From an uncultured Pelagibacteraceae bacterium (GTDB lineage: Bacteria; Pseudomonadota; Alphaproteobacteria; Pelagibacterales; Pelagibacteraceae), in NCBI GenBank assembly GCA_902623215.1, contig CACNSS010000001.1:55001-119000 (forward strand): DNA of 64,000 bases, in the 5' to 3' direction. Positions 1 to 64,000 of this stretch are shown piece by piece. Position numbers and translations under genes: made by a program. Positions within the stretch are counted from its first letter, which is position 1. Every line of letters starts with the position of its first letter. The notes below the pieces were generated by a model that worked only from the letters and a program-made list of their open reading frames with translations, was not told the origin of the DNA and searched no databases.

Positions 1-158
1 GAATTTAATTTAAAGTACCACATAAAGTGGTGGGTTTCCCCATTCGGAAATTTTCGGATCAAAACTTACATACAGCTCCCCGAAACTTATCGCAGTATAT
101 CACGTCCTTCTTAGTCTTTCAGTGCCAAGGCATCCGCTACACGCCCTTAAACGCTTGA
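1..158 (-). rRNA. rrl: 23S ribosomal RNA, 5' end only
   Basis: The reverse complement contains the conserved start of large-subunit rRNA, including the GGATGCCTTGGCACTGAAAG block near the 5' end. Only about the first 158 nt are inside the window; the gene continues leftwards past position 1. The exact 5' end is estimated. Just upstream (165-184) is a small hairpin, CACAGA/TCTGTG, in the spacer between tRNA-Ala and 23S. It belongs to the same transcript as the 16S gene and the two spacer tRNAs. Confidence 0.95.
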
Positions 159-289
159 TTTATGCACAGAAAAAAATTCTGTGTTGAATCAAATTTTTAT
201 TGAACATTAGCTAATAACATTTCTAATGTTCGGATATAGATATTGATATTAATTATTTCTTATTCACAAATTATATAGCTAAGTGTTTC

Positions 290-365
290 TGGTGGAGGAT
301 AGCGGGATCGAACCGCTGACCTCCTGAATGCAAATCAGGCGCTCTCCCAGCTGAGCTAATCCCCC
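290..365 (-). tRNA. tRNA-Ala (anticodon TGC)
   Basis: The reverse complement folds as a full 76-nt cloverleaf with an encoded CCA end, acceptor GGGGGAT and anticodon loop TTTGCAT (TGC, alanine). It sits in the 16S-23S spacer, the standard bacterial location, downstream of tRNA-Ile. Confidence 0.97.
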
Positions 366-377
366 AGGATATTAATT

Positions 378-454
378 TGGTGGGCCGAGAAAGACTCGAA
401 CTTTCGACCCCACCCTTATCAAGGGTGTGCTCTAACCAACTGAGCTACCGGCCC
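378..454 (-). tRNA. tRNA-Ile (anticodon GAT)
   Basis: The reverse complement gives a 77-nt cloverleaf: acceptor GGGCCGG pairs with the 3' strand before the encoded CCA, and the anticodon stem encloses the loop TTGATAA (GAT, isoleucine). It is the first of the two tRNAs in the 16S-23S spacer, in the usual Ile-Ala order. Confidence 0.97.
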
Positions 455-475
455 CCATGCAAGAGAAACACAATT

Positions 476-501
476 TTAAGAAGAGAAATGAGGACGGTCA
501 A
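476..501 (-). other. 3' arm of pre-16S processing stem
   Basis: This 26-nt stretch between 16S and tRNA-Ile is nearly complementary in the transcript to positions 2113-2138 upstream of 16S. The two arms share the TTAAGAAGAGAA and GGACGGT blocks, with a mismatched patch in the middle. Such long stems bracketing 16S are known RNase III substrates. The pairing is seen directly; the processing role is inferred. Confidence 0.7.
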
Positions 502-550
502 CATTAACCTGTTAATTATTTAGAATGAAATAAAATTTCATTCATCCTTA

Positions 551-2027
<1,477 letters not shown>

Positions 2028-2112
2028 AAAACGGCGCACACTAGCTTCTATACAAATCCTAAGAATTAAGAAATGTATAATGTTGAAGTGTGTACGACAA
2101 ATTTTGGTAACC

Positions 2113-2138
2113 TTAACCGTCCACACTTCTCTTCTTAA
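2113..2138 (-). other. 5' arm of pre-16S processing stem
   Basis: This lies in the leader about 85 nt upstream of the mature 16S 5' end and pairs in the transcript with 476-501. The two arms would close a very large loop containing all of 16S, the classic arrangement for RNase III cleavage. Confidence 0.7.
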
Positions 2139-2231
2139 ATATTTACTTTTCAAACAGCTAATTGAGACTTTAAGGGCTCAATAAATCCAGAAAAAAACAA
2201 CTTTATAAGTGATTTTTTTGAGGAAGGACTG

Positions 2232-2259
2232 CTTATAGGCTAAAATTTAGGGAAATCAA
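2232..2259 (-). promoter_or_regulatory. Probable rRNA operon promoter
   Basis: Read on the minus strand there is a -35-like TTGATT, a 16-nt spacer and a -10-like TATAAG, about 205 nt upstream of the 16S 5' end. The position suits a leader that includes the processing stem at 2113-2138. The region 2031-2363 otherwise holds leader sequence and no gene. Confidence 0.5.
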
Positions 2260-2280
2260 GCATTTAACAATAAAAAATTA

Positions 2281-2312
2281 AAAAAAAAGCCTTATTTTAC
2301 AAGCTTTTTTTT
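2281..2312. repeat. Short A/T-tract inverted repeat
   Basis: AAAAAAAAGC and GCTTTTTTTT form a perfect 10-nt inverted repeat with a 12-nt loop between the rRNA promoter and the M23 peptidase gene. It resembles an intrinsic terminator, but it lies between divergent genes with nothing obvious to terminate. The pairing is mostly A-T, so its significance is uncertain. Confidence 0.35.
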
Positions 2313-2363
2313 GGTATTTTGAAAATTATATAACTACCAATTATATAATCAAAAAATTTCTAA

Positions 2364-3656
2364 ATGTTAAATAGATTAAAAAAAAAATTAATTAATAATA
2401 CGGAAATCGTCGCTTTAGGATTATTAATAATTACAACAGTATTATCAACGACTTATTATAATTTTAATAAGCAAAAAATTTTTAAGAATTACAAAAACAT
2501 TATCAACAACGTTTACTTTAAAAAAACAGTTAATAACATTTTTGAAAACCTTGAGCCAAAATTTAAGACTATCGCTCACAAAATTAATGATGGAGAAACA
2601 TTCTACAAAATTTTAAAGAATTACAATATAAAAGAAGAAGAAATTTTAATTGTTAAGAAAAAATTATCAAAAAAAATTGACCTTAATAAATTAAATACAA
2701 ATCAAAAAATACAATTTACCATCAATCAGTCTAACAATCAATTAAAAGAATTTATTTTTCAAATTTCAAACACTGAAAAGATTTTGCTCACAAAAAACAA
2801 AGAGAAAAATGATTTCAATAAAGAAATTATCATAACAAAACTTAATAAAGAAATTATTTATAGAGAAAATATAATTTTAAATAGTCTGTACAACTCAGCG
2901 TCTAAAAAAAAAGTACCAATCAATACAATAGTAGAATTTGCACGTATATATGGTTTTGAGGTTGATTTTCAAAGAGATATAAGAAAACGTGATAGCTTTC
3001 AAATAATGTATGAGGTCTTCAAAAATGATAATAAGGAAGTAATAGAAACTGGGGAAATTCTATTTGCAAATTTAAAATTAAGTGGAGAAGACAAACCGCT
3101 ATATTTTTTTAACTTAAATAATAGTAAAGGGCATTATGACAAAAACGGAAAAAGTAGTCAAAAAGCACTTATGAAAACTCCAATTAATGGTGCAAGACTA
3201 TCTTCGCCATTTGGTATGAGAAAACATCCGATTGATGGATTCAACAAAATGCATCGTGGGACTGATTTTGCTGCGCCTATGGGAACTCCAATAATGGCAT
3301 CTGGTAACGGTGTTGTAAAGAAAGCTGGGTGGTGTGGGGGAGGAGGAAATTGTGTAGTTATCAAACATAATTCGACTTATCAAACAGTTTATGCACACAT
3401 GTCAAAATTTGCTAATGGAATACGAAATGGAGTAAGAGTAAAACAAGGACAGACAATCGGATATGTTGGCTCAACAGGTAAGTCAACAGGTCCACATCTC
3501 CATTACGAAGTTATAGTAAATGGAAAAAAAATAAATTCTCAAACTCTAAAATTACCCTCCGGAAAAATACTTAAAGGTAAAGAAAGAAAGCTTTTTGAAA
3601 CAGCAAAAATTAAATTAGATGTTTTAAAATCAGAAAAAATTATTGGACTTAATTAA
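2364..3656 (+). CDS. M23 family murein endopeptidase, membrane-anchored
   Basis: A probable peptidoglycan-cleaving zinc endopeptidase that acts in the periplasm. The N-terminus has one membrane segment at about residues 14-33, consistent with an uncleaved anchor. The middle (about 60-260) is the variable region typical of these proteins. The C-terminal LytM/M23 domain (about 270-400) keeps the zinc ligands: H297 and D301 in the HRGTD motif, and the HLH motif at 378-380. At 430 aa it is of normal family length. It is transcribed divergently from the rRNA operon and converges with the DUF4167 gene, overlapping it by 4 bp. Which bond it cuts, and whether it is active or an amidase activator, cannot be told; the intact ligand set favours an active enzyme. 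Confidence 0.9.
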   Translation: MLNRLKKKLINNTEIVALGLLIITTVLSTTYYNFNKQKIFKNYKNIINNVYFKKTVNNIFENLEPKFKTIAHKINDGETFYKILKNYNIKEEEILIVKKKLSKKIDLNKLNTNQKIQFTINQSNNQLKEFIFQISNTEKILLTKNKEKNDFNKEIIITKLNKEIIYRENIILNSLYNSASKKKVPINTIVEFARIYGFEVDFQRDIRKRDSFQIMYEVFKNDNKEVIETGEILFANLKLSGEDKPLYFFNLNNSKGHYDKNGKSSQKALMKTPINGARLSSPFGMRKHPIDGFNKMHRGTDFAAPMGTPIMASGNGVVKKAGWCGGGGNCVVIKHNSTYQTVYAHMSKFANGIRNGVRVKQGQTIGYVGSTGKSTGPHLHYEVIVNGKKINSQTLKLPSGKILKGKERKLFETAKIKLDVLKSEKIIGLN

Positions 3657-4066
3657 CTTACTTTAGTCTCAATTTTATTATCAACTTTGTTTTTATCTTG
3701 AGAAAAATTTTCAGTATTTTTATCATCACTCTTTGATGAACTTTGCTCAGAATCTTTAAATGATTTACTGTCTAGTTGTTTTTTCTGAATTTCTCTCTCA
3801 CTTAGTATTCTTGTGAAATGATCTGCATATTGAAAGTAGTTTTCTGATAAAATTTTATCACCTGTTGATAATGCCTCTCTTGCTAAATTATTATATTTCT
3901 CAATTAGCTTCGAGGCGTTGTGATTATTTCTTCCTGGCAACTTTCTTTGAAAAGTGTCATTATTAGAATAATTATTATATTTATTTCTTTCGTTACTAAC
4001 TTTAAAATTTCTATCGTTTCTTCTAAAACTGTTTCTTCTAGTATTATTATTTCTGAAAGTTACCAT
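3653..4066 (-). CDS. DUF4167 domain-containing protein
   Basis: A 137-aa protein. The first 50 residues are extremely rich in Arg and Asn. Then comes the DUF4167 core (about 45-95) with the segment KYNNLAREALSTGDKILSEN and a downstream QYADHFTRIL. The C-terminus is a low-complexity Lys/Asp/Ser tail. DUF4167 is an alphaproteobacterial family of unknown function; the basic N-terminus suggests nucleic-acid binding, which is inference. It sits directly downstream of prmC, 4 bp away, in the prfA-prmC operon, which is its usual neighbourhood. Confidence 0.85.
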   Translation of the reverse strand: MVTFRNNNTRRNSFRRNDRNFKVSNERNKYNNYSNNDTFQRKLPGRNNHNASKLIEKYNNLAREALSTGDKILSENYFQYADHFTRILSEREIQKKQLDSKSFKDSEQSSSKSDDKNTENFSQDKNKVDNKIETKVS

Positions 4067-4070
4067 AATT

Positions 4071-4913
4071 TCAATTTTTAGTACTTATTATACATCTGTT
4101 ATTTTTGGCTAAATCTTTAATAACATTTTTAATATAATATCCATTATTTATTAAAACATTTTTTACTTTATCCATTTGATCAAAACCTATCTCAAGAATT
4201 AATATGCCACCTTTTTTTATAAGCTTTGACGAATTATAAACAACTTTTTTTATCTTGAGCAACCCATCTACGCCCCCATCTAATGCCGATATAGGCTCAT
4301 AATCATAAATATCTTTATCCAAATATTTTAGTTTAAATTTTTTAATATATGGAGGATTAGATACAATTAAATCATATTTGCCATAATTGAAATTGTCAAC
4401 ATCTGATTTGAACAACTTAACTCTATCATTTAATTCGAGTTTTTTTATATTTGACTTACAAATATCCAGAGTTTTCTTATAAATATCAATCCCAGTGCCA
4501 TAAAAACCTTTCCGCTCTTTTAGAATAGATAATAAAATACAACCTGATCCAACACCAATTTCTAAAATTTTTAGTTTTGATTTATTTTTTGTAAATTTTA
4601 AGACTTGCTCAACAACAGTCTCTGTATCTGGCCTCGGAATAAGGACATCTTCTGTGACATCAAACTCATATTTCCAAAACTCCTTTTTACCAAGTAAATA
4701 GGCAATTGGTTTTCTTTTTGAGCGCTCTTCAATTAAATTATTAAAAATTTTGATTTCGTTAATTGATAAATTCATATCAAAATTCAGAATTACATCTATA
4801 CGATTTTTATTAAAAATTTTTGACATTAAAATTTCACTATCTAGTTTGTGAGACTTAATCCCTTTTTCTTTCAAAACGTTTTCCCCTTTTTTTATAGCCT
4901 CTAAAATGTTCAT
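4071..4913 (-). CDS. prmC: Peptide chain release factor N5-glutamine methyltransferase
   Basis: Uses S-adenosylmethionine to methylate the Gln of the GGQ motif of release factors in the cytoplasm. The N-terminal helical domain (about 1-75) recognises the release factor. The Rossmann methyltransferase domain has a glycine-rich SAM loop (EIGVGSG) and the diagnostic NPPY motif in VSNPPYIKKF, which holds the substrate Gln. The length of 280 aa is typical. It lies 9 bp downstream of prfA, which encodes its substrate, so the two are almost certainly co-expressed. Confidence 0.95.
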   Translation of the reverse strand: MNILEAIKKGENVLKEKGIKSHKLDSEILMSKIFNKNRIDVILNFDMNLSINEIKIFNNLIEERSKRKPIAYLLGKKEFWKYEFDVTEDVLIPRPDTETVVEQVLKFTKNKSKLKILEIGVGSGCILLSILKERKGFYGTGIDIYKKTLDICKSNIKKLELNDRVKLFKSDVDNFNYGKYDLIVSNPPYIKKFKLKYLDKDIYDYEPISALDGGVDGLLKIKKVVYNSSKLIKKGGILILEIGFDQMDKVKNVLINNGYYIKNVIKDLAKNNRCIISTKN

Positions 4914-4922
4914 AAGTTCTCC

Positions 4923-5993
4923 TTAAAGGTTGCTTAAACTCTCTTCTTGAGCTTTAAGTGATAAAGATTCGATCATTTCGTCAAAAGCCTCTCCTTCTAA
5001 AAATTCCTCAAGTTTATGCAAAGTCAAATTGATTCTATGGTCCGTAACTCTTCCCTGAGGGAAGTTATAAGTTCTTATTCTCTCGGATCTATCACCTGTT
5101 CCGATTTTACTTTTTCTATCTTTTGATCTTTGTTGATCAATTCTAGATCTCTCCTGCTCGTACAATCTTGCTCTTAAAATTTTCAAACCCTTGGCCTTAT
5201 TTTTATGTTGAGATTTTTCATCTTGCTGAGAAACAGAAATTCCACTGGGTAGATGTGTAATTCTTACCGCACTATCTGTTGTATTTACAGATTGTCCTCC
5301 AGGTCCACCAGCTCGAAAAACATCAATACGTAAATCAGACTCATTTATTTTTAAATCAACTTCCTCAACCTCTGGCAATACAGCCACGGTTGCAGCCGAG
5401 GTATGGACTCTTCCTTGTGTCTCTGTATCGGGTACTCTTTGAACTCTATGAACTCCACTTTCGTATTTTAACGTGGAATAAATATTAACTCCTTTTATAG
5501 ATGCAATAACTTCTTTCAATCCCCCCGCTTCACTTTTTGAAATCGATATTATCTCCAAAAACCATTTTTTTTTATTACTGACTTTCTCGTACATTTTAAA
5601 CAGGTCGGATGCAAATAAACTAGCTTCTAGACCTCCTGTACCTGCCCTAATTTCTATAATTGCATTTTTTTTATCAGCCTCGTCCTTAGGTATCAAAAAA
5701 AGTTTTAATTTTTTCTCATTCCTTTCATGTTGAATTAATAACTCCTCAAGTTCTATTTTAGCCATTTTTAACAACTCAGAGTCAGAACTTTGATCGTTCA
5801 AAATTTTTTCTAGTTCATCTTTATCTCTTTGAAATGATAAAAATTTTTTTGCATCACCAACTATTTCATTCAAATCTGAATATTCTTTTGATTTTTCTGC
5901 AAAAAATCTTTTATCTATATCTTCAGAGGACAATTCTTTCTCTAGATTAGAGTGCCTACTTATCAAATCTTTGATAGTTTTATCAGGAATCAT
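4923..5993 (-). CDS. prfA: Peptide chain release factor 1
   Basis: Class I release factor that terminates at UAA and UAG and triggers peptidyl-tRNA hydrolysis. The GGQ motif is in [18 protein letters not shown], and the stop-codon-reading domain around [18 protein letters not shown] is intact. I chose the start at the internal ATG (MIPDK), which leaves a 1-bp gap to the ispG stop. An ATG 36 bp further upstream is in frame but would overlap ispG and add a non-homologous [11 protein letters not shown] peptide. The protein is then about 356 aa, normal for RF1. prmC follows and methylates its GGQ. Confidence 0.95.
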
Positions 5994-5994
5994 T

Positions 5995-7092
5995 TTAGCT
6001 ATTATCAGTTTCAGAAACTTTTTTTTCAACTTCAGATACTACTTTTTCAATCATGTCACTTGTCAAAACTTTTTCTGATTGTATTCCAGATAAATAAAGC
6101 ATATTACTACCTTTGTTGCCGCCAGTTATCCCTACATCTGTGAGCGCAGCTTCTCCCGGGCCATTAACCACACAACCAATTATAGAGAGTGTTATAGGTT
6201 TGGTAATATGTGCAAGCCTTTTTTCTAAAACTTTTACTGTTTCAATCACTTGAAAACCTTGTCTTGCACATGATGGACAGGAAATGATCTTAACTCCTCT
6301 TTCCCTTAGGTTTAATGATTTTAATATTTCATTTCCTATTTTAACCTCTTTGACTGGATCATCAGATAATGATATTCTAATTGTATCCCCAATTCCCTCT
6401 AAAAGTAATGTTCCTAAACCAATAGATGATTTTATACTTCCTGTAACAAAACTTCCTGCCTCAGTTATGCCTAAATGTAAAGGGTACTCAATTTTCTTTG
6501 AAAGTTGGCGATAAGCCATGATTGATAAGAATATATCTGAAGATTTAACACTAACCTTAATATTGTCAAAATTTTCATCTTCTAAAATTTTTATGTTTCT
6601 TAAAGCACTTTCAACTAATGCCTCTGGACATGGCTCTTTAAATTTTTCTAAAATATCTTTTTCCAAAGAGCCAGCATTAACTCCTACTCTTATAGAACAA
6701 TTATTTTCAGAAGCCGCTCTTACTACCTCTTTAATTCTATTTATATTTCCAATATTTCCAGGATTTATTCTTAGACAGCTAGCTCCATTTTCAGCTGCTT
6801 CTATTGCTCTTTTAAAATGAAAATGAATATCTGCAACTATAGGAATATCCACATGTTTTATGATCTCTTTAAGTGCTTTTGTTGATGCTTCGTCTGGGCA
6901 AGAGACTCTCACAATATCAGCACCCTCACTTTGAATATCATTTATTTGGTTAATGGTAGCTTTTATGTCTGTAGTCAAAGTATTTGTCATTGACTGAACT
7001 GAAATAGGATTATTTCCACCTACTTTTACTTTGCCCACGTTTATTTCTTTGGTTTTTCTTCTTTTAATATCTCTAAACGGTCTTATGCTCAT
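5995..7092 (-). CDS. ispG: 4-hydroxy-3-methylbut-2-enyl diphosphate synthase
   Basis: The penultimate step of the MEP pathway: it converts MEcPP to HMBPP with a [4Fe-4S] cluster and external electrons, supplying isoprenoids for ubiquinone and undecaprenyl carriers. The protein opens with the family [10 protein letters not shown] segment. The VSCPDE-type TIM barrel fills about 20-250, and the cluster ligands are in [11 protein letters not shown] and CVVNGPGEA. At 365 aa it is the standard bacterial short form. It sits between lysC and prfA with 1-2 bp gaps, so it is part of a leftward operon. Confidence 0.96.
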
Positions 7093-7094
7093 AA

Positions 7095-8309
7095 TTAATT
7101 ATCTAATTTAAATTCTCTATGTAAAGCAATTAATGCTTTATCTGTATTCTTTTTATCAATCAAAACTGAAATTTTTATCTCAGATGTTGAAATTACTTGA
7201 ATATTAATTTTTTTATTTGCAAGAGCCTGAAACATTCTAAATGTAACCCCAGGTGTTGTAATCATTCCAACTCCTATAATTGAAATTTTGGAAACATTTT
7301 TTTTTAATAATAATTTTTTAAATTTTATATTTTTATTGGATTCAATTATTTTCTTTGTTTTATTTAAATCATCAGATTTAATAGTAAAAGTTAAATCTGT
7401 TTCTTTACCATTTGGTGAAACATTTTGAACAACCATGTCAACATTTATTAAATTTTCTGATAGGGGCTTAAAAATTTTTGCCGCAACTCCCGGTTTATCT
7501 TTAACACCTACTAAAGAAACCTTGGCATCATTTTGGGTTGATGAAATGCCTGCAATAATCTTGTTATTAGTAATGTTTTTTCTTTTAGTAATTAATGTGC
7601 CTGACCCTTTTTTAAATGAAGATTTGACCTCGATATTGATCCTATTCAAACGTGCGTCTTGTATTGAAACCGGTTGCATTACTTTTGCGCCAAGAGAAGC
7701 CATTTCTAACATTTCCTCGTAGGAAATTACTTTTATTTTTCTCGCTTTTTTTAATTTATTTGGATCAGTTGTATAAACTCCCTCAACATCGGTATAGATT
7801 ATACATCTCTCAGCTTTAAAAAATTTTGCTAATATAATTGCACTTGCATCTGACCCACCTCTACCTATTGTGGTAATTCTATCCTCAATATTAATTCCCT
7901 GAAAACCAGCAACTACAGGAATACCTCCCATTTTAAGGTAATCTAAAATTTTTTTTTTATAAATTGATATAATTTTCGAATTTTTATGATTGCCTATAGT
8001 AATAATTGGTATTTGCCATGATAGCCAGGATCGAGATTTTAGACCTAAATGTGACAATCTTGCTGCAATTAAAGAGCAAGCTACCTGTTCTCCACTTGAA
8101 ACAAGGACATCATACTCTGATGGTGAAAAATCATTACTTATATCTTTAGATGTTCTTATCAGTTTGTTAGTTACTCCGCTCATTGCTGAAGATACTACAA
8201 TAATTTTATATTTTTTTTTATGATACGAATTTATAATCTTGGCTACATTTTTTATTCTTTCTATGCTACCTACAGAAGTCCCCCCAAATTTTAAAACTAC
8301 AATTTTCAT
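7095..8309 (-). CDS. lysC: Aspartate kinase
   Basis: Phosphorylates aspartate, the entry step to lysine, threonine, methionine and diaminopimelate. The N-terminal kinase domain starts with [11 protein letters not shown] and includes the nucleotide-binding GRGGSDASA motif. Two C-terminal ACT domains (about 265-404) are the usual allosteric sites for lysine or threonine feedback. The length of 404 aa is normal for a monofunctional alpha/beta-type aspartokinase. It is the first gene of the lysC-ispG-prfA-prmC-DUF4167 run and is divergent from ubiG, with a 60-bp promoter gap. Confidence 0.95.
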
Positions 8310-8369
8310 GAATTAATTTTTTAAATTTAAATATTGATTAAATACATCTTGAATATAAAATTAATTAAA

Positions 8370-9098
8370 ATGAAAACTAACACAATAAACAAAAAAGAAA
8401 TAGAAAAATTTTCTAAAATTGCTGAAGAATGGTGGGATCCAGATGGACAATTCAAACCTTTACATAATTTTAATCCAATAAGAATTTCTTATATTAAAGA
8501 AAATATTATTAAAACTTTTTGCCTTAAGGAAAAAGACAAAATTCTATCTGGTGTCAAAATTTTAGATATTGGTTGCGGGGGTGGATTATTATCTGAGCCA
8601 ATGTCAAGACTTGGAGCTGAGGTTTATGGAATTGATGCGTCTAAAAAAAACATTGAGATTGCAAAAATTCATGCAGAAAAAAGTGGTTTGAATATTAAAT
8701 ATTTTTGTTCTACTCCTGAAAAATTTAAAAATAATTTAAAATTTGATGTGATATTAAATATGGAAATCGTTGAACATGTTGAAAATGTAGTTTTTTTTTT
8801 AGAGTCATGTTCAAAGTTATTAAAAAGAGATGGTATTATGTTTATTGCAACTTTAAATAAAACTTTAAAATCTTACTTATTTGCAATAATTGGAGCAGAG
8901 TATATTTTGAAATGGCTACCAATAGGAACTCATGAATGGGAAAAATTTATTAAACCAGAGGAATTAATTAAAATATCTGAAAAATTTGATTTAAGTTTAA
9001 GTGATTTACAAGGGGTTAAATTTAATCTGATTAAAAACAATTGGAATTTAAGCTCAGACAAGTCCGTAAACTATATAGCAAAATTTATCAAAAATTAA
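8370..9098 (+). CDS. ubiG: Ubiquinone biosynthesis O-methyltransferase
   Basis: SAM-dependent enzyme for the two O-methylations of ubiquinone synthesis. It has the UbiG start motif with EEWWDP, the SAM loop LDIGCGGGLLSEPMSRLGA and the NMEIVEHVEN motif. I chose the ATG at 8370, which starts MKTNTINKKEIEKF as in other UbiG proteins. An upstream in-frame start at 8334 would add 12 residues that read through the promoter region. At about 242 aa it is standard. Its divergent pairing with lysC is a common alphaproteobacterial arrangement. Confidence 0.94.
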   Translation: MKTNTINKKEIEKFSKIAEEWWDPDGQFKPLHNFNPIRISYIKENIIKTFCLKEKDKILSGVKILDIGCGGGLLSEPMSRLGAEVYGIDASKKNIEIAKIHAEKSGLNIKYFCSTPEKFKNNLKFDVILNMEIVEHVENVVFFLESCSKLLKRDGIMFIATLNKTLKSYLFAIIGAEYILKWLPIGTHEWEKFIKPEELIKISEKFDLSLSDLQGVKFNLIKNNWNLSSDKSVNYIAKFIKN

Positions 9099-9104
9099 TT
9101 CAAA

Positions 9105-9533
9105 TTAATTATTTTTATCCTCGATCCATGGAATAATTTCGGTCTCAATCCCCTCTTCTTTTAAATCCTTAATTTCTTTACTTGATGCTGTACCATATAT
9201 ACCTTTCGCATTTTTTTTACTTTTGTAGTGGATTGATCTTGCTTCATAAGCAAAATTCTTGCCAACATATTCAAAGTTATTTCTAATAAATTTTTGATAC
9301 TCCCTGATTTTTTCATTAATCTTTTTGTATTTGTTATTTTTGATATTAATATTTTTTTGCCAAGACTTTTTTAATAATTTTGGTGCCATAAGTGTTTTTT
9401 CAATAGTTATTGATCCACAATTATGACAATTCAAATAATTTTTTTTTTTTAATTTTTCATATTCATGAGAGGATGCAAACCAACTATCAAACAATATTTT
9501 GCATCTTTTACATTTTAGTTTGTACTTAATCAT
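9105..9533 (-). CDS. DUF1178 family protein
   Basis: A 142-aa member of DUF1178, a proteobacterial family of unknown function. The N-terminus looks like a zinc ribbon: CKRC near residue 8, the FDSWFASSHEYEKL segment, then CHNCGS. The rest is basic and charged. Its C-terminal IPW-containing end is typical of the family. It converges on ubiG with a 6-bp gap and precedes argJ on the other side by about 40 bp. A nucleic-acid or protein-binding role is possible but not shown. Confidence 0.85.
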   Translation of the reverse strand: MIKYKLKCKRCKILFDSWFASSHEYEKLKKKNYLNCHNCGSITIEKTLMAPKLLKKSWQKNINIKNNKYKKINEKIREYQKFIRNNFEYVGKNFAYEARSIHYKSKKNAKGIYGTASSKEIKDLKEEGIETEIIPWIEDKNN

Positions 9534-9572
9534 GAGTGATATTTAATAATTAAATTATATAATTCAACGTAA

Positions 9573-10874
9573 TTAACTTCTGTAATCTGAGTTAATTTCT
9601 ATATATCCCTTTGTGAGATCCATTGTGTAAGTAGTAAATTTTTTTGATCCAACAGAGATATTTATATTAATTTCAATGTTGTCATTTTTCATATAATTTG
9701 CAACTTCAGTTTCATCGTAGCTTATACTTAATTTTCCGTTATTTATAATTGGCAATTCTCCAAATTTTATAGATAATTTTTCTAAGTTTATCAAAACATT
9801 CGATTTACCTATTGCCATAACTATTCTGCCCCAATTTGGATCTTGTCCAGCTATAGCAGTTTTTACTAAAGGCGAATTAGCAATAGAAAAACCAATTTTT
9901 TTTGCATCAATTTCATTTTTACAATTCTCTACATTAATAGTTATAAATTTAGAAGCACCCTCTCCATCTGAAACTACTCTTTTTGCTAAATTTAATAAAA
10001 CTTTTTTTAATGCCTCTTCAAAATCTCTAATTTTTTTATCATTAAAACTTTTAATTTTAGTGTGTTTAGCTTTACCAGTAGAGAAAATACTAACCATATC
10101 ATTAGTGCTGGTGTCCCCATCACAACTTATTGCGTTAAAAGTAGTTGAAATATTTTTCTTAAGGAGCTTTTTTAAAATTTCATTAGGTATATCTGCGTCT
10201 GTAAAAATATAAGCTAGTGTAGTCGCCATATTTGGTTGTATCATACCAGATCCTTTTGCAATTCCGAAAATTTTAATGAAAGATCCACCAATTTTACAAT
10301 TTTCCATAGACATTTTTGGTTCAGTATCTGTTGTCATAATTCCTAACGCTGCTTTCATCCATATATACTTATTCTGGGTATATTTAATATTATTGACCAA
10401 GACTGATATTTTATTTCTTATTTTTTCTTCTGGAAATACTTCTCCAATAGTACCAGTGCAACCAAAAATTATATCCTTAGCTTTAATTTTTTTTGGATTA
10501 TCTTCATCTTTTTTCTGTTTTTCGGTTAATTCTTCTGCAATTTGATCTGCTATTTTTTCGAGACTCTTATATCCTTGTTTGCCTGTAAAACAGTTTGCAT
10601 TTCTCGCATTTACTAATAATGAATATATTTTTTTTGGATTATGATTTAAGTTCCACTTTATATTCTCAGAAATTATCTTTGATTGGGTATAAACGGAGGC
10701 ATAATTTGCTCCATCTCTAAAATAAAACATTACAAGATCGTCTCTGATTTCCTTGTAAAGGTTTGCGCATACACTGGAAATGGAAATACCATCGATATGG
10801 TCCAAATCTTGATACTCTAACATTCTCTTATTTCTTGATTTAGATAATAAAAAGTTAGATAAATTTATGCCCAT
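9573..10874 (-). CDS. argJ: Bifunctional ornithine acetyltransferase / N-acetylglutamate synthase
   Basis: Transfers acetyl from N-acetylornithine to glutamate, giving the cyclic arginine route. The self-cleavage and nucleophile site is visible as MATTLAYIFTD, with cleavage expected before the second Thr. The FGCTGTIGE segment and GQDPNWGRI motif are conserved. At 433 aa it is slightly longer than the usual 400-410. Together with argB, argF and argD elsewhere in this window, it supports a complete ornithine/arginine pathway. It is divergent from secA with a 66-bp gap. Confidence 0.94.
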   Translation of the reverse strand: MGINLSNFLLSKSRNKRMLEYQDLDHIDGISISSVCANLYKEIRDDLVMFYFRDGANYASVYTQSKIISENIKWNLNHNPKKIYSLLVNARNANCFTGKQGYKSLEKIADQIAEELTEKQKKDEDNPKKIKAKDIIFGCTGTIGEVFPEEKIRNKISVLVNNIKYTQNKYIWMKAALGIMTTDTEPKMSMENCKIGGSFIKIFGIAKGSGMIQPNMATTLAYIFTDADIPNEILKKLLKKNISTTFNAISCDGDTSTNDMVSIFSTGKAKHTKIKSFNDKKIRDFEEALKKVLLNLAKRVVSDGEGASKFITINVENCKNEIDAKKIGFSIANSPLVKTAIAGQDPNWGRIVMAIGKSNVLINLEKLSIKFGELPIINNGKLSISYDETEVANYMKNDNIEININISVGSKKFTTYTMDLTKGYIEINSDYRS

Positions 10875-10940
10875 ACTATTTAAAAATATTTATTTATTAA
10901 TTATATTAAAGGATATAAGTAAATAATAAATCAAAAACTA

Positions 10941-13487
10941 ATGTTTAATCCTTTAAATCTTTTCTCAAAATTTATCAAATCAGGTAATCAAAAAGAGCTA
11001 GATAGGTTGCAAAAAACTGTCCAAAAAATTAATTCTCTAGAGCAATCTACAAAAAAACTTAAAGATAATGAATTCCCAGGAAAAACTAATGAATTAAAAG
11101 AAAAATTAAAAAATGGCACTAATATAGACGAATTATTACCTGAGGCTTTTGCGTTAGTTAGAGAGGCGTCGAATAGAACTAGAAATGAGAGGCACTTTGA
11201 TGTTCAGATAATTGGAGGAATAGTATTGCATGAGAGGAAAATTGCAGAAATGCGTACTGGAGAAGGAAAGACATTAACAATAACTTTAGCTGCATATTTA
11301 AATGCCCTTCATGAAAAAGGAGTTCATATAGTAACTGTTAATGATTATTTAGCAAAAAGAGACTGTTTAGAAATGGGAAAAATTTATAATTTTTTAGGTG
11401 TATCCTCAGGTTTTATTAATAATTATCAAAACGATACAGAAAGAAAAGAAAATTATAACTGTGACATAACTTATGCAACTAATAGTGAATTGGGTTTTGA
11501 TTATCTAAGAGATAATATGAAATATTCTAAAGAGGAGATGGTTCAAAGAGATCATTTTTTTTCTATAGTCGATGAGATTGACTCATGCTTAATAGATGAG
11601 GCCAGAACTCCATTGATTATTTCTGGGGCATCTGAGGATAAGACTGATAAATACCTTGCAGTAGACAAACTGGTTAAGAGATTAAATAAAACTGACTATG
11701 AAATTGATGAAAAAGATAAAAATATTTTATTGACAAATGATGGAATAAATAACGTGGAAAAAATTTTTTCTGATACAGGAATATTGAAAAATAATAATTT
11801 TTATGATCCAGAAAATTTAAATTTAGTTCATCATGTGAATCAGGCTCTTAGAGCAAATCATTTATTTGAAAAAGGAAGGGATTATATTGTTAAAGACAAT
11901 TCTTTAAAAATTATTGATGAGCTGACTGGAAGAATTTTAGATGGAAGACGGTTTGGTGATGGACTACATCAAGCGCTTGAAGCTAAAGAAAAAATTGATA
12001 TCCAGGATGAAAACCAAACATTAGCTTCAATAACATATCAAAATTATTTTAAACTTTATAAAAAAATTTCTGGATGTACTGGCACAGCATTGACAGAGGC
12101 AGAGGAATTTTTTGAAATATATAATTTACCAGTAGTTGTTATTCCAACAAATAAAAAAATGATAAGAAAAGATTTTAATGATCAAATTTTTAGAACTGAA
12201 AAAGAGAAAAATAATGCTATTATTAAAAAAATTAAAGACCTTAATAGAGCAGGACAGCCATTATTAGTATTTACATCTAGCGTAAATAAATCTGAAATTT
12301 ACTCAAAATTATTAAGTCAAGATGGAATAAAACATGCTGTTTTAAATGCAAAAAATCACGAGAATGAAGCTGAGATTATCTCAAATGCTGGCAAAAAAGG
12401 ATCTCTAATAATTACAACAAGTATTTCTGGTAGAGGGGTTGATATTCAGTTGGGAGGTAAAAAAAATAGCATTGATGAGGAGAAATACATTCAAAGTAAA
12501 AAAAAAATAAAAGAGTTGGGTGGTCTATTTGTAATTGGAACTGAGCGAATGGAGTCACGCAGGGTGGATAATCAGGCAAGAGGTAGATCAGGGCGTCAAG
12601 GAGATGAGGGTAGTTCAATTTTTTATGTAAGTTTGGAGGATGATTTAATGCGAATTTTTGGATCCGAGTCTATGAAAAGTATGCTTGAAAAATTGGGTTT
12701 AAAAGATGGTGAAAGTATTGATCATCCATGGATTAATAAAGCTTTAGAGAGAGCACAACAAAAAGTAGAGGCAAGAAACTTTGATATAAGAAAAACTCTT
12801 ATTAAATTTGACAACGTATTAAATGACCAAAGACAAGTAATTTTTTCACAAAGAAAAGAAGCGATGAATAGTGATAAGATATTTGATTATTCTAATAATT
12901 TTTTAGATGAAATTAAAAAAGATGTAATTAATTCAAAGATACAAAAAATTGCAAATCCAAAAAGTTCTTATTTTGAAAGTCAAATCAAAACTTTAATGGG
13001 TAAAAACTTTGATGAAAAAGACCTAGAGAGTTTATTAAAAAAAAAAGATGATGAATTAATCAAATTAATTTCTGACAGATTTAATGAATCCAGAGAGGAA
13101 AGAATTAAACTTTTGGGACTTGAACAATCTAAGCAAATAGAGAAAAGAATTTTTCTACAATCTATCGATATCAATTGGAAATCTCATATTCAATATTTAG
13201 AACAACTTCGTCAAGTAATTGGATTAAGATCCTATGGACAAAGAGACCCTCTTGTAGAGTACAAAAAAGAGGCTTTTTCATTATTTGAGGATTTGTTAAA
13301 AAAACTTAAACAAGACTATATAAATATTCTTATGAATCTTAAATTTGTTCAGACATCAAGTACAAAACTAGACAAAGACTTGAATGAGGAAAAATCGATA
13401 AAGGAAATTAATAAGAAGATAAAAAGAAATGAACCTTGTCCTTGTGGATCTGGAAAAAAATATAAAAAATGTTGCGGAAAATTATGA
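10941..13487 (+). CDS. secA: Preprotein translocase ATPase SecA
   Basis: Motor that pushes unfolded preproteins through SecYEG. Walker A is in MRTGEGKTLT, the DEAD-type Walker B in IVDEIDSCLIDEARTPL, and later helicase motifs include ISGRGVDIQLGG and RRVDNQARGRSGRQGD. The C-terminus carries the zinc-binding SEC-C motif CPCGSGKKYKKCCG, which binds SecB or phospholipid. The length of 848 aa is a little short for a proteobacterial SecA. It converges on accA and overlaps it by 6 bp. Confidence 0.97.
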   Translation: MFNPLNLFSKFIKSGNQKELDRLQKTVQKINSLEQSTKKLKDNEFPGKTNELKEKLKNGTNIDELLPEAFALVREASNRTRNERHFDVQIIGGIVLHERKIAEMRTGEGKTLTITLAAYLNALHEKGVHIVTVNDYLAKRDCLEMGKIYNFLGVSSGFINNYQNDTERKENYNCDITYATNSELGFDYLRDNMKYSKEEMVQRDHFFSIVDEIDSCLIDEARTPLIISGASEDKTDKYLAVDKLVKRLNKTDYEIDEKDKNILLTNDGINNVEKIFSDTGILKNNNFYDPENLNLVHHVNQALRANHLFEKGRDYIVKDNSLKIIDELTGRILDGRRFGDGLHQALEAKEKIDIQDENQTLASITYQNYFKLYKKISGCTGTALTEAEEFFEIYNLPVVVIPTNKKMIRKDFNDQIFRTEKEKNNAIIKKIKDLNRAGQPLLVFTSSVNKSEIYSKLLSQDGIKHAVLNAKNHENEAEIISNAGKKGSLIITTSISGRGVDIQLGGKKNSIDEEKYIQSKKKIKELGGLFVIGTERMESRRVDNQARGRSGRQGDEGSSIFYVSLEDDLMRIFGSESMKSMLEKLGLKDGESIDHPWINKALERAQQKVEARNFDIRKTLIKFDNVLNDQRQVIFSQRKEAMNSDKIFDYSNNFLDEIKKDVINSKIQKIANPKSSYFESQIKTLMGKNFDEKDLESLLKKKDDELIKLISDRFNESREERIKLLGLEQSKQIEKRIFLQSIDINWKSHIQYLEQLRQVIGLRSYGQRDPLVEYKKEAFSLFEDLLKKLKQDYINILMNLKFVQTSSTKLDKDLNEEKSIKEINKKIKRNEPCPCGSGKKYKKCCGKL

Positions 13488-14573
13488 AATAATTACCAAA
13501 AATAATAAAATTAAAATAGATAATGAGATTAATGCTAATTTCTTTGAATATAAAATTTTGATTATTTCATTTTGTGGTGCTTTTAAAGAACCTGTATCAC
13601 CTGCATTTGTAGCAAATCCTTTATTTCTTCCTATTTTCAAAAACTTATTTTTTCTATTATTAAAAATTTCTTCTCCTGACATTGACTCGAAGTCACTCAA
13701 ACTTTTAATCAAAGATTCTTTAACATTTAAAAGAATTTGATCTTTATCTCTGTGTGCACCACCTGGTGGTTCTTTGATAATTTCATCAATTACACTAAGT
13801 TCTAGTAAGTCTTTTGCTGAAAGCTTCATTGCCTTAGCAGCATCCATCATTTTTTTTGGATCTCTCCATAAAATAGTTGCACATCCTTCAGGAGAAATGA
13901 CAGAATAAATAGCATTTTCAAACATTAAAACTCTACTTGATGATGCTAAAGCTATAGCTCCTCCTGAGCCACCTTCTCCAATAATGATTGCTATTGTTGG
14001 AACTTTTAATTTCATGCAACATTCTATTGATTTTGCTATTGCTTCCGCTTGACCTCGTTCCTCAGCACCTACTCCTGGATAAGCGCCAGGTGTATCTATA
14101 AATAAAACTATTGGGATTTGAAATCTATCGGCTAGCTCCATTAAACGTATAGTTTTTCTATAACCCTCAGGTCTCATCATTCCAAAATTTCTCTCAATTC
14201 TACTATCTAAATCATCTCCCTTTTCTTGACCGATAACCAAAATTGACTGATTATTAAATTTTGCAAAACCTGCGATGACGGACTTATCTTCGCCATAATA
14301 TCTATCACCCGATAATGATATGAATTCATCGAATAAATTATCGATAAAAAATTTTGATTTTGGTCTATCTTCGTGCCTTGCAACCATAGTAGTTTGCCAT
14401 GGATCAAGGTTTGAATAAATTGATTTTAATTTATTATTAATCTCATCTTGAGTTTTAGAAATTTTTTGAGTATCTACCTCAGAAATACCACTTTGATTGT
14501 AGGGATCCTTAAGCTTTTCTAGCTCTTCATCTAATTCTTTAATATCTTTCTCAAAATTAAGGTAATTTTTCAT
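13482..14573 (-). CDS. accA: Acetyl-CoA carboxylase carboxyltransferase, alpha subunit, with C-terminal membrane tail
   Basis: With AccD it transfers CO2 from biotin to acetyl-CoA, the first step of fatty acid synthesis. The catalytic core looks canonical: DTPGAYPGVGAEERGQAEAI, IGEGGSGGA and SPEGCATILW are all present. After the usual family end (KNKFLKIGR, about residue 316) there are about 47 extra residues ending in a hydrophobic stretch (about 345-363) that looks like one transmembrane helix. The total is 363 aa against about 320 usually. The tail overlaps the 3' end of secA by 6 bp. It may be a lineage-specific anchor or a stop-codon loss; see the findings. The ATG start is clear. Confidence 0.94.
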   Translation of the reverse strand: MKNYLNFEKDIKELDEELEKLKDPYNQSGISEVDTQKISKTQDEINNKLKSIYSNLDPWQTTMVARHEDRPKSKFFIDNLFDEFISLSGDRYYGEDKSVIAGFAKFNNQSILVIGQEKGDDLDSRIERNFGMMRPEGYRKTIRLMELADRFQIPIVLFIDTPGAYPGVGAEERGQAEAIAKSIECCMKLKVPTIAIIIGEGGSGGAIALASSSRVLMFENAIYSVISPEGCATILWRDPKKMMDAAKAMKLSAKDLLELSVIDEIIKEPPGGAHRDKDQILLNVKESLIKSLSDFESMSGEEIFNNRKNKFLKIGRNKGFATNAGDTGSLKAPQNEIIKILYSKKLALISLSILILLFLVIIS

Positions 14574-14684
14574 AATAGATCAGTAATGATCATTTATTTA
14601 ACAAAAAAGGCGATAAAATGATATTGAATTAAACGTATATTTGATATTTAATGAATTATTCTTTATTTAATAAAGTTTTACAAT

Positions 14685-14835
14685 CGGGAGAGACTATCTA
14701 TTAGCGCCGAAGGAGCAACCACCCCGGAAACTCTCAGGCAAAAGGACCGATCGAAGCATAACACTCTGGAAAGAGATTGATTTCCGCCGAAGGAGCAAAA
14801 CTCTCAGGCAAAAATACAGATGGGGGTACGAGTTA
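14685..14835 (+). promoter_or_regulatory. Tandem glycine riboswitch
   Basis: Two adjacent glycine aptamers. Aptamer 1 (about 14685-14754) and aptamer 2 (about 14760-14830) each contain the core GCCGAAGGAGCAA followed by ACTCTCAGGCAAAA. The second aptamer is smaller, with a short P3 region. The malate synthase ATG begins only about 10 nt after the aptamer. There is no terminator hairpin between them, so control of translation is more likely than control of termination. Glycine-activated switches ahead of malate synthase have been reported in SAR11. The region 14574-14684 upstream must hold the promoter. Confidence 0.95.
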
Positions 14836-14842
14836 AAGTGCT

Positions 14843-17017
14843 ATGCAAGAAAAATACATAAAAATTAATAATCTAAAAGTATCTGAAAAACTATCAAATT
14901 TTGTAAATGATGAATTACTAAAAAATACAAATGTATCTCCTGAAAATTTTTGGTTGGGTCTTGAAAAAACTCTTGATGAGCTTGCACCAAAAAACAGAGA
15001 ATTAATTAAGTTTAGAGAAGATTTACAAAAAAAAATAGATAATTGGCATATCAAAAATAAAGGTAAAGAATTCAATTTAGTAGAGTATAAAAAATTTTTG
15101 CTAGAAATTGGTTATTTAAAAAATGAAGGGCCTGATTTTAAAATAGAAACTAAAAATGTTGATGAAGAAATTGCAAATATAGCTGGACCTCAATTAGTAG
15201 TACCCGTCATGAATGCAAGGTATGCGTTGAATGCTGCGAATGCAAGATGGATGAGTTTATATGATAGTCTTTATGGCACGGATGTAATTGAACAGTCTGA
15301 AGACAGCGTATCTGAAAGGTATGACCCTTTAAGGGGTGAAATGGTTATTAAATATGGTAGAGATTTTTTAGACAAGCACTTCCCATTAGCTGGATTGAGT
15401 TGGAATAAAATAACTAGCTTTGCCGTAAAATATGGAAAATTAAAAATTTTAAAAGGTGCTGATGTTTTTGATTTAGAAGATGAAGATAAATTTATTGGAC
15501 ACAGAGGTGAAAGTGACAATCCATCTGCAGTTATTTTAAAGAATAATAATTTACATATTGAAATTCTAAAAGATTCAAGAGCGTTTGCTGCTCAACAAGA
15601 TCATGCAGGAATTAGTGACATAATAGTGGAATCTGCAGTTTCAACAATTTGTGATAATGAGGATAGTGTTGCTGCAGTTGACTCGGAAGATAAAATTATT
15701 TGTTATCGAAATTGGCTAGGTCTTATGAAGGGTGATCTTAAATCAAAATTTGAAAAAGAAGGTAAATTATTTGAGAGAAAGCTAAATCCAAATAGAAGTT
15801 ATATTTCAAAAGATGGTAAAGGTTTAAAGTTACATGGTAGAAGTCTTTTACTTGTAAGAAATGTTGGTCATTTAATGACAAACCCGTCGATTTTATTAAG
15901 TGATGGAAATGAAATACCAGAGGGAATTATGGATGCATTTCTAACAACAGCGGCTGCACTTCATGATATTAAAAATAAAAATAACTCAAGAACTGGATCT
16001 GTGTATATAGTAAAGCCTAAAATGCATGGTCCAGATGAGACAGCGTTTACAGATTTAATTTTTTCTAAAGTTGAGGAAGTTCTTAATTTACCTAAGTATA
16101 CTTGCAAGATTGGTATTATGGATGAAGAAAGAAGAACGTCTGCAAATTTAAAAGAGTGTATTAGAAGTCTTAAAAATAGAGTTTTTTTCATAAATACTGG
16201 TTTTTTGGATAGAACTGGCGATGAAATGCACACATCTATGGAAGCTGGCCCAATGATTAAAAAGGGTGATATGAAATTATCTAAATGGATAAACGCTTAC
16301 GAAAATAATAATGTTGATATTGGTTTAAAATGTGGATTTTCAGGAAAAGCTCAGATTGGAAAAGGAATGTGGGCAATGCCAGATAAAATGAAAGATATGA
16401 TGGATCAAAAAAAAGGGCACCTAAAAGCAGGAGCAAACTGTGCATGGGTTCCATCTCCAACAGCAGCTGCCTTACATGCTTTACATTATCACGAAATAGA
16501 TATTTTTAATGAACAAAAAAAAATAATAGATAGAGAGCGAGCAAAAATTGATGATCTCTTAACAATACCAACAGCAGACCGACCTAATTGGTCTGTGGAA
16601 GATATAAATAAAGAAATTTCTAACTCTGCACAAACTTTATTGGGTTATGTTGTAAGATGGGTAGATCAAGGTGTGGGTTGTTCTAAAGTGCCTGATATAA
16701 ACAATATAGGTTTGATGGAAGATAGGGCAACTCTTAGAATTTCATCTCAACATATAGCCAACTGGATCCATCATGGAATTACAACAAAATTACAAGTAAC
16801 TGAAATAATGAAAGAGATGGCGAAAATAGTTGATGAACAAAATAAAAATGATCCATTATATATTAAAATGAGTAGTGATTATGAAAACTCTATAGCATTT
16901 CAAACTGCTTGTGATCTTGTCTTTAAGGGTAAAGAACAGCCTTCAGGTTACACCGAACCATTACTTCATTTAAATAGGTTAAAAAAAAAATCTAATCTGA
17001 GTTCGAAATCAAATTAG
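14843..17017 (+). CDS. glcB: Malate synthase G
   Basis: Condenses glyoxylate with acetyl-CoA to give malate, linking glycine/glycolate-derived carbon to the TCA cycle. At 724 aa it is the G isoform. Family motifs are intact: KMHGPDETAF, GIMDEERRTSANLKE, NTGFLDRTGDEMHTSMEAGP and the later QGVGCSKVPD. The ATG at 14843 follows the glycine riboswitch directly, so expression should respond to glycine, which can be turned into glyoxylate. It converges on recR with a 26-bp overlap. There is no glycolate oxidase or isocitrate lyase nearby. Confidence 0.97.
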   Translation: MQEKYIKINNLKVSEKLSNFVNDELLKNTNVSPENFWLGLEKTLDELAPKNRELIKFREDLQKKIDNWHIKNKGKEFNLVEYKKFLLEIGYLKNEGPDFKIETKNVDEEIANIAGPQLVVPVMNARYALNAANARWMSLYDSLYGTDVIEQSEDSVSERYDPLRGEMVIKYGRDFLDKHFPLAGLSWNKITSFAVKYGKLKILKGADVFDLEDEDKFIGHRGESDNPSAVILKNNNLHIEILKDSRAFAAQQDHAGISDIIVESAVSTICDNEDSVAAVDSEDKIICYRNWLGLMKGDLKSKFEKEGKLFERKLNPNRSYISKDGKGLKLHGRSLLLVRNVGHLMTNPSILLSDGNEIPEGIMDAFLTTAAALHDIKNKNNSRTGSVYIVKPKMHGPDETAFTDLIFSKVEEVLNLPKYTCKIGIMDEERRTSANLKECIRSLKNRVFFINTGFLDRTGDEMHTSMEAGPMIKKGDMKLSKWINAYENNNVDIGLKCGFSGKAQIGKGMWAMPDKMKDMMDQKKGHLKAGANCAWVPSPTAAALHALHYHEIDIFNEQKKIIDRERAKIDDLLTIPTADRPNWSVEDINKEISNSAQTLLGYVVRWVDQGVGCSKVPDINNIGLMEDRATLRISSQHIANWIHHGITTKLQVTEIMKEMAKIVDEQNKNDPLYIKMSSDYENSIAFQTACDLVFKGKEQPSGYTEPLLHLNRLKKKSNLSSKSN

Positions 17018-17609
17018 ATCGATTTTTAAAAGCAGAAATTAAAGTCCCATCATCTAGACTTTCTATCTCACCACCTACTGGCAAGCCTTGCGCAAGTTTA
17101 GTAATTTTTACTTTGTAATTTTTTAAACTTTCTTGAATATAGTAGGCAGTCGTTTGACCTTCTATTGTTGCACTAGTGGCTAAAATTACCTCATCAATTT
17201 TTTCTTTTTTGACTCTTTCTACTAAAGAATCGATTAATAAATCTCCTTTTCTATTCCCTGCAGATGAGATTGTGCCACCAAGGATGTGAAAATATCCTTT
17301 AAAGATATTAGAATTTTCGATGGACCATTGATCCGCTATATCCTCAACAACACAAATTTTATCGTATTTTTTGTCTAAAATTTTACAATTTTCATAATCA
17401 CACTCTATTAAAATTGATTTTAGAGCCCCACAAATTTTACATCTAGAAATATTTTTATAAACATCTGTTAATGATTTTGCTAGAGGCTTTACTAGTTCGT
17501 CTTTATTATTTATTAATTTCAAAAGAATTCGCTTTGCTGATTTTGGTCCCAAACCAGGTAATTTTGATATTAGTTTAATTAACTGATCTATCTCATTACC
17601 ATTTTGCAT
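16992..17609 (-). CDS. recR: Recombination mediator RecR
   Basis: Works with RecO to load RecA on SSB-coated gaps. It has the N-terminal helix-hairpin-helix (LPGLGPKSAKRI), a four-Cys zinc element (CKICG then CDYENC) and the TOPRIM domain with VVEDIADQWSIE and the ATSATIEGQTTA motif. The length of 205 aa is normal. It is the last gene of the conserved SRP RNA-dnaX-ybaB-recR unit, 3 bp after ybaB. Confidence 0.95.
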   Translation of the reverse strand: MQNGNEIDQLIKLISKLPGLGPKSAKRILLKLINNKDELVKPLAKSLTDVYKNISRCKICGALKSILIECDYENCKILDKKYDKICVVEDIADQWSIENSNIFKGYFHILGGTISSAGNRKGDLLIDSLVERVKKEKIDEVILATSATIEGQTTAYYIQESLKNYKVKITKLAQGLPVGGEIESLDDGTLISAFKNRSNLISNSD

Positions 17610-17612
17610 ATT

Positions 17613-17933
17613 CTATAAAGGCCATTTAAATCCAGGAATCCCAAACCCACCCGTTGCTTTTGAAATTTCCTCAGTTGTTTTTGATTTAAGTTGAGATTTA
17701 GCACTATTATGAGCTGCAACAATTAAATCCTCAATTATGGTTTTATCTTCTTTCATAATTTCATTAGATAACTCTATTAATTGCATTTCCCCATCTCCAT
17801 CTAAAGTTATCTTTACAGAATTTGATCCTGAAATTCCCATAACTCTAATTTCTTTAATCTTTTGTTGGCTTTCCTTCATCTTTGCTTCAAGCTCTTTCGC
17901 TTTATCTAATATTTTACTAAAGTCAGTCATCAT
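17613..17933 (-). CDS. ybaB: YbaB/EbfC nucleoid-associated protein
   Basis: A small DNA-binding dimer that helps organise the nucleoid. The 106-aa sequence has the family features: an N-terminal amphipathic helix, the VKITLDGDGEMQLIELS strand region, and a C-terminal KATGGFGIPGF. The start overlaps the dnaX stop by 11 bp, the usual coupling in the dnaX-ybaB-recR operon. Confidence 0.93.
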   Translation of the reverse strand: MMTDFSKILDKAKELEAKMKESQQKIKEIRVMGISGSNSVKITLDGDGEMQLIELSNEIMKEDKTIIEDLIVAAHNSAKSQLKSKTTEEISKATGGFGIPGFKWPL

Positions 17934-19575
17934 TAACTCCGTTTTTGTTTGAATTTACGTCTATTAGTTCGGCATCAGGAAATCTTTCCAACACACTTTT
18001 AAATATTTCTGAGTTTTTCATTTCATCAATCAATATTTTCTTAGCATTTTTTTGTTTATCATTTATTGACATTTGTCCTTTTAATTTACTAAATGTAATA
18101 ATCCATCTTTCGTCAGTCCATTCAAAAAGTTTTGATGATAAATTTTTTACAAAATCTTTATCTAAACTCTCATTAAAAGATATTTCAATTCTATTTTCTT
18201 CAAATTTTACAAGATTAACATTTTTTTCTAATTCATATTTTAGTTTAATTTCCTTTTTTTTTGAACATACATCAATTAAGTTCTCAAAAGTATTTATATT
18301 AATTTTATTCTCTGCTTTGATCTCTGTTTGAACTTCTGGTTTATTTTTATCTTCTTGTGCAATATTCTTTATTTGATTAATTGTTTTAGATGTTGACTCG
18401 CTTTCCTTGTTCTTGACTAGATTTTCACTTTTTGCATGAACTTCAATTTTTTCAACTTTATTTTTAAATTTTGCAGAATTTAAATACATTAATCTTATTA
18501 AAATCATTTCAATTGAAAAGTGTGGATTAGAAACCATATCTAATTCATCAAGTGAAGAGATAACAAATTGCCAAAATAATATTAATATCTCTGGGTCTAT
18601 TTTATTAGTTAAACTTTTAATTTTAAGAAATTCTTCATCATTCAGAGAAAAATTTGTGCTTTCTAAGGTTAACGAATTAATATTTTTGATATAATAAAGT
18701 ATTTCTAAAAAATCATTAATAAAAACTTTTGGTTCAACACCTTGATCATAAATTTTTCTATAAGTACTTATTACTTTTGTTTCCTCACCTTTTAAAATTA
18801 GCTCAAACAAGTAAATTAATTGAGATTTATCGAAATATCCAAAAATTCTCTGTGCTGAATTTAAATCTATTTCTTTTTCCCCATCCAAGCTTAATAATGC
18901 CCTATCTAACAAAGACAAAGCATCTCTAACAGAGCCTTCTGAAATTTTTACTATAAGTTTTAAAGCATCGTCTGTTATTTTTCCATTTTCTTTATCTTTA
19001 ATTTTTTTAATATATTCAAATAATTCAGATGAATTAATTCTAGACAAATCAAATCTTTGACATCTAGAAACTACAGTAACTGGAATTTTTTTTATTTCTG
19101 TTGTTGCAAAAATAAATTTCAAATACTCTGGTGGCTCTTCTAAAGTTTTTAACAAGGCATTAAATGCTTGTTTGCTCAACATGTGGACTTCATCAACTAT
19201 AAAAATTTTATATTTGGCGGATGTTGGCCCATATCTGGAGAATTCAATTAAATCTCTTACGTCATCTACACCTGTTTTGCTTGCTGCATCCATTTCAAGA
19301 ACATCAATATGACTTGAGTTCGTTATCGCATCACAATTATCACATTTTATTTTACATTTATTTTCTATTCCATTTAAACAATTCAACGTCTTTGCAACAA
19401 TTCTTGCTGTTGTAGTTTTTCCAATCCCTCTTATTCCAGTGAACAAGTATGCATTTGGTATTTTGTTAGCTTTAATTGAGTTTATAATGGTTTCAACAAG
19501 AACCTTTTGACCAATCAAATCGTCAAAAGTTTGGGGTCTATATTTTAATGCTAATACTTTTGATTTACTGTTCAT
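17923..19575 (-). CDS. dnaX: DNA polymerase III subunit gamma/tau
   Basis: Clamp-loader ATPase of the replicase. The N-terminal AAA+ module has Walker A (GIRGIGKTT), a zinc-binding Cys cluster (CLNGIENKCKIKCDNC), Walker B (FIVDEVHMLS) and the SRC sensor motif (VVSRCQRF). After about residue 365 comes a charged linker and a C-terminal tau-like region that would contact polymerase. At 550 aa it is a plausible full tau. I saw no clear frameshift site for a separate gamma product. It lies just downstream of the SRP RNA gene. Confidence 0.95.
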   Translation of the reverse strand: MNSKSKVLALKYRPQTFDDLIGQKVLVETIINSIKANKIPNAYLFTGIRGIGKTTTARIVAKTLNCLNGIENKCKIKCDNCDAITNSSHIDVLEMDAASKTGVDDVRDLIEFSRYGPTSAKYKIFIVDEVHMLSKQAFNALLKTLEEPPEYLKFIFATTEIKKIPVTVVSRCQRFDLSRINSSELFEYIKKIKDKENGKITDDALKLIVKISEGSVRDALSLLDRALLSLDGEKEIDLNSAQRIFGYFDKSQLIYLFELILKGEETKVISTYRKIYDQGVEPKVFINDFLEILYYIKNINSLTLESTNFSLNDEEFLKIKSLTNKIDPEILILFWQFVISSLDELDMVSNPHFSIEMILIRLMYLNSAKFKNKVEKIEVHAKSENLVKNKESESTSKTINQIKNIAQEDKNKPEVQTEIKAENKININTFENLIDVCSKKKEIKLKYELEKNVNLVKFEENRIEISFNESLDKDFVKNLSSKLFEWTDERWIITFSKLKGQMSINDKQKNAKKILIDEMKNSEIFKSVLERFPDAELIDVNSNKNGVNDD

Positions 19576-19586
19576 AAATTCTATAA

Positions 19587-19671
19587 GGAGACTAGAACCT
19601 GAATAACTGTCTCTACGACTGCTTCTGTTAAGATCTGGTCGGGTTCAAGCGGCATCCACCTCTAGCCTCCG
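19587..19671 (-). ncRNA. ffs: Small bacterial SRP RNA (4.5S)
   Basis: The minus-strand RNA closes with GGAGGCTAGA at the 5' end pairing with TCTAGTCTCC at the 3' end. The domain IV hairpin reads CCAGATCTTAACAGAAGCAG: the AGCAG side of the symmetric loop is conserved, and the apical tetraloop is UAAC. This fits the URRC class known as an alternative to GGAA. It binds Ffh for co-translational targeting. The position immediately upstream of dnaX is standard in proteobacteria. Confidence 0.9.
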
Positions 19672-19719
19672 AATATATTATAGCAGTAATGTTTTCTAAA
19701 CCACAAGAAATAATAAGAA

Positions 19720-20550
19720 TTACTTTTCTCGTATTTTGTCAGCCTCAAAGACACCTAAAACGTGAAAATCTTGACAATGCAAACCTAATTCCTCTAATGA
19801 TTTTTTAACTTTTGCATCCTCTATATGACCATCAAGATCGCATAAAAAAAAATAAGAATCGAAGGAATTTTTTTCAGGGTAACTTTGGAGTTTGGTTAAG
19901 TTTACACCATTGATAGCAAAGCCACCTAGTGATTGATATAAAGCTGCAGGTTTACTTTTTAATTTGAACAAAAAAGATGTAATATATTTTTTGTCACCAT
20001 ATTCTGGTTGAAAAATGTTTTTACCCATAATTAAAAACCGAGTAAGATTTCCTTTTTCATTTTCAATATTTTTTTTTATTATTTCTAATCCATAAGTTTC
20101 TGCACTTAAGGTAGAGGCTATTGCTGCATTTTTATTATCTTTAATTCTAGATATCATTTCAGCCGATCCAGCAGTATCTGCGCTAACGTATTCAATTAGA
20201 TTATTTGATTTTATAAAGTTTGAACATTGAGAAAGTGCTTGAGAGTGAGAATAAACATTTTTTATGTCAGAAATTTTTGTACCAGGGATTGCTAACAAAT
20301 TATGTTCAATTTTTTGAAAATATTCTGAGTAAATATTTAATCGATATTTAAATACCAGATATTCAATTCCTATATTTCCAGTAATTCTATTAGACTCTGG
20401 TATAATTATTTTAGAGGATGAGTCCTCAGAAGCTTTTAAAAAACATTCATCAAAAGTCTTACATGGTATTATCTTGGCTTTTGGAGCAATAGACAAAGCA
20501 GCAAGATGTGAATATGCTCCAAATGTTCCTTGAAAATAAATTTTTTCCAT
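19720..20550 (-). CDS. pheA: Prephenate dehydratase
   Basis: Converts prephenate to phenylpyruvate for phenylalanine synthesis. The two-lobed periplasmic-binding-like catalytic domain begins YFQGTFGAYSH and includes DTAGSAEMIS and the NLTRFLIMG motif with the catalytic Thr-Arg-Phe. A C-terminal ACT domain (about 190-275) should bind Phe. There is no chorismate mutase domain. I place the start at the ATG at 20550, whose ATG overlaps the kdsB stop (TGATG); a TTG one codon upstream is also in frame. It is co-transcribed with kdsB. Confidence 0.94.
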   Translation of the reverse strand: MEKIYFQGTFGAYSHLAALSIAPKAKIIPCKTFDECFLKASEDSSSKIIIPESNRITGNIGIEYLVFKYRLNIYSEYFQKIEHNLLAIPGTKISDIKNVYSHSQALSQCSNFIKSNNLIEYVSADTAGSAEMISRIKDNKNAAIASTLSAETYGLEIIKKNIENEKGNLTRFLIMGKNIFQPEYGDKKYITSFLFKLKSKPAALYQSLGGFAINGVNLTKLQSYPEKNSFDSYFFLCDLDGHIEDAKVKKSLEELGLHCQDFHVLGVFEADKIREK

Positions 20551-21284
20551 CAAGTTTTATATTCCATAATCTTTTTAATAGCCACAAAATCCTCTTTTGT
20601 GTCTATTCCAATTGAGTGTGATCTAGCAAGAGCAACATTTATTTTAATTTTGTTTTCTAAAGCTCTCAATTGTTCCAACTTATATTTAGCCTCATTAGGG
20701 GACTGTTTGTATGACACAAAATCTTTAAGGGTTCCTATTTCGTAACAATAAATACCTATATGATGATATGTGTTTAAATCTTTTTTTAAGGTTTTTCTTC
20801 TGAAATAAATTGCCTCTGGAAAATTTTTATGATTCAATTCTTCTTTTGTTTTTACTTTAACCACATTTTGGTTATCATAAAATTTTTTATCTATAATTTT
20901 TGAGGCTAAAGTTCCTATTTTAGAATTTGTATTTATCATAAGTTGATTTAAATTCCTTATATCATTAACATCTATTAAAGGCTCATCTCCTTGAAGATTC
21001 ATTACTAAATCAATATTTGAAATCTCAATTTTTTGTATGGCCTCATAAATTCTATCTGTTCCTGTATTATGTTTATTGCTAGTCAAAACTGCTTGACCAC
21101 CATTTTTTTTTACATCATCAACGATTTCTTGATTTTCAGTTGCGACTACTACATTCCCAATTTTTGCTTTTTCAGCCTTCTTAAATACGTGAGAAATGAT
21201 GGATAAACCATTAATTTTTAGAAGTGGTTTTCCAGGCAACCTGGTGGCACCTAGTCTTGATGGGATTATAATTAGTGTTTTCAT
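20550..21284 (-). CDS. kdsB: 3-deoxy-manno-octulosonate cytidylyltransferase
   Basis: Activates Kdo as CMP-Kdo for the lipopolysaccharide inner core. It has the N-terminal nucleotide-binding motif IPSRLGATRLPGKPL, the NLQGDEP metal/substrate motif and a HIGIYCYE segment. The length of 244 aa is normal. It is coupled to pheA by a TGATG overlap, an order seen in alphaproteobacteria. It complements kdsD (arabinose-5-phosphate isomerase) found further right. Confidence 0.95.
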   Translation of the reverse strand: MKTLIIIPSRLGATRLPGKPLLKINGLSIISHVFKKAEKAKIGNVVVATENQEIVDDVKKNGGQAVLTSNKHNTGTDRIYEAIQKIEISNIDLVMNLQGDEPLIDVNDIRNLNQLMINTNSKIGTLASKIIDKKFYDNQNVVKVKTKEELNHKNFPEAIYFRRKTLKKDLNTYHHIGIYCYEIGTLKDFVSYKQSPNEAKYKLEQLRALENKIKINVALARSHSIGIDTKEDFVAIKKIMEYKT

Positions 21285-21393
21285 GCGTCATTGTTATTTG
21301 TTAATACACTACAAGCAGAGGCAATAATATACATTAAATATATAAGCAATTTTTAATTTATAATGTTATACGTTCAAAATAAAATTTTATAAA

Positions 21394-21936
21394 ATGGATT
21401 CTTTTGAAATAAACAAAATAGTGGCTGCAATTTTACTTGTTGCCCTCCTTTTAATAGGTATTAGCAAACTATCTAGTGTGATTTTCTATGTTGAAAAACC
21501 CAAAACGCCGGGATACGCAGTTGATGTTGAACAGCCAGTTACTGCACAGTTAAAAACTGAGGGTGAAACCGTAGAGCAAAAAATAGATATCGCTGCTTTA
21601 ATGGCAATGGGAGATATCGCGACTGGAGAAAAAGTTTTCAAAAAATGTGCAGCTTGTCATTCAATCGTAAAAGGTGGAAAAAATAATATTGGGCCCGCAC
21701 TATACAATGTTGTTGGAAGAAAAATTGGTGCTGTAAATGACTATAAATATTCCAAAGCATTAGCTGGATATGGAAAGGAGTGGACATTTGAGGAGTTAAA
21801 TGGGTATTTGATCAAGCCTGCTAAATGGATTAAAGGAACCAAAATGGCATTTGCAGGATTAAGAAAAGAGAAAGATAGGGCTTCGGTGATTAAGTACTTG
21901 AATAAAAATTCAGACAACCCATTACCCTTACCTTAA
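21394..21936 (+). CDS. Membrane-anchored cytochrome c (CycM-like)
   Basis: A 180-aa class I cytochrome c with an N-terminal membrane anchor (about residues 9-32), a linker rich in Pro, Val and Glu, and one heme site CAACH at 85-89. The GPALYNVVGRKIG and GTKMAFAGL segments follow, the latter carrying the axial Met. It resembles alphaproteobacterial CycM (cytochrome c552), which carries electrons from the bc1 complex to the terminal oxidase at the membrane. It is divergent from kdsB and converges on argF with a 9-bp overlap. Having kdsB and pheA next door is usual for this gene. Confidence 0.92.
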   Translation: MDSFEINKIVAAILLVALLLIGISKLSSVIFYVEKPKTPGYAVDVEQPVTAQLKTEGETVEQKIDIAALMAMGDIATGEKVFKKCAACHSIVKGGKNNIGPALYNVVGRKIGAVNDYKYSKALAGYGKEWTFEELNGYLIKPAKWIKGTKMAFAGLRKEKDRASVIKYLNKNSDNPLPLP

Positions 21937-22857
21937 TTTTCCAAAACAATAAAGCAAGATAGATTTTTGCACATGTACTCTGTTAAGTGCCTGTATCCAA
22001 ACTTTTGATTGTTTACTAGAAAATATTTTTTCGTCAACTTCATTTCCCCTTGGTAAACAGTGGAGAAAAATACAATCTCTCTTTGCATATCCCATCAGTT
22101 TTTTATCAACCTTAAATCTTTTAAAACTTTTTAATTTTTTTGTTTTATTTACTTTGTCGTTGATAGATATAACTTTGTCAGAAAATAGAACATCTGCATT
22201 AAAAGTAGCCTTTTTAGGATCAGAATAAATATCGATTTTTTTATTACTTTTTTTTATGTAGTCCATAATGATTTTACCTGGCATATATTTTCTAGGACAA
22301 CCAATTTTTAATTTAAATGAAAATTTAATTGATGCTGCAATTAAAGAATTTAAAACATTATTACAGTCCCCTATCCATGCAATATTTAATTTGTGTATAG
22401 GTTTTTTCTTTATTTCTTCAACCGTAAAGATATCTGACAAAATCTGAGTTGGATGAGATGAAGGGCTTAACCCATTAATTACAGGAATTGATAAATGTTT
22501 TTTGAATTCTTCTAGTTTTTTATCACTATCCGTTCTCAACATAAAAGCGTTACCAAAATTAGATAATATCTTAGCAGTATCCTCTATACTTTCACCACCT
22601 TTAGACAAATGAAGCTCATTAGGTCTTAATGTCAAAGTGCTTCCACCAAGTTGTTTAATAGCAAGATAAAAACTTAGTCGTGTCCTTAAACTTGATTTCT
22701 CAAACATTTGAATTAATAATTTTCCTTTAAGAGGAGCATCTTTATCCACGTCAAGATAACTCAGTTTTCTTCTTAATTTTTTTCTTTTTTGTGCATCACT
22801 AACAATTTTTCTAAGATCTTTAGCAGAAATATCTTTTAAATTTATAAAATGTTTCAT
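21928..22857 (-). CDS. argF: Ornithine carbamoyltransferase
   Basis: Makes citrulline from ornithine and carbamoyl phosphate. The HCLPRG motif with the catalytic Cys is present, and so is the HPTQILSD motif. The carbamoyl-phosphate loop, normally STRTR, reads SLRTR here (FEKSSLRTRLSF); the Thr to Leu change at a phosphate-binding position is odd but may be lineage-wide. At 309 aa the length is normal. The gene follows argD with a 1-bp gap, the common alphaproteobacterial argD-argF pair. Confidence 0.92.
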   Translation of the reverse strand: MKHFINLKDISAKDLRKIVSDAQKRKKLRRKLSYLDVDKDAPLKGKLLIQMFEKSSLRTRLSFYLAIKQLGGSTLTLRPNELHLSKGGESIEDTAKILSNFGNAFMLRTDSDKKLEEFKKHLSIPVINGLSPSSHPTQILSDIFTVEEIKKKPIHKLNIAWIGDCNNVLNSLIAASIKFSFKLKIGCPRKYMPGKIIMDYIKKSNKKIDIYSDPKKATFNADVLFSDKVISINDKVNKTKKLKSFKRFKVDKKLMGYAKRDCIFLHCLPRGNEVDEKIFSSKQSKVWIQALNRVHVQKSILLYCFGKLR

Positions 22858-22858
22858 T

Positions 22859-24025
22859 TTAGCTCATTTTTGAACATACATAATCAATGATTTTTAATGC
22901 TTGATTGATTTCTGTTTTTTTGACATTTAGCGGGGGTAGAATACGAACAACATTTTCAGCCGCACGTATGGTTAGTAATCTATTATCCATCAATTTTTTA
23001 ATAAAGTTTGACTGATCTGTATAAAGCTGGATACCAATTAATAAACCTTTACCTCTTATCTCTTTAATAATCTTCGGATATTTTTTTTTTAAAAGATTTA
23101 AATTTATAAAAAAATATTTTGACAATTTTTTTACATTATTCAAAAATTTTTTACTTGAAACTATATCTATTACTGAATTTCCAACCGCCATTGCTAAAGG
23201 ATTCCCACCAAAAGTTGAGCCATGAGTACCTGGAGTCATTGCAGAAGCTACCTTTTTATTCATTAAAACTGCACCAATAGGAAATCCACCACCTATTCCT
23301 TTAGCGATAGGAACGATATCTGGTGCTATTTTTGAGCTTTCAAAAGCCAGAAAATCTGCTGATCTTGAAATTCCCGTTTGTACCTCATCCGCTATTAATA
23401 AAATCTTTTTTTTAGTACATAATTTTCTTAATCCTTTTAAACACCAATCAGGAATCACTTTAATTCCTCCTTCTCCCATAATTGGTTCGATCATTACAGC
23501 TGCAGTATTTTTTGTGATATTCTTTTTTAGAGATTTGTGATCTGCAAAAATAAAATGATCGAAACCTGGAACTTTAGGTCCAAAACCTTCTACCATTTTT
23601 TTTGATCCACTTGCAAAAATTGCTGCGATAGTTCTTCCATGGAAAGAATTTTTTACACACAAGATTCTGTTTTTATGAGGTTTTCCAATTGAATAAAAAT
23701 ATCTTCTAGCAACTTTAATAGATGCCTCAGTAGCCTCTGCACCACTATTTTGGAATATTACATAATCAGCAAAAGTTTTTTGACATAATTTTTTCGCTAA
23801 CTTTTCCCCCTCAGGAATTTTAAAGGCATTTGATATATGCCAAAGTTTTTTAGATTGATTTTGTATTGTTTTGACTAGTTTGGGATGTGCGTGACCCAAA
23901 CAATTTACAGCTATTCCTTGAACAAAATCTAAATATTTCACTCCTTTAGAAGTGTAGAGATAGCTTCCTTTACCCTTTGTAAAAGAAATTTTTTTCCTAT
24001 TATAATTTTTTGCCAAATAGCTCAT
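22859..24025 (-). CDS. argD: Acetylornithine aminotransferase
   Basis: PLP enzyme of class III that transaminates N-acetylglutamate semialdehyde, and possibly succinyl-aminoketopimelate in lysine synthesis. The PLP lysine lies in PIAKGIGGGFPIGA. The LIADEVQTGISR and HGSTFGGNPLA motifs are intact. The length of 388 aa is normal. It is first in the argD-argF operon, with a 169-bp upstream gap shared with the divergent gcrA. Confidence 0.95.
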   Translation of the reverse strand: MSYLAKNYNRKKISFTKGKGSYLYTSKGVKYLDFVQGIAVNCLGHAHPKLVKTIQNQSKKLWHISNAFKIPEGEKLAKKLCQKTFADYVIFQNSGAEATEASIKVARRYFYSIGKPHKNRILCVKNSFHGRTIAAIFASGSKKMVEGFGPKVPGFDHFIFADHKSLKKNITKNTAAVMIEPIMGEGGIKVIPDWCLKGLRKLCTKKKILLIADEVQTGISRSADFLAFESSKIAPDIVPIAKGIGGGFPIGAVLMNKKVASAMTPGTHGSTFGGNPLAMAVGNSVIDIVSSKKFLNNVKKLSKYFFINLNLLKKKYPKIIKEIRGKGLLIGIQLYTDQSNFIKKLMDNRLLTIRAAENVVRILPPLNVKKTEINQALKIIDYVCSKMS

Positions 24026-24194
24026 TTCAATATTGTTCTATAAACAAAAAAATTAAATACAAGTTGGGATTGAATATCATAATAAATAATTCAATTTAAT
24101 TAATGTTGATAACTGTAAATAATATATTGTTTATTTCTATATTTTATCAGTATATTGTGTTTATATATTTTCTAAATACATTATATAGTTAGTT

Positions 24195-24689
24195 ATGAGC
24201 TGGACCGAAGAAAAAGTCAATAAATTGAAAGAGCTTTGGGGAAAAGGAAACACAGCGAGCCAAATAGCTGAAATAATAGGTGGCATTTCTCGAAATGCTG
24301 TAATTGGAAAAGCTCATAGACTTAATCTTTCTGCTAAAATAAAGACTAGAACAGCATCATCAAAGGAGACCTATAATGCTGCGACAGAGAGAAAAGATAA
24401 TAAGATTCAGAGAGGACGAAGAAGCAAATTCAAATCGTTAATTATTGAGAAAGATTTTGAGCCTGAAAATCCAAAACAATTAGAGGAACTTGATGAAAAT
24501 TCTTGTAAGTGGCCAATTGGTCATCCGAATGAAAAAAGTTTTTATTTTTGTGGAAGAACTTCACTAAAAGATTTTTCATATTGCAAACTTCATTTACTTT
24601 ACGCTTATCAACCTAAAGGCAAAAAAGAGGACGTGGTCAATAAAGAGGAAATGTCAGAATTTTTCGGAAAGAAAATTAAATCTGCCTAA
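24195..24689 (+). CDS. gcrA: GcrA cell cycle regulator
   Basis: A sigma70-associated regulator specific to alphaproteobacteria; in Caulobacter it activates promoters carrying methylated GANTC. The N-terminal helix-turn-helix begins SWTEEKVNKLKELWGKG and includes the GGISRNAVIGKAHRL motif. The C-terminal part has CKWPIGHP and YCKLH, the domain that contacts sigma70 region 2. At 164 aa it is normal. The spacer 24026-24194, shared with argD, is AT-rich and probably holds both promoters. No CcrM methylase gene is in this window. Confidence 0.94.
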   Translation: MSWTEEKVNKLKELWGKGNTASQIAEIIGGISRNAVIGKAHRLNLSAKIKTRTASSKETYNAATERKDNKIQRGRRSKFKSLIIEKDFEPENPKQLEELDENSCKWPIGHPNEKSFYFCGRTSLKDFSYCKLHLLYAYQPKGKKEDVVNKEEMSEFFGKKIKSA

Positions 24690-24701
24690 AAAAGTTTCAG
24701 T

Positions 24702-25652
24702 CTAAATTCTCTTTTTTCTAGAATACTCACCTCCTTCTGTCCACATATAAGAGTATTTTTTAACCTCCTCACCGAAAATTTTTTTTGCAGGTAAACCAAT
24801 ATCAAAATTTGTTTTATATTTACCTGATACAATATTGTTATATTTAAGCAGCATTAACTGATCAACTGTCAATAAAGGATTTGGTAACAGTTGAAAAAAT
24901 TTCGCAGTTAGCAAAGCTAATTGATTCGGGAACGGAAGCAAGAGCCTTTTTTTATTAATCAATTCTTGTAAAGTAACTAAAATTTCTTTAAATGAAAGTA
25001 TCTGAGGACCAACGCATTCAATAATATTTGAATTCACTTTTTTTGAGATTGCAAAATTGATTACATCAGTCAAATCTGAACAATGAATAGGAGTAAATTT
25101 TGTTTCACCATTATAATAAAGTGGGAAAACTGGTAACCTGCTTAGTAATGTCATTAAATTACAACTAAAATTATCAGATGATGAATAAACTATTGAGGGC
25201 CTTAACACTGTTGTATGTGGAAATATCTTTAAAATGTTTTGTTCTCCTTCTAATTTACTTTTAGCATAAATAGAGTCGACTGCATCATTGATTCCCAGTG
25301 CAGAAACGTGAATAAATTTTTTTAACTTGTATTCTTTACAAAGTTTTGCGAGTAGGGTTGGAAAAACAGTATGAATATTCTTAAAAGAATTACCATTTTT
25401 TTTTTCAAATAAAATACCAATTAAATTTATACAAATGTCTGTATTTTCAAAAAGTTTTCTTACTTTATCTTCTTCAAAAATACTACACTCCTTTATTTGA
25501 ATGTAGCCAGCGTTACCCTGGGTTTTTATTAAATGACCTTTTTGGTGTATATTTCTAGTTACTACAGTTACAGTATAGTTATTTTTTGTTAACTTCCTTA
25601 CGAGATGAGTGCCAATCTGCCCTGTACCTCCCCATATCAAAATTTTTTTCAT
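24702..25652 (-). CDS. NAD(P)-binding, complex I NDUFA9-like protein
   Basis: An atypical short-chain dehydrogenase related to the 39-kDa accessory subunit of NADH:ubiquinone oxidoreductase. The Rossmann nucleotide loop is at the N-terminus (ILIWGGTGQIGTHLVRKL), followed by ISALG-like and YAKSKLEGE segments. I set the start at the ATG at 25652, because the upstream 23 residues are low-complexity Tyr/Ile from an AT-rich promoter. It has about 316 aa. Possible roles are complex I stability or NAD(P)H binding; catalytic activity is not shown. It converges on gcrA. Confidence 0.85.
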   Translation of the reverse strand: MKKILIWGGTGQIGTHLVRKLTKNNYTVTVVTRNIHQKGHLIKTQGNAGYIQIKECSIFEEDKVRKLFENTDICINLIGILFEKKNGNSFKNIHTVFPTLLAKLCKEYKLKKFIHVSALGINDAVDSIYAKSKLEGEQNILKIFPHTTVLRPSIVYSSSDNFSCNLMTLLSRLPVFPLYYNGETKFTPIHCSDLTDVINFAISKKVNSNIIECVGPQILSFKEILVTLQELINKKRLLLPFPNQLALLTAKFFQLLPNPLLTVDQLMLLKYNNIVSGKYKTNFDIGLPAKKIFGEEVKKYSYMWTEGGEYSRKKRI

Positions 25653-25707
25653 AATAGTAATCAAAAAATAGACATTATTATTTAGTCTTATATATATATA
25701 AATATAT

Positions 25708-26325
25708 ATGAGTAATATCAAAGTCTTTGAAAATGATTTACCTGAAGATTTAGATTTATCAAATGAAAAATTAATCGGTCTAGATAATGAAGCATTAGGT
25801 TTAGTTCTTGGTAGAGACCCCCTGACACTAGTTCAATTAGGGCTTGAGTCAAAAAATTTTTACTTGATCAAACTTAATAGAGAAACATATCACGCACCTA
25901 ATCTAGTAAGAGCTTTATCTAATATAAATACTCAATTTATAATGCATTATGCTAGACAGGATCTTTTATGGTTAAAATATCATTTAAAGGTCCAACCAAA
26001 AAATATCTTTTGTACAAAAGTTGCATCGAAAATAGCAAGAACGGCGAGCTCGTACCATGGTTACAAAGACCTAGTAAAAGAGTTTTGTGGAAAAGATATC
26101 TCTAAAAAAGAGCAACAAAGTGACTGGGGTGATCCAAATCTTTCTGAAAAACAAATTAAATATGCTGCATCAGATACGGAACATCTCTTTGAAATAAGAA
26201 ATAAGTTGATTAAAATGCTAGAAAGAGAGAAAAGAATAGATCTTTTTAAAAAATCTATGAAAGTAATACCTGTGTTAGTTGATTTAGAAATAGCTGGTTA
26301 TAAATTATCAACTTTTGAACACTAA
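25708..26325 (+). CDS. rnd: RNase D-like 3'-5' exonuclease
   Basis: A DEDD-family exonuclease domain with no HRDC repeats, 205 aa against about 380 for full RNase D. The expected acidic residues appear in LDNEALGLV (exo I), HYARQDLLWLK (exo II) and YAASDTEHLFEI (exo III, DEDDy type). It probably trims tRNA or other small RNAs. It is the first gene of the rightward rnd-kdsD-lptC-lptB run, an order typical of alphaproteobacteria. Confidence 0.9.
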   Translation: MSNIKVFENDLPEDLDLSNEKLIGLDNEALGLVLGRDPLTLVQLGLESKNFYLIKLNRETYHAPNLVRALSNINTQFIMHYARQDLLWLKYHLKVQPKNIFCTKVASKIARTASSYHGYKDLVKEFCGKDISKKEQQSDWGDPNLSEKQIKYAASDTEHLFEIRNKLIKMLEREKRIDLFKKSMKVIPVLVDLEIAGYKLSTFEH

Positions 26326-26327
26326 TA

Positions 26328-27293
26328 ATGAAAAAAAATTATATCAAATTTGCTAAAGATGTAATTAATTTAGAAATTGCTGGATTAATCAAATTAAAGA
26401 AAAGTTTAAATAGCTCGTTTAACAAGGCAGTAAATGAAATTGCTAAATGTAATTCTAAAATTATTCTTTGTGGTGTTGGAAAAAGTGGATTAATAGCAAG
26501 TAAAATTGCAGCAACCTTTTCATCAATTGGAACACCCTCTTTTTTTTTATCTGCAAGCAATTCATCTCACGGAGATCTTGGAAGTATTACTAAAAAAGAT
26601 ATTTTAATTTTGATTAGTTACTCTGGTGAAACAAATGAACTAAAAAATATAATACAGTATGCCAATAGAAATAAAATTTTGTTAATTGGAATTGTATCAA
26701 AAAAGGACTCAACTCTATACAAAGCCTCAGATATTAAATTATTAACACCTCAAGTTAAAGAATCAGGAGGAATAATTCCTACTTCAAGCACTACAGTTCA
26801 ATTAGCTCTAGGTGATGCATTAGCAATTTCGTTAATGAAACAAAAAAAATTTAATAAATTTGATTTCAAAAAATTGCATCCAGCAGGATCATTGGGGGCA
26901 AAGTTGAAAACTGTTGAAGATATAATGCTAACTGGAAAAAAAATACCTTTTGTAAATGAAAATTTAAAAATGAAAAATGCTTTAAAGATATTAAGTGACA
27001 AAAAACTTGGTGTTTTGATTGTTCTTAATGATAAAAAAAAAACTACTGGAATTATTACCGATGGCCAAATAAGACGGTTTAATCAGAAAAACCGTAATTT
27101 ACTATCTACGCGGGTTAATGAAGTAATGACTAAAAATCCAATAACTATTGAAAAAGGTGCCTTGGCTGCAAAGGCTTTATCCTTAATGAATAATAAAAAG
27201 ATAACATCTTTATGCGTCTTTGACAAAAAAGATAAAAAAAAAACAATTGGAGTTCTTCACGTTCACACAATACTGCAATCAAATATATATTAA
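26328..27293 (+). CDS. kdsD: Arabinose-5-phosphate isomerase
   Basis: Isomerises ribulose 5-phosphate to arabinose 5-phosphate, the first step to Kdo. The N-terminal SIS domain has the sugar-phosphate motif CGVGKSGLIASKIAATFSS, SSHGDLG and SYSGETNE. Two CBS domains follow (about 205-320). The length of 321 aa is standard. Tight spacing of 2 bp or less to rnd and lptC implies one operon devoted to lipopolysaccharide. Confidence 0.95.
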   Translation: MKKNYIKFAKDVINLEIAGLIKLKKSLNSSFNKAVNEIAKCNSKIILCGVGKSGLIASKIAATFSSIGTPSFFLSASNSSHGDLGSITKKDILILISYSGETNELKNIIQYANRNKILLIGIVSKKDSTLYKASDIKLLTPQVKESGGIIPTSSTTVQLALGDALAISLMKQKKFNKFDFKKLHPAGSLGAKLKTVEDIMLTGKKIPFVNENLKMKNALKILSDKKLGVLIVLNDKKKTTGIITDGQIRRFNQKNRNLLSTRVNEVMTKNPITIEKGALAAKALSLMNNKKITSLCVFDKKDKKKTIGVLHVHTILQSNIY

Positions 27294-27884
27294 ATGACTA
27301 AAAGTTTAATGATTAAAGTTTTAATAGGGCTTTTTATAATATCCGTTATATTTTCTTTTTATTTAAAATTAGCAAAAAAAGAGGAAAAGGTGACTCTTTC
27401 TGAGCAGTCAGTTGTTGAGGATTCAGTCACAACCACAAATATTATAAACGATGTGAATTATTCATCAAAAGATGCTAAGGGGAATGAATATATTTTATAT
27501 GCATCTCAAGGACAGGTAGATATAAATAATAGCAAGATAATATTTCTTACTAATGTAGAAGCTAATATATATATGGTTGATGGACAAACAATTAAAATAA
27601 AATCGAACTACGGAAAATATAATATTGATAACAATGATACTATTTTTTCAAAAAATGTATTTATCAACTATAGATCTGACGAAATCAATAGTGATTACGT
27701 TGATTTTTCTTTGATTAGAAATTCGTTGATAATTTCAAAAAATGTTGTTTATTCAAATCAAAAAAACACTCTAAAAGCTGATGTTGTTGAAATTGATATA
27801 ATATCTAAAAATACTAAGATATTTATGCATGATGAAAAAAAAAAAGTTAAGATAAAATCAATAAATATTTATGGCGATAATTAA
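27294..27884 (+). CDS. lptC: LPS export system protein LptC
   Basis: A bitopic inner-membrane protein that receives LPS from LptBFG and passes it to LptA. The N-terminal membrane segment is at residues 8-25, followed by a beta-rich OstA/LptC-like domain with DAKGNEYILYASQG and similar strand repeats. At 196 aa it is normal for LptC. It overlaps lptB by 14 bp. The usual lptA gene between lptC and lptB is missing. The assignment rests on position, membrane topology and the beta-jellyroll pattern. Confidence 0.85.
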   Translation: MTKSLMIKVLIGLFIISVIFSFYLKLAKKEEKVTLSEQSVVEDSVTTTNIINDVNYSSKDAKGNEYILYASQGQVDINNSKIIFLTNVEANIYMVDGQTIKIKSNYGKYNIDNNDTIFSKNVFINYRSDEINSDYVDFSLIRNSLIISKNVVYSNQKNTLKADVVEIDIISKNTKIFMHDEKKKVKIKSINIYGDN

Positions 27885-28647
27885 AAAATTCCGAATTAAA
27901 TCATTTAAAAATGTAAACACAATAATCGAATTTAAGAATGTTTCATTAGCATATGGAAATAGACTTATTCTAGATAATATAAGCTTCGGAATAAATGAAG
28001 GGCAGATTTTTGGGATGTTGGGGCCTAATGGAGTTGGTAAATCAACTATCTTTAATCTTATAACAGGATTAATCAAACCAAAATATGGCAAGATATTAAT
28101 TAATGGACATGATGCCACAAACTTTCCAATTTACTTAAGAGCAAAGAAATTCAAAGTTGGGTATGTTCCACAATATGGTGGTTATTTCAATGATTTATCA
28201 TTAAATGATAATTTGAAAGCAATAAGTGAAATTGTAATTAAAGAGAAAAATTTGAGATCTGAAAGAATAAATTATGTTATTTCAAAATTTGAATTAGATA
28301 ATTTAAAAGAAATAAGAGCTAAACATCTTTCAGGTGGCCAAAAAAGAAAATTAGTTCTAGCATTAGCTTTGTTAAGTGAACCAAGAGTTTTACTTTTAGA
28401 CGAACCATTCGCTGCTCTTGACGTTCTTACTATCAAAATGCTACAGGAAATAATTGTAAGTTTACAACAAGAAAATCGTATTTCGATTTGTATTTGTGAC
28501 CATCAAGCTAGAGATCTTCTTGCGTGTGTTGACGTGGCGATGATCTTAAGTAACTGCAAAATTATAGCACAAGATACGCCTTCAAACTTAGTAAAAAATA
28601 TAAATGCTCAAAATGCGTATTTTGGAGATAGTTTTAAAATAAACTAG
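27871..28647 (+). CDS. lptB: LPS export ABC transporter ATPase LptB
   Basis: Cytoplasmic ATPase that powers LPS extraction by LptFG. Walker A is GPNGVGKST, the Q-loop is in VGYVPQYGG, the signature is LSGGQKRK, Walker B is VLLLDEPFAALD and the switch His is in CICDHQARDLL. The length of 258 aa includes a basic N-terminal extension of about 20 residues caused by the overlap with lptC; a shorter start cannot be excluded. The gene follows lptC directly and precedes aroA by 5 bp. Confidence 0.93.
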   Translation: MAIIKKFRIKSFKNVNTIIEFKNVSLAYGNRLILDNISFGINEGQIFGMLGPNGVGKSTIFNLITGLIKPKYGKILINGHDATNFPIYLRAKKFKVGYVPQYGGYFNDLSLNDNLKAISEIVIKEKNLRSERINYVISKFELDNLKEIRAKHLSGGQKRKLVLALALLSEPRVLLLDEPFAALDVLTIKMLQEIIVSLQQENRISICICDHQARDLLACVDVAMILSNCKIIAQDTPSNLVKNINAQNAYFGDSFKIN

Positions 28648-28652
28648 TCAAA

Positions 28653-29972
28653 ATGGCTAACGAAATAATAATAAAAAAAAAAATTAATAATTTCAGTAAA
28701 AAAATTTTTGTTAGTGGTGATAAAAGCATTAGTATTAGATGGGTCTTATTTGCATCAATAGCTTCTGGTGTCTCTAAAGCAAAAAATTTATTAGTATCTG
28801 AGGATGTCTTGGCAGCAATTGAAATTATCAAAAAATTTGGGATAAAAGTTATTAAAAAAAAAAATTTTTTTATTATTTTTGGAAAAGGTATTGATGGTTA
28901 TAATTACAAAAAGAACATTGTTATAAATGCAAAGAACTCAGCGACCTTAGGAAGATTGATCCTAGGATTACTAATTAATTCAACTAAAACTATTAAATTA
29001 ATTGGAGATAAAAGTTTATCAAAAAGAGATTTTAAAAGAGTCGCATCTCCCCTATCTAAATTTGGGGCAAAGTTTAAATTAAAAAATAATTATCGTTTGC
29101 CACTAACAATTAAGGGATCAAAAAACCTTAATCCGATTAAGTATAATGAGACAAGAGGTTCTGCTCAGTGTAAGAGTTCAGTAATACTTGGAGCATTAAG
29201 AGCTAATGGCACTACTTATATAAAAGCAAAAAAAAGTCGTGATCATACAGAAAAAATAATGGAAGATCTGAATTTACCAATTAAAGTTATAAAAAAAAAA
29301 AATTACGATCAGATCAAAATAAAAAAGATAAAAAAAATAAGAAATCTCAATTACAATATTCCCTCTGATATAAGTTCAAGTGCTTTTTTTATTGTGCTTA
29401 CAGCTCTATCTAAAAAGTCTGAACTAGTTATTAAAAATGTAAATATAAATCCTTCAAGAATTGGCATTATTATCATCCTTAAAAAAATGGGGGTTAAAAT
29501 ATATTATCAAAATAAAAGAATTTATAAAGGTGAGGAAATTGCAGATATCAAAATTAAAAGTTCCCGATTTATAAAACCAATTAATTGCCCATCTAAATTA
29601 AATACAAGTGCTATAGATGAATTTTTAGTTATTTTTTTAGTAGCTGCTAGAGCTAATGGAATTTCTTATTTCAAAGGGTTAGCTGAATTAAACAAAAAAG
29701 AAAGTCCAAGACTTAAATGGGGTTCAATCATATTGAATAAAATGGGTATAAAAAATATAATAAATAAGGATTCTATAAAAATTTTTGGCAATCCAGATTT
29801 AGAAATTAGAAAGAAAATCGTTATCAAAAATTATTTAAAAGACCACAGAGTATTCATGACAAGTGTAATAGCAGCACTTTCATTTGGGGGCTCGTGGACT
29901 ATTCATGATAGTCAATCCATCAAAACTTCCTTTCCAAATTTTTTAAAGATTATTAACAATTTAAAAAAATAA
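28653..29972 (+). CDS. aroA: 3-phosphoshikimate 1-carboxyvinyltransferase
   Basis: EPSP synthase of the shikimate pathway, feeding Trp and Phe synthesis. Recognisable motifs are SGDKSISIR, GSAQCKSS, SRDHTE and SDISSSAFF. Several usual motif residues differ: GNSGT reads KNSAT, and the catalytic KESDR region reads KESPR, although the preceding DEF is kept. I believe these changes recur in SAR11 AroA proteins but could not check. The length of 439 aa is normal. It overlaps cmk by 1 bp. Confidence 0.92.
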   Translation: MANEIIIKKKINNFSKKIFVSGDKSISIRWVLFASIASGVSKAKNLLVSEDVLAAIEIIKKFGIKVIKKKNFFIIFGKGIDGYNYKKNIVINAKNSATLGRLILGLLINSTKTIKLIGDKSLSKRDFKRVASPLSKFGAKFKLKNNYRLPLTIKGSKNLNPIKYNETRGSAQCKSSVILGALRANGTTYIKAKKSRDHTEKIMEDLNLPIKVIKKKNYDQIKIKKIKKIRNLNYNIPSDISSSAFFIVLTALSKKSELVIKNVNINPSRIGIIIILKKMGVKIYYQNKRIYKGEEIADIKIKSSRFIKPINCPSKLNTSAIDEFLVIFLVAARANGISYFKGLAELNKKESPRLKWGSIILNKMGIKNIINKDSIKIFGNPDLEIRKKIVIKNYLKDHRVFMTSVIAALSFGGSWTIHDSQSIKTSFPNFLKIINNLKK

Positions 29973-30628
29973 TGATAAAAAGAAAAAAACTAATTAAGGT
30001 TGCGATAGACTCGCCAGCTGCAGCTGGTGCCGGCACACTAGCAAAGCTAATTTCTAAACATTATAATTTATTACATCTAGATACAGGTCGATGTTACAGA
30101 TACGTAGCAAATATTAAAATCTCAAAGCCATCTCATTATAATTATAAGTATTTAAAAAAGAAAATAAGTAATTTAAAAATTACTGATTTAAATGACAAAA
30201 AATTAATATCCGATAAAGTTGCAACTGTTGCATCTTTAATAGCCAAAGATAAAAGAGTCAGAAAGTTGGTTCATTCTTTTCAGAAAAATTGTGCCAATAA
30301 TCCTCCACCAGTATATAATGGATCATGTCTTGATGGTCGAGACATCACATACAAAATAATGCCTAATGCAGAATTTAAATTTTTTATAACAGCTAATGTC
30401 AAAACTAGAGCATATAGGAGATATAAAGAGTTAAAAAAGATAAAAAAAAATATTTCATTTAATGAAGTTCTAAAAAGCATTAAAAAACGTGATAAAAATG
30501 ACTATTCTAGAAAAGTCTCCCCACTTAAGAAAACAAAAGATTCAGTATTGATTAACACCACAAATTTATCTAAAAGAGCGTGTTTTTTAAAAATTAAAAA
30601 AATTATAGATAGAAAAATTAAATATTAA
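29972..30628 (+). CDS. cmk: Cytidylate kinase, variant P-loop
   Basis: Phosphorylates CMP and dCMP. The assignment rests on the order aroA-cmk-rpsA, the length of 218 aa, the LDTGRCYRYVA segment, the CLDGRDIT motif and the lid-type NVKTRAYRRYKEL. The P-loop is unusual: where the family has GPAxxGKGT, this protein has SPAAAGAGT, so the ATP-binding Lys is Ala20 and the first Gly is Ser14. Another Lys or Arg may substitute, or activity may be reduced. It overlaps aroA by one base and abuts rpsA. Confidence 0.88.
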   Translation: MIKRKKLIKVAIDSPAAAGAGTLAKLISKHYNLLHLDTGRCYRYVANIKISKPSHYNYKYLKKKISNLKITDLNDKKLISDKVATVASLIAKDKRVRKLVHSFQKNCANNPPPVYNGSCLDGRDITYKIMPNAEFKFFITANVKTRAYRRYKELKKIKKNISFNEVLKSIKKRDKNDYSRKVSPLKKTKDSVLINTTNLSKRACFLKIKKIIDRKIKY

Positions 30629-32358
30629 TGGAAATTTATAAAGATCTTAACAATCCGGATATTCAACAATTCGAAGAACTACTAAACAGCCAATTATCTA
30701 AAAACAATATTGAAGAAGGAAAAATTATAGAGGGTAAAGTTAATAAGATTACTGAAAAGTATGTCTTCTTGCACGTCGAAGGACTTAAATCTGAACCTGT
30801 TTTAGATATAAATGAACTTAAGAGTATGGGGTTGAGTGAAAAAATTAAAATAGGAGAAAAAATTTCAGTCTTATTAGAAAAATTGGAAGATAAAATGGGT
30901 GAGGTAGTTGTTTCTGCAAGTAAAGCTCAAAAGATTAAAGGTTGGGATAAATTAGTTGAAGCTTATGAAAAGAAGGAACCAATAATGGGAAAAATTACCT
31001 CAAAATGTAAAGGAGGTTGTATAGTCGAGCACATAGACACAGGTTCCCTTATGTTCTTACCGGGTTCTCAAATAAGCGACAAACCTCTTAAAAATATTGA
31101 TCATCTAATGAACGAACCACAAAAATTTGCATTAATTAAATTAGATAAGATTAGAGGTAATGCTTGTGTGTCAAGAAGAGAAATCATTTCATCTTTTAAA
31201 AAGGAAGATAAAGCAAAAATAATAGAGAAATATAAAGTCGGAGATATTATTAGAGGCGCAGAGGTGAAAGGCTATAGCACATTTGGATGTTTCTTCAACG
31301 TGAATGGAGAACTTGATGTTTTGGCACACACAAGCGAACTGTCATATTCAAGGGTAAACCATGCTGATGAGCTATTTAATATTGGTGATAAAGTTGATTT
31401 AAAAGTCATATCTGTTGACAATGAAAAATTGCAAGTTGGATGTTCAGTAAAACAAATGTCACCAGATCCATTTGATCAAATTGATAATTATGAATTGAAT
31501 AAAACCTATAAATTTGTTGTAAAAAAACTTCAGGACTTTGGAGCTTTTTGTGAACTCAAAGAATTACCAGGTCTTACAGCATTACTCCATTCAAGTGAAC
31601 TTAGCTGGACAAAAAAAAATGTATCGGCAAAAAAAATGTTTAAGATTGGTGATGAAATCGACTGCGTAATTACTGAAAAAGATAAAGAAAAAAAAAGAGT
31701 TGCAATTTCTCATAGATTGACTTTAGAAAATCCATTTGAAATATTTAATAAAAAATACCCTGTTGGAACTATTGTCGATGGTGAAGTCATTAATAAAAAT
31801 GAATACTCTTTGTTTGTAAAAATCGACGATATTAATGTAGACACTTTTTTACATTGTAACGATCTTACATATTTAAATAATGGAGAAGAGGAATTAGCAA
31901 AATACAAAAAAGGAGATAAGATAACAGTTAAAGTATTAGAGATAAAAGTTGAAGAACAAAAAATAAGGGTTGGATACAAACAGACACAAAAAGATCCTTT
32001 AGATTGGTTCAGTGATAAGAAGAAAAATCAAACTATTACAGTCAAAATTATTTCAACAGATAATAAAGGACTTACTGTGCGCCCTGAAGGATGTGAGATG
32101 GATTTTGTGATTAAAAAATCTCAAATAGCAATCAATTCAGAAGATGCAAGACCATCAAGATTCACTGGAGGAGAAAAAATAGACTGTGCAATTTCTGAAA
32201 TAAACTTAGAAAAACGTAAAATTTCTTTGAGCATGAAACTTTTGGAAGAAATAGAAAAAAAAGAAGCTCTTGAAAAATATGGAGCTGAGGGATCAGGAAA
32301 AAACCTACCTTTTTCATCTTTGTCAGAAGACTTAAAGAAAAAAGATAAAGAAAAATAA
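30628..32358 (+). CDS. rpsA: 30S ribosomal protein S1
   Basis: Helps unfold and load mRNA on the 30S subunit. About six S1 (OB-fold) repeats are spread over 576 aa. Examples are the GKVNKITEKYVFLHVEG repeat near the start and later copies with FGAFCELKELPGLTALLHSSE and EVINKNEYSLFVKID. The C-terminus is charged. The cmk-rpsA-ihfB order is conserved in proteobacteria. A short ribosome-site context follows before ihfB. Confidence 0.95.
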   Translation: MEIYKDLNNPDIQQFEELLNSQLSKNNIEEGKIIEGKVNKITEKYVFLHVEGLKSEPVLDINELKSMGLSEKIKIGEKISVLLEKLEDKMGEVVVSASKAQKIKGWDKLVEAYEKKEPIMGKITSKCKGGCIVEHIDTGSLMFLPGSQISDKPLKNIDHLMNEPQKFALIKLDKIRGNACVSRREIISSFKKEDKAKIIEKYKVGDIIRGAEVKGYSTFGCFFNVNGELDVLAHTSELSYSRVNHADELFNIGDKVDLKVISVDNEKLQVGCSVKQMSPDPFDQIDNYELNKTYKFVVKKLQDFGAFCELKELPGLTALLHSSELSWTKKNVSAKKMFKIGDEIDCVITEKDKEKKRVAISHRLTLENPFEIFNKKYPVGTIVDGEVINKNEYSLFVKIDDINVDTFLHCNDLTYLNNGEEELAKYKKGDKITVKVLEIKVEEQKIRVGYKQTQKDPLDWFSDKKKNQTITVKIISTDNKGLTVRPEGCEMDFVIKKSQIAINSEDARPSRFTGGEKIDCAISEINLEKRKISLSMKLLEEIEKKEALEKYGAEGSGKNLPFSSLSEDLKKKDKEK

Positions 32359-32386
32359 TTGAGCTAATTAAAAAAGAAGTATTAAA

Positions 32387-32677
32387 TTGGGTGTTGTAAA
32401 ATCAAAACTTTTAAAACAAATTTCTAATAGCTTCCCTAATTTCGCAAAAAAAGACTTAACAAAAACAATAAATATAATACTAACCGAGATGAAAAGAGCT
32501 CTTAGACGTGGAGATTCGGTTGAGTTAAGAGGATTCGGGAGGATCTCTGTAAAAACTCAAAAGGCTTCTATCAGAAGAAACCCTAGAACTATGGAGAAAG
32601 TTGCTGTTCCAGAAAAAAAAGTAATAAGATGGAAACAAGGAAAAGATTTGTTAAAAAAGATAAACAATGAAGAGTAA
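32387..32677 (+). CDS. ihfB: Integration host factor beta subunit
   Basis: HU/IHF-family DNA-bending protein of 96 aa, with the KDLTKTINIILTEMKRAL helix, the ELRGFGRISV core and the RNPRTMEKV beta-arm whose Pro intercalates in DNA. I accept a TTG start at 32387, preceded by an AAGAAG ribosome site; no suitable ATG lies upstream in frame. The position directly after rpsA supports IHF beta rather than HU. It overlaps pyrF by 11 bp. Confidence 0.92.
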   Translation: MGVVKSKLLKQISNSFPNFAKKDLTKTINIILTEMKRALRRGDSVELRGFGRISVKTQKASIRRNPRTMEKVAVPEKKVIRWKQGKDLLKKINNEE

Positions 32678-33347
32678 GATATTTATAGCGGTAGATACAA
32701 CTAGCGTTTCAAAAGTAAAAAAAATAATAAAAAATACCCAAACCTCAAAATTGAAAATTGGTTACAAATTTGGACTAGAATTTTTGAACTCTAAAAATGG
32801 AAGAAAGTTTGTGTCTAAATTAAAAAATCAAATCACATTTGGAGATTTTAAGTTTTCAGATATTCCTAACACTTGTGTATCAGCAGTAAAAGCAATTAAA
32901 GATCTTAATTTTAATTATTGCACTATGCACATAAGCTCAGGTTTAGAAGCGTTAAAAGCAGTTAAAAAAGTTTCTGGAAAAACTAAAATAGTTGGTGTTT
33001 CAATTCTAACTTCTTTAGATAACAAGGCTTTAAAAGAAATAGGTTATAATAAAGACGTAAAAAAATTAGTTGTTCATCAGGCAAAACTTGCTCAAAAAGC
33101 AAAGTTGGATGCTATTGTTTGTAGTGCAAAAGAGGTTAAAATTGTAAGAAAAGTTTTTAAAAAAGAAATTATTACTCCTGGAATAAGATTTAATTCAGAT
33201 AAGCTAGATAAAGAGGATCAAAAAAGAGTTCTGACCCCGAAAGAAGCATTTAGAAATGGAAGTGATTTTTTGGTAATTGGAAGACCTATAACTAAAGCAA
33301 ATATTAAAAATAATATTAAAAAATTAATTGATCATTTAAAAAGATGA
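32667..33347 (+). CDS. pyrF: Orotidine 5'-phosphate decarboxylase
   Basis: Last step of UMP synthesis. The N-terminal IFIAVDTTS strand and the catalytic tetrad DFKFSD (Lys flanked by Asp) are present. The phosphate-binding end ITPGIRF and the later FLVIGRPITKAN are intact. The length of 226 aa is normal. It overlaps trpF through ATGA. The ihfB-pyrF-trpF order is typical of alphaproteobacteria, though the lapA gene often found here is absent. Confidence 0.93.
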   Translation: MKSKIFIAVDTTSVSKVKKIIKNTQTSKLKIGYKFGLEFLNSKNGRKFVSKLKNQITFGDFKFSDIPNTCVSAVKAIKDLNFNYCTMHISSGLEALKAVKKVSGKTKIVGVSILTSLDNKALKEIGYNKDVKKLVVHQAKLAQKAKLDAIVCSAKEVKIVRKVFKKEIITPGIRFNSDKLDKEDQKRVLTPKEAFRNGSDFLVIGRPITKANIKNNIKKLIDHLKR

Positions 33348-33967
33348 TTAAGGGGTGCAAAATTTGCGGGATTTCAGATCCTAAAACTCTAACTTATATT
33401 GTTGATCACCCTTACCCACCTCAATTTGTAGGTTTTATTGTAAATTGGAAAGCAAGCTCACGTTATGTTGAACTTGATAGATTAAAGGAACTTTTAAATA
33501 TAGATAAAAAAAAAAGTAAATACGTAGCTGTTATTGTAAAAAATGATGAGTCTACTCTTGAAAAAATAAAGGATTTACCTTTTGATTACTATCAAATGTA
33601 TGACTGTTCTCCAAAAGAAATATTTAAGATTAAAGAAAAATATAATAAAAAAATAATTGCTGCTCTTACCGTTGAAAATAAAAAAGATGTAAGAAAATAT
33701 AAAGGTTATGAAAATATATCTGAGATAATTTTATTTGATAGTAAAGGTTATGAGAAATCAATGAGTTTTGATCATAATTTACTTGATGAGGTAGAAGATC
33801 ACATAAAAAAAATGATTGCAGGAAATATTAAAATAGAAGATGTTGCCGATTTTAAAAATAAACCCTATATATTGGATGTAAGTGGAAATTTAGAAAGCTC
33901 AAAAGGAGTTAAAGATATTAATAAAATTGATAAGTTTTTAAATACAGTCCATGATATAAATTCTTAA
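33344..33967 (+). CDS. trpF: Phosphoribosylanthranilate isomerase
   Basis: Converts phosphoribosylanthranilate to CdRP in tryptophan synthesis. The N-terminal KICGISD carries the catalytic Cys. GFIVNWKASSRYV matches the GFxFxxxSxR motif. The general-acid Asp lies in ILFDSKG, and the phosphate end reads LDVSGNLESSKGVKD, where GVE/GLET-type sequences are usual. At 207 aa it is normal. It precedes trpB by 15 bp, giving trpF-trpB-trpA. Confidence 0.9.
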   Translation: MIKGCKICGISDPKTLTYIVDHPYPPQFVGFIVNWKASSRYVELDRLKELLNIDKKKSKYVAVIVKNDESTLEKIKDLPFDYYQMYDCSPKEIFKIKEKYNKKIIAALTVENKKDVRKYKGYENISEIILFDSKGYEKSMSFDHNLLDEVEDHIKKMIAGNIKIEDVADFKNKPYILDVSGNLESSKGVKDINKIDKFLNTVHDINS

Positions 33968-33982
33968 AAATTTACAAACGAT

Positions 33983-35233
33983 ATGAAAATACCTCCATTT
34001 AAAGAATTGAATCCTCCCAACTCTTTGGGTTATTGGACAAATAAAAAAACAGGGGAAAAATATGGAGGGCAATACATAAGCCCATTACTTATTCCTAACC
34101 TTAAAAAAGTAGAGACTGGATTCAAAAAAGCCATGAAAAATAAAAAGTTTATATCAAACCTTGAGGAACAGTTAGTAAATCATATTGGTATCGTTACACC
34201 AATTTTAAGAAGTAAAGAATTAGAGAATATAATTGGAGGAGAAAAAAAAATTGGAAAAATTTTTTTAAAAAGAACAGATTTACATCACGATAGTTCACAT
34301 AAACCTGTTAGTGCTTTCAGCTCAGTATATTTTGCAAAACATATTCTAAAAGCCAAAAAAATTATAACAGAAACAGGAGCTTCTATGAATGCTCGAGCTG
34401 TTGCATCAGCCTGTGCTAAACTTGGTTTAGAATGCGAAGTTCATATAGGAGCTGTCGATGCTGAAAAGGTAAGTCTTAACAAGGACATAACAGAACTATA
34501 TGGGGCAAAAATAATTGAATGTCATGACTCGACTAAGACTTTGTTGCCAGCAATGGCAGCTGCACTTCGTAGTTGGCAAAGTGATCCATCTGCTATGTAT
34601 GTAGTTGGATCATGTTGTGGACCACACCCTTATCCACTTATGGTGAGAACTTTTGCTAGTATTATTGGAAGAATTGCAAAAAAACAAATGCAAGAATTAA
34701 CCGGAAAATTACCATCGACTGTATTTGCAGTATGCGGAGGTGGATCAAATCTTTCTGCAATTAGCTATCCATACTACAAAGAAAAAAAAGTACATATTTT
34801 TGGAATTGAGTCAGCAGGAAAAGGAATATCTTCTGGTGCTCATGCAGCAACAATCACTGGTAAGGCTCCTATAGGAATTTTATTAGGTGCACGTTCTAAC
34901 GTTTTAATGGATGAAGATGGTCAAATAAATGAAAGCCATACCGAGGCATCAGGACTTGATTTCAGTGGAACTGGTCCGGAAATTTGTTACATGGCAAGTA
35001 CTGGAAAAATAAAATTTCGAGCAACTACTGATAAAGAAGCACAAGAAACCTTTTTAATGATGTGTAAAAAAACTGGTATCTTACCTGCTATAGAAGCTTG
35101 TTATGTTATTAATGCTGCACTTAAAGAAATTAAAAAAAGAAATAATCCAAGAGAAAATCATTTAATTCATCTTTGTGGCTCAGGGGAATCAAACGTTGGA
35201 AGAATGTTAAAATACAAAAGAGATAATGAATAA
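33983..35233 (+). CDS. trpB: Tryptophan synthase beta chain, divergent
   Basis: The fold-type II PLP enzyme that joins indole and serine. Lys107 (SHKPV) should bind PLP, Glu130 (ITETGAS) matches the catalytic Glu, and the phosphate loop GGGSN (252-256) is intact, as is GSCCGPHPYP. Other motifs are altered. The serine-carboxylate loop GAGQHG reads GASMNA, NHTGAHK reads HHDSSHK, and SGRGDKD near the end reads CGSGESN. Length (416 aa) and position are right for TrpB. Either a derived TrpB or an enzyme with altered substrate use is possible. Confidence 0.88.
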   Translation: MKIPPFKELNPPNSLGYWTNKKTGEKYGGQYISPLLIPNLKKVETGFKKAMKNKKFISNLEEQLVNHIGIVTPILRSKELENIIGGEKKIGKIFLKRTDLHHDSSHKPVSAFSSVYFAKHILKAKKIITETGASMNARAVASACAKLGLECEVHIGAVDAEKVSLNKDITELYGAKIIECHDSTKTLLPAMAAALRSWQSDPSAMYVVGSCCGPHPYPLMVRTFASIIGRIAKKQMQELTGKLPSTVFAVCGGGSNLSAISYPYYKEKKVHIFGIESAGKGISSGAHAATITGKAPIGILLGARSNVLMDEDGQINESHTEASGLDFSGTGPEICYMASTGKIKFRATTDKEAQETFLMMCKKTGILPAIEACYVINAALKEIKKRNNPRENHLIHLCGSGESNVGRMLKYKRDNE

Positions 35234-36047
35234 AACTTTTCAAAAAGTGTTTGCAAAAGCAAAATCAGAAAATAGATCTTGTTTTGTCGCTTTTGTTACA
35301 GGTATGGATCCAGACTACGAGAGTTCTAAACAAATTTTAAAAGAACTATCAAAGAATTGCGATGTGATTGAAGTTGGAGTAAGTTTTAATACCTCGACGT
35401 CAGATAGTTCAATTATAATGAGTGCAAATGATAGAGCAATTAGATCTGGGGCTAAAACTAAAAAAATATTTCAACTTATTAAGGAGGTAAAAAGTGAAAT
35501 AAATAGTGACACTGCATTTGTAACTATGGGATACTTAAATCAAATACATGTCTATGGAATAAATAAATACATAAATGACTGTAAAAAAAGTGGGGTAGAT
35601 GGATGTATAGTGGTTGATAGTAATAACGAGTCACCTGAAGATGATCAAATTTTTAAAGGCTTGACTAAAAATAACATGGCTTTCATTAAGTTAATTGCTC
35701 CAACTAATGACAGTAATTATATTAAAGAGTGTTTAAAAAAAAGTTCTTCTTGGCTTTACATAGTTTCTTACGCTGGAGTGACAGGATCTAAAGATGTAAA
35801 TTTGGCTAACGTAAAAAGATTATCTAAGATGATCAGAAAACAATCGAAGATTCCAATCGGTGTAGGATTCGGAGTAAAAAATTATGATGATGTAAAAAAA
35901 GTTTCTAAACTCGCTGATTTGGTTGTTTGTGGAAGCTCAATAGTTGAAAAAATTAAGGAAGGTAGTCAAAAAGGTCTATCTAATCAAAATTTAGCCCAAT
36001 TTGTTGGAGAATATGTTAAAGTATTATCAGAAGGAGTAAAACATTGA
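35226..36047 (+). CDS. trpA: Tryptophan synthase alpha chain, divergent
   Basis: The TIM-barrel subunit that releases indole from indole-3-glycerol phosphate. Catalytic Glu49 (DVIEVGVSF) and Asp60 are at the canonical numbers, and the GVTG loop with its Thr is present. The loop between them, usually FSDPxADGP, reads FNTSTSDSS, so Asp56, Pro57 and Gly61 are lost. DLPPEE is also replaced. Those residues face the beta subunit in known structures, and TrpB is altered as well. The 273 aa are normal. It overlaps trpB by 8 bp and accD by 4 bp. Confidence 0.87.
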   Translation: MNKTFQKVFAKAKSENRSCFVAFVTGMDPDYESSKQILKELSKNCDVIEVGVSFNTSTSDSSIIMSANDRAIRSGAKTKKIFQLIKEVKSEINSDTAFVTMGYLNQIHVYGINKYINDCKKSGVDGCIVVDSNNESPEDDQIFKGLTKNNMAFIKLIAPTNDSNYIKECLKKSSSWLYIVSYAGVTGSKDVNLANVKRLSKMIRKQSKIPIGVGFGVKNYDDVKKVSKLADLVVCGSSIVEKIKEGSQKGLSNQNLAQFVGEYVKVLSEGVKH

Positions 36048-36979
36048 ATTGGATCACGCGCATCAAATCAGCAGCTGAAAGGATCAAAACTGCTGTACGT
36101 AAAAGAGCTTCTAAAGCTGAAATAGCTGCTTCGAAGTACATTAGTTGCCATGGTGTTCCAGTTGAGAAAAAAATAATTGAGCAAAATAATTTTGTTTGCC
36201 CTGAATGTAATTTTCATCATAATCAATCTCCAGAACAGCGGTTTAATATGTGGTTTGGTGAAAATAATTGGAAAAAAATAAATACACCTAAAGTTGCGGA
36301 CTCAGACCCGTATCGATGGACGGATACAAAAAAATATACTGATCGATTGAAAAATGCAAAAAAAATTACTGGACAAGATAATGCTATTTTGTCATGTGAA
36401 GCTAGAATAAATAATATTGACGTAGTTGTGTCTGCTGTAAACTTCAGTTATATCGGGGGAAGTATATCCTGTGATGAAGGAGAAAATGTACTAGCATCAG
36501 TTCAAACAGCGATAGATAAAAAATGTCCCTATATATTTGTGAGCGCCTCGGGGGGCATGAGAATGATGACAAATATGTTAAGTCTTATGCAAATGACTCG
36601 AATGACAATTGCTATAAATGAATTAAAAAAAAATAATTTGCCTTATATAGTAGTTATTACTTCACCGTCTACCGGAGGCCTTCAAGCAAGTATATCTTCT
36701 ACAGGAGATTTTTGTATTGGAGAAAGAAAGGCCACCATGGCGTTTGCAGGAAAAAGGATAGTTCAAGCTACTGAGAATACCGAACTTCCAGAAAATTTTC
36801 AAACGGTTGAATGGCAAATGGAAAAAGGTCAAGTTGATATGGTGCTAGATAGAAAAGATATAGCGCCTACAATAGGAACTTTATTATCTATCATATTAAA
36901 AAAACATAAATCTGAAAGCATTGAAGAAAATAATTCTTTAATTGAAAACTCTGCTCAAGAAACTAAAGAAGCATCTTAG
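36044..36979 (+). CDS. accD: Acetyl-CoA carboxylase carboxyltransferase, beta subunit, divergent
   Basis: Partner of AccA. The position between trpA and folC, the 311 aa length, the MNWITRI start and the SASGGMRM, LSLMQM, STGGLQAS and FAGKRIV segments support AccD. It begins with TTG, preceded by AGGAG. The zinc ribbon is incomplete: Cys35, Cys52 and Cys55 are present, but the first CxxC is reduced to Cys-His. GGSMG reads GGSIS, and the ARMQEG and AEP motifs also differ. AccA by contrast looks canonical, so this could be rapid drift or adaptation to its partner. Confidence 0.87.
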   Translation: MNWITRIKSAAERIKTAVRKRASKAEIAASKYISCHGVPVEKKIIEQNNFVCPECNFHHNQSPEQRFNMWFGENNWKKINTPKVADSDPYRWTDTKKYTDRLKNAKKITGQDNAILSCEARINNIDVVVSAVNFSYIGGSISCDEGENVLASVQTAIDKKCPYIFVSASGGMRMMTNMLSLMQMTRMTIAINELKKNNLPYIVVITSPSTGGLQASISSTGDFCIGERKATMAFAGKRIVQATENTELPENFQTVEWQMEKGQVDMVLDRKDIAPTIGTLLSIILKKHKSESIEENNSLIENSAQETKEAS

Positions 36980-36997
36980 TAGTTAATCAAATTTATC

Positions 36998-38254
36998 ATG
37001 GTTAATTCAGAGATTTATTATAATCAGTTACAAAAAAAATATAGTCGAAGAATAACCTTAGGATTATCTAGAATTAAAAAAGCTTTAAAGCTCTTAGGAA
37101 ACCCTGAAAAAAAATTAAAAAGGCCAATAAATATTATTGGCTCTGATGGCAAATTCAGCTGCTTAACTTCACTTAAATATTTTATTGAAGCAAATAAACA
37201 ATCCACATCAACTTTTGTTTCCCCACACCTTTTTGATCTACGATCTCGAATATGTTTAAAAAATAGATTTATTTCATTAAATGAAATTAAAAAACATGAA
37301 AGACAGATCAGTAAACTAAATGTTATCTTAAGTTTATTTGAAGTCTTAACTCTTATATATGTATTAGCTGCCTCAAAAAGAAAGATAGATTACAATATTT
37401 TGGAGGCAGGTTTGATGTTTTTTGGAGACTCGACTCGATTATTTGATAAACCTTTGATTCAAGCAGCTACAAATATAAATCTTCAACATGTTGAATGGAT
37501 ATCACCAAAAACTATCAATGAAATTTGTAGACAAAAAGTAGGATATTTAAGTAATCAAACAAATATCTATATAGGGAAACAAAAACCTAAAACTTTGAGA
37601 ATAATAAAAGGAATATTAAAAAAAAATAAGAGTAATATTACTTATCCTTCAAAATGGAGAATTATTTATAAAGGAAAAAATATTTTCTACAAAGATAACA
37701 AACATAAAATTCCCATTAAGTCTAACTACATTCACAGCAAAGGATTAATAGACAACTTAGGTCTATCTATAAAAATAGCCTTGGATTTAAATATCAAACC
37801 AACTGTTATTCAAAAAACTATTCCTAAGGTCTATTTTGAAGGTAGATTGCAATATTTAACTAAAGGTAAATTAAGAAAATTTGTAAACAAAAAAGAAAAG
37901 ATTCTTTTAGATGGTGCACATTCCAACGTTTCAGGTAAAAATTTATACAACTATCTTAAAACGTTAAATTTACCAATTTATTGTGTGTGGGGGATGCAAA
38001 AAAATAAATTCCCAAAAGAATTTTTAAAAGAATTTAAAGGGATATTTAAAAAAATTGTTACTGTAAAAATTCCAGGTGAACCAAATTCATGTACAGCTAA
38101 TGAATTAAAATCTATTGCTGTTAAACAGAATTATAAAGTTGAAACTACTATTGGAATAAAGGAAGCTCTTAAAATAATTTCATCAAAAGAGAAAAAAATA
38201 ATTGTTGTAATGGGAAGTCTGTATTGGTGTGGATCAGTTCTAAAAGAAAATTAA
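36998..38254 (+). CDS. folC: Folylpolyglutamate / dihydrofolate synthase, divergent
   Basis: A Mur-ligase-family protein in the FolC position after accD. The N-terminus has the SRRITLGLSRIKKALKLLGNP pattern and a P-loop GSDGKFSC where GTNGKGST is usual, so Lys is kept but the following Gly is Phe. SPHLFDL replaces the SPH-x-R region, the GGRxDATN motif is reduced to FFGDSTRLF, and LDGAHSN replaces LDGAHNP. At 418 aa it is full length. It could be an active derived FolC, with folate polyglutamylation its most likely role, but loss of ATP-binding residues leaves doubt. Confidence 0.82.
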   Translation: MVNSEIYYNQLQKKYSRRITLGLSRIKKALKLLGNPEKKLKRPINIIGSDGKFSCLTSLKYFIEANKQSTSTFVSPHLFDLRSRICLKNRFISLNEIKKHERQISKLNVILSLFEVLTLIYVLAASKRKIDYNILEAGLMFFGDSTRLFDKPLIQAATNINLQHVEWISPKTINEICRQKVGYLSNQTNIYIGKQKPKTLRIIKGILKKNKSNITYPSKWRIIYKGKNIFYKDNKHKIPIKSNYIHSKGLIDNLGLSIKIALDLNIKPTVIQKTIPKVYFEGRLQYLTKGKLRKFVNKKEKILLDGAHSNVSGKNLYNYLKTLNLPIYCVWGMQKNKFPKEFLKEFKGIFKKIVTVKIPGEPNSCTANELKSIAVKQNYKVETTIGIKEALKIISSKEKKIIVVMGSLYWCGSVLKEN

Positions 38255-38274
38255 AGTTTATAATTTATCAAACT

Positions 38275-41200
38275 CTAATTAGTTTTAGTTTTGTATTTTA
38301 ATAATTTATTAAAATTATTTATCATCTTAAATTCTTCTAATGCTTTTGGTGGAGCTTCTAATAATTGAGGATTAAGCAACACAATGCTTGAACACTGAGC
38401 TCGAGATACAGCTACATTCAATCTGTTACGGTTAAAAAAGAAAGATTTATCTCTTGGTAAGTTTTCTACATCACTGCTTGTCATACTTATAATCGTAATC
38501 GGTGCTTCTTGTCCTTGAAACCTGTCTATTGTACCGCAGCGGGTACCGTTGGGAAGTCTTTCTAGTAAAAAATTTACTTGGGCATTATACGGAGAAATAA
38601 TTAAAAAATCTGATATCGTTAAAGGTCTTTCTGTTTTGTCTGAATCTATAAATTTTTGACCTAGTAATTTTTTAATAATTTCATCTATTTTTTTAAATTC
38701 AGCCTCACTTGTTTGACTACAATCAGTGTGATCCATTAAAATAGTATGAATACCATCATTATTTATAAAAAAATTTTTTGGGTAATTTACTTTTCTTCTT
38801 TCAGCGGAAATATCAGTTAAAAGTTTATTCTCATAAAAATTTTCAGATATAAAAACATTAATGTTAGGATGCATTCTATATGTTCTTGTTAAAAATATAC
38901 CCATATTAGCAGGTACTGTATCTTTTCCTTCAAGCAAATAATCTAAAACTGAATATCCAGAATAATTTGGGTGATTCCCCTGCGTTGGCTGCCCCAGTTG
39001 AAGTTGATCACCAACTAATACAATATTTTTTGTAATCCCACCTAATGCAATTAAATCTGCTAAGGAAAACTGACTTGCCTCGTCTATAAAAAGATAGTCA
39101 ATCTTGCCTCGATAATACCATGAAGATAAATGATATTTTGTCCCTGAATAAAGTAAAATTTTATTATCATTTAATCCATCAATATATTTCTTTTCATTGC
39201 TCTCTGTTTTAACTAGTTTGCCATCATAAAAACTATCCCCATCATTTGGATTGCCTTTTTTAAGACCTTTAAAAACAAACTTTTGTTTAGTTGATATATT
39301 TTCTACCCTTTCTAATAAGTTGTGAATTACTTTATGAGAGTTTGCGGTAATAGCAATTTTTTTATTTTTCTTTAATAACTCAACTATGGCATTAGCACTA
39401 TGAAATGTTTTACCAGTACCTGGTGGACCTTGTAAAAAAATGTAGCTTGAATTTAATCTTGAAATTATATCAGGAATTTCTTTAATAAAATTTTCAGATT
39501 TAATAATTTTATCACCCGATTTTAAACCATTTATATTTGGTATATCTCTCTTAAGAAAACTTTTTAAAGCTTCATAACCTTTTTTATTTTCTAAAATATT
39601 TTCACAAAAGTCGTATATATTTTTATTTAATTTATCAAAGAGTGAGTGTTGCATTAACTTTTTACCGATCGATAAAATTTTTGGAAGTTGTTTTTTTTCT
39701 CTTGAGATACCTTTTCTTAACACTACAGATCTATTAACCTGATCTAACTCTTTAATTGTACCGGCACTGTCGTCTCTATCTGGATCGTTATTATTAGCGA
39801 TGATAACTCCATCTCCTTTCTTTAATTTATATTCTTGCGGCGGGAACAAAAATTTGTATTCAAAACTTCTCTTATCTTGAAATTGTGAAACTAATTTCAT
39901 ATTTCCTATACACTCATTTTCATCAATTAACTCTTCGTGAGACAAATGTTTTCTATCAAAAAATTCACGCCAAGATGGTTTCATTTCCCTAGAGTAATAT
40001 CCTATTATATCTGAAAGTAATTTAACTATTGGTAGATCTTTCAACTTTGTTTCATTGAATCTTTTTTGGTATTCCAACAACTTTTCCTCAAAGGGCCTAA
40101 GTTCGATATGTTCCTTTTCAGGGACATGCCACTTTGTATCTTCTGGTTTAATTTTTAATAACCAGTTTCTTAACTTAAAAGTGCTTACACAATCTTGTTT
40201 ATTATATTCTTCAATTTCATTTAAAAGTTTTTTATCTTTTGTCTCCATCCATTGAATATAATACTCTTCAGAAACATCACCTTTTCTTACATCTCCACTT
40301 CTTTCAAATGCGTAATATTTTTCAATTTCTTTAATTGAGTAACTTTTTTGAGAAACATATATAGCTTGTTTCACTACTCTAAATAGATCAACAAACCGCT
40401 CGAGATTTAAATAATGATCATAATCAACTTGAAAAACTTTGTGTAAAGACGTCAAGCGCTCAAGTGCTGTGATTTCGTATGAGGCGTAATGATAAATTTT
40501 AGCATTAGGATATTTTTTAAAATGATTATTGGTAAATGAAAAAAAATCAATTACACTTTGCTTTTCTTCTTTTCTATTATGAGCCCAGAAAGGTTTGAAT
40601 ATTTTCTTTCCATTCTCCTCATAAAATACTCCAAAGAGGTATTCTAACTTTCCAGAAAAAATGTGATCTTGCACAGATTCTATATCAAAGAATAGATCAC
40701 AATCTGATGGCTTGGGTAATAAATTAAATCCTTTTTTTAAATAGAGATTCTCTTCATTAATTTTAAATATTGGATATCCTTTCTTCTCAGCTTCTATCTG
40801 TAATTTTGCCTGTTTTATTATTTTAATCTTTGCTTCTTCTCTTAGTCCCTCTATCTTTTTTTTTGGATCTAATTTTGCTAAATCATCATAATTTTTAATC
40901 CCTACTTTATTTAGTTTCTTAGTATTTTTTTTATTATTGCCCAAAACTTGATTCAAATGTCTATTTTTAACCCATTCTTCTGAACAATTTTCTTGCCAAT
41001 CGCACAGAGCACAAAATGAACATTTTTCAGGTTTAGTTTTATTTAATTCGTTTAAAATAAAATCTTCATAAGAATTTTTATGTAATAAAAAGGTATCATA
41101 AACTTCTCTAAGTTTAATTGCTTGTTTAGTTTTGTCTTTTAATAAAATATAAAAATTATTAGGTAATACTCCCTGAGTCTCTTTCAATAAAAAAGAATAT

Positions 41201-41643
41201 AGGCCTACTTGATAAATGTGGTCTCCTTTAACTCTTGCAGAATGTTTAGTATCAGTAACCTCATAACTCCAATTGCCTAAATTAGATTTTAATTCTGTAT
41301 TAATTTCTAAAAAATCTAATTCTCCACTCCATTTATCCGACTCTAGCCACCCCCCATAAATTAACTCATATCCATGTTTTAAAGCTCTAATGGTTTCTTT
41401 AATTTTTTCTTTTTTAGATAAGCTTTTTAAATCTTTAATATTTTTTATTTTTTTATATTTTTTACTTAATTCTTTAAAATAGTTTAATTCATGAGTAAAA
41501 CCTTTTTTTAATCTTAATTTGTCAGAATTTGTTTTTTCAGTTCGCTTTAAACTTAATTTTTTTTCATTAAATTCGTTAGTAATTATATGCTTACAATTAA
41601 CAAACCTTGTAAGCATTGTTGGTGAGTAAAAATTTTTATTCAA
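38275..41643 (-). CDS. TM0106-type RecB-like nuclease fused to exonuclease and SF1 helicase
   Basis: A 1122-aa three-part protein. The N-terminal part (about 1-230) is a RecB/Cas4-like PD-(D/E)XK nuclease: GELDFLE, YEVTDTK and a Cys cluster CSFCALCDWQENC that may hold an Fe-S cluster. The middle (about 310-490) is a DEDD-type exonuclease domain (FFDIES, ASYEITALERL, NKQDCVSTFKLR). The C-terminal part (about 730-1110) is an Upf1/Dna2-like SF1 helicase: QGPPGTGKT, LFIDEASQF, GDQLQLGQP, YRMHPN, DRFQGQEAP and LNVAVSRAQ. It probably processes DNA ends or aberrant DNA/RNA. It converges on folC and sits next to trxA. Confidence 0.92.
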   Translation of the reverse strand: MNKNFYSPTMLTRFVNCKHIITNEFNEKKLSLKRTEKTNSDKLRLKKGFTHELNYFKELSKKYKKIKNIKDLKSLSKKEKIKETIRALKHGYELIYGGWLESDKWSGELDFLEINTELKSNLGNWSYEVTDTKHSARVKGDHIYQVGLYSFLLKETQGVLPNNFYILLKDKTKQAIKLREVYDTFLLHKNSYEDFILNELNKTKPEKCSFCALCDWQENCSEEWVKNRHLNQVLGNNKKNTKKLNKVGIKNYDDLAKLDPKKKIEGLREEAKIKIIKQAKLQIEAEKKGYPIFKINEENLYLKKGFNLLPKPSDCDLFFDIESVQDHIFSGKLEYLFGVFYEENGKKIFKPFWAHNRKEEKQSVIDFFSFTNNHFKKYPNAKIYHYASYEITALERLTSLHKVFQVDYDHYLNLERFVDLFRVVKQAIYVSQKSYSIKEIEKYYAFERSGDVRKGDVSEEYYIQWMETKDKKLLNEIEEYNKQDCVSTFKLRNWLLKIKPEDTKWHVPEKEHIELRPFEEKLLEYQKRFNETKLKDLPIVKLLSDIIGYYSREMKPSWREFFDRKHLSHEELIDENECIGNMKLVSQFQDKRSFEYKFLFPPQEYKLKKGDGVIIANNNDPDRDDSAGTIKELDQVNRSVVLRKGISREKKQLPKILSIGKKLMQHSLFDKLNKNIYDFCENILENKKGYEALKSFLKRDIPNINGLKSGDKIIKSENFIKEIPDIISRLNSSYIFLQGPPGTGKTFHSANAIVELLKKNKKIAITANSHKVIHNLLERVENISTKQKFVFKGLKKGNPNDGDSFYDGKLVKTESNEKKYIDGLNDNKILLYSGTKYHLSSWYYRGKIDYLFIDEASQFSLADLIALGGITKNIVLVGDQLQLGQPTQGNHPNYSGYSVLDYLLEGKDTVPANMGIFLTRTYRMHPNINVFISENFYENKLLTDISAERRKVNYPKNFFINNDGIHTILMDHTDCSQTSEAEFKKIDEIIKKLLGQKFIDSDKTERPLTISDFLIISPYNAQVNFLLERLPNGTRCGTIDRFQGQEAPITIISMTSSDVENLPRDKSFFFNRNRLNVAVSRAQCSSIVLLNPQLLEAPPKALEEFKMINNFNKLLKYKTKTN

Positions 41644-41725
41644 TTTTAGTCTTTTTATTATTTGATCGATCTTAAATGTTTAAATTTATACTGAAAGAAA
41701 ATTTTTTATTAAATTCAGTTAAAAA

Positions 41726-42049
41726 TTACTTACTGGAAATTGAATTATCTAAAAATTCTTTAACTTTAGCAGGGCCTGGAAAACCTACGAGTCTATCGAC
41801 CTCCACGCCTTTACGAAAAATAATTGTACTTGGCACACCTCTGATACCCATAGCGCTGCCAGTATTAATTGCGCCCTCCTCAACGTCAGCGTAAAAAAAT
41901 TTGCATGACGGATAACTTTCGCTAAATTGTTCAAGTACAGGAGATAATTGCTTACAGGGTGCGCACCATGACGCTGAGAACTGCACGCAAATTACTTCCT
42001 CTTTGGATATTTTATCTTCCCAATCTGAATCTTGAAATGTATGAATCAT
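41726..42049 (-). CDS. trxA: Thioredoxin
   Basis: A small cytoplasmic disulfide reductase of 107 aa with the active site WCAPC (Cys29, Cys32), the cis-Pro in IRGVPST and the following FRKGVEVDRLVG. It lies after folC in the alphaproteobacterial folC-trxA neighbourhood. The spacer 41644-41725 separates it from the helicase gene. The family has many roles; general thiol reduction is the safe call. Confidence 0.93.
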   Translation of the reverse strand: MIHTFQDSDWEDKISKEEVICVQFSASWCAPCKQLSPVLEQFSESYPSCKFFYADVEEGAINTGSAMGIRGVPSTIIFRKGVEVDRLVGFPGPAKVKEFLDNSISSK

Positions 42050-42166
42050 ATTTAGTTATTAAATTTTTAAATTTACTTTGTCAATTAAGATAATTGTTTA
42101 ATTTCAAATTTTTTTAAATTTTTATTCATGTCGAATGTTTCTTCATTTTTGATATAAGGAATTGAT

Positions 42167-42943
42167 ATGTTTATTGCAGATAAAAATTTTCCTTGGTCAT
42201 CTAAATATAACCCCGAGTCAGACAAACCATTTATTATGTCTCGTTCTAAGATAGATCTATACTTAAAATGTAAAAGATGTGCCTATCTAGATATGCGACT
42301 AGGAATAAAAGGTCCAAAACCCTTCCCTTATAATTTAAATTCTCGTATTGATTATTTATTAAAAGTTGAACACGATATTGCTCGAGAAAAGAAAGAAAAA
42401 ACAAAGTATTTAGAAGAATGTAATATAGATGCTATTCCGTTTAGTCATCCAGAATTAGATGTTTGGAGGGAGCCTTTTAAAGCTGCAAGGTATCACCATA
42501 AAGATACAAATATAGTTGTAGCTGGATCTGTAGATGATCTTTGGGAAGATAATGGAAGTAAAAAAATTCATATAGTTGATTATAAATCAACACATACTGA
42601 AAATTTTGACAGATTAAAAAACTTCGATGCCCCTTATTTGATTGGTTATAAAAGACAGGCTGAAATTTATGCTTGGATTTTATCTAAGTTAGGTCTCGAT
42701 ATTCATAAAACAAGTTATTTTTTATATGTAAATGCTACTTTAAAGCAAGAAACATTCAATAATAAACTAGACTTTGAGTATGCATTAATTCCCTATGAAA
42801 TGAGAGACTTTAATTGGGTTGAAGATACTATTATAGAAATCAAAAACTTTTTAGAAACGAATAAAATTCCAGCAGCTACAAACGATTGTGAACTTTGCAA
42901 ATACATGCATAAGTTTTTTGAATTTATTAAAAAGAAAAATTAA
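42167..42943 (+). CDS. PD-(D/E)XK nuclease, RecB/Cas4-like
   Basis: A 258-aa stand-alone nuclease domain. The motif GSVDDLWED (Asp123/124) followed by VDYKS (Asp138, Lys140) and RQAEIYAW (Gln164) matches the RecB/Cas4-type PD-(D/E)XK site with its QxxxY motif. CxxC pairs near both ends (Cys35/38 and Cys241/244) could hold an Fe-S cluster or zinc, as in Cas4 or AddB; that is inference. It is divergent from trxA and near the helicase-nuclease, suggesting a joint role in DNA end processing. Confidence 0.85.
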   Translation: MFIADKNFPWSSKYNPESDKPFIMSRSKIDLYLKCKRCAYLDMRLGIKGPKPFPYNLNSRIDYLLKVEHDIAREKKEKTKYLEECNIDAIPFSHPELDVWREPFKAARYHHKDTNIVVAGSVDDLWEDNGSKKIHIVDYKSTHTENFDRLKNFDAPYLIGYKRQAEIYAWILSKLGLDIHKTSYFLYVNATLKQETFNNKLDFEYALIPYEMRDFNWVEDTIIEIKNFLETNKIPAATNDCELCKYMHKFFEFIKKKN

Positions 42944-42959
42944 AATTTATTATTTTCCT

Positions 42960-43538
42960 TTAAGCAATCTTATTTAATTTATCTAGTTTAGAAGATCGCT
43001 TATCAGTTAATACACTTTGAACTAATTTTCGATTACAATTTACTCCTAATAACTCTGCAACTTTTCTTGCAATACTAGTTTTAGTTTCACATTTGCTGTT
43101 TTTTTCATCTCTTATTTTTGATTTATTTTTTTCACCCACAGCTGCCTCTATATTTTTTTGATATTCTGCTGCACTTGGGGCTTTGTCAAAAATTTCTAAT
43201 ATCTTTTCTTTTTTTTTTTCTAAAATTTTCCTACCTAATAATGAGTTATTATTATTTTTCATAGATGTTAGTATTTCTTCAATTTTAGTGTCTGTAGGAA
43301 TTTTATATATCGTAGGTGTTGAACCTTCTTTCCCAACCCTTTTTAATTTTGCCATAATAATATTATTATTATTTGCAAATCTTGGTAGGTTATCTGCCCT
43401 ATCAATTAAAATTTTTCTTCTATTAAGAAAATTAATTAATTCATCAGCATTTAAATAACCACTGGGCTTTTCCTCATATAAATAACCCTCATCTTTTTTG
43501 GTTTTTAAATCATATGGATTACTATTTTTTTCACTCAT
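42960..43538 (-). CDS. Hypothetical protein, last gene of GHKL-protease operon
   Basis: I do not recognise this 192-aa protein. It is charged and soluble, with no membrane segment. An N-terminal segment (about 27-55) with GYLNADELINFLNRRKI looks helical and may be a small binding module. The middle is lysine-rich, and the C-terminus has TSIARKVAELLGVNCNRK, which could be a helix-turn-helix but lacks a clear consensus. It lies 15 bp downstream of rmuC and is probably co-transcribed with it. The nuclease gene on the other side converges on it. Confidence 0.65.
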   Translation of the reverse strand: MSEKNSNPYDLKTKKDEGYLYEEKPSGYLNADELINFLNRRKILIDRADNLPRFANNNNIIMAKLKRVGKEGSTPTIYKIPTDTKIEEILTSMKNNNNSLLGRKILEKKKEKILEIFDKAPSAAEYQKNIEAAVGEKNKSKIRDEKNSKCETKTSIARKVAELLGVNCNRKLVQSVLTDKRSSKLDKLNKIA

Positions 43539-43553
43539 TTGTCCTCCTTAATG

Positions 43554-44687
43554 CTAATTTGGTTTATTAATATCCTCAGGATCTTCAACAAAATTTACCA
43601 TTTTATCTTTATCATCAGTTTTAACCAACTGATTTACATCTAGTCCATGATCATCTTTTAGTTTTATTATTTTAGACTCTAAACCTTGATTTGAACCATA
43701 ACTGGTATGAACTACCTCTGTTAAAGATTTTGCATGAGTATTATGACTTGATATCAATGTTTTTAAACTTTTTTTTAGAGTATTATATTTATTAAAAATA
43801 TCTTCAGCTTTACCAATAATTGTATCTATTTGAGATATTTGTTTTTCTTGGTTTTTTATTGAAGTAATAGTTGAAATTAAACTCATTATACTTATCGGAC
43901 CAGCTAACATAATATTTTTTTCAAAGCATAAATCTAAAATGTCGTCTGACTTTTCAAGTATACTCAAATAGCAACTATCGAATGGTAAAAATAAAACTAC
44001 ATATTGAAAAGAATTTAAATTATGAATTTTCAAGTAATCTTTATTAGACAGTTGCTCAATATGTGTTTTTACTGACTCTATATGTTTTTTTAAATGCAGC
44101 TCTCTTGAGGCTTCATCTTTAGCATTAGTAAAGTCCTGAAAACTCTTCAAAGAAACCTTGCAGTCAATTACGATATGATCGGCGACAGGTCCCTTTATAT
44201 TTATAATAAAATCTGGATTAACAGTTTTTTTATTTCCAGTCTCTAGATCAGTAAGTGTATGCCCTTTTCTCTCGTCAAAATCACCATCTTCTTCACTTAA
44301 ACCATTTTTTTCTAGCAAGCTTCGAAGTTTCTTTTCATTAAATCTTCCTTGATATTTAGCGTCACCAACTAATTTTTCATGAAAATTTTTAAAAATTGAA
44401 TGCTGGTTTTTATGTTCATTAAGTATAAGATTGCTTTGATCTTTAAAATCCTCCACGCTTTTTTTGTTTAATGCTAATTGCTCCTTATCTTTTTTTAAAT
44501 CAGATAAATATTTTTCGGTAATAGTAATTTTATCTAGTAACTTATCATTTTCGTTTTTTAGATTTAATATTTCAGGATTGTTAGGGTCAATAGTATTTTT
44601 TTTTTTAAGAGAATAATAAAAATACAACAATAATGCCGCGATAATTAAAGATAATACGATGACAGAAATTATAAGTGAAATTATCAT
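43554..44687 (-). CDS. rmuC: DNA recombination protein RmuC homologue
   Basis: Family linked to limiting DNA inversions and rearrangements, with a nuclease-like fold. It has one N-terminal membrane segment (about 3-27), a long coiled coil (about 35-110), then the RmuC core with GRFNEKKLRSLLEKNGL, VNPDFIINI, VIDCKVSLKSFQDF and VVLFLPFD. Asp and the Lys of DCK match the PD-(D/E)XK-like active site. The 377 aa are within the family range. It is 14 bp downstream of the GHKL-protease gene, so it appears in an operon rather than alone as usual. Confidence 0.9.
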   Translation of the reverse strand: MIISLIISVIVLSLIIAALLLYFYYSLKKKNTIDPNNPEILNLKNENDKLLDKITITEKYLSDLKKDKEQLALNKKSVEDFKDQSNLILNEHKNQHSIFKNFHEKLVGDAKYQGRFNEKKLRSLLEKNGLSEEDGDFDERKGHTLTDLETGNKKTVNPDFIINIKGPVADHIVIDCKVSLKSFQDFTNAKDEASRELHLKKHIESVKTHIEQLSNKDYLKIHNLNSFQYVVLFLPFDSCYLSILEKSDDILDLCFEKNIMLAGPISIMSLISTITSIKNQEKQISQIDTIIGKAEDIFNKYNTLKKSLKTLISSHNTHAKSLTEVVHTSYGSNQGLESKIIKLKDDHGLDVNQLVKTDDKDKMVNFVEDPEDINKPN

Positions 44688-44701
44688 AAAATATTTATAT
44701 C

Positions 44702-46294
44702 CTAATTAATAAATTTGTTCCATTGTTTAGAATATTTACTGACAGCGGCATTATTATCAATACAAGCTGATATAAGATAAGTTAAGCAGTCAGAAAATTC
44801 TCTGGAACCATCATCATTACCTGTAGCGTGGCTCAGCTCATGCAAAAATACAGAGAACATCTTTCCAAAACTTTGCTTAAATAAATCTGCGTGCAAATAT
44901 ACTATCTTAGAATTATAATCATAATCATTTTTAATTTGTCCCAATAATTCTTTACAAAATATTTTTTTGAACTTTAAATTATATAAAGATTCATCTTCGT
45001 CATTTTCATTATTAAAAAGTTTTGCAAAAGCGGGACTTACTCCTTTAGCTGCCTCAAAACAAAAATTAATAGCTTCTTGTTCTTTAGATGTTAAGTCTGC
45101 AGTCTTTTTATTTTTTATTCTTTTTTCTGCATTGGCTTTTGATCTAATAAAACTCTCTAATGAGCTCATAACACCAAAATTATTAAAGTAACTTGGAAGC
45201 ATTATCTTGTTATTATTTTTCATTTTCTTATCACGACTTCTAATATAATTTTGCGTTTTAGTAGAAAACCAATCGTGATAAGAAATTTCACGAGAATAAG
45301 TGTACCTGCTTTCGCTTAAATACTCATTGCCAAACAAGTCTTTTAAAGATTTATCATCCTTCAATCGTCCATAAGTAGCTGAGGCTAGAGCACTTAATAG
45401 TAAATGCCCTTTAGGCCAAATTTCTTTTGAACTTTCTAAAATATATCGGATAGCGGGATTATTCTTCATTGCTCCGTAATAGAAGCCGCTTCTTGCAAAT
45501 ATTGAATAAAATGTACTTTGTAATTTTGCATCAAACGCTTGACGATCTCGATCTATTTTTACTTTTTTTTCTAATGCAGCATATTTCTTATCAATAGAAA
45601 TAATTACTGGAATTCCTTTAATATCAACTCTCTTTAAACCTTTATAAAAACCAAACCCGTCTTTAGTTTTTGATTTGTAAATTGTTATATCGTTATATGA
45701 ATGTAACACTTCTCCAATTAATGGGTTTGAAGAATAAAAAAAGTTTCTTAACCCAAATTCAAATGCCTTTTTAAGTTTTTTATCTAATGTGTTAATAATA
45801 AAGTAATTCCCTTTTAACTTATTAATTTTAAAATAATTATAAACTAAAGCTCTAAGACCATCTGTGCCTGGAACCTCTTTACCAACAGAAACTATTAAAC
45901 ATTGGTCTCCGGAAATCATTATTGGATTTGTAATTCCCATTCTTGCCATATCCGATAGACACTTCTTTACACCTTCCCCATGTGCACCAATCATATTTTC
46001 TTGTTCGGTTTTCGATGAGCCAATATAATATAGTTTTTCTAAAGAATATTCATTTGGCGCATATACTTTAATTAAATCATTATCTGTTGAGATTTTAATT
46101 TGATTTATATCCATTTTTGCTGAAACAACTCCATCTCTAGCATTTTGTAAAATATCTCTAGATATTTTCTCATGATCCCAGATCTCTTCTCCCCAGCTGG
46201 TTGTCACGGATGACTCGATTGATTTAATGTGTTGTGCTTCTGTCACCTCATTTAATTCTAAAATTATGTCTTTTAACTTTTTAACATTATCCAT
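44702..46294 (-). CDS. GHKL ATPase fused to metzincin-type metalloprotease
   Basis: A 530-aa protein with an unusual pairing. The N-terminal part looks like a GHKL (Hsp90/MutL/MORC-type) ATPase: N-box RDILQNARDG (Asn51, Asp54), a degenerate G1 region around 80-90, then YYIGSSKT and the G2 loop GAHGEG (103-108). The C-terminus has HELSHATGNDD (485-495), matching HExxHxxGxxD of metzincin proteases, with acidic residues following. The middle (about 200-440) is unrecognised. It overlaps the preceding small gene by 8 bp and is followed by rmuC. An ATP-controlled protease is the natural inference; the substrate is unknown. Confidence 0.8.
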   Translation of the reverse strand: MDNVKKLKDIILELNEVTEAQHIKSIESSVTTSWGEEIWDHEKISRDILQNARDGVVSAKMDINQIKISTDNDLIKVYAPNEYSLEKLYYIGSSKTEQENMIGAHGEGVKKCLSDMARMGITNPIMISGDQCLIVSVGKEVPGTDGLRALVYNYFKINKLKGNYFIINTLDKKLKKAFEFGLRNFFYSSNPLIGEVLHSYNDITIYKSKTKDGFGFYKGLKRVDIKGIPVIISIDKKYAALEKKVKIDRDRQAFDAKLQSTFYSIFARSGFYYGAMKNNPAIRYILESSKEIWPKGHLLLSALASATYGRLKDDKSLKDLFGNEYLSESRYTYSREISYHDWFSTKTQNYIRSRDKKMKNNNKIMLPSYFNNFGVMSSLESFIRSKANAEKRIKNKKTADLTSKEQEAINFCFEAAKGVSPAFAKLFNNENDEDESLYNLKFKKIFCKELLGQIKNDYDYNSKIVYLHADLFKQSFGKMFSVFLHELSHATGNDDGSREFSDCLTYLISACIDNNAAVSKYSKQWNKFIN

Positions 46295-46592
46295 TATTTC
46301 CTCCTATTTTTTTTATATTATTAATCTTTTCAATTTCCTCTCTTAAAACTTCTATTTCAGTACATCCTTTAATAAATGTTCTTTTTTGTCTTTGTCTTTT
46401 CAAAAATCTTAAAACATTAATTGGAAAATAGTAAATATCACAAAACAAACTTTCTAGTTTTCTATCTTGATAGTATTTTAATTTTGCTTTTTCTTGAATT
46501 TGTTGATGTTTAAAATATTCTAAACACTCTTTTTGCCAAGTTAGCATATACTGTAATCTTTCTTCCAAAATATATTTAAAATTTTTGTTCAT
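46287..46592 (-). CDS. Hypothetical protein, small, helical
   Basis: An unrecognised 101-aa protein, basic and rich in aromatic residues and Gln/Lys, and predicted mostly helical by eye. There is no membrane segment. A FLKRQRQKRTF stretch is strongly basic and might bind nucleic acid. It lies 3 bp after the WGR gene and overlaps the GHKL-protease gene by 8 bp, with GGAGG within its own last codons likely serving as that gene's ribosome site. Translational coupling suggests the two proteins act together. Confidence 0.65.
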   Translation of the reverse strand: MNKNFKYILEERLQYMLTWQKECLEYFKHQQIQEKAKLKYYQDRKLESLFCDIYYFPINVLRFLKRQRQKRTFIKGCTEIEVLREEIEKINNIKKIGGNNG

Positions 46593-46595
46593 ATT

Positions 46596-46808
46596 TTAAT
46601 TTTCTACATATCCTTTCGAAGTTTTCTCTCTTATTTTCTTTTCACAATATTTTTTTGCCTGATCTTTGGTAGCAAAACTTTTTTCATTTTCAGCTGGATT
46701 TTGGATACCTATTCTTCCATATTTTACCAAAACCTTATTTGCATTTAGGCTGATTTCCCAAAACTTATGTGAATTTGTTCCTAAATCTTTATATTCAAAA
46801 TGTCTCAT
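46596..46808 (-). CDS. WGR-domain protein, single domain
   Basis: A stand-alone WGR domain of about 70 aa, recognisable from MRHFEYKD, NSHKFWEIS, VKYGRIG (the WGR motif with Tyr for Trp) and the final ATKDQAKKYCEKKIREKTSKGY. WGR domains occur in poly(ADP-ribose) polymerases and bacterial regulators and are thought to bind nucleic acids. I prefer the ATG at 46808, preceded by AAAGGGA, because family members begin near MRxFE; an ATG at 46823 would abut the upstream stop. It sits inside the GHKL-protease operon. Confidence 0.8.
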   Translation of the reverse strand: MRHFEYKDLGTNSHKFWEISLNANKVLVKYGRIGIQNPAENEKSFATKDQAKKYCEKKIREKTSKGYVEN

Positions 46809-46823
46809 ATTTTTCCCTTTCAT

Positions 46824-47228
46824 TTAATGTAACGTTTTATTTTTATTAGCCTCTATCCTTCTTCCGAAGTCGTCTTGCCCATCATCAGATGTAGATGTCC
46901 ATTCATCTAATGAATTCATAAATTCTTTATGGTGTTCTAATAATTGTCTCGAAACTGATCTCGTATAATATTTAAAAGCTGGATAACTCATTTTAATCAT
47001 CATTTTTTGCATTAACCTGTAATGAAACAAATAAAAGCAATGATCCCTGTCGATATTTTCTCGATTTGTTTTTTCATCAAACGCCTCAACAAGTTCTTTG
47101 GCGTAAGAATCCATTTTGTTCCAAATATCTTGGTTCGTTTCTATTTTTTGCTCTTTTAATGACTTGGTTTTGAACTCTAAAATCTTGCTTTTATTTTTCT
47201 TTGTTCTTTTATCTTTAAAATCGCTCAT
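46824..47228 (-). CDS. Hypothetical protein, first gene of GHKL-protease operon
   Basis: An unrecognised 134-aa protein. The first 30 residues are very Lys-rich. The centre has conserved-looking HCFYLFHYRLMQKMMIKM and YTRSVSRQLLEHHKEFM helices, and the C-terminus is acidic (TSTSDDGQDDFGRR). There is no membrane segment or enzyme motif. It is the first gene of the leftward operon, reading from the operator-bearing spacer 47229-47372, so it could be a regulator or an effector, but nothing in the sequence decides this. Confidence 0.65.
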   Translation of the reverse strand: MSDFKDKRTKKNKSKILEFKTKSLKEQKIETNQDIWNKMDSYAKELVEAFDEKTNRENIDRDHCFYLFHYRLMQKMMIKMSYPAFKYYTRSVSRQLLEHHKEFMNSLDEWTSTSDDGQDDFGRRIEANKNKTLH

Positions 47229-47271
47229 AAAAGCCTTTTAACACGCTAAAAATAGAAAGTCAACTTTTTTT

Positions 47272-47326
47272 TTGTCATTTGACAATATTTTTTATAAATA
47301 TATCTTGTTTTATTGTCATTAGACTA
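47272..47326. promoter_or_regulatory. Palindromic operator-like pair in divergent spacer
   Basis: Positions 47272-47285 hold a perfect palindrome, TTGTCA-TT-TGACAA. A second, imperfect copy, TTGTCATTAGACTA, occupies 47313-47326. Their centres are 41 bp apart, about four helical turns, so a protein could bind both on the same face. The 144-bp spacer lies between the leftward GHKL-protease operon and the rightward coiled-coil/exonuclease I pair, so one regulator could control both. No obvious helix-turn-helix gene is adjacent. Confidence 0.5.
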
Positions 47327-47372
47327 TATATATAAAGTGTAAAAATGAATCGTAACAAGAAAATTAATAAAT

Positions 47373-48770
47373 ATGCAGAAAAATAGAACAGAATCTCAAA
47401 AAAATGGTGAATTACTCTCATCTATCTTAGAGAAAGCCAACATAAGCCAAAGATTGTGCTCTATAAATATGGGTGAAAATGATGCCTTTTTAACGAACTT
47501 TATTTACAGATCCCCATTAAAATTCTCTAGAGACTTTTCATATAAATTTTTATCAAGCATTTACCATTTTGTATTAAGGGATTCTCAAAAAAGAGCTACG
47601 GAAAAATTTGATGAAATAATAAATGATCAAAACATATTGGATTTAAATATCAATAAAAAATTATTAATTCCAGCTTTGGAAAGACACACACTCGCAATAA
47701 TTAATATTAACGCTGATGTATTTGAAAAAGATGATGAACAGATAATTGAGAACTATATTCAAGAAATTTATCCAGAAACATTTGAAAATTATAAAAACTT
47801 CTTAAGAAAATTGGATTATCAAAGAACGGGACTAAAAAATATATCTAATGTTCAGCAAATATATGAACAGGAACATCAAGATACTTTAGAAATTTTATCT
47901 TCAGAAGAAATAGATATGCTAAATGGTTTCTCAGAATTTGAAATTCAAATGGAATCTACTAATAATTTCTTTTACATCTGCGAAAATTTAAGAACCAAAA
48001 TTATTCCATCATTTTATTCCCCTACAGACTATAAAGAAATAAAAATGGATTATTTTAATAAAGGAGCATTCTTAATTAGACGTAAAGAAATTAATCAACT
48101 CAAAAACAATAATACAATTGGAGGACAAATAGTTTGGAAATCAGGAAAATTTAATTTTGAAGCTGAAAAAAAACAAAAAAGCAGATGGTTCTTCGGCAGA
48201 AAAGAAAAAGTAAAAGAGGATGACGAAAAAATGCTAAAAGAAATAGATGAAATTAAAAGAGAGCATGAAAAACAAATGGCTTTTATTGCTGAAATAGAGA
48301 GAGAGAAAGAGAAAATTATTAACGAAACTAAAAGACATATAGAACAACAAAATAAAGAGGACTTTAAACAAATTTCTAAAATGGTTGATGAAACCTACTA
48401 CAAAGAAAAAAATAAACAAAATGATGATTATGAAGTTCCAGAGTTCTTGAAAAAACAAGAAGAACAATTAAAAAAATGGAAAAAATTAGCTAGCAATGAT
48501 AAATTAATAGCAGAAAGTAATAATTCTTATTTTACCGAAGAGTTCCAAAAAAAATTTTTAAAAGAGCGTGAAGAACAACTTCTAGAAATGAGAAAATTAT
48601 TAAAAAAAGGAAAAAATATTCGTTTACACGAAATAGATCAGTTTATAAATAGATATGGGAATACAGAGGAAACAAGAGATTTTATTAACAGCATTGCAGG
48701 TTTGAAATTATTCAAAGAAGATAATTATAAAAACTTACTACTGGACAAGGAAGAAAAAAAATTAGCTTAA
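47373..48770 (+). CDS. Hypothetical protein with coiled coil
   Basis: An unrecognised 465-aa protein. The N-terminal 250 residues look globular. Residues about 270-420 are highly charged with long Lys/Glu/Gln helices (EIKREHEKQMAFIAEIEREK), probably a coiled coil. A basic aromatic patch, KSRWFFGRKEK, precedes it. There is no signal peptide or membrane segment. It is 4 bp upstream of the exonuclease I gene, so the two are likely co-translated. It diverges from the GHKL-protease operon. Confidence 0.7.
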   Translation: MQKNRTESQKNGELLSSILEKANISQRLCSINMGENDAFLTNFIYRSPLKFSRDFSYKFLSSIYHFVLRDSQKRATEKFDEIINDQNILDLNINKKLLIPALERHTLAIININADVFEKDDEQIIENYIQEIYPETFENYKNFLRKLDYQRTGLKNISNVQQIYEQEHQDTLEILSSEEIDMLNGFSEFEIQMESTNNFFYICENLRTKIIPSFYSPTDYKEIKMDYFNKGAFLIRRKEINQLKNNNTIGGQIVWKSGKFNFEAEKKQKSRWFFGRKEKVKEDDEKMLKEIDEIKREHEKQMAFIAEIEREKEKIINETKRHIEQQNKEDFKQISKMVDETYYKEKNKQNDDYEVPEFLKKQEEQLKKWKKLASNDKLIAESNNSYFTEEFQKKFLKEREEQLLEMRKLLKKGKNIRLHEIDQFINRYGNTEETRDFINSIAGLKLFKEDNYKNLLLDKEEKKLA

Positions 48771-48774
48771 AATT

Positions 48775-50220
48775 ATGGCACTATTTACTTATTTTGATTG
48801 TGAAAGTGATGCTGGTGCTGCACAAAAAGCAACTTGTCTTTCTGTAGCTGCTGTAACAGTTGATGAAAATTTTAAAATTGTAAACCAGTGGAAGATAAAT
48901 TCAAGATTTAGAGCCTCTCGTGCATTTGAAGTTGATGCGATGCTTGCTCACAATATTCCAGTTGAAGTAATTGAAAACGAAAAATTATCAAATAGTGAGC
49001 TCGTGAATGAATGGGAAAAAAGATTTAAAGCTCTAGCCGAAAGAGGAACTATCTTTGTTGGATATAATTCAATGAATTATGACAATATACTTCTTCAAAA
49101 CAGCTTATATATCAATCTAAAATGGCCTTATATAACTAATAAAGAACAATTTGATCTACTTCCCGCAATTAGGGCAGCTAGTGTATTCGCACCTGGTGCA
49201 CTTAATTATGAGCTTAATGAAAAAGGCAACACTTCATTTCGTTTACAATCAATGCTGTCCGCAAATAATATAAAAACTAAAGGCGCCCATGATAGTTTAT
49301 ATGACACGATCGCAACTAAGGATCTTGCAGAAAAATTATTTGAAAAAGCTCCCGATGTATTTAATGCATCAATAGCATTAAGAAAAAAAGCAGATGTACT
49401 TCCTAAAATTAAAGAAGGTATATTTTGTTGGCATGAAGCTTACTTTAAAGCAAAGATATATTGTGGGATGTACTTAGGTAATACTATTTTTCCTGGATGG
49501 TATTATTTGTATGATTTACGAAAAAATCCTGAAGATGTTTTAAAGTTAGACAGGGATGGTTTAAAAGAAAGTTTGAAAGGTAGTCCAAAATATATTCGTA
49601 CATGCAAAAGCAACCGTGCACCAATTATAATGAATAGTGAGTTTGCATTATTAGATGACGAATATAAAGCCCTAGGTATGAACGAAATTAAAAAAAGATA
49701 TAATTTACTAAAAAAAAATAAAGAAGAGTTAGCTGCAAAAATAAGAGATATTGTCAAAGAACAATACGAGGAGAGACAAGAATTTAACCAAGAAGAATTA
49801 CAACCAGAAGAAAAAATTTATTCGTTAACTGGTGAATTGAGCAATGAGGAACGAAATCTTATGAACCAATTTAATCAAGATAACTCTCCTAAAGAAAAAA
49901 AGAGAATTTTTAATCTTTTTAAAAGAAATGATATCAAAGTTTTAGCAGAAATGAAATTATTTGATGATTATGATGGTAATGAAGATAAATTTTGTCAAAT
50001 ATTAACAAAGAGAGATTTTAAAAGAGTAAAAAAAAGAATTGCTAAAAATATTTTAGATATGTCGGACAAACCAAGTCCGTTTATAAAAATTCCTGCTCAG
50101 CAAGCTCGGCTAGATACTCTTAAAATTGTAGCAGAAAAAAATGAGGATCATGAGAAAATGGAGCAGCTGGATAGCCTAGACAGATACCTTGAAAAAATGA
50201 AGCTTAAATTTGCTTCTTAA
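48775..50220 (+). CDS. sbcB: Exonuclease I family (SbcB-like), DEDDh
   Basis: Single-strand 3'-5' exonuclease used in recombination and mismatch repair. The DEDDh site is complete: Asp8 and Glu10 (YFDCES), Asp103 (NSMNYDNIL), His172 and Asp177 (AHDSLYD). The rest matches the ExoI middle and C-terminal regions, including KADVLP-type and KSNRAP segments, and 481 aa fits E. coli ExoI (about 475). It follows the coiled-coil gene by 4 bp. Its pairing with that gene and its divergence from the GHKL-protease operon are unusual for ExoI. Confidence 0.88.
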   Translation: MALFTYFDCESDAGAAQKATCLSVAAVTVDENFKIVNQWKINSRFRASRAFEVDAMLAHNIPVEVIENEKLSNSELVNEWEKRFKALAERGTIFVGYNSMNYDNILLQNSLYINLKWPYITNKEQFDLLPAIRAASVFAPGALNYELNEKGNTSFRLQSMLSANNIKTKGAHDSLYDTIATKDLAEKLFEKAPDVFNASIALRKKADVLPKIKEGIFCWHEAYFKAKIYCGMYLGNTIFPGWYYLYDLRKNPEDVLKLDRDGLKESLKGSPKYIRTCKSNRAPIIMNSEFALLDDEYKALGMNEIKKRYNLLKKNKEELAAKIRDIVKEQYEERQEFNQEELQPEEKIYSLTGELSNEERNLMNQFNQDNSPKEKKRIFNLFKRNDIKVLAEMKLFDDYDGNEDKFCQILTKRDFKRVKKRIAKNILDMSDKPSPFIKIPAQQARLDTLKIVAEKNEDHEKMEQLDSLDRYLEKMKLKFAS

Positions 50221-50258
50221 AATATTTTACAATGATAACAAAAAAAATATACCGGACC

Positions 50259-50396
50259 TTACTTCTTTTCTTTTTTATTATTATCCTTAAACGTTTTCAT
50301 CTCTTTATAAAGTTTAGCAAAATCTTTATGAGATCCTTTTTTCTTTCCAAGTTCTCTAAACTTTTTGGTCCATTCATTACGATCTTTTTTTTCCAT
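50259..50396 (-). CDS. Small basic hypothetical protein
   Basis: A 45-aa open frame starting ATG at 50396 and ending TAA at 50259. It encodes MEKKDRNEWTKKFRELGKKK and continues with a HKDFAKLYKEMKTFK segment. It is very Lys-rich and helical. It sits between exonuclease I and the divergent hypothetical gene at 50422. The aromatic residues in the middle argue for a real small protein, but confidence is limited. Confidence 0.45.
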   Translation of the reverse strand: MEKKDRNEWTKKFRELGKKKGSHKDFAKLYKEMKTFKDNNKKEKK

Positions 50397-50421
50397 ATTA
50401 AATAAGTATAATTTAATAAAA

Positions 50422-50886
50422 ATGAACAATAAAGACTATAACAGAAACCCAAAGGGTACAAATCAGTGGAAATTAAGAACTGACAAAGAACTTCAAGATA
50501 TAATTAATAGTAAACCCCGAAATTGGACAAAAAAAGATTTTAGAGGTGAAGGTAAACTGAATAAAAAAAAACTTATGACCAGAAAGGAATCTGATAGAAA
50601 AACTCTTAAATTTTATCAAACTGGTAGGACATATTTAAGAAATTTAAAAGATCATTTTAATAATTCTACTGAAGAAAGTATTAAAGAATTTCAAAAAGGT
50701 GAAATAGATTTCGAAACACTTAAGAATAGATCTTCAACTATTAAATGGAGAAACAAAATGTCTGAAAATCAGCGTAAAATTTATGACAAAAAAATATATG
50801 CAGAGATAAAAAATAACGAAGAAAGATTAGAAGAAAAAAGAAAAAGACAAAAAAAATGGTATAATCAGCAAAAAGATTTAAAGTAA
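50422..50886 (+). CDS. Hypothetical protein, highly basic
   Basis: An unrecognised 154-aa protein. I start it at the ATG at 50422 (MNNKDYNRNPKG) rather than a non-ATG start at 50365 that overlaps the small opposite-strand frame. Features are NQWKLRTDKELQ near the start, many Arg/Lys residues and a C-terminal helix of Glu/Arg/Lys ending KWYNQQKDLK. It is probably a nucleic-acid-associated protein, which is inference. It is followed 2 bp later by a small membrane protein. Confidence 0.6.
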   Translation: MNNKDYNRNPKGTNQWKLRTDKELQDIINSKPRNWTKKDFRGEGKLNKKKLMTRKESDRKTLKFYQTGRTYLRNLKDHFNNSTEESIKEFQKGEIDFETLKNRSSTIKWRNKMSENQRKIYDKKIYAEIKNNEERLEEKRKRQKKWYNQQKDLK

Positions 50887-50888
50887 AA

Positions 50889-51020
50889 ATGGATTTATTA
50901 TTTTTATTTAAAATTATATTTCTTCTAGGAGCATTAGTTGCTCTCTATGCTATAATTAGAAACTTAGATATTATTAAAATTATACTTCGTTATTGGTTTA
51001 ATTTAATATTTAGAAAGTAA
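50889..51020 (+). CDS. Small membrane protein
   Basis: A 43-aa frame starting at ATG 50889, two bases after the preceding stop. It encodes a single hydrophobic segment (about residues 3-24, LLFLFKIIFLLGALVALYAI) followed by a basic, aromatic tail ending FRK. The TAA stop is 18 bp inside the 3' end of hisG on the other strand. The tight coupling and clean membrane pattern favour a real gene, function unknown. Confidence 0.5.
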   Translation: MDLLFLFKIIFLLGALVALYAIIRNLDIIKIILRYWFNLIFRK

Positions 51021-51692
51021 TTTTAACAATTTAAGTAATTTTTTATTTCGAAGAGATGATTTTCCAACCATCATACAAAGTTCTGATTTTAAAATATATC
51101 CGTCATTGACTATCCTTAGATTGTTAGCAGCTAACGTTGATCCAGTACTAGTGATATCGGTGACGATTTCAGAATTACCTGTATATGGTGCTATCTCAGT
51201 ACTTCCAATTGATTTAACAATAGAAAATTGGGTTACTCCTTTACTATAAAAAAATTCTCTAGTTAGGTTTGGATACTTAGTGGCAACTCTTAATCTCTTC
51301 TTTTTTTTATCTTTAAATTCAAATGCTACTTCCTCAAGATCAGCCATACTGAAAATATCAATAAAATCTTCAGGAATCGCCACAACAAGCGTAGCTTGTC
51401 CATAAGGATATTTTTTATAAACCTTAATCTTATTTTGAATATTAATTTCACTTTCTTTTAATAAATCTAATCCAGAGAAACCGGCATCAAGCGATTTATC
51501 AGCAAGACGTGAAATTATTTCACGTGCGTGGGAATATATAATTTGAAAATCTTTTTTTCCCTCAATTGAACCAAATAAATCACGATCTCCTCTACTTGAG
51601 ATTAATTTTAATTTATTTTTTTTGAAAATATTTAATACAAATTTCCTCAATCGTCCTTTTGCTGGGATGCCAATTTTAATTAAATCTTTCAT
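51003..51692 (-). CDS. hisG: ATP phosphoribosyltransferase, short form
   Basis: First step of histidine synthesis, PRPP plus ATP. At 229 aa it is the short form that lacks the C-terminal regulatory domain and needs HisZ. The start ATG at 51692 gives MKDLIKIGIPAKGRL, the correct family N-terminus; the longer frame would overlap hisZ. The SRGDRDLF and TDITSTGSTLAANNLRI motifs, the latter binding PRPP phosphate, are intact. It follows hisZ by 4 bp. Confidence 0.94.
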   Translation of the reverse strand: MKDLIKIGIPAKGRLRKFVLNIFKKNKLKLISSRGDRDLFGSIEGKKDFQIIYSHAREIISRLADKSLDAGFSGLDLLKESEINIQNKIKVYKKYPYGQATLVVAIPEDFIDIFSMADLEEVAFEFKDKKKKRLRVATKYPNLTREFFYSKGVTQFSIVKSIGSTEIAPYTGNSEIVTDITSTGSTLAANNLRIVNDGYILKSELCMMVGKSSLRNKKLLKLLKLLSKY

Positions 51693-51696
51693 AAAA

Positions 51697-52743
51697 TTAT
51701 AAATTAAAAGCTGCTCCAACTGCTGGGACCTGTTTTTTTGAACCAAGGTCAAAAATTAATCTATCGTAGCGACCTCCTGCGCACAAATTAATACTTTTAG
51801 ACTTGGATTTAATGTCTATTTTAAATACCATGCCAGTATAATATTCAAGCTGCCTGCCAAAAGAAGCTGAAAACACCACATTTAAATTTGATACTTTGTT
51901 TGAGGAAATTGGAAAATATTTTTGGTCTACAACAAGATTAATTTTGTTTTTTTTGAAAAATTTATTTAGTTCTTTTGCGGCACTATTAATTGGACATTTA
52001 ATCTTTAAAAAAGATCTTATAATTGCTGAAACTTTCTTACCCTTACTGGCCCTTCTAGGATCATTCATTTTTACATCAAATCTTTTTAAAATTTCTCCTA
52101 TAGACCTTCCAGCAATCATCGTTGATGGATCTTTTTTTAATAAATCTAAATATTTTTTTTGGTCTACTGCTACTGTTGTAGGGTCGATGTCTGCATTGGT
52201 TTCTAGTCGTTTTAATAAATCATTAAAATAATCCTCTCGCCAGAAATGTCTTAATAATCTTAATTTCCATCTAGTTGGTAGCTCTAATTTTTGAACTAAT
52301 AATTTAAAAATTTCAACGTTACCAATTGTTAACGTTCCTGATGAATATTTTATATTTTGCAGAGCTTTCAAAGAAGTATTGATGATTTCCTTATCATCAT
52401 TTTTTTCATCCTTACTTCCTAAGACTTCAAAGCCAATTTGGTTTCTAATTATAGAGTTTTTTTTATTTTGTGATTTTCTGTAGGCTTGGCCGCTATAAAA
52501 AATTTTCTCCTTGCTTTTGAAATTATTTTCTAAATATCTAAGACATGAAACAATAGTTAAATCAGGTCTAAGGCATAACTCTTTGCCATCATAATCAATG
52601 AATGAAAATATGAATTTTCTAAAGCTTTCACCTGATCTTTGAACAATATGATCAGCCTCTATAACTGAAGGTAAATCAATATATTTAAATCCTTTTGACT
52701 TTACTGATCTAAGGATATTTTCAGATAAATTTTTTGATTTCAT
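51697..52743 (-). CDS. hisZ: ATP phosphoribosyltransferase regulatory subunit
   Basis: A HisRS-like protein with no charging activity that activates short HisG and carries histidine feedback. It has class II synthetase-like segments: YIDLPSVIEADH, LCLRPDLTIVSCLRYL and the final CAGGRYDRLI. The 348 aa are typical. It overlaps hisS by 23 bp and is followed by hisG, giving the cluster hisS-hisZ-hisG. Confidence 0.93.
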   Translation of the reverse strand: MKSKNLSENILRSVKSKGFKYIDLPSVIEADHIVQRSGESFRKFIFSFIDYDGKELCLRPDLTIVSCLRYLENNFKSKEKIFYSGQAYRKSQNKKNSIIRNQIGFEVLGSKDEKNDDKEIINTSLKALQNIKYSSGTLTIGNVEIFKLLVQKLELPTRWKLRLLRHFWREDYFNDLLKRLETNADIDPTTVAVDQKKYLDLLKKDPSTMIAGRSIGEILKRFDVKMNDPRRASKGKKVSAIIRSFLKIKCPINSAAKELNKFFKKNKINLVVDQKYFPISSNKVSNLNVVFSASFGRQLEYYTGMVFKIDIKSKSKSINLCAGGRYDRLIFDLGSKKQVPAVGAAFNL

Positions 52744-54121
52744 CTACTAATTGCTCTTTTGTAGTCGTAAATTCATTACTATTCTTTTCACCTTTAATTA
52801 TTTTATATTTGATTTGTTCCTTATCTATTTCTTCTTGACCGATAATCAAAGCAATTGGATTAGAATTTTTATCACAATACTGGAACTGCTTTTGAAGTTT
52901 AACGTTGCCACCTGGATAAATTTCAGAATTGATTTTATTATCTCTTAAAATTTTTAAAATTTCGTAATATTTAGGATAAATTTTTTCATCTAAAACCAAA
53001 ATAACTACGGGCTTTTGATTTTGATATAGATTTTTATCTTTTAATTGACTTATAAAAGCCACTCTATCACATCCTATTGATGCACCCGATCCATCTATGT
53101 CGACTCCAAATCGTGATGTAAGTTGTGAATACCTTCCACCAGATGCAAAACTAATACTAGACATATCCACTTTTTTTCCTTTATCATCTTTCAACTGTAG
53201 ATTTTGAATGTTTGTTTCAACTGCGAAAGAAGTATAATAAGAAAGGCCTCTTTGGATATCTAGCGAAAGTTCAACAAAATCATAAAAATCACCATAAGAT
53301 AATTGTTCCAAAAGTTTAGAGGTCTCATCAATTCCCTCTAAAGAAAGTGAATTTTTTAAAAGTGATTTAAGTTCTTTTAAATCATTGATTTTTAAAAAAT
53401 TAACTATTTCATCTATTTGACCATCTGAGAGTTCACAACCCTTAGTAAAAGCTCCAGACTCATCTTTACGACCTTTACCTAATAATTCTTTTACTGCTTT
53501 AAGACCTAAACGTGATTTTTTATCTATCGATCTTGAAATTTGTTGTATTTTATTTTTATCAGTAATCTTTAAATTATTAGTTATTAATCCTTGTATTATC
53601 TTCAAATTAGTTATGTTTAATTTAAATTCATTTTTTTTAAAACCTATTTGACAAAAAATATCAGCAATTAAATTACAAATCTCAGCATCGACTTGTTCTT
53701 GATTAGATTTTCCAAGAATATCAAAATCTGCTTGGAAAAATTCTCTAAGGCGCATATTTGGGCTTGGTTTTTCCTGTCTCCATACATTACCCATTCTATA
53801 ATTTTTAAAAATACTTGGTAGGTCTCTATAATTAGATGCTACATATCTAGTCATTTGAGATGTAAGATCGTACCTGAGCATTAATGACTCTTTGTCATTT
53901 TCAAATAAAAAAACATCACTCATCGGATTAGATGCGTCTTCAGATAAGTATGATCCTATTTGAGATGAAACTTCTAATGATGGTTGACTAATTTCTTGAT
54001 AGCCATATTTAATATAATTTTCTTCGATTATTTTAATAATTCTTTTTTTAGCCGCTAAAAAATCACCACTTAAATCTCTAAAACCGGGACCTAAGCTTGG
54101 TTTAAGTTTATTTTTTTTCAT
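52721..54121 (-). CDS. hisS: Histidyl-tRNA synthetase
   Basis: Charges tRNA-His. Class II motifs are visible: PGFRDLSGD near the start, RYDLTSQMTRYVA, then motif 2 WRQEKPSPNMRLREFFQADFD and GGRYSQLTSRFG in motif 3. The motif 2 loop differs from the E. coli type, fitting the alphaproteobacterial HisRS class that reads A73 tRNA without G-1; the tRNA gene upstream has just that. The 466 aa are slightly long. The ATG at 54121 lies 22 bp after the tRNA-His 3' end. Confidence 0.94.
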   Translation of the reverse strand: MKKNKLKPSLGPGFRDLSGDFLAAKKRIIKIIEENYIKYGYQEISQPSLEVSSQIGSYLSEDASNPMSDVFLFENDKESLMLRYDLTSQMTRYVASNYRDLPSIFKNYRMGNVWRQEKPSPNMRLREFFQADFDILGKSNQEQVDAEICNLIADIFCQIGFKKNEFKLNITNLKIIQGLITNNLKITDKNKIQQISRSIDKKSRLGLKAVKELLGKGRKDESGAFTKGCELSDGQIDEIVNFLKINDLKELKSLLKNSLSLEGIDETSKLLEQLSYGDFYDFVELSLDIQRGLSYYTSFAVETNIQNLQLKDDKGKKVDMSSISFASGGRYSQLTSRFGVDIDGSGASIGCDRVAFISQLKDKNLYQNQKPVVILVLDEKIYPKYYEILKILRDNKINSEIYPGGNVKLQKQFQYCDKNSNPIALIIGQEEIDKEQIKYKIIKGEKNSNEFTTTKEQLVDEIKKFI

Positions 54122-54124
54122 TTA

Positions 54125-54142
54125 AACGTCCTCCAAGACGTT
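54125..54142 (-). promoter_or_regulatory. hisS: Hairpin displaying the hisS ribosome site
   Basis: In the minus-strand transcript AACGTC and GACGTT form a perfect 6-bp stem with the 6-nt loop TTGGAG. The Shine-Dalgarno GGAGG spans loop and stem, 3 nt before the hisS ATG. It begins one base after the tRNA-His CCA. Such a hairpin could tune hisS translation or help tRNA processing; the role is inferred. Confidence 0.45.
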
Positions 54143-54143
54143 G

Positions 54144-54218
54144 TGGTACCGCCTTTTGGAATTGAACCAAAATTAAGAGCTTCACAAACTCCGGACTTAA
54201 CCATTAGTCGAAGGCGGC
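54144..54218 (-). tRNA. tRNA-His (anticodon GTG), no G-1
   Basis: A 75-nt cloverleaf with encoded CCA. The acceptor GCCGCCT pairs with AGGCGGT, the D stem is GACT/AGTC, the anticodon loop is TTGTGAA and the T stem is TTTGG/CCAAA. Position 73 is A, and the base before position 1 is T, so the G-1:C73 identity pair is not encoded. This variant is known in alphaproteobacteria. It is immediately upstream of hisS and probably co-transcribed. Confidence 0.95.
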
Positions 54219-54396
54219 ACAGCCTTTAACTTCTCTTTTATCTTATTTTGTGAATTTTTAAAATTAGATTATAAATATAGCCTTAATGGCTATGGAAACA
54301 GCTTCTATGTGTACTTCTTAAAGTCTTTCTGTATGTAATATTTATATTCATAAGCAGTCTTTTAAACAAAAATAATCAATATGCAATACTTTAAAT

Positions 54397-54435
54397 AAAA
54401 AGGACGTTTATCGATTGCAGATAAAACGTCCTTTT
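54397..54435 (-). terminator. Intrinsic terminator after cspA
   Basis: The minus-strand transcript folds AAAAGGACGTTTTATC against GATAAACGTCCTTTT with a 7-nt loop, followed by a U-rich run. It begins about 20 bp downstream of the cold-shock gene stop. The stem is long and nearly perfect, with A tracts on the other side, so it could also work bidirectionally. Confidence 0.85.
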
Positions 54436-54455
54436 AAATTTTGATAAATAGATTG

Positions 54456-54677
54456 TTAACCTTCTTTTTTAGATACCAAGTTAACAGCTGATGGACCTTT
54501 AGGACCATCTTCAACGTCGAAAGATAGAGGATGGCCTTCCTCTAAGTATCTCATACCAGCGGCCTTCAAAGCGCTTGCGTGTACAAAGCAATCCTTCTCT
54601 CCGTCTTGCCTCTCGATAAAACCATAGCCCTTCTTTGAATTATACCATTTAATTTTGCCTTCAAGTTTTGTACTCAT
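54456..54677 (-). CDS. cspA: Cold-shock protein, CspA family
   Basis: A 73-aa single cold-shock domain that binds single-stranded RNA/DNA. RNP1 is KGYGFIERQ and RNP2 is DCFVHASAL, followed by LSFDVEDGPKGPSAVNL. It is monocistronic, with its own terminator and an upstream gap of about 130 bp. The function is an RNA chaperone; whether it is cold-induced cannot be told. Confidence 0.95.
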   Translation of the reverse strand: MSTKLEGKIKWYNSKKGYGFIERQDGEKDCFVHASALKAAGMRYLEEGHPLSFDVEDGPKGPSAVNLVSKKEG

Positions 54678-54809
54678 CTTATACTCATCCTTATGTTATT
54701 ATTTATCCAAATTAAGTTATTTATATTTTATCTCAAATACAAGATGAAAAAATAGTCTAGTTATTTTCAAACTTTAAGCCTTAGCGTTAAAATTAAATGT
54801 TTATTTGGG

Positions 54810-54884
54810 TGGTGGTCGTGGTAAGAATCGCACTTACGACACATACCTTTTCAGGGTACTGCTCTACTACTGAGCTACACGACC
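54810..54884 (-). tRNA. tRNA-Phe (anticodon GAA)
   Basis: The reverse complement folds as a 75-nt cloverleaf with encoded CCA. The acceptor GGTCGTG pairs with CACGACC and the anticodon stem GTACC/GGTAT encloses CTGAAAA (GAA). It lies 19 bp upstream of cspA's long gap on one side and close to infA on the other, in the same orientation. Confidence 0.95.
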
Positions 54885-54903
54885 GTGCCAAAAAATAATG
54901 TTT

Positions 54904-55122
54904 CTATCCTCGAAACGTTATTCTTCCTTTTCGTAAATCGTACGCCGAGACGTCGACAGTGACTTTATCACCTTGAAGTACTCTAATTCTATTTTTGCGA
55001 AGCTTGCCGCTCGCATGTGCGATTACCTCTGCGCCATTCTCAAGAGTCACTCTAAAATTTGCGTTTTTTAAAAGCTCGGTCACCACTCCAGAAAAAGTTA
55101 AAATATTTTCTTCTTTAGGCAA
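54904..55122 (-). CDS. infA: Translation initiation factor IF-1
   Basis: A 72-aa OB-fold protein that blocks the ribosomal A site during initiation. The family signatures [21 protein letters not shown], in two parts, and [21 protein letters not shown] are intact. It lies 2 bp after hisD in the conserved alphaproteobacterial order murA-DUF2948-hisD-infA. Confidence 0.96.
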
Positions 55123-55124
55123 TT

Positions 55125-56402
55125 TTAGTTATTCTCCATTCTTTTTTTTATAGACCTACTGTGGCCTAATAAATTTTCATATTTGCTTAACAAATATCCA
55201 CTCTTACCAAGCTTTGCAACTCCTTTTTTACTAAGATGGTTGTAGCTTGTTTGTGTTATAAAATCTTTTACACCTAACCCTGATGAAAATTTTGCGCTAC
55301 CGTGCGTGCTTAACGTGTGCTGGGTCGGGCCGTAATCACTAAGACTCATGCTACTATAGGGACCAATACAAACACTTCCAGCCACAATGTTTTTTTTTAG
55401 ATATTTTTTAAAATTTTTTAATAATATCTCGATGTGTTCTGGGGCCAAATAGTTAGATACATTAAGAATATCTTTGTCTTTCTTAACATAAATTAAAATT
55501 CCATTATCTTTTAAACTTTTACTAGCTATTTTTCTTCGTGGTAGATCTTTCAATTGATTTGAAATTGACAATTTTACTTTTTTAATCAATTTTTTATCTT
55601 TACTTAATAGTATCGCCAAAGATCCTGGATCATGTTCACTTTGTGCAATCATACTTGAAGCAACTATATCTGGTGATGTAGATGAGTCTGCCCAACAAAC
55701 AATCTCACTGGGTCCCATATTGGCTGACTCAATTCCACATAAACCCTCTAAAAAAACTAATTTTTTACTTAAAGCTACCCATTTCGAGCCAGGTCCAACT
55801 ATTTTATTTACTCTTTTCACCTTAGTTGTTCCATTTGCTAATGCCATTATCGCTGATGCTCCACTAAGACTGTATGACTCTTTAATACCCAATATAGATG
55901 CAGCATAATAAACTGCACTATTAAGTTTGCCATTTATTCTTGGAGTGCAAAGAACAATCCTTTTAACTCCTGCAATTATTGCTGGTGTCGCACACATAAT
56001 TAATGTCGATGGTAAATTACCAGGGACATAACAACATATGCTATTAATGCTTTTGTTCTTATAATAAAATTTATTATTAAATTTATCTTTGAAATAAATA
56101 TCTTTTGGCATTTGTTTTTTATGCCACTCTTTCACTCCTGCATACGTTTCATCAATAGCTTTTTTAATTTTCGGATCCAAGGATTTTATAGCTATATCAA
56201 TTTCTTTTTTAGTTGGGATAATTTTTGAATTATTATTAAACCTTTTTTCGTAATATACCAAAGCTTTATCTTTTTTTTTTCTGACATTATTAATTATTTT
56301 TTGTACTGTTTTAAGTGTCGATTTATCAATTTTGTTTCTTTTGCTAATAATTTTATCTAATTCAGAAAAAAAATTAGTTGTTTGAGCATTTAAAGTTTTC
56401 AT
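55125..56402 (-). CDS. hisD: Histidinol dehydrogenase
   Basis: Last two steps of histidine synthesis: oxidises histidinol to histidine with NAD. It has the zinc ligand motif AQSEHDPGS (Gln and His), the catalytic EH in APEHIEI, and [10 protein letters not shown] in the core. Near the C-terminus [18 protein letters not shown] replaces the more usual GTNHVLPT form. At 425 aa it is normal. It is far from hisG but co-linear with infA and murA, as in other alphaproteobacteria. Confidence 0.94.
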
Positions 56403-56406
56403 AAAT

Positions 56407-56793
56407 TCAAATATTGGATTGATCCTCTAATCTAAATTCTAATGTATCTGAGCTTAAAACTATTTGTGCATTATTATTAAAAGTTAATATTATTTCATAA
56501 TCATCTACGTTTTTCAAATGATCTATTGATAATAATACTAATATTTTTTCTTGTTTTGATTGATCAATATTTTTAGATTTAACTGTAGATATAAAGTCAA
56601 ACCTCAAAATGCTGTTAATTTTTTCATCATGTTGCTTTTCTTTATTCATTCTTTCAACAGATAATAAAAAAACTTTATTAAATGCAAGATATTTGATATT
56701 TGAAACTTTAACTTTAGCACCTGAACTTAAAGCTGCAATCATTCGAAGTGATTCTAAATCATTTCCAAGTATTTTTGTTAAATATTTACCCAT
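56407..56793 (-). CDS. DUF2948 family protein
   Basis: A 128-aa member of DUF2948, an alphaproteobacterial family of unknown function that sits between murA and hisD. It starts near ILGNDLESLRMIAALSSGAKV and ends with LSSDTLEFRLEDQ. There is no membrane segment or catalytic motif. It overlaps murA by one base. The assignment rests on conserved position plus the N- and C-terminal patterns. Confidence 0.85.
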   Translation of the reverse strand: MGKYLTKILGNDLESLRMIAALSSGAKVKVSNIKYLAFNKVFLLSVERMNKEKQHDEKINSILRFDFISTVKSKNIDQSKQEKILVLLSIDHLKNVDDYEIILTFNNNAQIVLSSDTLEFRLEDQSNI

Positions 56794-58064
56794 TATTTTA
56801 GCCTTTTAATTTTTACACCAATTTTTTTTAATTTATTCTCAAAATTTTCATAACCTCGATCACAATGATAAACTCTTGTTACTATTGTATTTCCATTTGA
56901 AACAATACCAGCAAGTACTAATGCAGCTGATGCTCTGAGGTCGCTCGACATTACTTCTGCTGCTATAAAGTTTTTATTACCCTCTATTTTTGCGGTTCTA
57001 TTTTTTATATATATTTTAGCTCCTAGTCGCTGAAGCTCCATTGCATGTAAAAATCTACCTTGAAATATATTTTCAGTAATTGAGCTTGTGCCACTTGCCT
57101 TGCAAAGAAGGACCATGAGTTGAGGGGCAAGATCTGTAGGAAATCCTGGGTACTCTTTGGTAGTAATATTTCTTATACTTTTTATTTTTTCTGGTCCTTT
57201 AATATGAATGCTATTTTTAAATAATTTAATTTTTGCTCCAACTTTTTTTAATATATTTAATTCAGTTTTAATTAACTTTGGATCAAAATTCTCAATTAAT
57301 AAATCCCCTTTTGCTAGTGTAGCAGCAACACAAAATGTTCCGGTTTCAATTCTATCTCCCATTACTGAATATTTTGTTTCTCTAAGAGAATTTACACCAA
57401 TGATTTGACAGGTTCTTTTACCAATCCATTTAATTTTAGCACCTGCGGAAATTAAAAAATTAGTTAAATCTTTTATTTCCGGTTCAGACGCTACACCTTT
57501 CAAAGTAAATTTTCCTAGTCCCAAAACCGCTGACATGATCAATTGCTGTGTAGCTCCGACACTTATTTTGGGAAACCTTATTATACTACCTCTTAATTTT
57601 CCTTTTGACTTGGCGTGAATGTACCCTTTTTTTATTTCATATTTCATTCCAATTTTTTTTAAGGCTTCTAAATGTAAATTAATTGGTCTACCAGAATTAC
57701 CATTCAAAACACATCCCCCTGGAAAACTTGAGATGGATTTATGATATTTAGCAACTAATGGTCCGAGCACGAGTATTCCGGCTCTCATTGTTTTAACTAT
57801 AGAATAAGATGCGAACTGCTTTTGCTTTTTAGTCTTTGTAATTTTTACTGTTTTTTTATTATTTGAAAACTGAATATTTGATCCAAGAGATTTTAATAAG
57901 TTCAGCATTGTGTCAACATCACGTACCCTGGGTAGGTTTTGGACAATTACAGGTTTGTCAAACAACAGTGTTGCGGCAAGAATTGGGAGACTTGAATTTT
58001 TTGAGCCACTGATTGAAACCTGTCCCCTCACTTTACAAGGGCCTTTTATAACAAACTTATCCAT
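56793..58064 (-). CDS. murA: UDP-N-acetylglucosamine 1-carboxyvinyltransferase
   Basis: First committed step of peptidoglycan synthesis; the fosfomycin target. It has the SGSKNSSLPILAATLL start and the active loop FPGGCVLNGNSGRP with Cys118, the residue that fosfomycin modifies. The PTDLAPQ and DLRASAALVLAG motifs are intact. The 423 aa are normal. It is 3 bp after dcd. Confidence 0.95.
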   Translation of the reverse strand: MDKFVIKGPCKVRGQVSISGSKNSSLPILAATLLFDKPVIVQNLPRVRDVDTMLNLLKSLGSNIQFSNNKKTVKITKTKKQKQFASYSIVKTMRAGILVLGPLVAKYHKSISSFPGGCVLNGNSGRPINLHLEALKKIGMKYEIKKGYIHAKSKGKLRGSIIRFPKISVGATQQLIMSAVLGLGKFTLKGVASEPEIKDLTNFLISAGAKIKWIGKRTCQIIGVNSLRETKYSVMGDRIETGTFCVAATLAKGDLLIENFDPKLIKTELNILKKVGAKIKLFKNSIHIKGPEKIKSIRNITTKEYPGFPTDLAPQLMVLLCKASGTSSITENIFQGRFLHAMELQRLGAKIYIKNRTAKIEGNKNFIAAEVMSSDLRASAALVLAGIVSNGNTIVTRVYHCDRGYENFENKLKKIGVKIKRLK

Positions 58065-58067
58065 TCT

Positions 58068-58625
58068 TTATTTTACTTTTGCTGTAACAATGGTTTTTTG
58101 GTCTTGATATTTTCCTTTTTTTGTTTCATAGGAAGCATCAGGTGTTGTTTCTGATTTAAAAAATAAAAATTGTGCTATACCTTCATTGGAATAAACTTTA
58201 GCGGGGCACGGCGTTGTATTAGATAGCTCGATCACAATGTTCCCCCTGAACTCATTCTCAATCGGCGTGACATTAACTATAATTCCACATCGTGCATACG
58301 TGCTCTTACCAACACAAATGCAAAGCACATTTTTAGGAATCCGAAAAAATTCAACTGTTTTTCCTAAAACAAAGCTGTTAGGTGGAATAATACAATAAGG
58401 TCCTTTTCTTTCTACAAAATTCTCCTCAGAAAAATTTTTTGGATCTACTAATGAATTATTTACATTGGTAAAAATACGATACTCATCAGATATTTTTACG
58501 TCATAACCAAAACCACTTTGCCCGTACGAAATTTTTCCTTTAGAAACTTGGTTTTCCTCGTAAGGTTCAATCATGTTGTGCTCTTTACACATTTTTTTAA
58601 TCCAAGAATCTGGTTGAATAGACAT
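58068..58625 (-). CDS. dcd: dCTP deaminase
   Basis: Deaminates dCTP to dUTP, feeding dTMP synthesis. It has the [13 protein letters not shown] motif, [14 protein letters not shown] with the catalytic Arg/Glu and the EGIAQFLFF end. The 185 aa are typical of monofunctional Dcd. Its ATG overlaps the stop of the small upstream gene (TAATG). Confidence 0.95.
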
Positions 58626-58726
58626 TACTTATTCTTTTTTTTATATTTTTTTTGAGAAATTTTTCTTTTCTTTAAATTTTTTCTAAGCGCTAAGCTTAAA
58701 CGCTCATTTTTGTCTTTTGAATTCAT
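58625..58726 (-). CDS. Small basic conserved-type protein
   Basis: A 33-aa frame starting ATG at 58726, inside ATGA overlapping the previous gene, and ending TAA coupled to the dcd start. The sequence [20 protein letters not shown] and its Lys-rich tail resemble the short ALRENLRRRK-type proteins common next to murA in alphaproteobacteria. Function unknown. Coupling on both sides supports it being expressed. Confidence 0.6.
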
Positions 58727-59010
58727 TCTTTATTTGGATTGGTTATAAAATCAAGTGATAGAGCTTCATTTGGATCTAATTCTGTTTTTTTATCATCTTC
58801 TTTTCTAGGACCATCTTTTTTTTGTTTTTTTGCACGCTTCTCTGCAAGTCTTTTTTCTTTTTTCGCCTGCTTTTCCATGAGTTTTGCATTTTTATTGGCA
58901 CCATATGTGTAATGAATTCCTGCGTACGCCATGGGTCCCAAATATTCAAAAAATTCTTCTTTTAAAACTTGGTTATTTTTATCTAAAATTATTTTTGTAT
59001 AAATTTTCAT
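58723..59010 (-). CDS. Hypothetical protein
   Basis: An unrecognised 95-aa protein. The N-terminus KIYTKIILDKNNQVLKEEFF looks like a beta-strand pair, then LGPMAYAGIHYTYGANK. The middle is a Lys/Ala/Glu-rich helix (KQAKKEKRLAEKRAKKQKK), and the C-terminus is acidic. No membrane segment. It overlaps the 33-aa gene by 4 bp, so the leftward operon runs from here through dcd to infA. Confidence 0.7.
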   Translation of the reverse strand: MKIYTKIILDKNNQVLKEEFFEYLGPMAYAGIHYTYGANKNAKLMEKQAKKEKRLAEKRAKKQKKDGPRKEDDKKTELDPNEALSLDFITNPNKE

Positions 59011-59088
59011 ATTCCTTTATTTGCAAATTATTTATAAACTAATAAAATAATATGGCAATAATTAGCGTCTATACTTGTTAGTTGAATT

Positions 59089-59164
59089 GCCCCTTTAACT
59101 CAGGTAGTAGAGTATTTCCATGGTAAGGAAAAAGCCGTCCGTGCAAGTCGGGCAAGGGGCACCA
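59089..59164 (+). tRNA. tRNA-Thr (anticodon GGT)
   Basis: A 76-nt cloverleaf with encoded CCA. The acceptor GCCCCTT pairs with AAGGGGC, and the anticodon stem TTTCC/GGAAA encloses ATGGTAA (GGT, Thr). Its CCA ends one base before the stop codon of the convergent membrane-protein gene. Confidence 0.93.
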
Positions 59165-59887
59165 CTAATTTTTATAAAACGATTTTCTCAGAAAAATTGT
59201 TGTTAATACCAAACTAAAGAAAGCTAATATAGGAATATATATTTCTGGTGAAAAAATTACCTCTGTAATTTTGGGTAATTCTGAATTCTGATCTATTACT
59301 TTTTCTAAACCGCTGCCTATTGAAACTGCTAAAAAAATTTGAGGTACAATACCTATCAAAGATGCAAAGAAAAAATTTATCGTTTTGACATTAAAAATTG
59401 TGGGTAAAATACAACTAAGTTGCCAGGGTATCCCCCCTATAAATCTATAGATCAACAAATAATAAAATTCTGAGTTTTTAAATCTTCTTTCAAGATTTTC
59501 ATACCTATTTAAGAATTTTTCCCTAATTAAATCCTTGAGAAAATAATTTCCAAACATATACAAAAAAGTTGCACCCACACTTAAACCTATCACTACAATA
59601 ATGGTACCCAACCATTTTCCAAACATAAAACCTCCTAGTAAGGCAATTGGTGAACCAAATCCAAGAAATGGGAACACCCATAAAATTGTAAAAATCAAAA
59701 AAATTATGGATACCAAAAATAAATTAGAATTTTTTAGCTCTTGGAAATATAATCTATTATCTCTAATAAAATTATAGGAAGTTATTTCATCAATACTAAA
59801 TTTTGAAAAAAACATTAATAAAAAGAAAGTCACTAAAGTCAAGTAACATAATCCTATTATTATTTTAGTTTTTTTAGCTTTTTCCAT
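59165..59887 (-). CDS. TVP38/TMEM64 (VTT) family membrane protein
   Basis: A 240-aa integral membrane protein of about six segments (near residues 8-27, 55-75, 80-105, 110-130, 160-190 and 215-235). The VTT core shows FPFLGFGSPIALLGGFMFG and YRFIGGIPWQLSCILPTIFN, the re-entrant loop pattern of the family. Family members are linked to lipid scrambling or transport; the role here is open. The gene converges on tRNA-Thr with no gap and is divergent from rpmH. Confidence 0.88.
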   Translation of the reverse strand: MEKAKKTKIIIGLCYLTLVTFFLLMFFSKFSIDEITSYNFIRDNRLYFQELKNSNLFLVSIIFLIFTILWVFPFLGFGSPIALLGGFMFGKWLGTIIVVIGLSVGATFLYMFGNYFLKDLIREKFLNRYENLERRFKNSEFYYLLIYRFIGGIPWQLSCILPTIFNVKTINFFFASLIGIVPQIFLAVSIGSGLEKVIDQNSELPKITEVIFSPEIYIPILAFFSLVLTTIFLRKSFYKN

Positions 59888-59978
59888 TATTGTTCATCGT
59901 ATTCATAAATCTTATATTTGCTATTTATATATTTAATTATTATAAAGAGCGAAATTTTACATATATTTAATTAGATTT

Positions 59979-60140
59979 ATGAAAAGAACCTATAATCCCT
60001 CGAATCGCAAACGTGCTAGGCGTCATGGGTTTCGATCTAAAATGAAAACTAAGGGTGGAAAACAATTGATAGCTAGAAGAAGAAAGCGTGGCCGTAAACA
60101 CTTGACAGTATCCTCTACAATGAAAAAAAAAAGAAAATAA
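59979..60140 (+). CDS. rpmH: 50S ribosomal protein L34
   Basis: A small, very basic ribosomal protein of 53 aa. It begins [20 protein letters not shown] and continues [18 protein letters not shown], the typical L34. The C-terminus carries about 8 extra residues (TMKKKRK end) compared with the common 44-46 aa form. It starts the conserved rpmH-rnpA-yidD-yidC block, with a promoter likely in 59888-59978. Confidence 0.95.
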
Positions 60141-60150
60141 ACACAGTAAA

Positions 60151-60492
60151 ATGAAAAGCAAAATTGTTGCTCTTTCTCGAAATGAGGAATTCACTACGCT
60201 TCTCAATAGAAAAAAGTTATCAAACAAATATGTAAGTATTTTTTTTGGCCAATTGCCAAATAAAAATACCAAAAAATTAAATATTTCTTTCTCAGTTAAA
60301 AAGAAAATAGCTAATGCTGTGGGGCGCAATAAAATCAAACGCAGATTGCGTTCAATCTTTAATGAGGCGGCTAAACAAAATTCAATTAATCTAAAAAATT
60401 CTTATCTTGTTATTTCTCATTCAGCTATGCTAAAAAATGATTTTAAAAATATAAAAGAAAAAATATTTCAAGATTTAAACAAAATAATATAA
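60151..60492 (+). CDS. rnpA: Ribonuclease P protein component
   Basis: Protein cofactor of RNase P, which trims 5' leaders of pre-tRNAs. The RNR-type motif is visible as NAVGRNKIKRRLRSIFNEA, and the N-terminal segment is basic. The 113 aa are normal. It lies 10 bp after rpmH and overlaps yidD by one base. Confidence 0.94.
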   Translation: MKSKIVALSRNEEFTTLLNRKKLSNKYVSIFFGQLPNKNTKKLNISFSVKKKIANAVGRNKIKRRLRSIFNEAAKQNSINLKNSYLVISHSAMLKNDFKNIKEKIFQDLNKII

Positions 60493-60728
60493 TGAAAATA
60501 ATTAATCAAATCTTTATTATACCTATTAAACTGTATAAGTTTTTTTTAAGCCCATTCTTTTATAATTCATGTAAATTTGAACCATCTTGTAGTTCTTATT
60601 GTTTAGAGTGCTTTGAAAAATATAACTTCGTTAAAGCAATCTACAAATCATGTTTGAGAATTTTAAGATGCAATCCATGGTTTGGTCATGGTGGTCATGA
60701 CCCTGTTGAAAAAAAGGATGGAGTATAG
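60492..60728 (+). CDS. yidD: Membrane protein insertion efficiency factor YidD
   Basis: A 78-aa small protein helping YidC. It has the LYKFFLSPFF start, the SCKFEPSCSSYCLE cysteine motif and the CNPWFGHGGHDPV end. It overlaps rnpA by one base and yidC by 11 bp. Confidence 0.93.
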   Translation: MKIINQIFIIPIKLYKFFLSPFFYNSCKFEPSCSSYCLECFEKYNFVKAIYKSCLRILRCNPWFGHGGHDPVEKKDGV

Positions 60729-62415
60729 CTTGGACCAGAAGAATGTAATTTTAGCAATTTCATTATCAACGGCAATCATTGTGCTTTGGTCACTTTTCAT
60801 GATTCCAGATCAGCCTACTAAAGAACAAATTCTTGCAGAGAAAGAAAAGATAGAAAAAGCTGAGACACCAAAAATTGAAAAAACACAAATAGTAAAGAAA
60901 ATATCTAGAGAAGAGTCAATAAATTCAACAAAGAGAATAATTTTTGAAAATGATAATATTATTGGTTCAATTTCATTAACTAATGGTGGTGTAATAGATG
61001 ATTTAAAATTTAAAAAATATAATAAAGAGTTAGGTGGAGAAGACAAAATAGTTCTTTTAAATCCTGCCAATGTTGAAAATGGATATTTTTTAAATACTGG
61101 TTGGACTACAAACGATAATGTAGAAGTACCAAAGCCAGACACTACTTGGAAGATAAATTCAAATACAAAACTAACCCCAGATAACCCAATAAAAATATTT
61201 TATGAAAATGATCAAAATATTATTTTTGAAAGAACTATAAGCATTGATAATAACTATCTTTTCAACATAGAACAAAAAGTAATAAATAATTCTGATAATA
61301 CATATAAATTTTATCCCTACGGCATAATTCATCGAAATAACTTACCAGAAGATTTAACTGATTTTTATATATTGCACGAGGGATTAAGCGTGATTTTACA
61401 GGATGATATTGAGGAAATTGATTATTCAGAAATTAAAGAAAAAAAATATTCTAAGGAGGCTAGCTCTGGTTTTTATTTAATTGGAGATAAATATTGGATG
61501 ACAAGTTTTATTCCACCTCAAGGTAGAAAATTTAGATTAGATTTTGATTACACTAGCAAATATAGAACTTCTTATATTGATACTTCCGGTTATGAATTAG
61601 GCCCTAATTCATCTATAAATCATAATGTTAAATCTTTGATTGGAGCAAAAGAAATATCTTTAATAGACAAATATGCTGAAGAACTCCAAATGGAAAGATT
61701 AGATCTAATAGTAAATTATGGTGTAATGTACATGGTGGTAAGACCTCTTTGGGTCGTTTTAGATTATTTGTTCAAATATACAAGTAATTACGGATATTCA
61801 ATAATAATTTTGACAATATTAATTAGATTGGTTTTTTTTCCTTTAAATCAATTTTCAATGAAATCTATGGCGGCCATCAAAGCGCTCACACCTCAGATGA
61901 ATTTAATTAAAGATAAATTTAAATCAGATAAACAACAGCAACAAAAAGAGATAATGAAGTTATATAAAATTAATAAGGTAAATCCCGCAGCGTCTTGCCT
62001 CCCAATTTTAATACAAATTCCTATTTTTTTTAGTCTGTATAAACTCCTGATGCTCGATGTAGCCATGTATCATGCAAATTGGGTGTGGATCTGGCAAGAT
62101 CTGTCCGCCAAGGATCCCCTTTCAATTTTCAACTTATTTGGATTACTCCCTTTTCAAGTTCCCAGTTTTCTAGAAATAGGACTTCTACCCGTCTTGATGG
62201 GCGGAAGTATGTGGTTACAGATGCGTTTATCACCTCAAGCAACTGGGAATTCAGAAGCTGAAAAAATTCAAAGAACCATGTTTAAATTTTTCCCATTGAT
62301 ACTAACAATAATATTGGCTGGTTTTGCAAGCGGCTTGGTTCTCTATTGGACCTGCACCAACTTGTTAACGATCCTCCAACAGTGGTACTTAAATAAAACA
62401 ATTAAAGTTAAGTAG
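60718..62415 (+). CDS. yidC: Membrane protein insertase YidC
   Basis: Inserts and folds inner-membrane proteins with or without SecYEG. I choose the ATG at 60718 (MEYSLDQKN) over an upstream in-frame start that lies in yidD. It has an N-terminal membrane segment (about residues 8-26), a large periplasmic beta domain (about 55-330) and a C-terminal five-helix core with YSIIILTILIRLVFFPLNQ, KINPAASC-like NPAASCLPILIQIP and MFKFFPLILT. About 565 aa, normal. Confidence 0.95.
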   Translation: MEYSLDQKNVILAISLSTAIIVLWSLFMIPDQPTKEQILAEKEKIEKAETPKIEKTQIVKKISREESINSTKRIIFENDNIIGSISLTNGGVIDDLKFKKYNKELGGEDKIVLLNPANVENGYFLNTGWTTNDNVEVPKPDTTWKINSNTKLTPDNPIKIFYENDQNIIFERTISIDNNYLFNIEQKVINNSDNTYKFYPYGIIHRNNLPEDLTDFYILHEGLSVILQDDIEEIDYSEIKEKKYSKEASSGFYLIGDKYWMTSFIPPQGRKFRLDFDYTSKYRTSYIDTSGYELGPNSSINHNVKSLIGAKEISLIDKYAEELQMERLDLIVNYGVMYMVVRPLWVVLDYLFKYTSNYGYSIIILTILIRLVFFPLNQFSMKSMAAIKALTPQMNLIKDKFKSDKQQQQKEIMKLYKINKVNPAASCLPILIQIPIFFSLYKLLMLDVAMYHANWVWIWQDLSAKDPLSIFNLFGLLPFQVPSFLEIGLLPVLMGGSMWLQMRLSPQATGNSEAEKIQRTMFKFFPLILTIILAGFASGLVLYWTCTNLLTILQQWYLNKTIKVK

Positions 62416-62418
62416 CAA

Positions 62419-63279
62419 ATGAGCTTAACAAAAGAGGAATTAGAATATATCATTCCTAAAGATGGTCCTCCAATAGATGAGGTTTCTAAATATATCGAAA
62501 AATATAAGAATGATTTGATTTGTCTGAAATATTCGGGGAATGTATTTTTGGATCGCAAAATCTTTAACAATTTTATTTATGACCTTAATATTTTAAACAA
62601 ATTGGGTCTTTCAATTGTTGTAATTCATGGTGGTGGCCCAAGAATAAAAAAAGAGTTAGAAAAATCAAATATTCAGTCAGAGTTTATAAGAGGATTGAGA
62701 GTTACTACTGAAAAAATGATAAACATTGTTGAGAATGTTCTTATTGATTTTAATAACGATATAGTAAGTTCATTAGAAAAAATGGGTACAAAAGCAGTTA
62801 GTATCCACTCTAAAAAAAATAATGTTATTGAAGTTTTGAGAGATGCACCTGAACTAGGTTTTGTTGGCACACCAAACAAAATAAATAACGAAATAATATT
62901 AAATATTATTAAAGATGATAAAATCCCTATTATATCACCCTTAGGTTTACAAGGAAATCAAGCTTTTAATATCAATGGAGATGTAGCGGCTGGTAAAATA
63001 GCACAATCACTTAAATGTAGAAGATTGCTTTTAATGACTAATGTTGAAGGTGTCTTAGATAAAAATAAAAAACTAATTGAGGAAATATCTTCTTCTGAAA
63101 TTTTAGAAATGGTTAAAAATGAAACTATCACCGGTGGTATGATCCCCAAAATAAATATGGGGCTAGAATCTATTAATAATGGGGTTACTGCTGTAGGAAT
63201 AATTGATGCAAGACCAAAACACTCGATACTCTTTGAATTATTTTCTGATAAAGGTTCAGGCACATTAATTAGAAAATGA
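62419..63279 (+). CDS. argB: Acetylglutamate kinase
   Basis: Phosphorylates N-acetylglutamate in arginine synthesis. The VVIHGGGPRIKKEL nucleotide motif, RGLRVTTEKM, NINGDVAAGKIA and ITGGMIPKI segments are intact. KYSGN replaces the usual KYGGN. The 286 aa are normal. It begins 3 bp after yidC; the engB/ysxC GTPase gene often found between yidC and argB in alphaproteobacteria is absent. Confidence 0.92.
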   Translation: MSLTKEELEYIIPKDGPPIDEVSKYIEKYKNDLICLKYSGNVFLDRKIFNNFIYDLNILNKLGLSIVVIHGGGPRIKKELEKSNIQSEFIRGLRVTTEKMINIVENVLIDFNNDIVSSLEKMGTKAVSIHSKKNNVIEVLRDAPELGFVGTPNKINNEIILNIIKDDKIPIISPLGLQGNQAFNINGDVAAGKIAQSLKCRRLLLMTNVEGVLDKNKKLIEEISSSEILEMVKNETITGGMIPKINMGLESINNGVTAVGIIDARPKHSILFELFSDKGSGTLIRK

Positions 63280-63965
63280 ATTTAAAAGATAAAAAATATC
63301 TTCTACTTGATCTTGATGGTGTTTGTTATGGTAAGCACAATAACTATTCTTTAGAGCGTGTATTTGGTCAAGTCTCAAAGAGAATGACACAATTTATATC
63401 TGAAAAACTTAATATTGATAAAAACAAAGCTAAAGAACTACAAACTAACTACTTCTATAAATATAATACCTCATTAAGAGGGTTAATGGTTCATAATGGA
63501 ATATCTCCAGATGAATTTTTGTCATACGTTCATGAAATTGATTTATCATTTATGAAAGAAGATAAAATTATGAGAGATGAACTTCAGCAATTAGATATGG
63601 AAAAATTCATCTTTACTAATGGAAGTGCTGAACATGCTGCTAATATTTTAACTCACCTTGGTGTATATGATTTATTTGGAAGAGATAAGGTTTTTGATAT
63701 TAAAGATGCTGGTTATGTGCCTAAACCAGAAGCAGAGACTTTCGACTTAATGCTTAAAAAATTTGGTATAAATCCAAAAGAGACTGTTTATATAGAGGAT
63801 ATAGCTAAAAATTTAAGCATAGGTCACAAACGAGGGTGTACAACTGTTTGGTTAATTAATGATGAGCATTTTGGAAAAATGGATGCAGACAAAGATTTTA
63901 TTTCACACAAAATTGAAAATCTGTCTTTATTTCTTAAAGAAATAAGGTTATTAAAAAACCAATAA
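63276..63965 (+). CDS. HAD-family phosphatase, probable pyrimidine 5'-nucleotidase
   Basis: Haloacid-dehalogenase hydrolase of 229 aa. The DxD motif is LDLDGVCYG, motif II FTNGSAEHA, the Lys of motif III in VPKPEAETFDL and the acidic motif IV in YIEDIAKN. The cap region is helical (residues about 20-90). This resembles SDT1/pyrimidine 5'-nucleotidase-like proteins found beside dapD in alphaproteobacteria. Its ATG overlaps the argB stop. Confidence 0.82.
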   Translation: MNLKDKKYLLLDLDGVCYGKHNNYSLERVFGQVSKRMTQFISEKLNIDKNKAKELQTNYFYKYNTSLRGLMVHNGISPDEFLSYVHEIDLSFMKEDKIMRDELQQLDMEKFIFTNGSAEHAANILTHLGVYDLFGRDKVFDIKDAGYVPKPEAETFDLMLKKFGINPKETVYIEDIAKNLSIGHKRGCTTVWLINDEHFGKMDADKDFISHKIENLSLFLKEIRLLKNQ

Positions 63966-63968
63966 TAT

Positions 63969-64000
63969 ATGTCTATAGAAAAAATTATAAATGATGCATG
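63969..64000 (+). CDS. dapD: Start of a gene, probably dapD (partial)
   Basis: An ATG at 63969 opens a frame, MSIEKIINDA, that runs off the window. In alphaproteobacteria the gene after this HAD phosphatase is usually dapD, tetrahydrodipicolinate N-succinyltransferase, in lysine/diaminopimelate synthesis. Only about 10 codons are visible, so the name is a guess from position. Confidence 0.4.
   Translation, partial: MSIEKIINDA

Follow-up and report, generated by a model that had tools for sequence, protein, structure and literature searches.

The 64-kb window (the whole stretch of 64,000 nucleotides analysed here) contains a gene for a 530-aa protein in which a predicted GHKL fold is followed, on the same chain, by a predicted zincin domain. 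This fusion is a real family, patchily spread among unrelated bacteria. GHKL switches drive nucleases, kinases and topoisomerases, and both parts of the protein, as well as the plan of a GHKL switch joined to an effector, are known already; what is new is that the switch is joined to a zincin, that the G1 box is missing and that no family model was shown to match. The best-supported picture, drawn by analogy with the effectors of paraMORC3, paraMORC4 and VcSduA, is that of a protease that would be switched by its GHKL part.

Results

The fusion gene

The gene consists of one intact ORF of 530 aa at 44702-46294 on the minus strand; read on the plus strand, these positions contain stop codons in large number. 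An initial annotation, made from the letters of the window, had described this 530-aa protein; we confirmed that the ORF is intact and placed it on the minus strand. The motifs that had been named were all present at the expected residues of the protein (P0001), with Asn51 and Asp54 of the N-box lying within LQNARDG, GAHGEG at residues 103-108 and HELSHATGNDD at residues 485-495. The features of the gene are as follows.

44702..46294, minus strand: GHKL-zincin fusion protein, 530 aa, P0001 (intact ORF, homologues, dN/dS)
45734..46237, minus strand: predicted GHKL (Bergerat-type) nucleotide-binding domain, about residues 20-187 (AlphaFold and fold comparison)
46133..46147, minus strand: N-box QNARD, residues 50-54, with the acid D47 four residues ahead of Asn51
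45971..45988, minus strand: G2 loop GAHGEG, residues 103-108 (conservation)
45515..45733, minus strand: probable S5-like transducer, roughly residues 188-260 and containing DRDR at 248-251 (boundaries taken from predicted secondary structure)
45110..45514, minus strand: mainly helical middle region, residues 261-395 (AlphaFold model)
44705..45109, minus strand: predicted zincin (HExxH metallopeptidase) domain, residues 396-530 (separate model, VIA)
44789..44842, minus strand: zinc motif HELSHATGNDDGSREFSD, residues 485-502 (conservation)

Of the 75 frames in the window that extend from stop to stop over 100 aa or more, 1 contained HExxH. When P0001 was shuffled 20,000 times, HExxH appeared in 156 of the shuffled sequences and HExxHxxGxxD in none. 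Comparison of P0001 with its relatives in G022, G137, G072 and G191 gave whole-gene dN/dS values of 0.029, 0.061, 0.050 and 0.169, respectively, and values of 0.055, 0.060, 0.081 and 0.316 for the zincin part, those for G072 and G191 being unreliable because dS exceeded 1. Every part of the fusion gene is under purifying selection, and the GHKL and zincin halves are both retained. The GC content of the window is 29%; the host genome assembly measures 960 kb and is 78% complete, and well-assembled relatives in the order have genomes of 1.0-1.5 Mb. Genomes this small and AT-rich, in a genus of very large size, point to Pelagibacterales/SAR11.

The N-terminal half has a GHKL fold and lacks the G1 box

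The AlphaFold model of the full protein, computed with a 41-row alignment of the family, had a mean pLDDT of 87.9 and a pTM of 0.68, with residues 91-104 below 50. With VIA, the whole model matched HtpG (2ior; Z 11.3 over 140 residues, rmsd 2.9), and the best PDB matches in Foldseek were TRAP1 (3.9e-6), Hsp90 and MORC2 (4.0e-4). The GHKL fold that had been proposed for the N-terminus is therefore borne out, as far as the predicted model goes, by HtpG, TRAP1 and MORC2. Residues Q50, N51, D54, G92, G103, G106, E107 and G108 were conserved in 41/41 rows of the family alignment, and so was the GxxGxG pattern of a GHKL G2 loop. All 41 rows also had D or E at residue 47, four residues before the N-box Asn, which is the position of the catalytic Glu in Hsp90 and MutL. 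A transducer-like part was present in the model, the region up to about residue 271 being common to phage-type relatives (see below), and R249 and R251 in this part were again found in 41/41 rows; according to the available text of PMC2292703, a basic residue is usual at this place in GHKL-S5 proteins.

The G1 box (DxGxG), searched for between the N-box and G2, was found in 0 of the 41 family rows. ATP use is therefore not certain, and the protein is better described as a GHKL-fold protein of an off-pattern branch than as a canonical GHKL ATPase. Thus, of the initial description as a GHKL ATPase like MORC and Hsp90, the fold, the N-box and G2 stood, while the G1 box expected of such an enzyme was absent.

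Family libraries hardly recognized the protein. P0001 matched no Pfam or NCBIfam family above cut-off, its weak matches being to the DUF4344 metallopeptidase (E 0.027, residues 428-491) and to a sacsin ATP-binding model (0.15); DUF4263, the Shedu nuclease, was absent from its Pfam scan. PADLOC gave no match for P0001, nor for a second family member, P0004. Among the 41 members, seven touched the NCBIfam sacsin model at E ≤0.01 (best 9e-6; model cut-off 50 bits), one touched Pfam HATPase_c and one HATPase_c_3. The phage profile phrog_6077 matched P0001 (E 0.0022, residues 39-137), P0002 (4e-7), the L012 member (1.3e-9) and the L079 protein (5.9e-60), in all cases within the GHKL half. As these scans brought out no Pfam or NCBIfam model that demonstrably covers the family above cut-off, and PADLOC gave nothing for the two members tried, the family is probably missed by current annotation and defence scans.

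The C-terminal domain is a predicted zincin and not a metzincin

Modelled alone, the C-terminal 135 residues had a pLDDT of 88.7 and a pTM of 0.83. The best solved structures in VIA were Wss1 (5xbn, Z 8.6), abylysin (4jiu, 8.1), Spartan (6mdw, 7.9) and selecase (7.9); Wss1/SprT-type matches covered a range of Z 7.6-8.6, tied with abylysin and selecase, and a Z below 8 may reflect a common arrangement. Foldseek gave no match for the domain at E ≤0.001, the best being abylysin (8.4e-3, probability 1.00), followed by Wss1 and selecase. When the whole model was used, abylysin came at rank 37 in Foldseek (E 0.076), and the best 50 rows of VIA were zincin-free and thus uninformative on the C-terminal domain. 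Sequence comparison of the domain with Wss1, Spartan and the minigluzincins yielded nothing significant (best E 0.34; Wss1 and Spartan at E of at least 0.54). HExxH is located on a predicted helix (residues 476-491). Because of this conserved motif on a helix and of the fold matches, we assign the C-terminal domain to the zincins; the zincin fold proposed at the outset around residues 485-499 is supported, in the predicted model, by the matches with Wss1, abylysin and Spartan.

H485 and E486 were conserved in 40/41 rows, and H489 and D495 in 39/41. The pattern HExxHxxG(x)xD was intact in 39/41 rows and broken in 2, and in a 39-row alignment from which these two rows had been left out beforehand the H, E, H, G and D were invariant. 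The spacing typical of metzincins, HExxHxxGxxD, was found in 4/41 rows (P0001, L014, L016 and L018), P0001 and L016 being compatible with both spacings, while 35/41 rows had only the form that is one residue shorter. The fit to the metzincin signature is therefore local. Furthermore, P0001 has no Met after residue 485 that could provide a Met-turn. The earlier label of metzincin was consequently abandoned, since the spacing is not a feature of the family, P0001 has no Met-turn, and the solved structures that match the domain best are those of Wss1, abylysin, Spartan and selecase.

The family is patchily distributed

The fusion was detected in 8/297 genomes of the order, both by BLAST and with a profile. 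A ninth match, in G130, was dropped because it was confined to 49 positions of an ORF of 437 aa, which we read as an aminotransferase. We also dropped a short match in G465, located in an ORF that reads as a membrane zinc-peptidase-like protein. In G232, one stop counted in the match precedes the ATG of the ORF that was used.

A scan of a genome collection, with two distant members as queries, revealed relatives at 48 loci, in Magnetococcales, Desulfobacteraceae, Chromatiaceae, Accumulibacter, Clostridia, Atopobiaceae, Fibrobacter, Spirochaetes and Latescibacterota, among others. Both sites were intact in one frame at 32 of these loci (34 full-length rows, of which 32 have an intact zinc motif), representing eight phylum labels and one viral contig. 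The search for homologues that keep both domains, which had been suggested as a check, was thus positive. The other 16 loci (contig ends, broken frames, distant partial matches) are uninformative on the fusion and stood outside the conservation counts. In the class of the Magnetococcales member, 1/48 genomes had the fusion. In a tree, the SAR11-like sequences grouped together (100/100), beside members from Treponema and Latescibacterota (100/99). The eight phylum labels required 9 changes, for a minimum of 7, which is no proof of transfer; some of the branches are long.

Phage-type relatives without HExxH aligned with the GHKL and transducer half (hhalign probability 96.5, E 7.8e-10, residues 29-271), and the phage relatives examined had the GHKL half only. 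Viral-sequence scans with P0001, alignment A2 or L098 gave nothing. Alignment A3 retrieved one viral contig, L079, which encodes a complete fusion with the motif HEAAHIYGGDG, and a scan with the L079 protein retrieved itself and L085, which has no HExxH. About 1 kb upstream of its fusion, L079 encodes a second GHKL protein (L079:5794-7896, 700 aa, HATPase_c_3). No match covering 80% of a query was found in 50,697 phage and 72,556 plasmid records, searched with P0001 and P0004 (both sets), L090 (plasmids) and L098 and L131 (phages); P0004 gave 13 partial matches, four of which were read to the C-terminus.

Two loci, L108 and L117, each contain two neighbouring family genes. In either pair, one copy (L108, 5977-7533, minus strand; L117, 1520-3079, plus strand) combines a broken zinc motif with an intact N-box and G2, and is adjacent to an intact partner. 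The presence of one broken-motif copy per pair suggests that family proteins form mixed dimers in some bacteria.

The fusion gene lies in a tight run with WGR and rmuC

In the window, the fusion gene belongs to a run of six minus-strand genes going from 47228 to 42960, with gaps of 0, 3, -8, 14 and 15 bp. This tight spacing indicates that they probably form one transcript. The other genes of the run are listed here.

46824..47228, minus strand: small protein sm134, first gene of the run (sub-threshold HEPN match, E 0.042)
46596..46823, minus strand: WGR-domain protein, 75 aa (Pfam WGR 1.3e-18)
46287..46592, minus strand: small protein sm101, sharing 8 bp with the start of the fusion gene (no Pfam match)
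43554..44687, minus strand: RmuC-family nuclease, 377 aa, 14 bp downstream of the fusion (Pfam RmuC 3.5e-46)
42960..43538, minus strand: small protein F6sm, 192 aa, 15 bp downstream of rmuC (no family above cut-off)

With its hydrophobic N-terminus, RmuC is probably anchored in the membrane. It was the sole RmuC match in the host genome, and a single match was found in each of 20 genomes. The fusion and rmuC were co-stranded in 8/8 loci of the order and directly adjacent in 6/8, the exceptions having an ARPP-1 gene (L012) or an ARPP-1 gene and F6sm (L013) in between; the ARPP-1 domain gene overlaps the end of the fusion gene (L012:2176-3126, L013:11209-12186). The WGR gene was found in 6/8 fusion genomes versus 0/21 without the fusion (Fisher p 5.9e-5, relatedness ignored). 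This association comes from few independent lineages, as the fusion proteins of G000, G022, G137 and G072 are 88-98% identical; it fails in G043 and G081, and G232 has its WGR gene on the opposite strand, at a distance of about 3 kb. The arrangement WGR-sm101-fusion was shared by 5/8 fusion loci. The sm134 gene is present at the locus also in genomes without the fusion, and in G079 and G116 it is directly followed by rmuC, while in the window WGR, sm101 and the fusion are inserted between the two.

The run occupies a variable slot between core genes

Further genes surround the run in its slot, which lies between trxA and hisG.

38275..41643, minus strand: protein labelled here 'Dna2-like' (Cas4-like, RNase_H_2 and SF1-type helicase parts), variable slot gene
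41726..42049, minus strand: thioredoxin (trxA), edge of the slot (ORF reading; same place in relatives)
42167..42943, plus strand: Cas4/RecB-like PD-(D/E)XK protein, variable slot gene (Pfam PDDEXK_1 1.2e-7; PADLOC Cas4 4.8e-11)
47373..48770, plus strand: unknown 465-aa protein u465, variable slot gene
48775..50220, plus strand: SbcB-like exonuclease I, core gene (NCBIfam exodeoxyribonuclease I 3.7e-29, below cut-off)

The folC-trxA-sbcB-rmuC-hisG slot (window 36998-54121; L065-L078) holds different DNA-processing and conflict genes from one genome to another. The Dna2-like protein matched Pfam RNase_H_2 (1.6e-28), AAA_12 (6.5e-26) and Cas_Cas4 (8.2e-5); its gene is in two frames in G079 (L066:7536-10879) and in one frame in G116 (L070). 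Elsewhere, the slot contained an Hsp70-like gene (by reading) with PDZ/TerB, a Dna2-like helicase-nuclease or Z1 genes, and in G012 an LRR-like protein with DUF2130. In G266, which has no fusion, an M48/SprT-like peptidase gene (L071:5958-7091) directly adjoins rmuC. Seven of 14 fusion-free loci examined in the order had the arrangement folC-trxA-sbcB-PD(D/E)XK-rmuC-hisG, the PD-(D/E)XK label being based on one member, and the others varied. The window SbcB was matched by BLAST in 275/297 genomes; G043 had no such match, yet one of its ORFs clustered with SbcB. Since sbcB and rmuC are widespread at the locus, we consider them as resident nucleases and the fusion as an insert beside rmuC. The idea that SbcB and RmuC are parts of a dedicated cassette was rejected, both being core at the locus.

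PADLOC models RTasRmuC and RTasSbcB matched the core rmuC (1.6e-38) and sbcB (2.4e-38). Such matches, with no reverse transcriptase among the nearby proteins scanned, could cause false DRT calls in this lineage; a DRT system was rejected here, as Pfam scans of nine locus proteins and of the scanned flanking genes showed no reverse transcriptase. Replacement of AddAB by the gene set was also rejected, because the addA model gave matches in 32/33 genomes with and without the fusion. None of these matches, which lie in frames of 675-755 aa and which we take to be UvrD-type helicases, was above cut-off, and the one genome without a match, G000, is 78% complete.

In the other phyla, no cluster of neighbouring ORFs recurred in more than 4 loci. 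A scan of 118 of the 254 neighbour ORFs, with no control set, gave at most 4/118 per Pfam family among the matches listed, and, for PADLOC, again among the matches listed, PDC-S01 (4), RmrA (2), pVip (2) and a Fic-type protein (1). No strong defence-island signal emerged in these phyla, the matches being scattered among the 118/254 ORFs scanned. HATPase_c_3 and Z1 genes lie about 5 kb from the fusion in L016, and in L018 the distance to the Z1 and DUF4420 genes is about 4 kb; these two were also the only loci, of those looked at, with genes of restriction-modification type nearby.

Discussion

Prediction and conservation support the two folds and their fusion, with a conserved N-box, G2 loop, D/E47, R249/R251 and HExxH, as well as the tight gene run and the patchy distribution. 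The initial annotation knew of no described system built on such a fusion, and we found no description of one in the open-licence literature; an account in a subscription journal or a preprint is possible.

The likeness of the C-terminal domain to Wss1/Spartan and to the minigluzincins abylysin and selecase is one of predicted zincin fold, and we know of no GHKL module in any of these proteins. The phage family phrog_6077, which is of unknown function and which some Vibrio phages list as 'histidine kinase-like ATPase', shares the GHKL and transducer core, with the N-box, G2 and a DRDR-type motif as in the fusion; it differs in that the five members aligned (from three phages, one Pseudomonas plasmid and one viral contig) have 358-389 aa and no HExxH. 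Proteins of the T4 rIIA group, which have an N-terminal GHKL part and a variable C-terminus, were among the BFVD fold matches of the fusion; those named rIIA among the matches listed are longer (618-1049 aa), and the available text of PMC7824862 reports no zincin in this group.

The Shedu-type protein VcSduA, an accessory GHKL ATPase with anti-phage activity, also has an N-terminal switch and a C-terminal enzyme on one chain, and in the model of its authors it forms an entwined dimer, the middle domain of which resembles a clamp; according to the available text of PMC12137116, however, its effector is a PD-(D/E)XK nuclease and motifs I-IV are reported, versus a missing G1 in the fusion. MORC and paraMORC1-5 combine GHKL with an S5-type module, varied C-terminal extensions and a patchy spread (PMC2292703, available text). 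These extensions are a nuclease (paraMORC3), a TIR domain (paraMORC4) or HxH in the same source, and the words 'peptidase' and 'protease' are absent from its main text on these proteins. Shield II, as described in the available text of PMC10270631, resembles the locus in that RmuC is encoded alongside a metallopeptidase-like gene, the product of which, ShdB, interacts with the RmuC protein ShdA and lowers its level. The difference is that ShdB is M15-like, with no mention of GHKL in that text, and that RmuC is a core gene at the fusion locus.

Our preferred interpretation, which we hold tentatively and a little short of an even chance, is that the fusion is a GHKL-switched zincin protease acting in an accessory response to phage or plasmid conflict or to DNA damage. 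We rank it first because the gene is accessory wherever this could be counted, with repair of DNA-protein crosslinks (DPC) and control of RmuC coming next. In the mechanism that we infer, an N-terminal Hsp90/MORC-type nucleotide switch with its transducer would be connected through the helical middle to a zinc-binding C-terminal effector. Nucleotide binding, together with a signal linked to DNA, be it broken ends, an invading molecule or a complex bound to DNA, would make two copies close at their GHKL and transducer parts. This closure would expose or align the zincin domains, and these would in turn cleave a single partner protein or a small number of them, after which hydrolysis would reset the switch. 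Candidate substrates are RmuC, phage proteins and proteins located on DNA that is damaged or foreign. In the host bacterium, the protease may act jointly with the WGR protein, a possible DNA-end sensor, and with the RmuC nuclease. ATP gating and the sensing of DNA or damage, as hypothesised at the outset, would fit the run with WGR and RmuC and the GHKL proteins with known effectors, although the missing G1 box makes nucleotide use less certain. The genes of restriction-modification type 4-5 kb away in L016 and L018 also speak for this interpretation. Against it, no neighbour cluster recurs in more than 4 loci of other phyla, the WGR association comes from few independent lineages, and, SbcB and RmuC being core at the locus, the proximity of the fusion to them may reflect no more than insertion at a hot spot.

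A Wss1/Spartan-like DPC protease, with the GHKL part as a DNA-dependent switch and with RmuC, SbcB and the Cas4-like nucleases trimming the DNA, appears unlikely. It would account for the presence of Wss1 (Z 8.6) and Spartan (7.9) among the best solved matches of the zincin domain, for the DNA-processing neighbours and for the M48/SprT-like peptidase beside RmuC in the fusion-free G266. However, abylysin and selecase, which to our knowledge are not DPC proteases, are tied within 1 Z; a repair role also predicts wider retention than 8/297 genomes, and clustering identified no recurring DNA-processing partner in other phyla. The co-stranded RmuC (8/8 loci of the order) and the different zincin next to RmuC in G266 would fit a protease with control over its neighbour, the RmuC nuclease, or under joint control with it, as proposed for ShdB, which interacts with ShdA and reduces its level (PMC10270631, available text). 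Yet RmuC is single-copy and core here with or without the fusion, so that adjacency is maybe positional, and family loci elsewhere showed no ORF clustering with RmuC (by clustering only). We regard control of RmuC as no more probable than DPC repair.

The absence of the G1 box, and the paired copies of L108 and L117 with a broken zinc motif next to an intact N-box and G2, would also agree with a GHKL protein of the chaperone or scaffold kind, its zincin fold being a module for binding that has little if any protease activity. We find this improbable in view of the zinc motif, intact in 39/41 rows, and of the low dN/dS of the zincin part (0.06-0.32). Least probable of all would be a phage-derived or mobile gene that serves counter-defence, kin to the phage GHKL proteins of phrog_6077 and the rIIA group: the GHKL half is indeed common to phrog_6077-type proteins (probability 96.5, E 7.8e-10), viral contig L079 carries a full fusion and rIIA is found among the BFVD fold matches, but none of the 50,697 phage or 72,556 plasmid records gave a match over 80% of a query.

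Returning to the GHKL-switched protease, a bolder form of this interpretation, possible though rather doubtful, is that it represents an undescribed class of effector in immunity or genome guarding. Such a clamp protease, gated by nucleotide and DNA, would sense broken or invading DNA, cut proteins on or near it and, in SAR11-like bacteria, license or limit RmuC. If this is true, proteolysis would be added to the known outputs of GHKL switches (nuclease, TIR). A bacterial GHKL switch driving a protease would widen this set of outputs with a single-gene, easily tested system found across phyla. For the marine lineage itself, the sbcB-rmuC region emerges as a slot whose DNA-processing and conflict genes vary.
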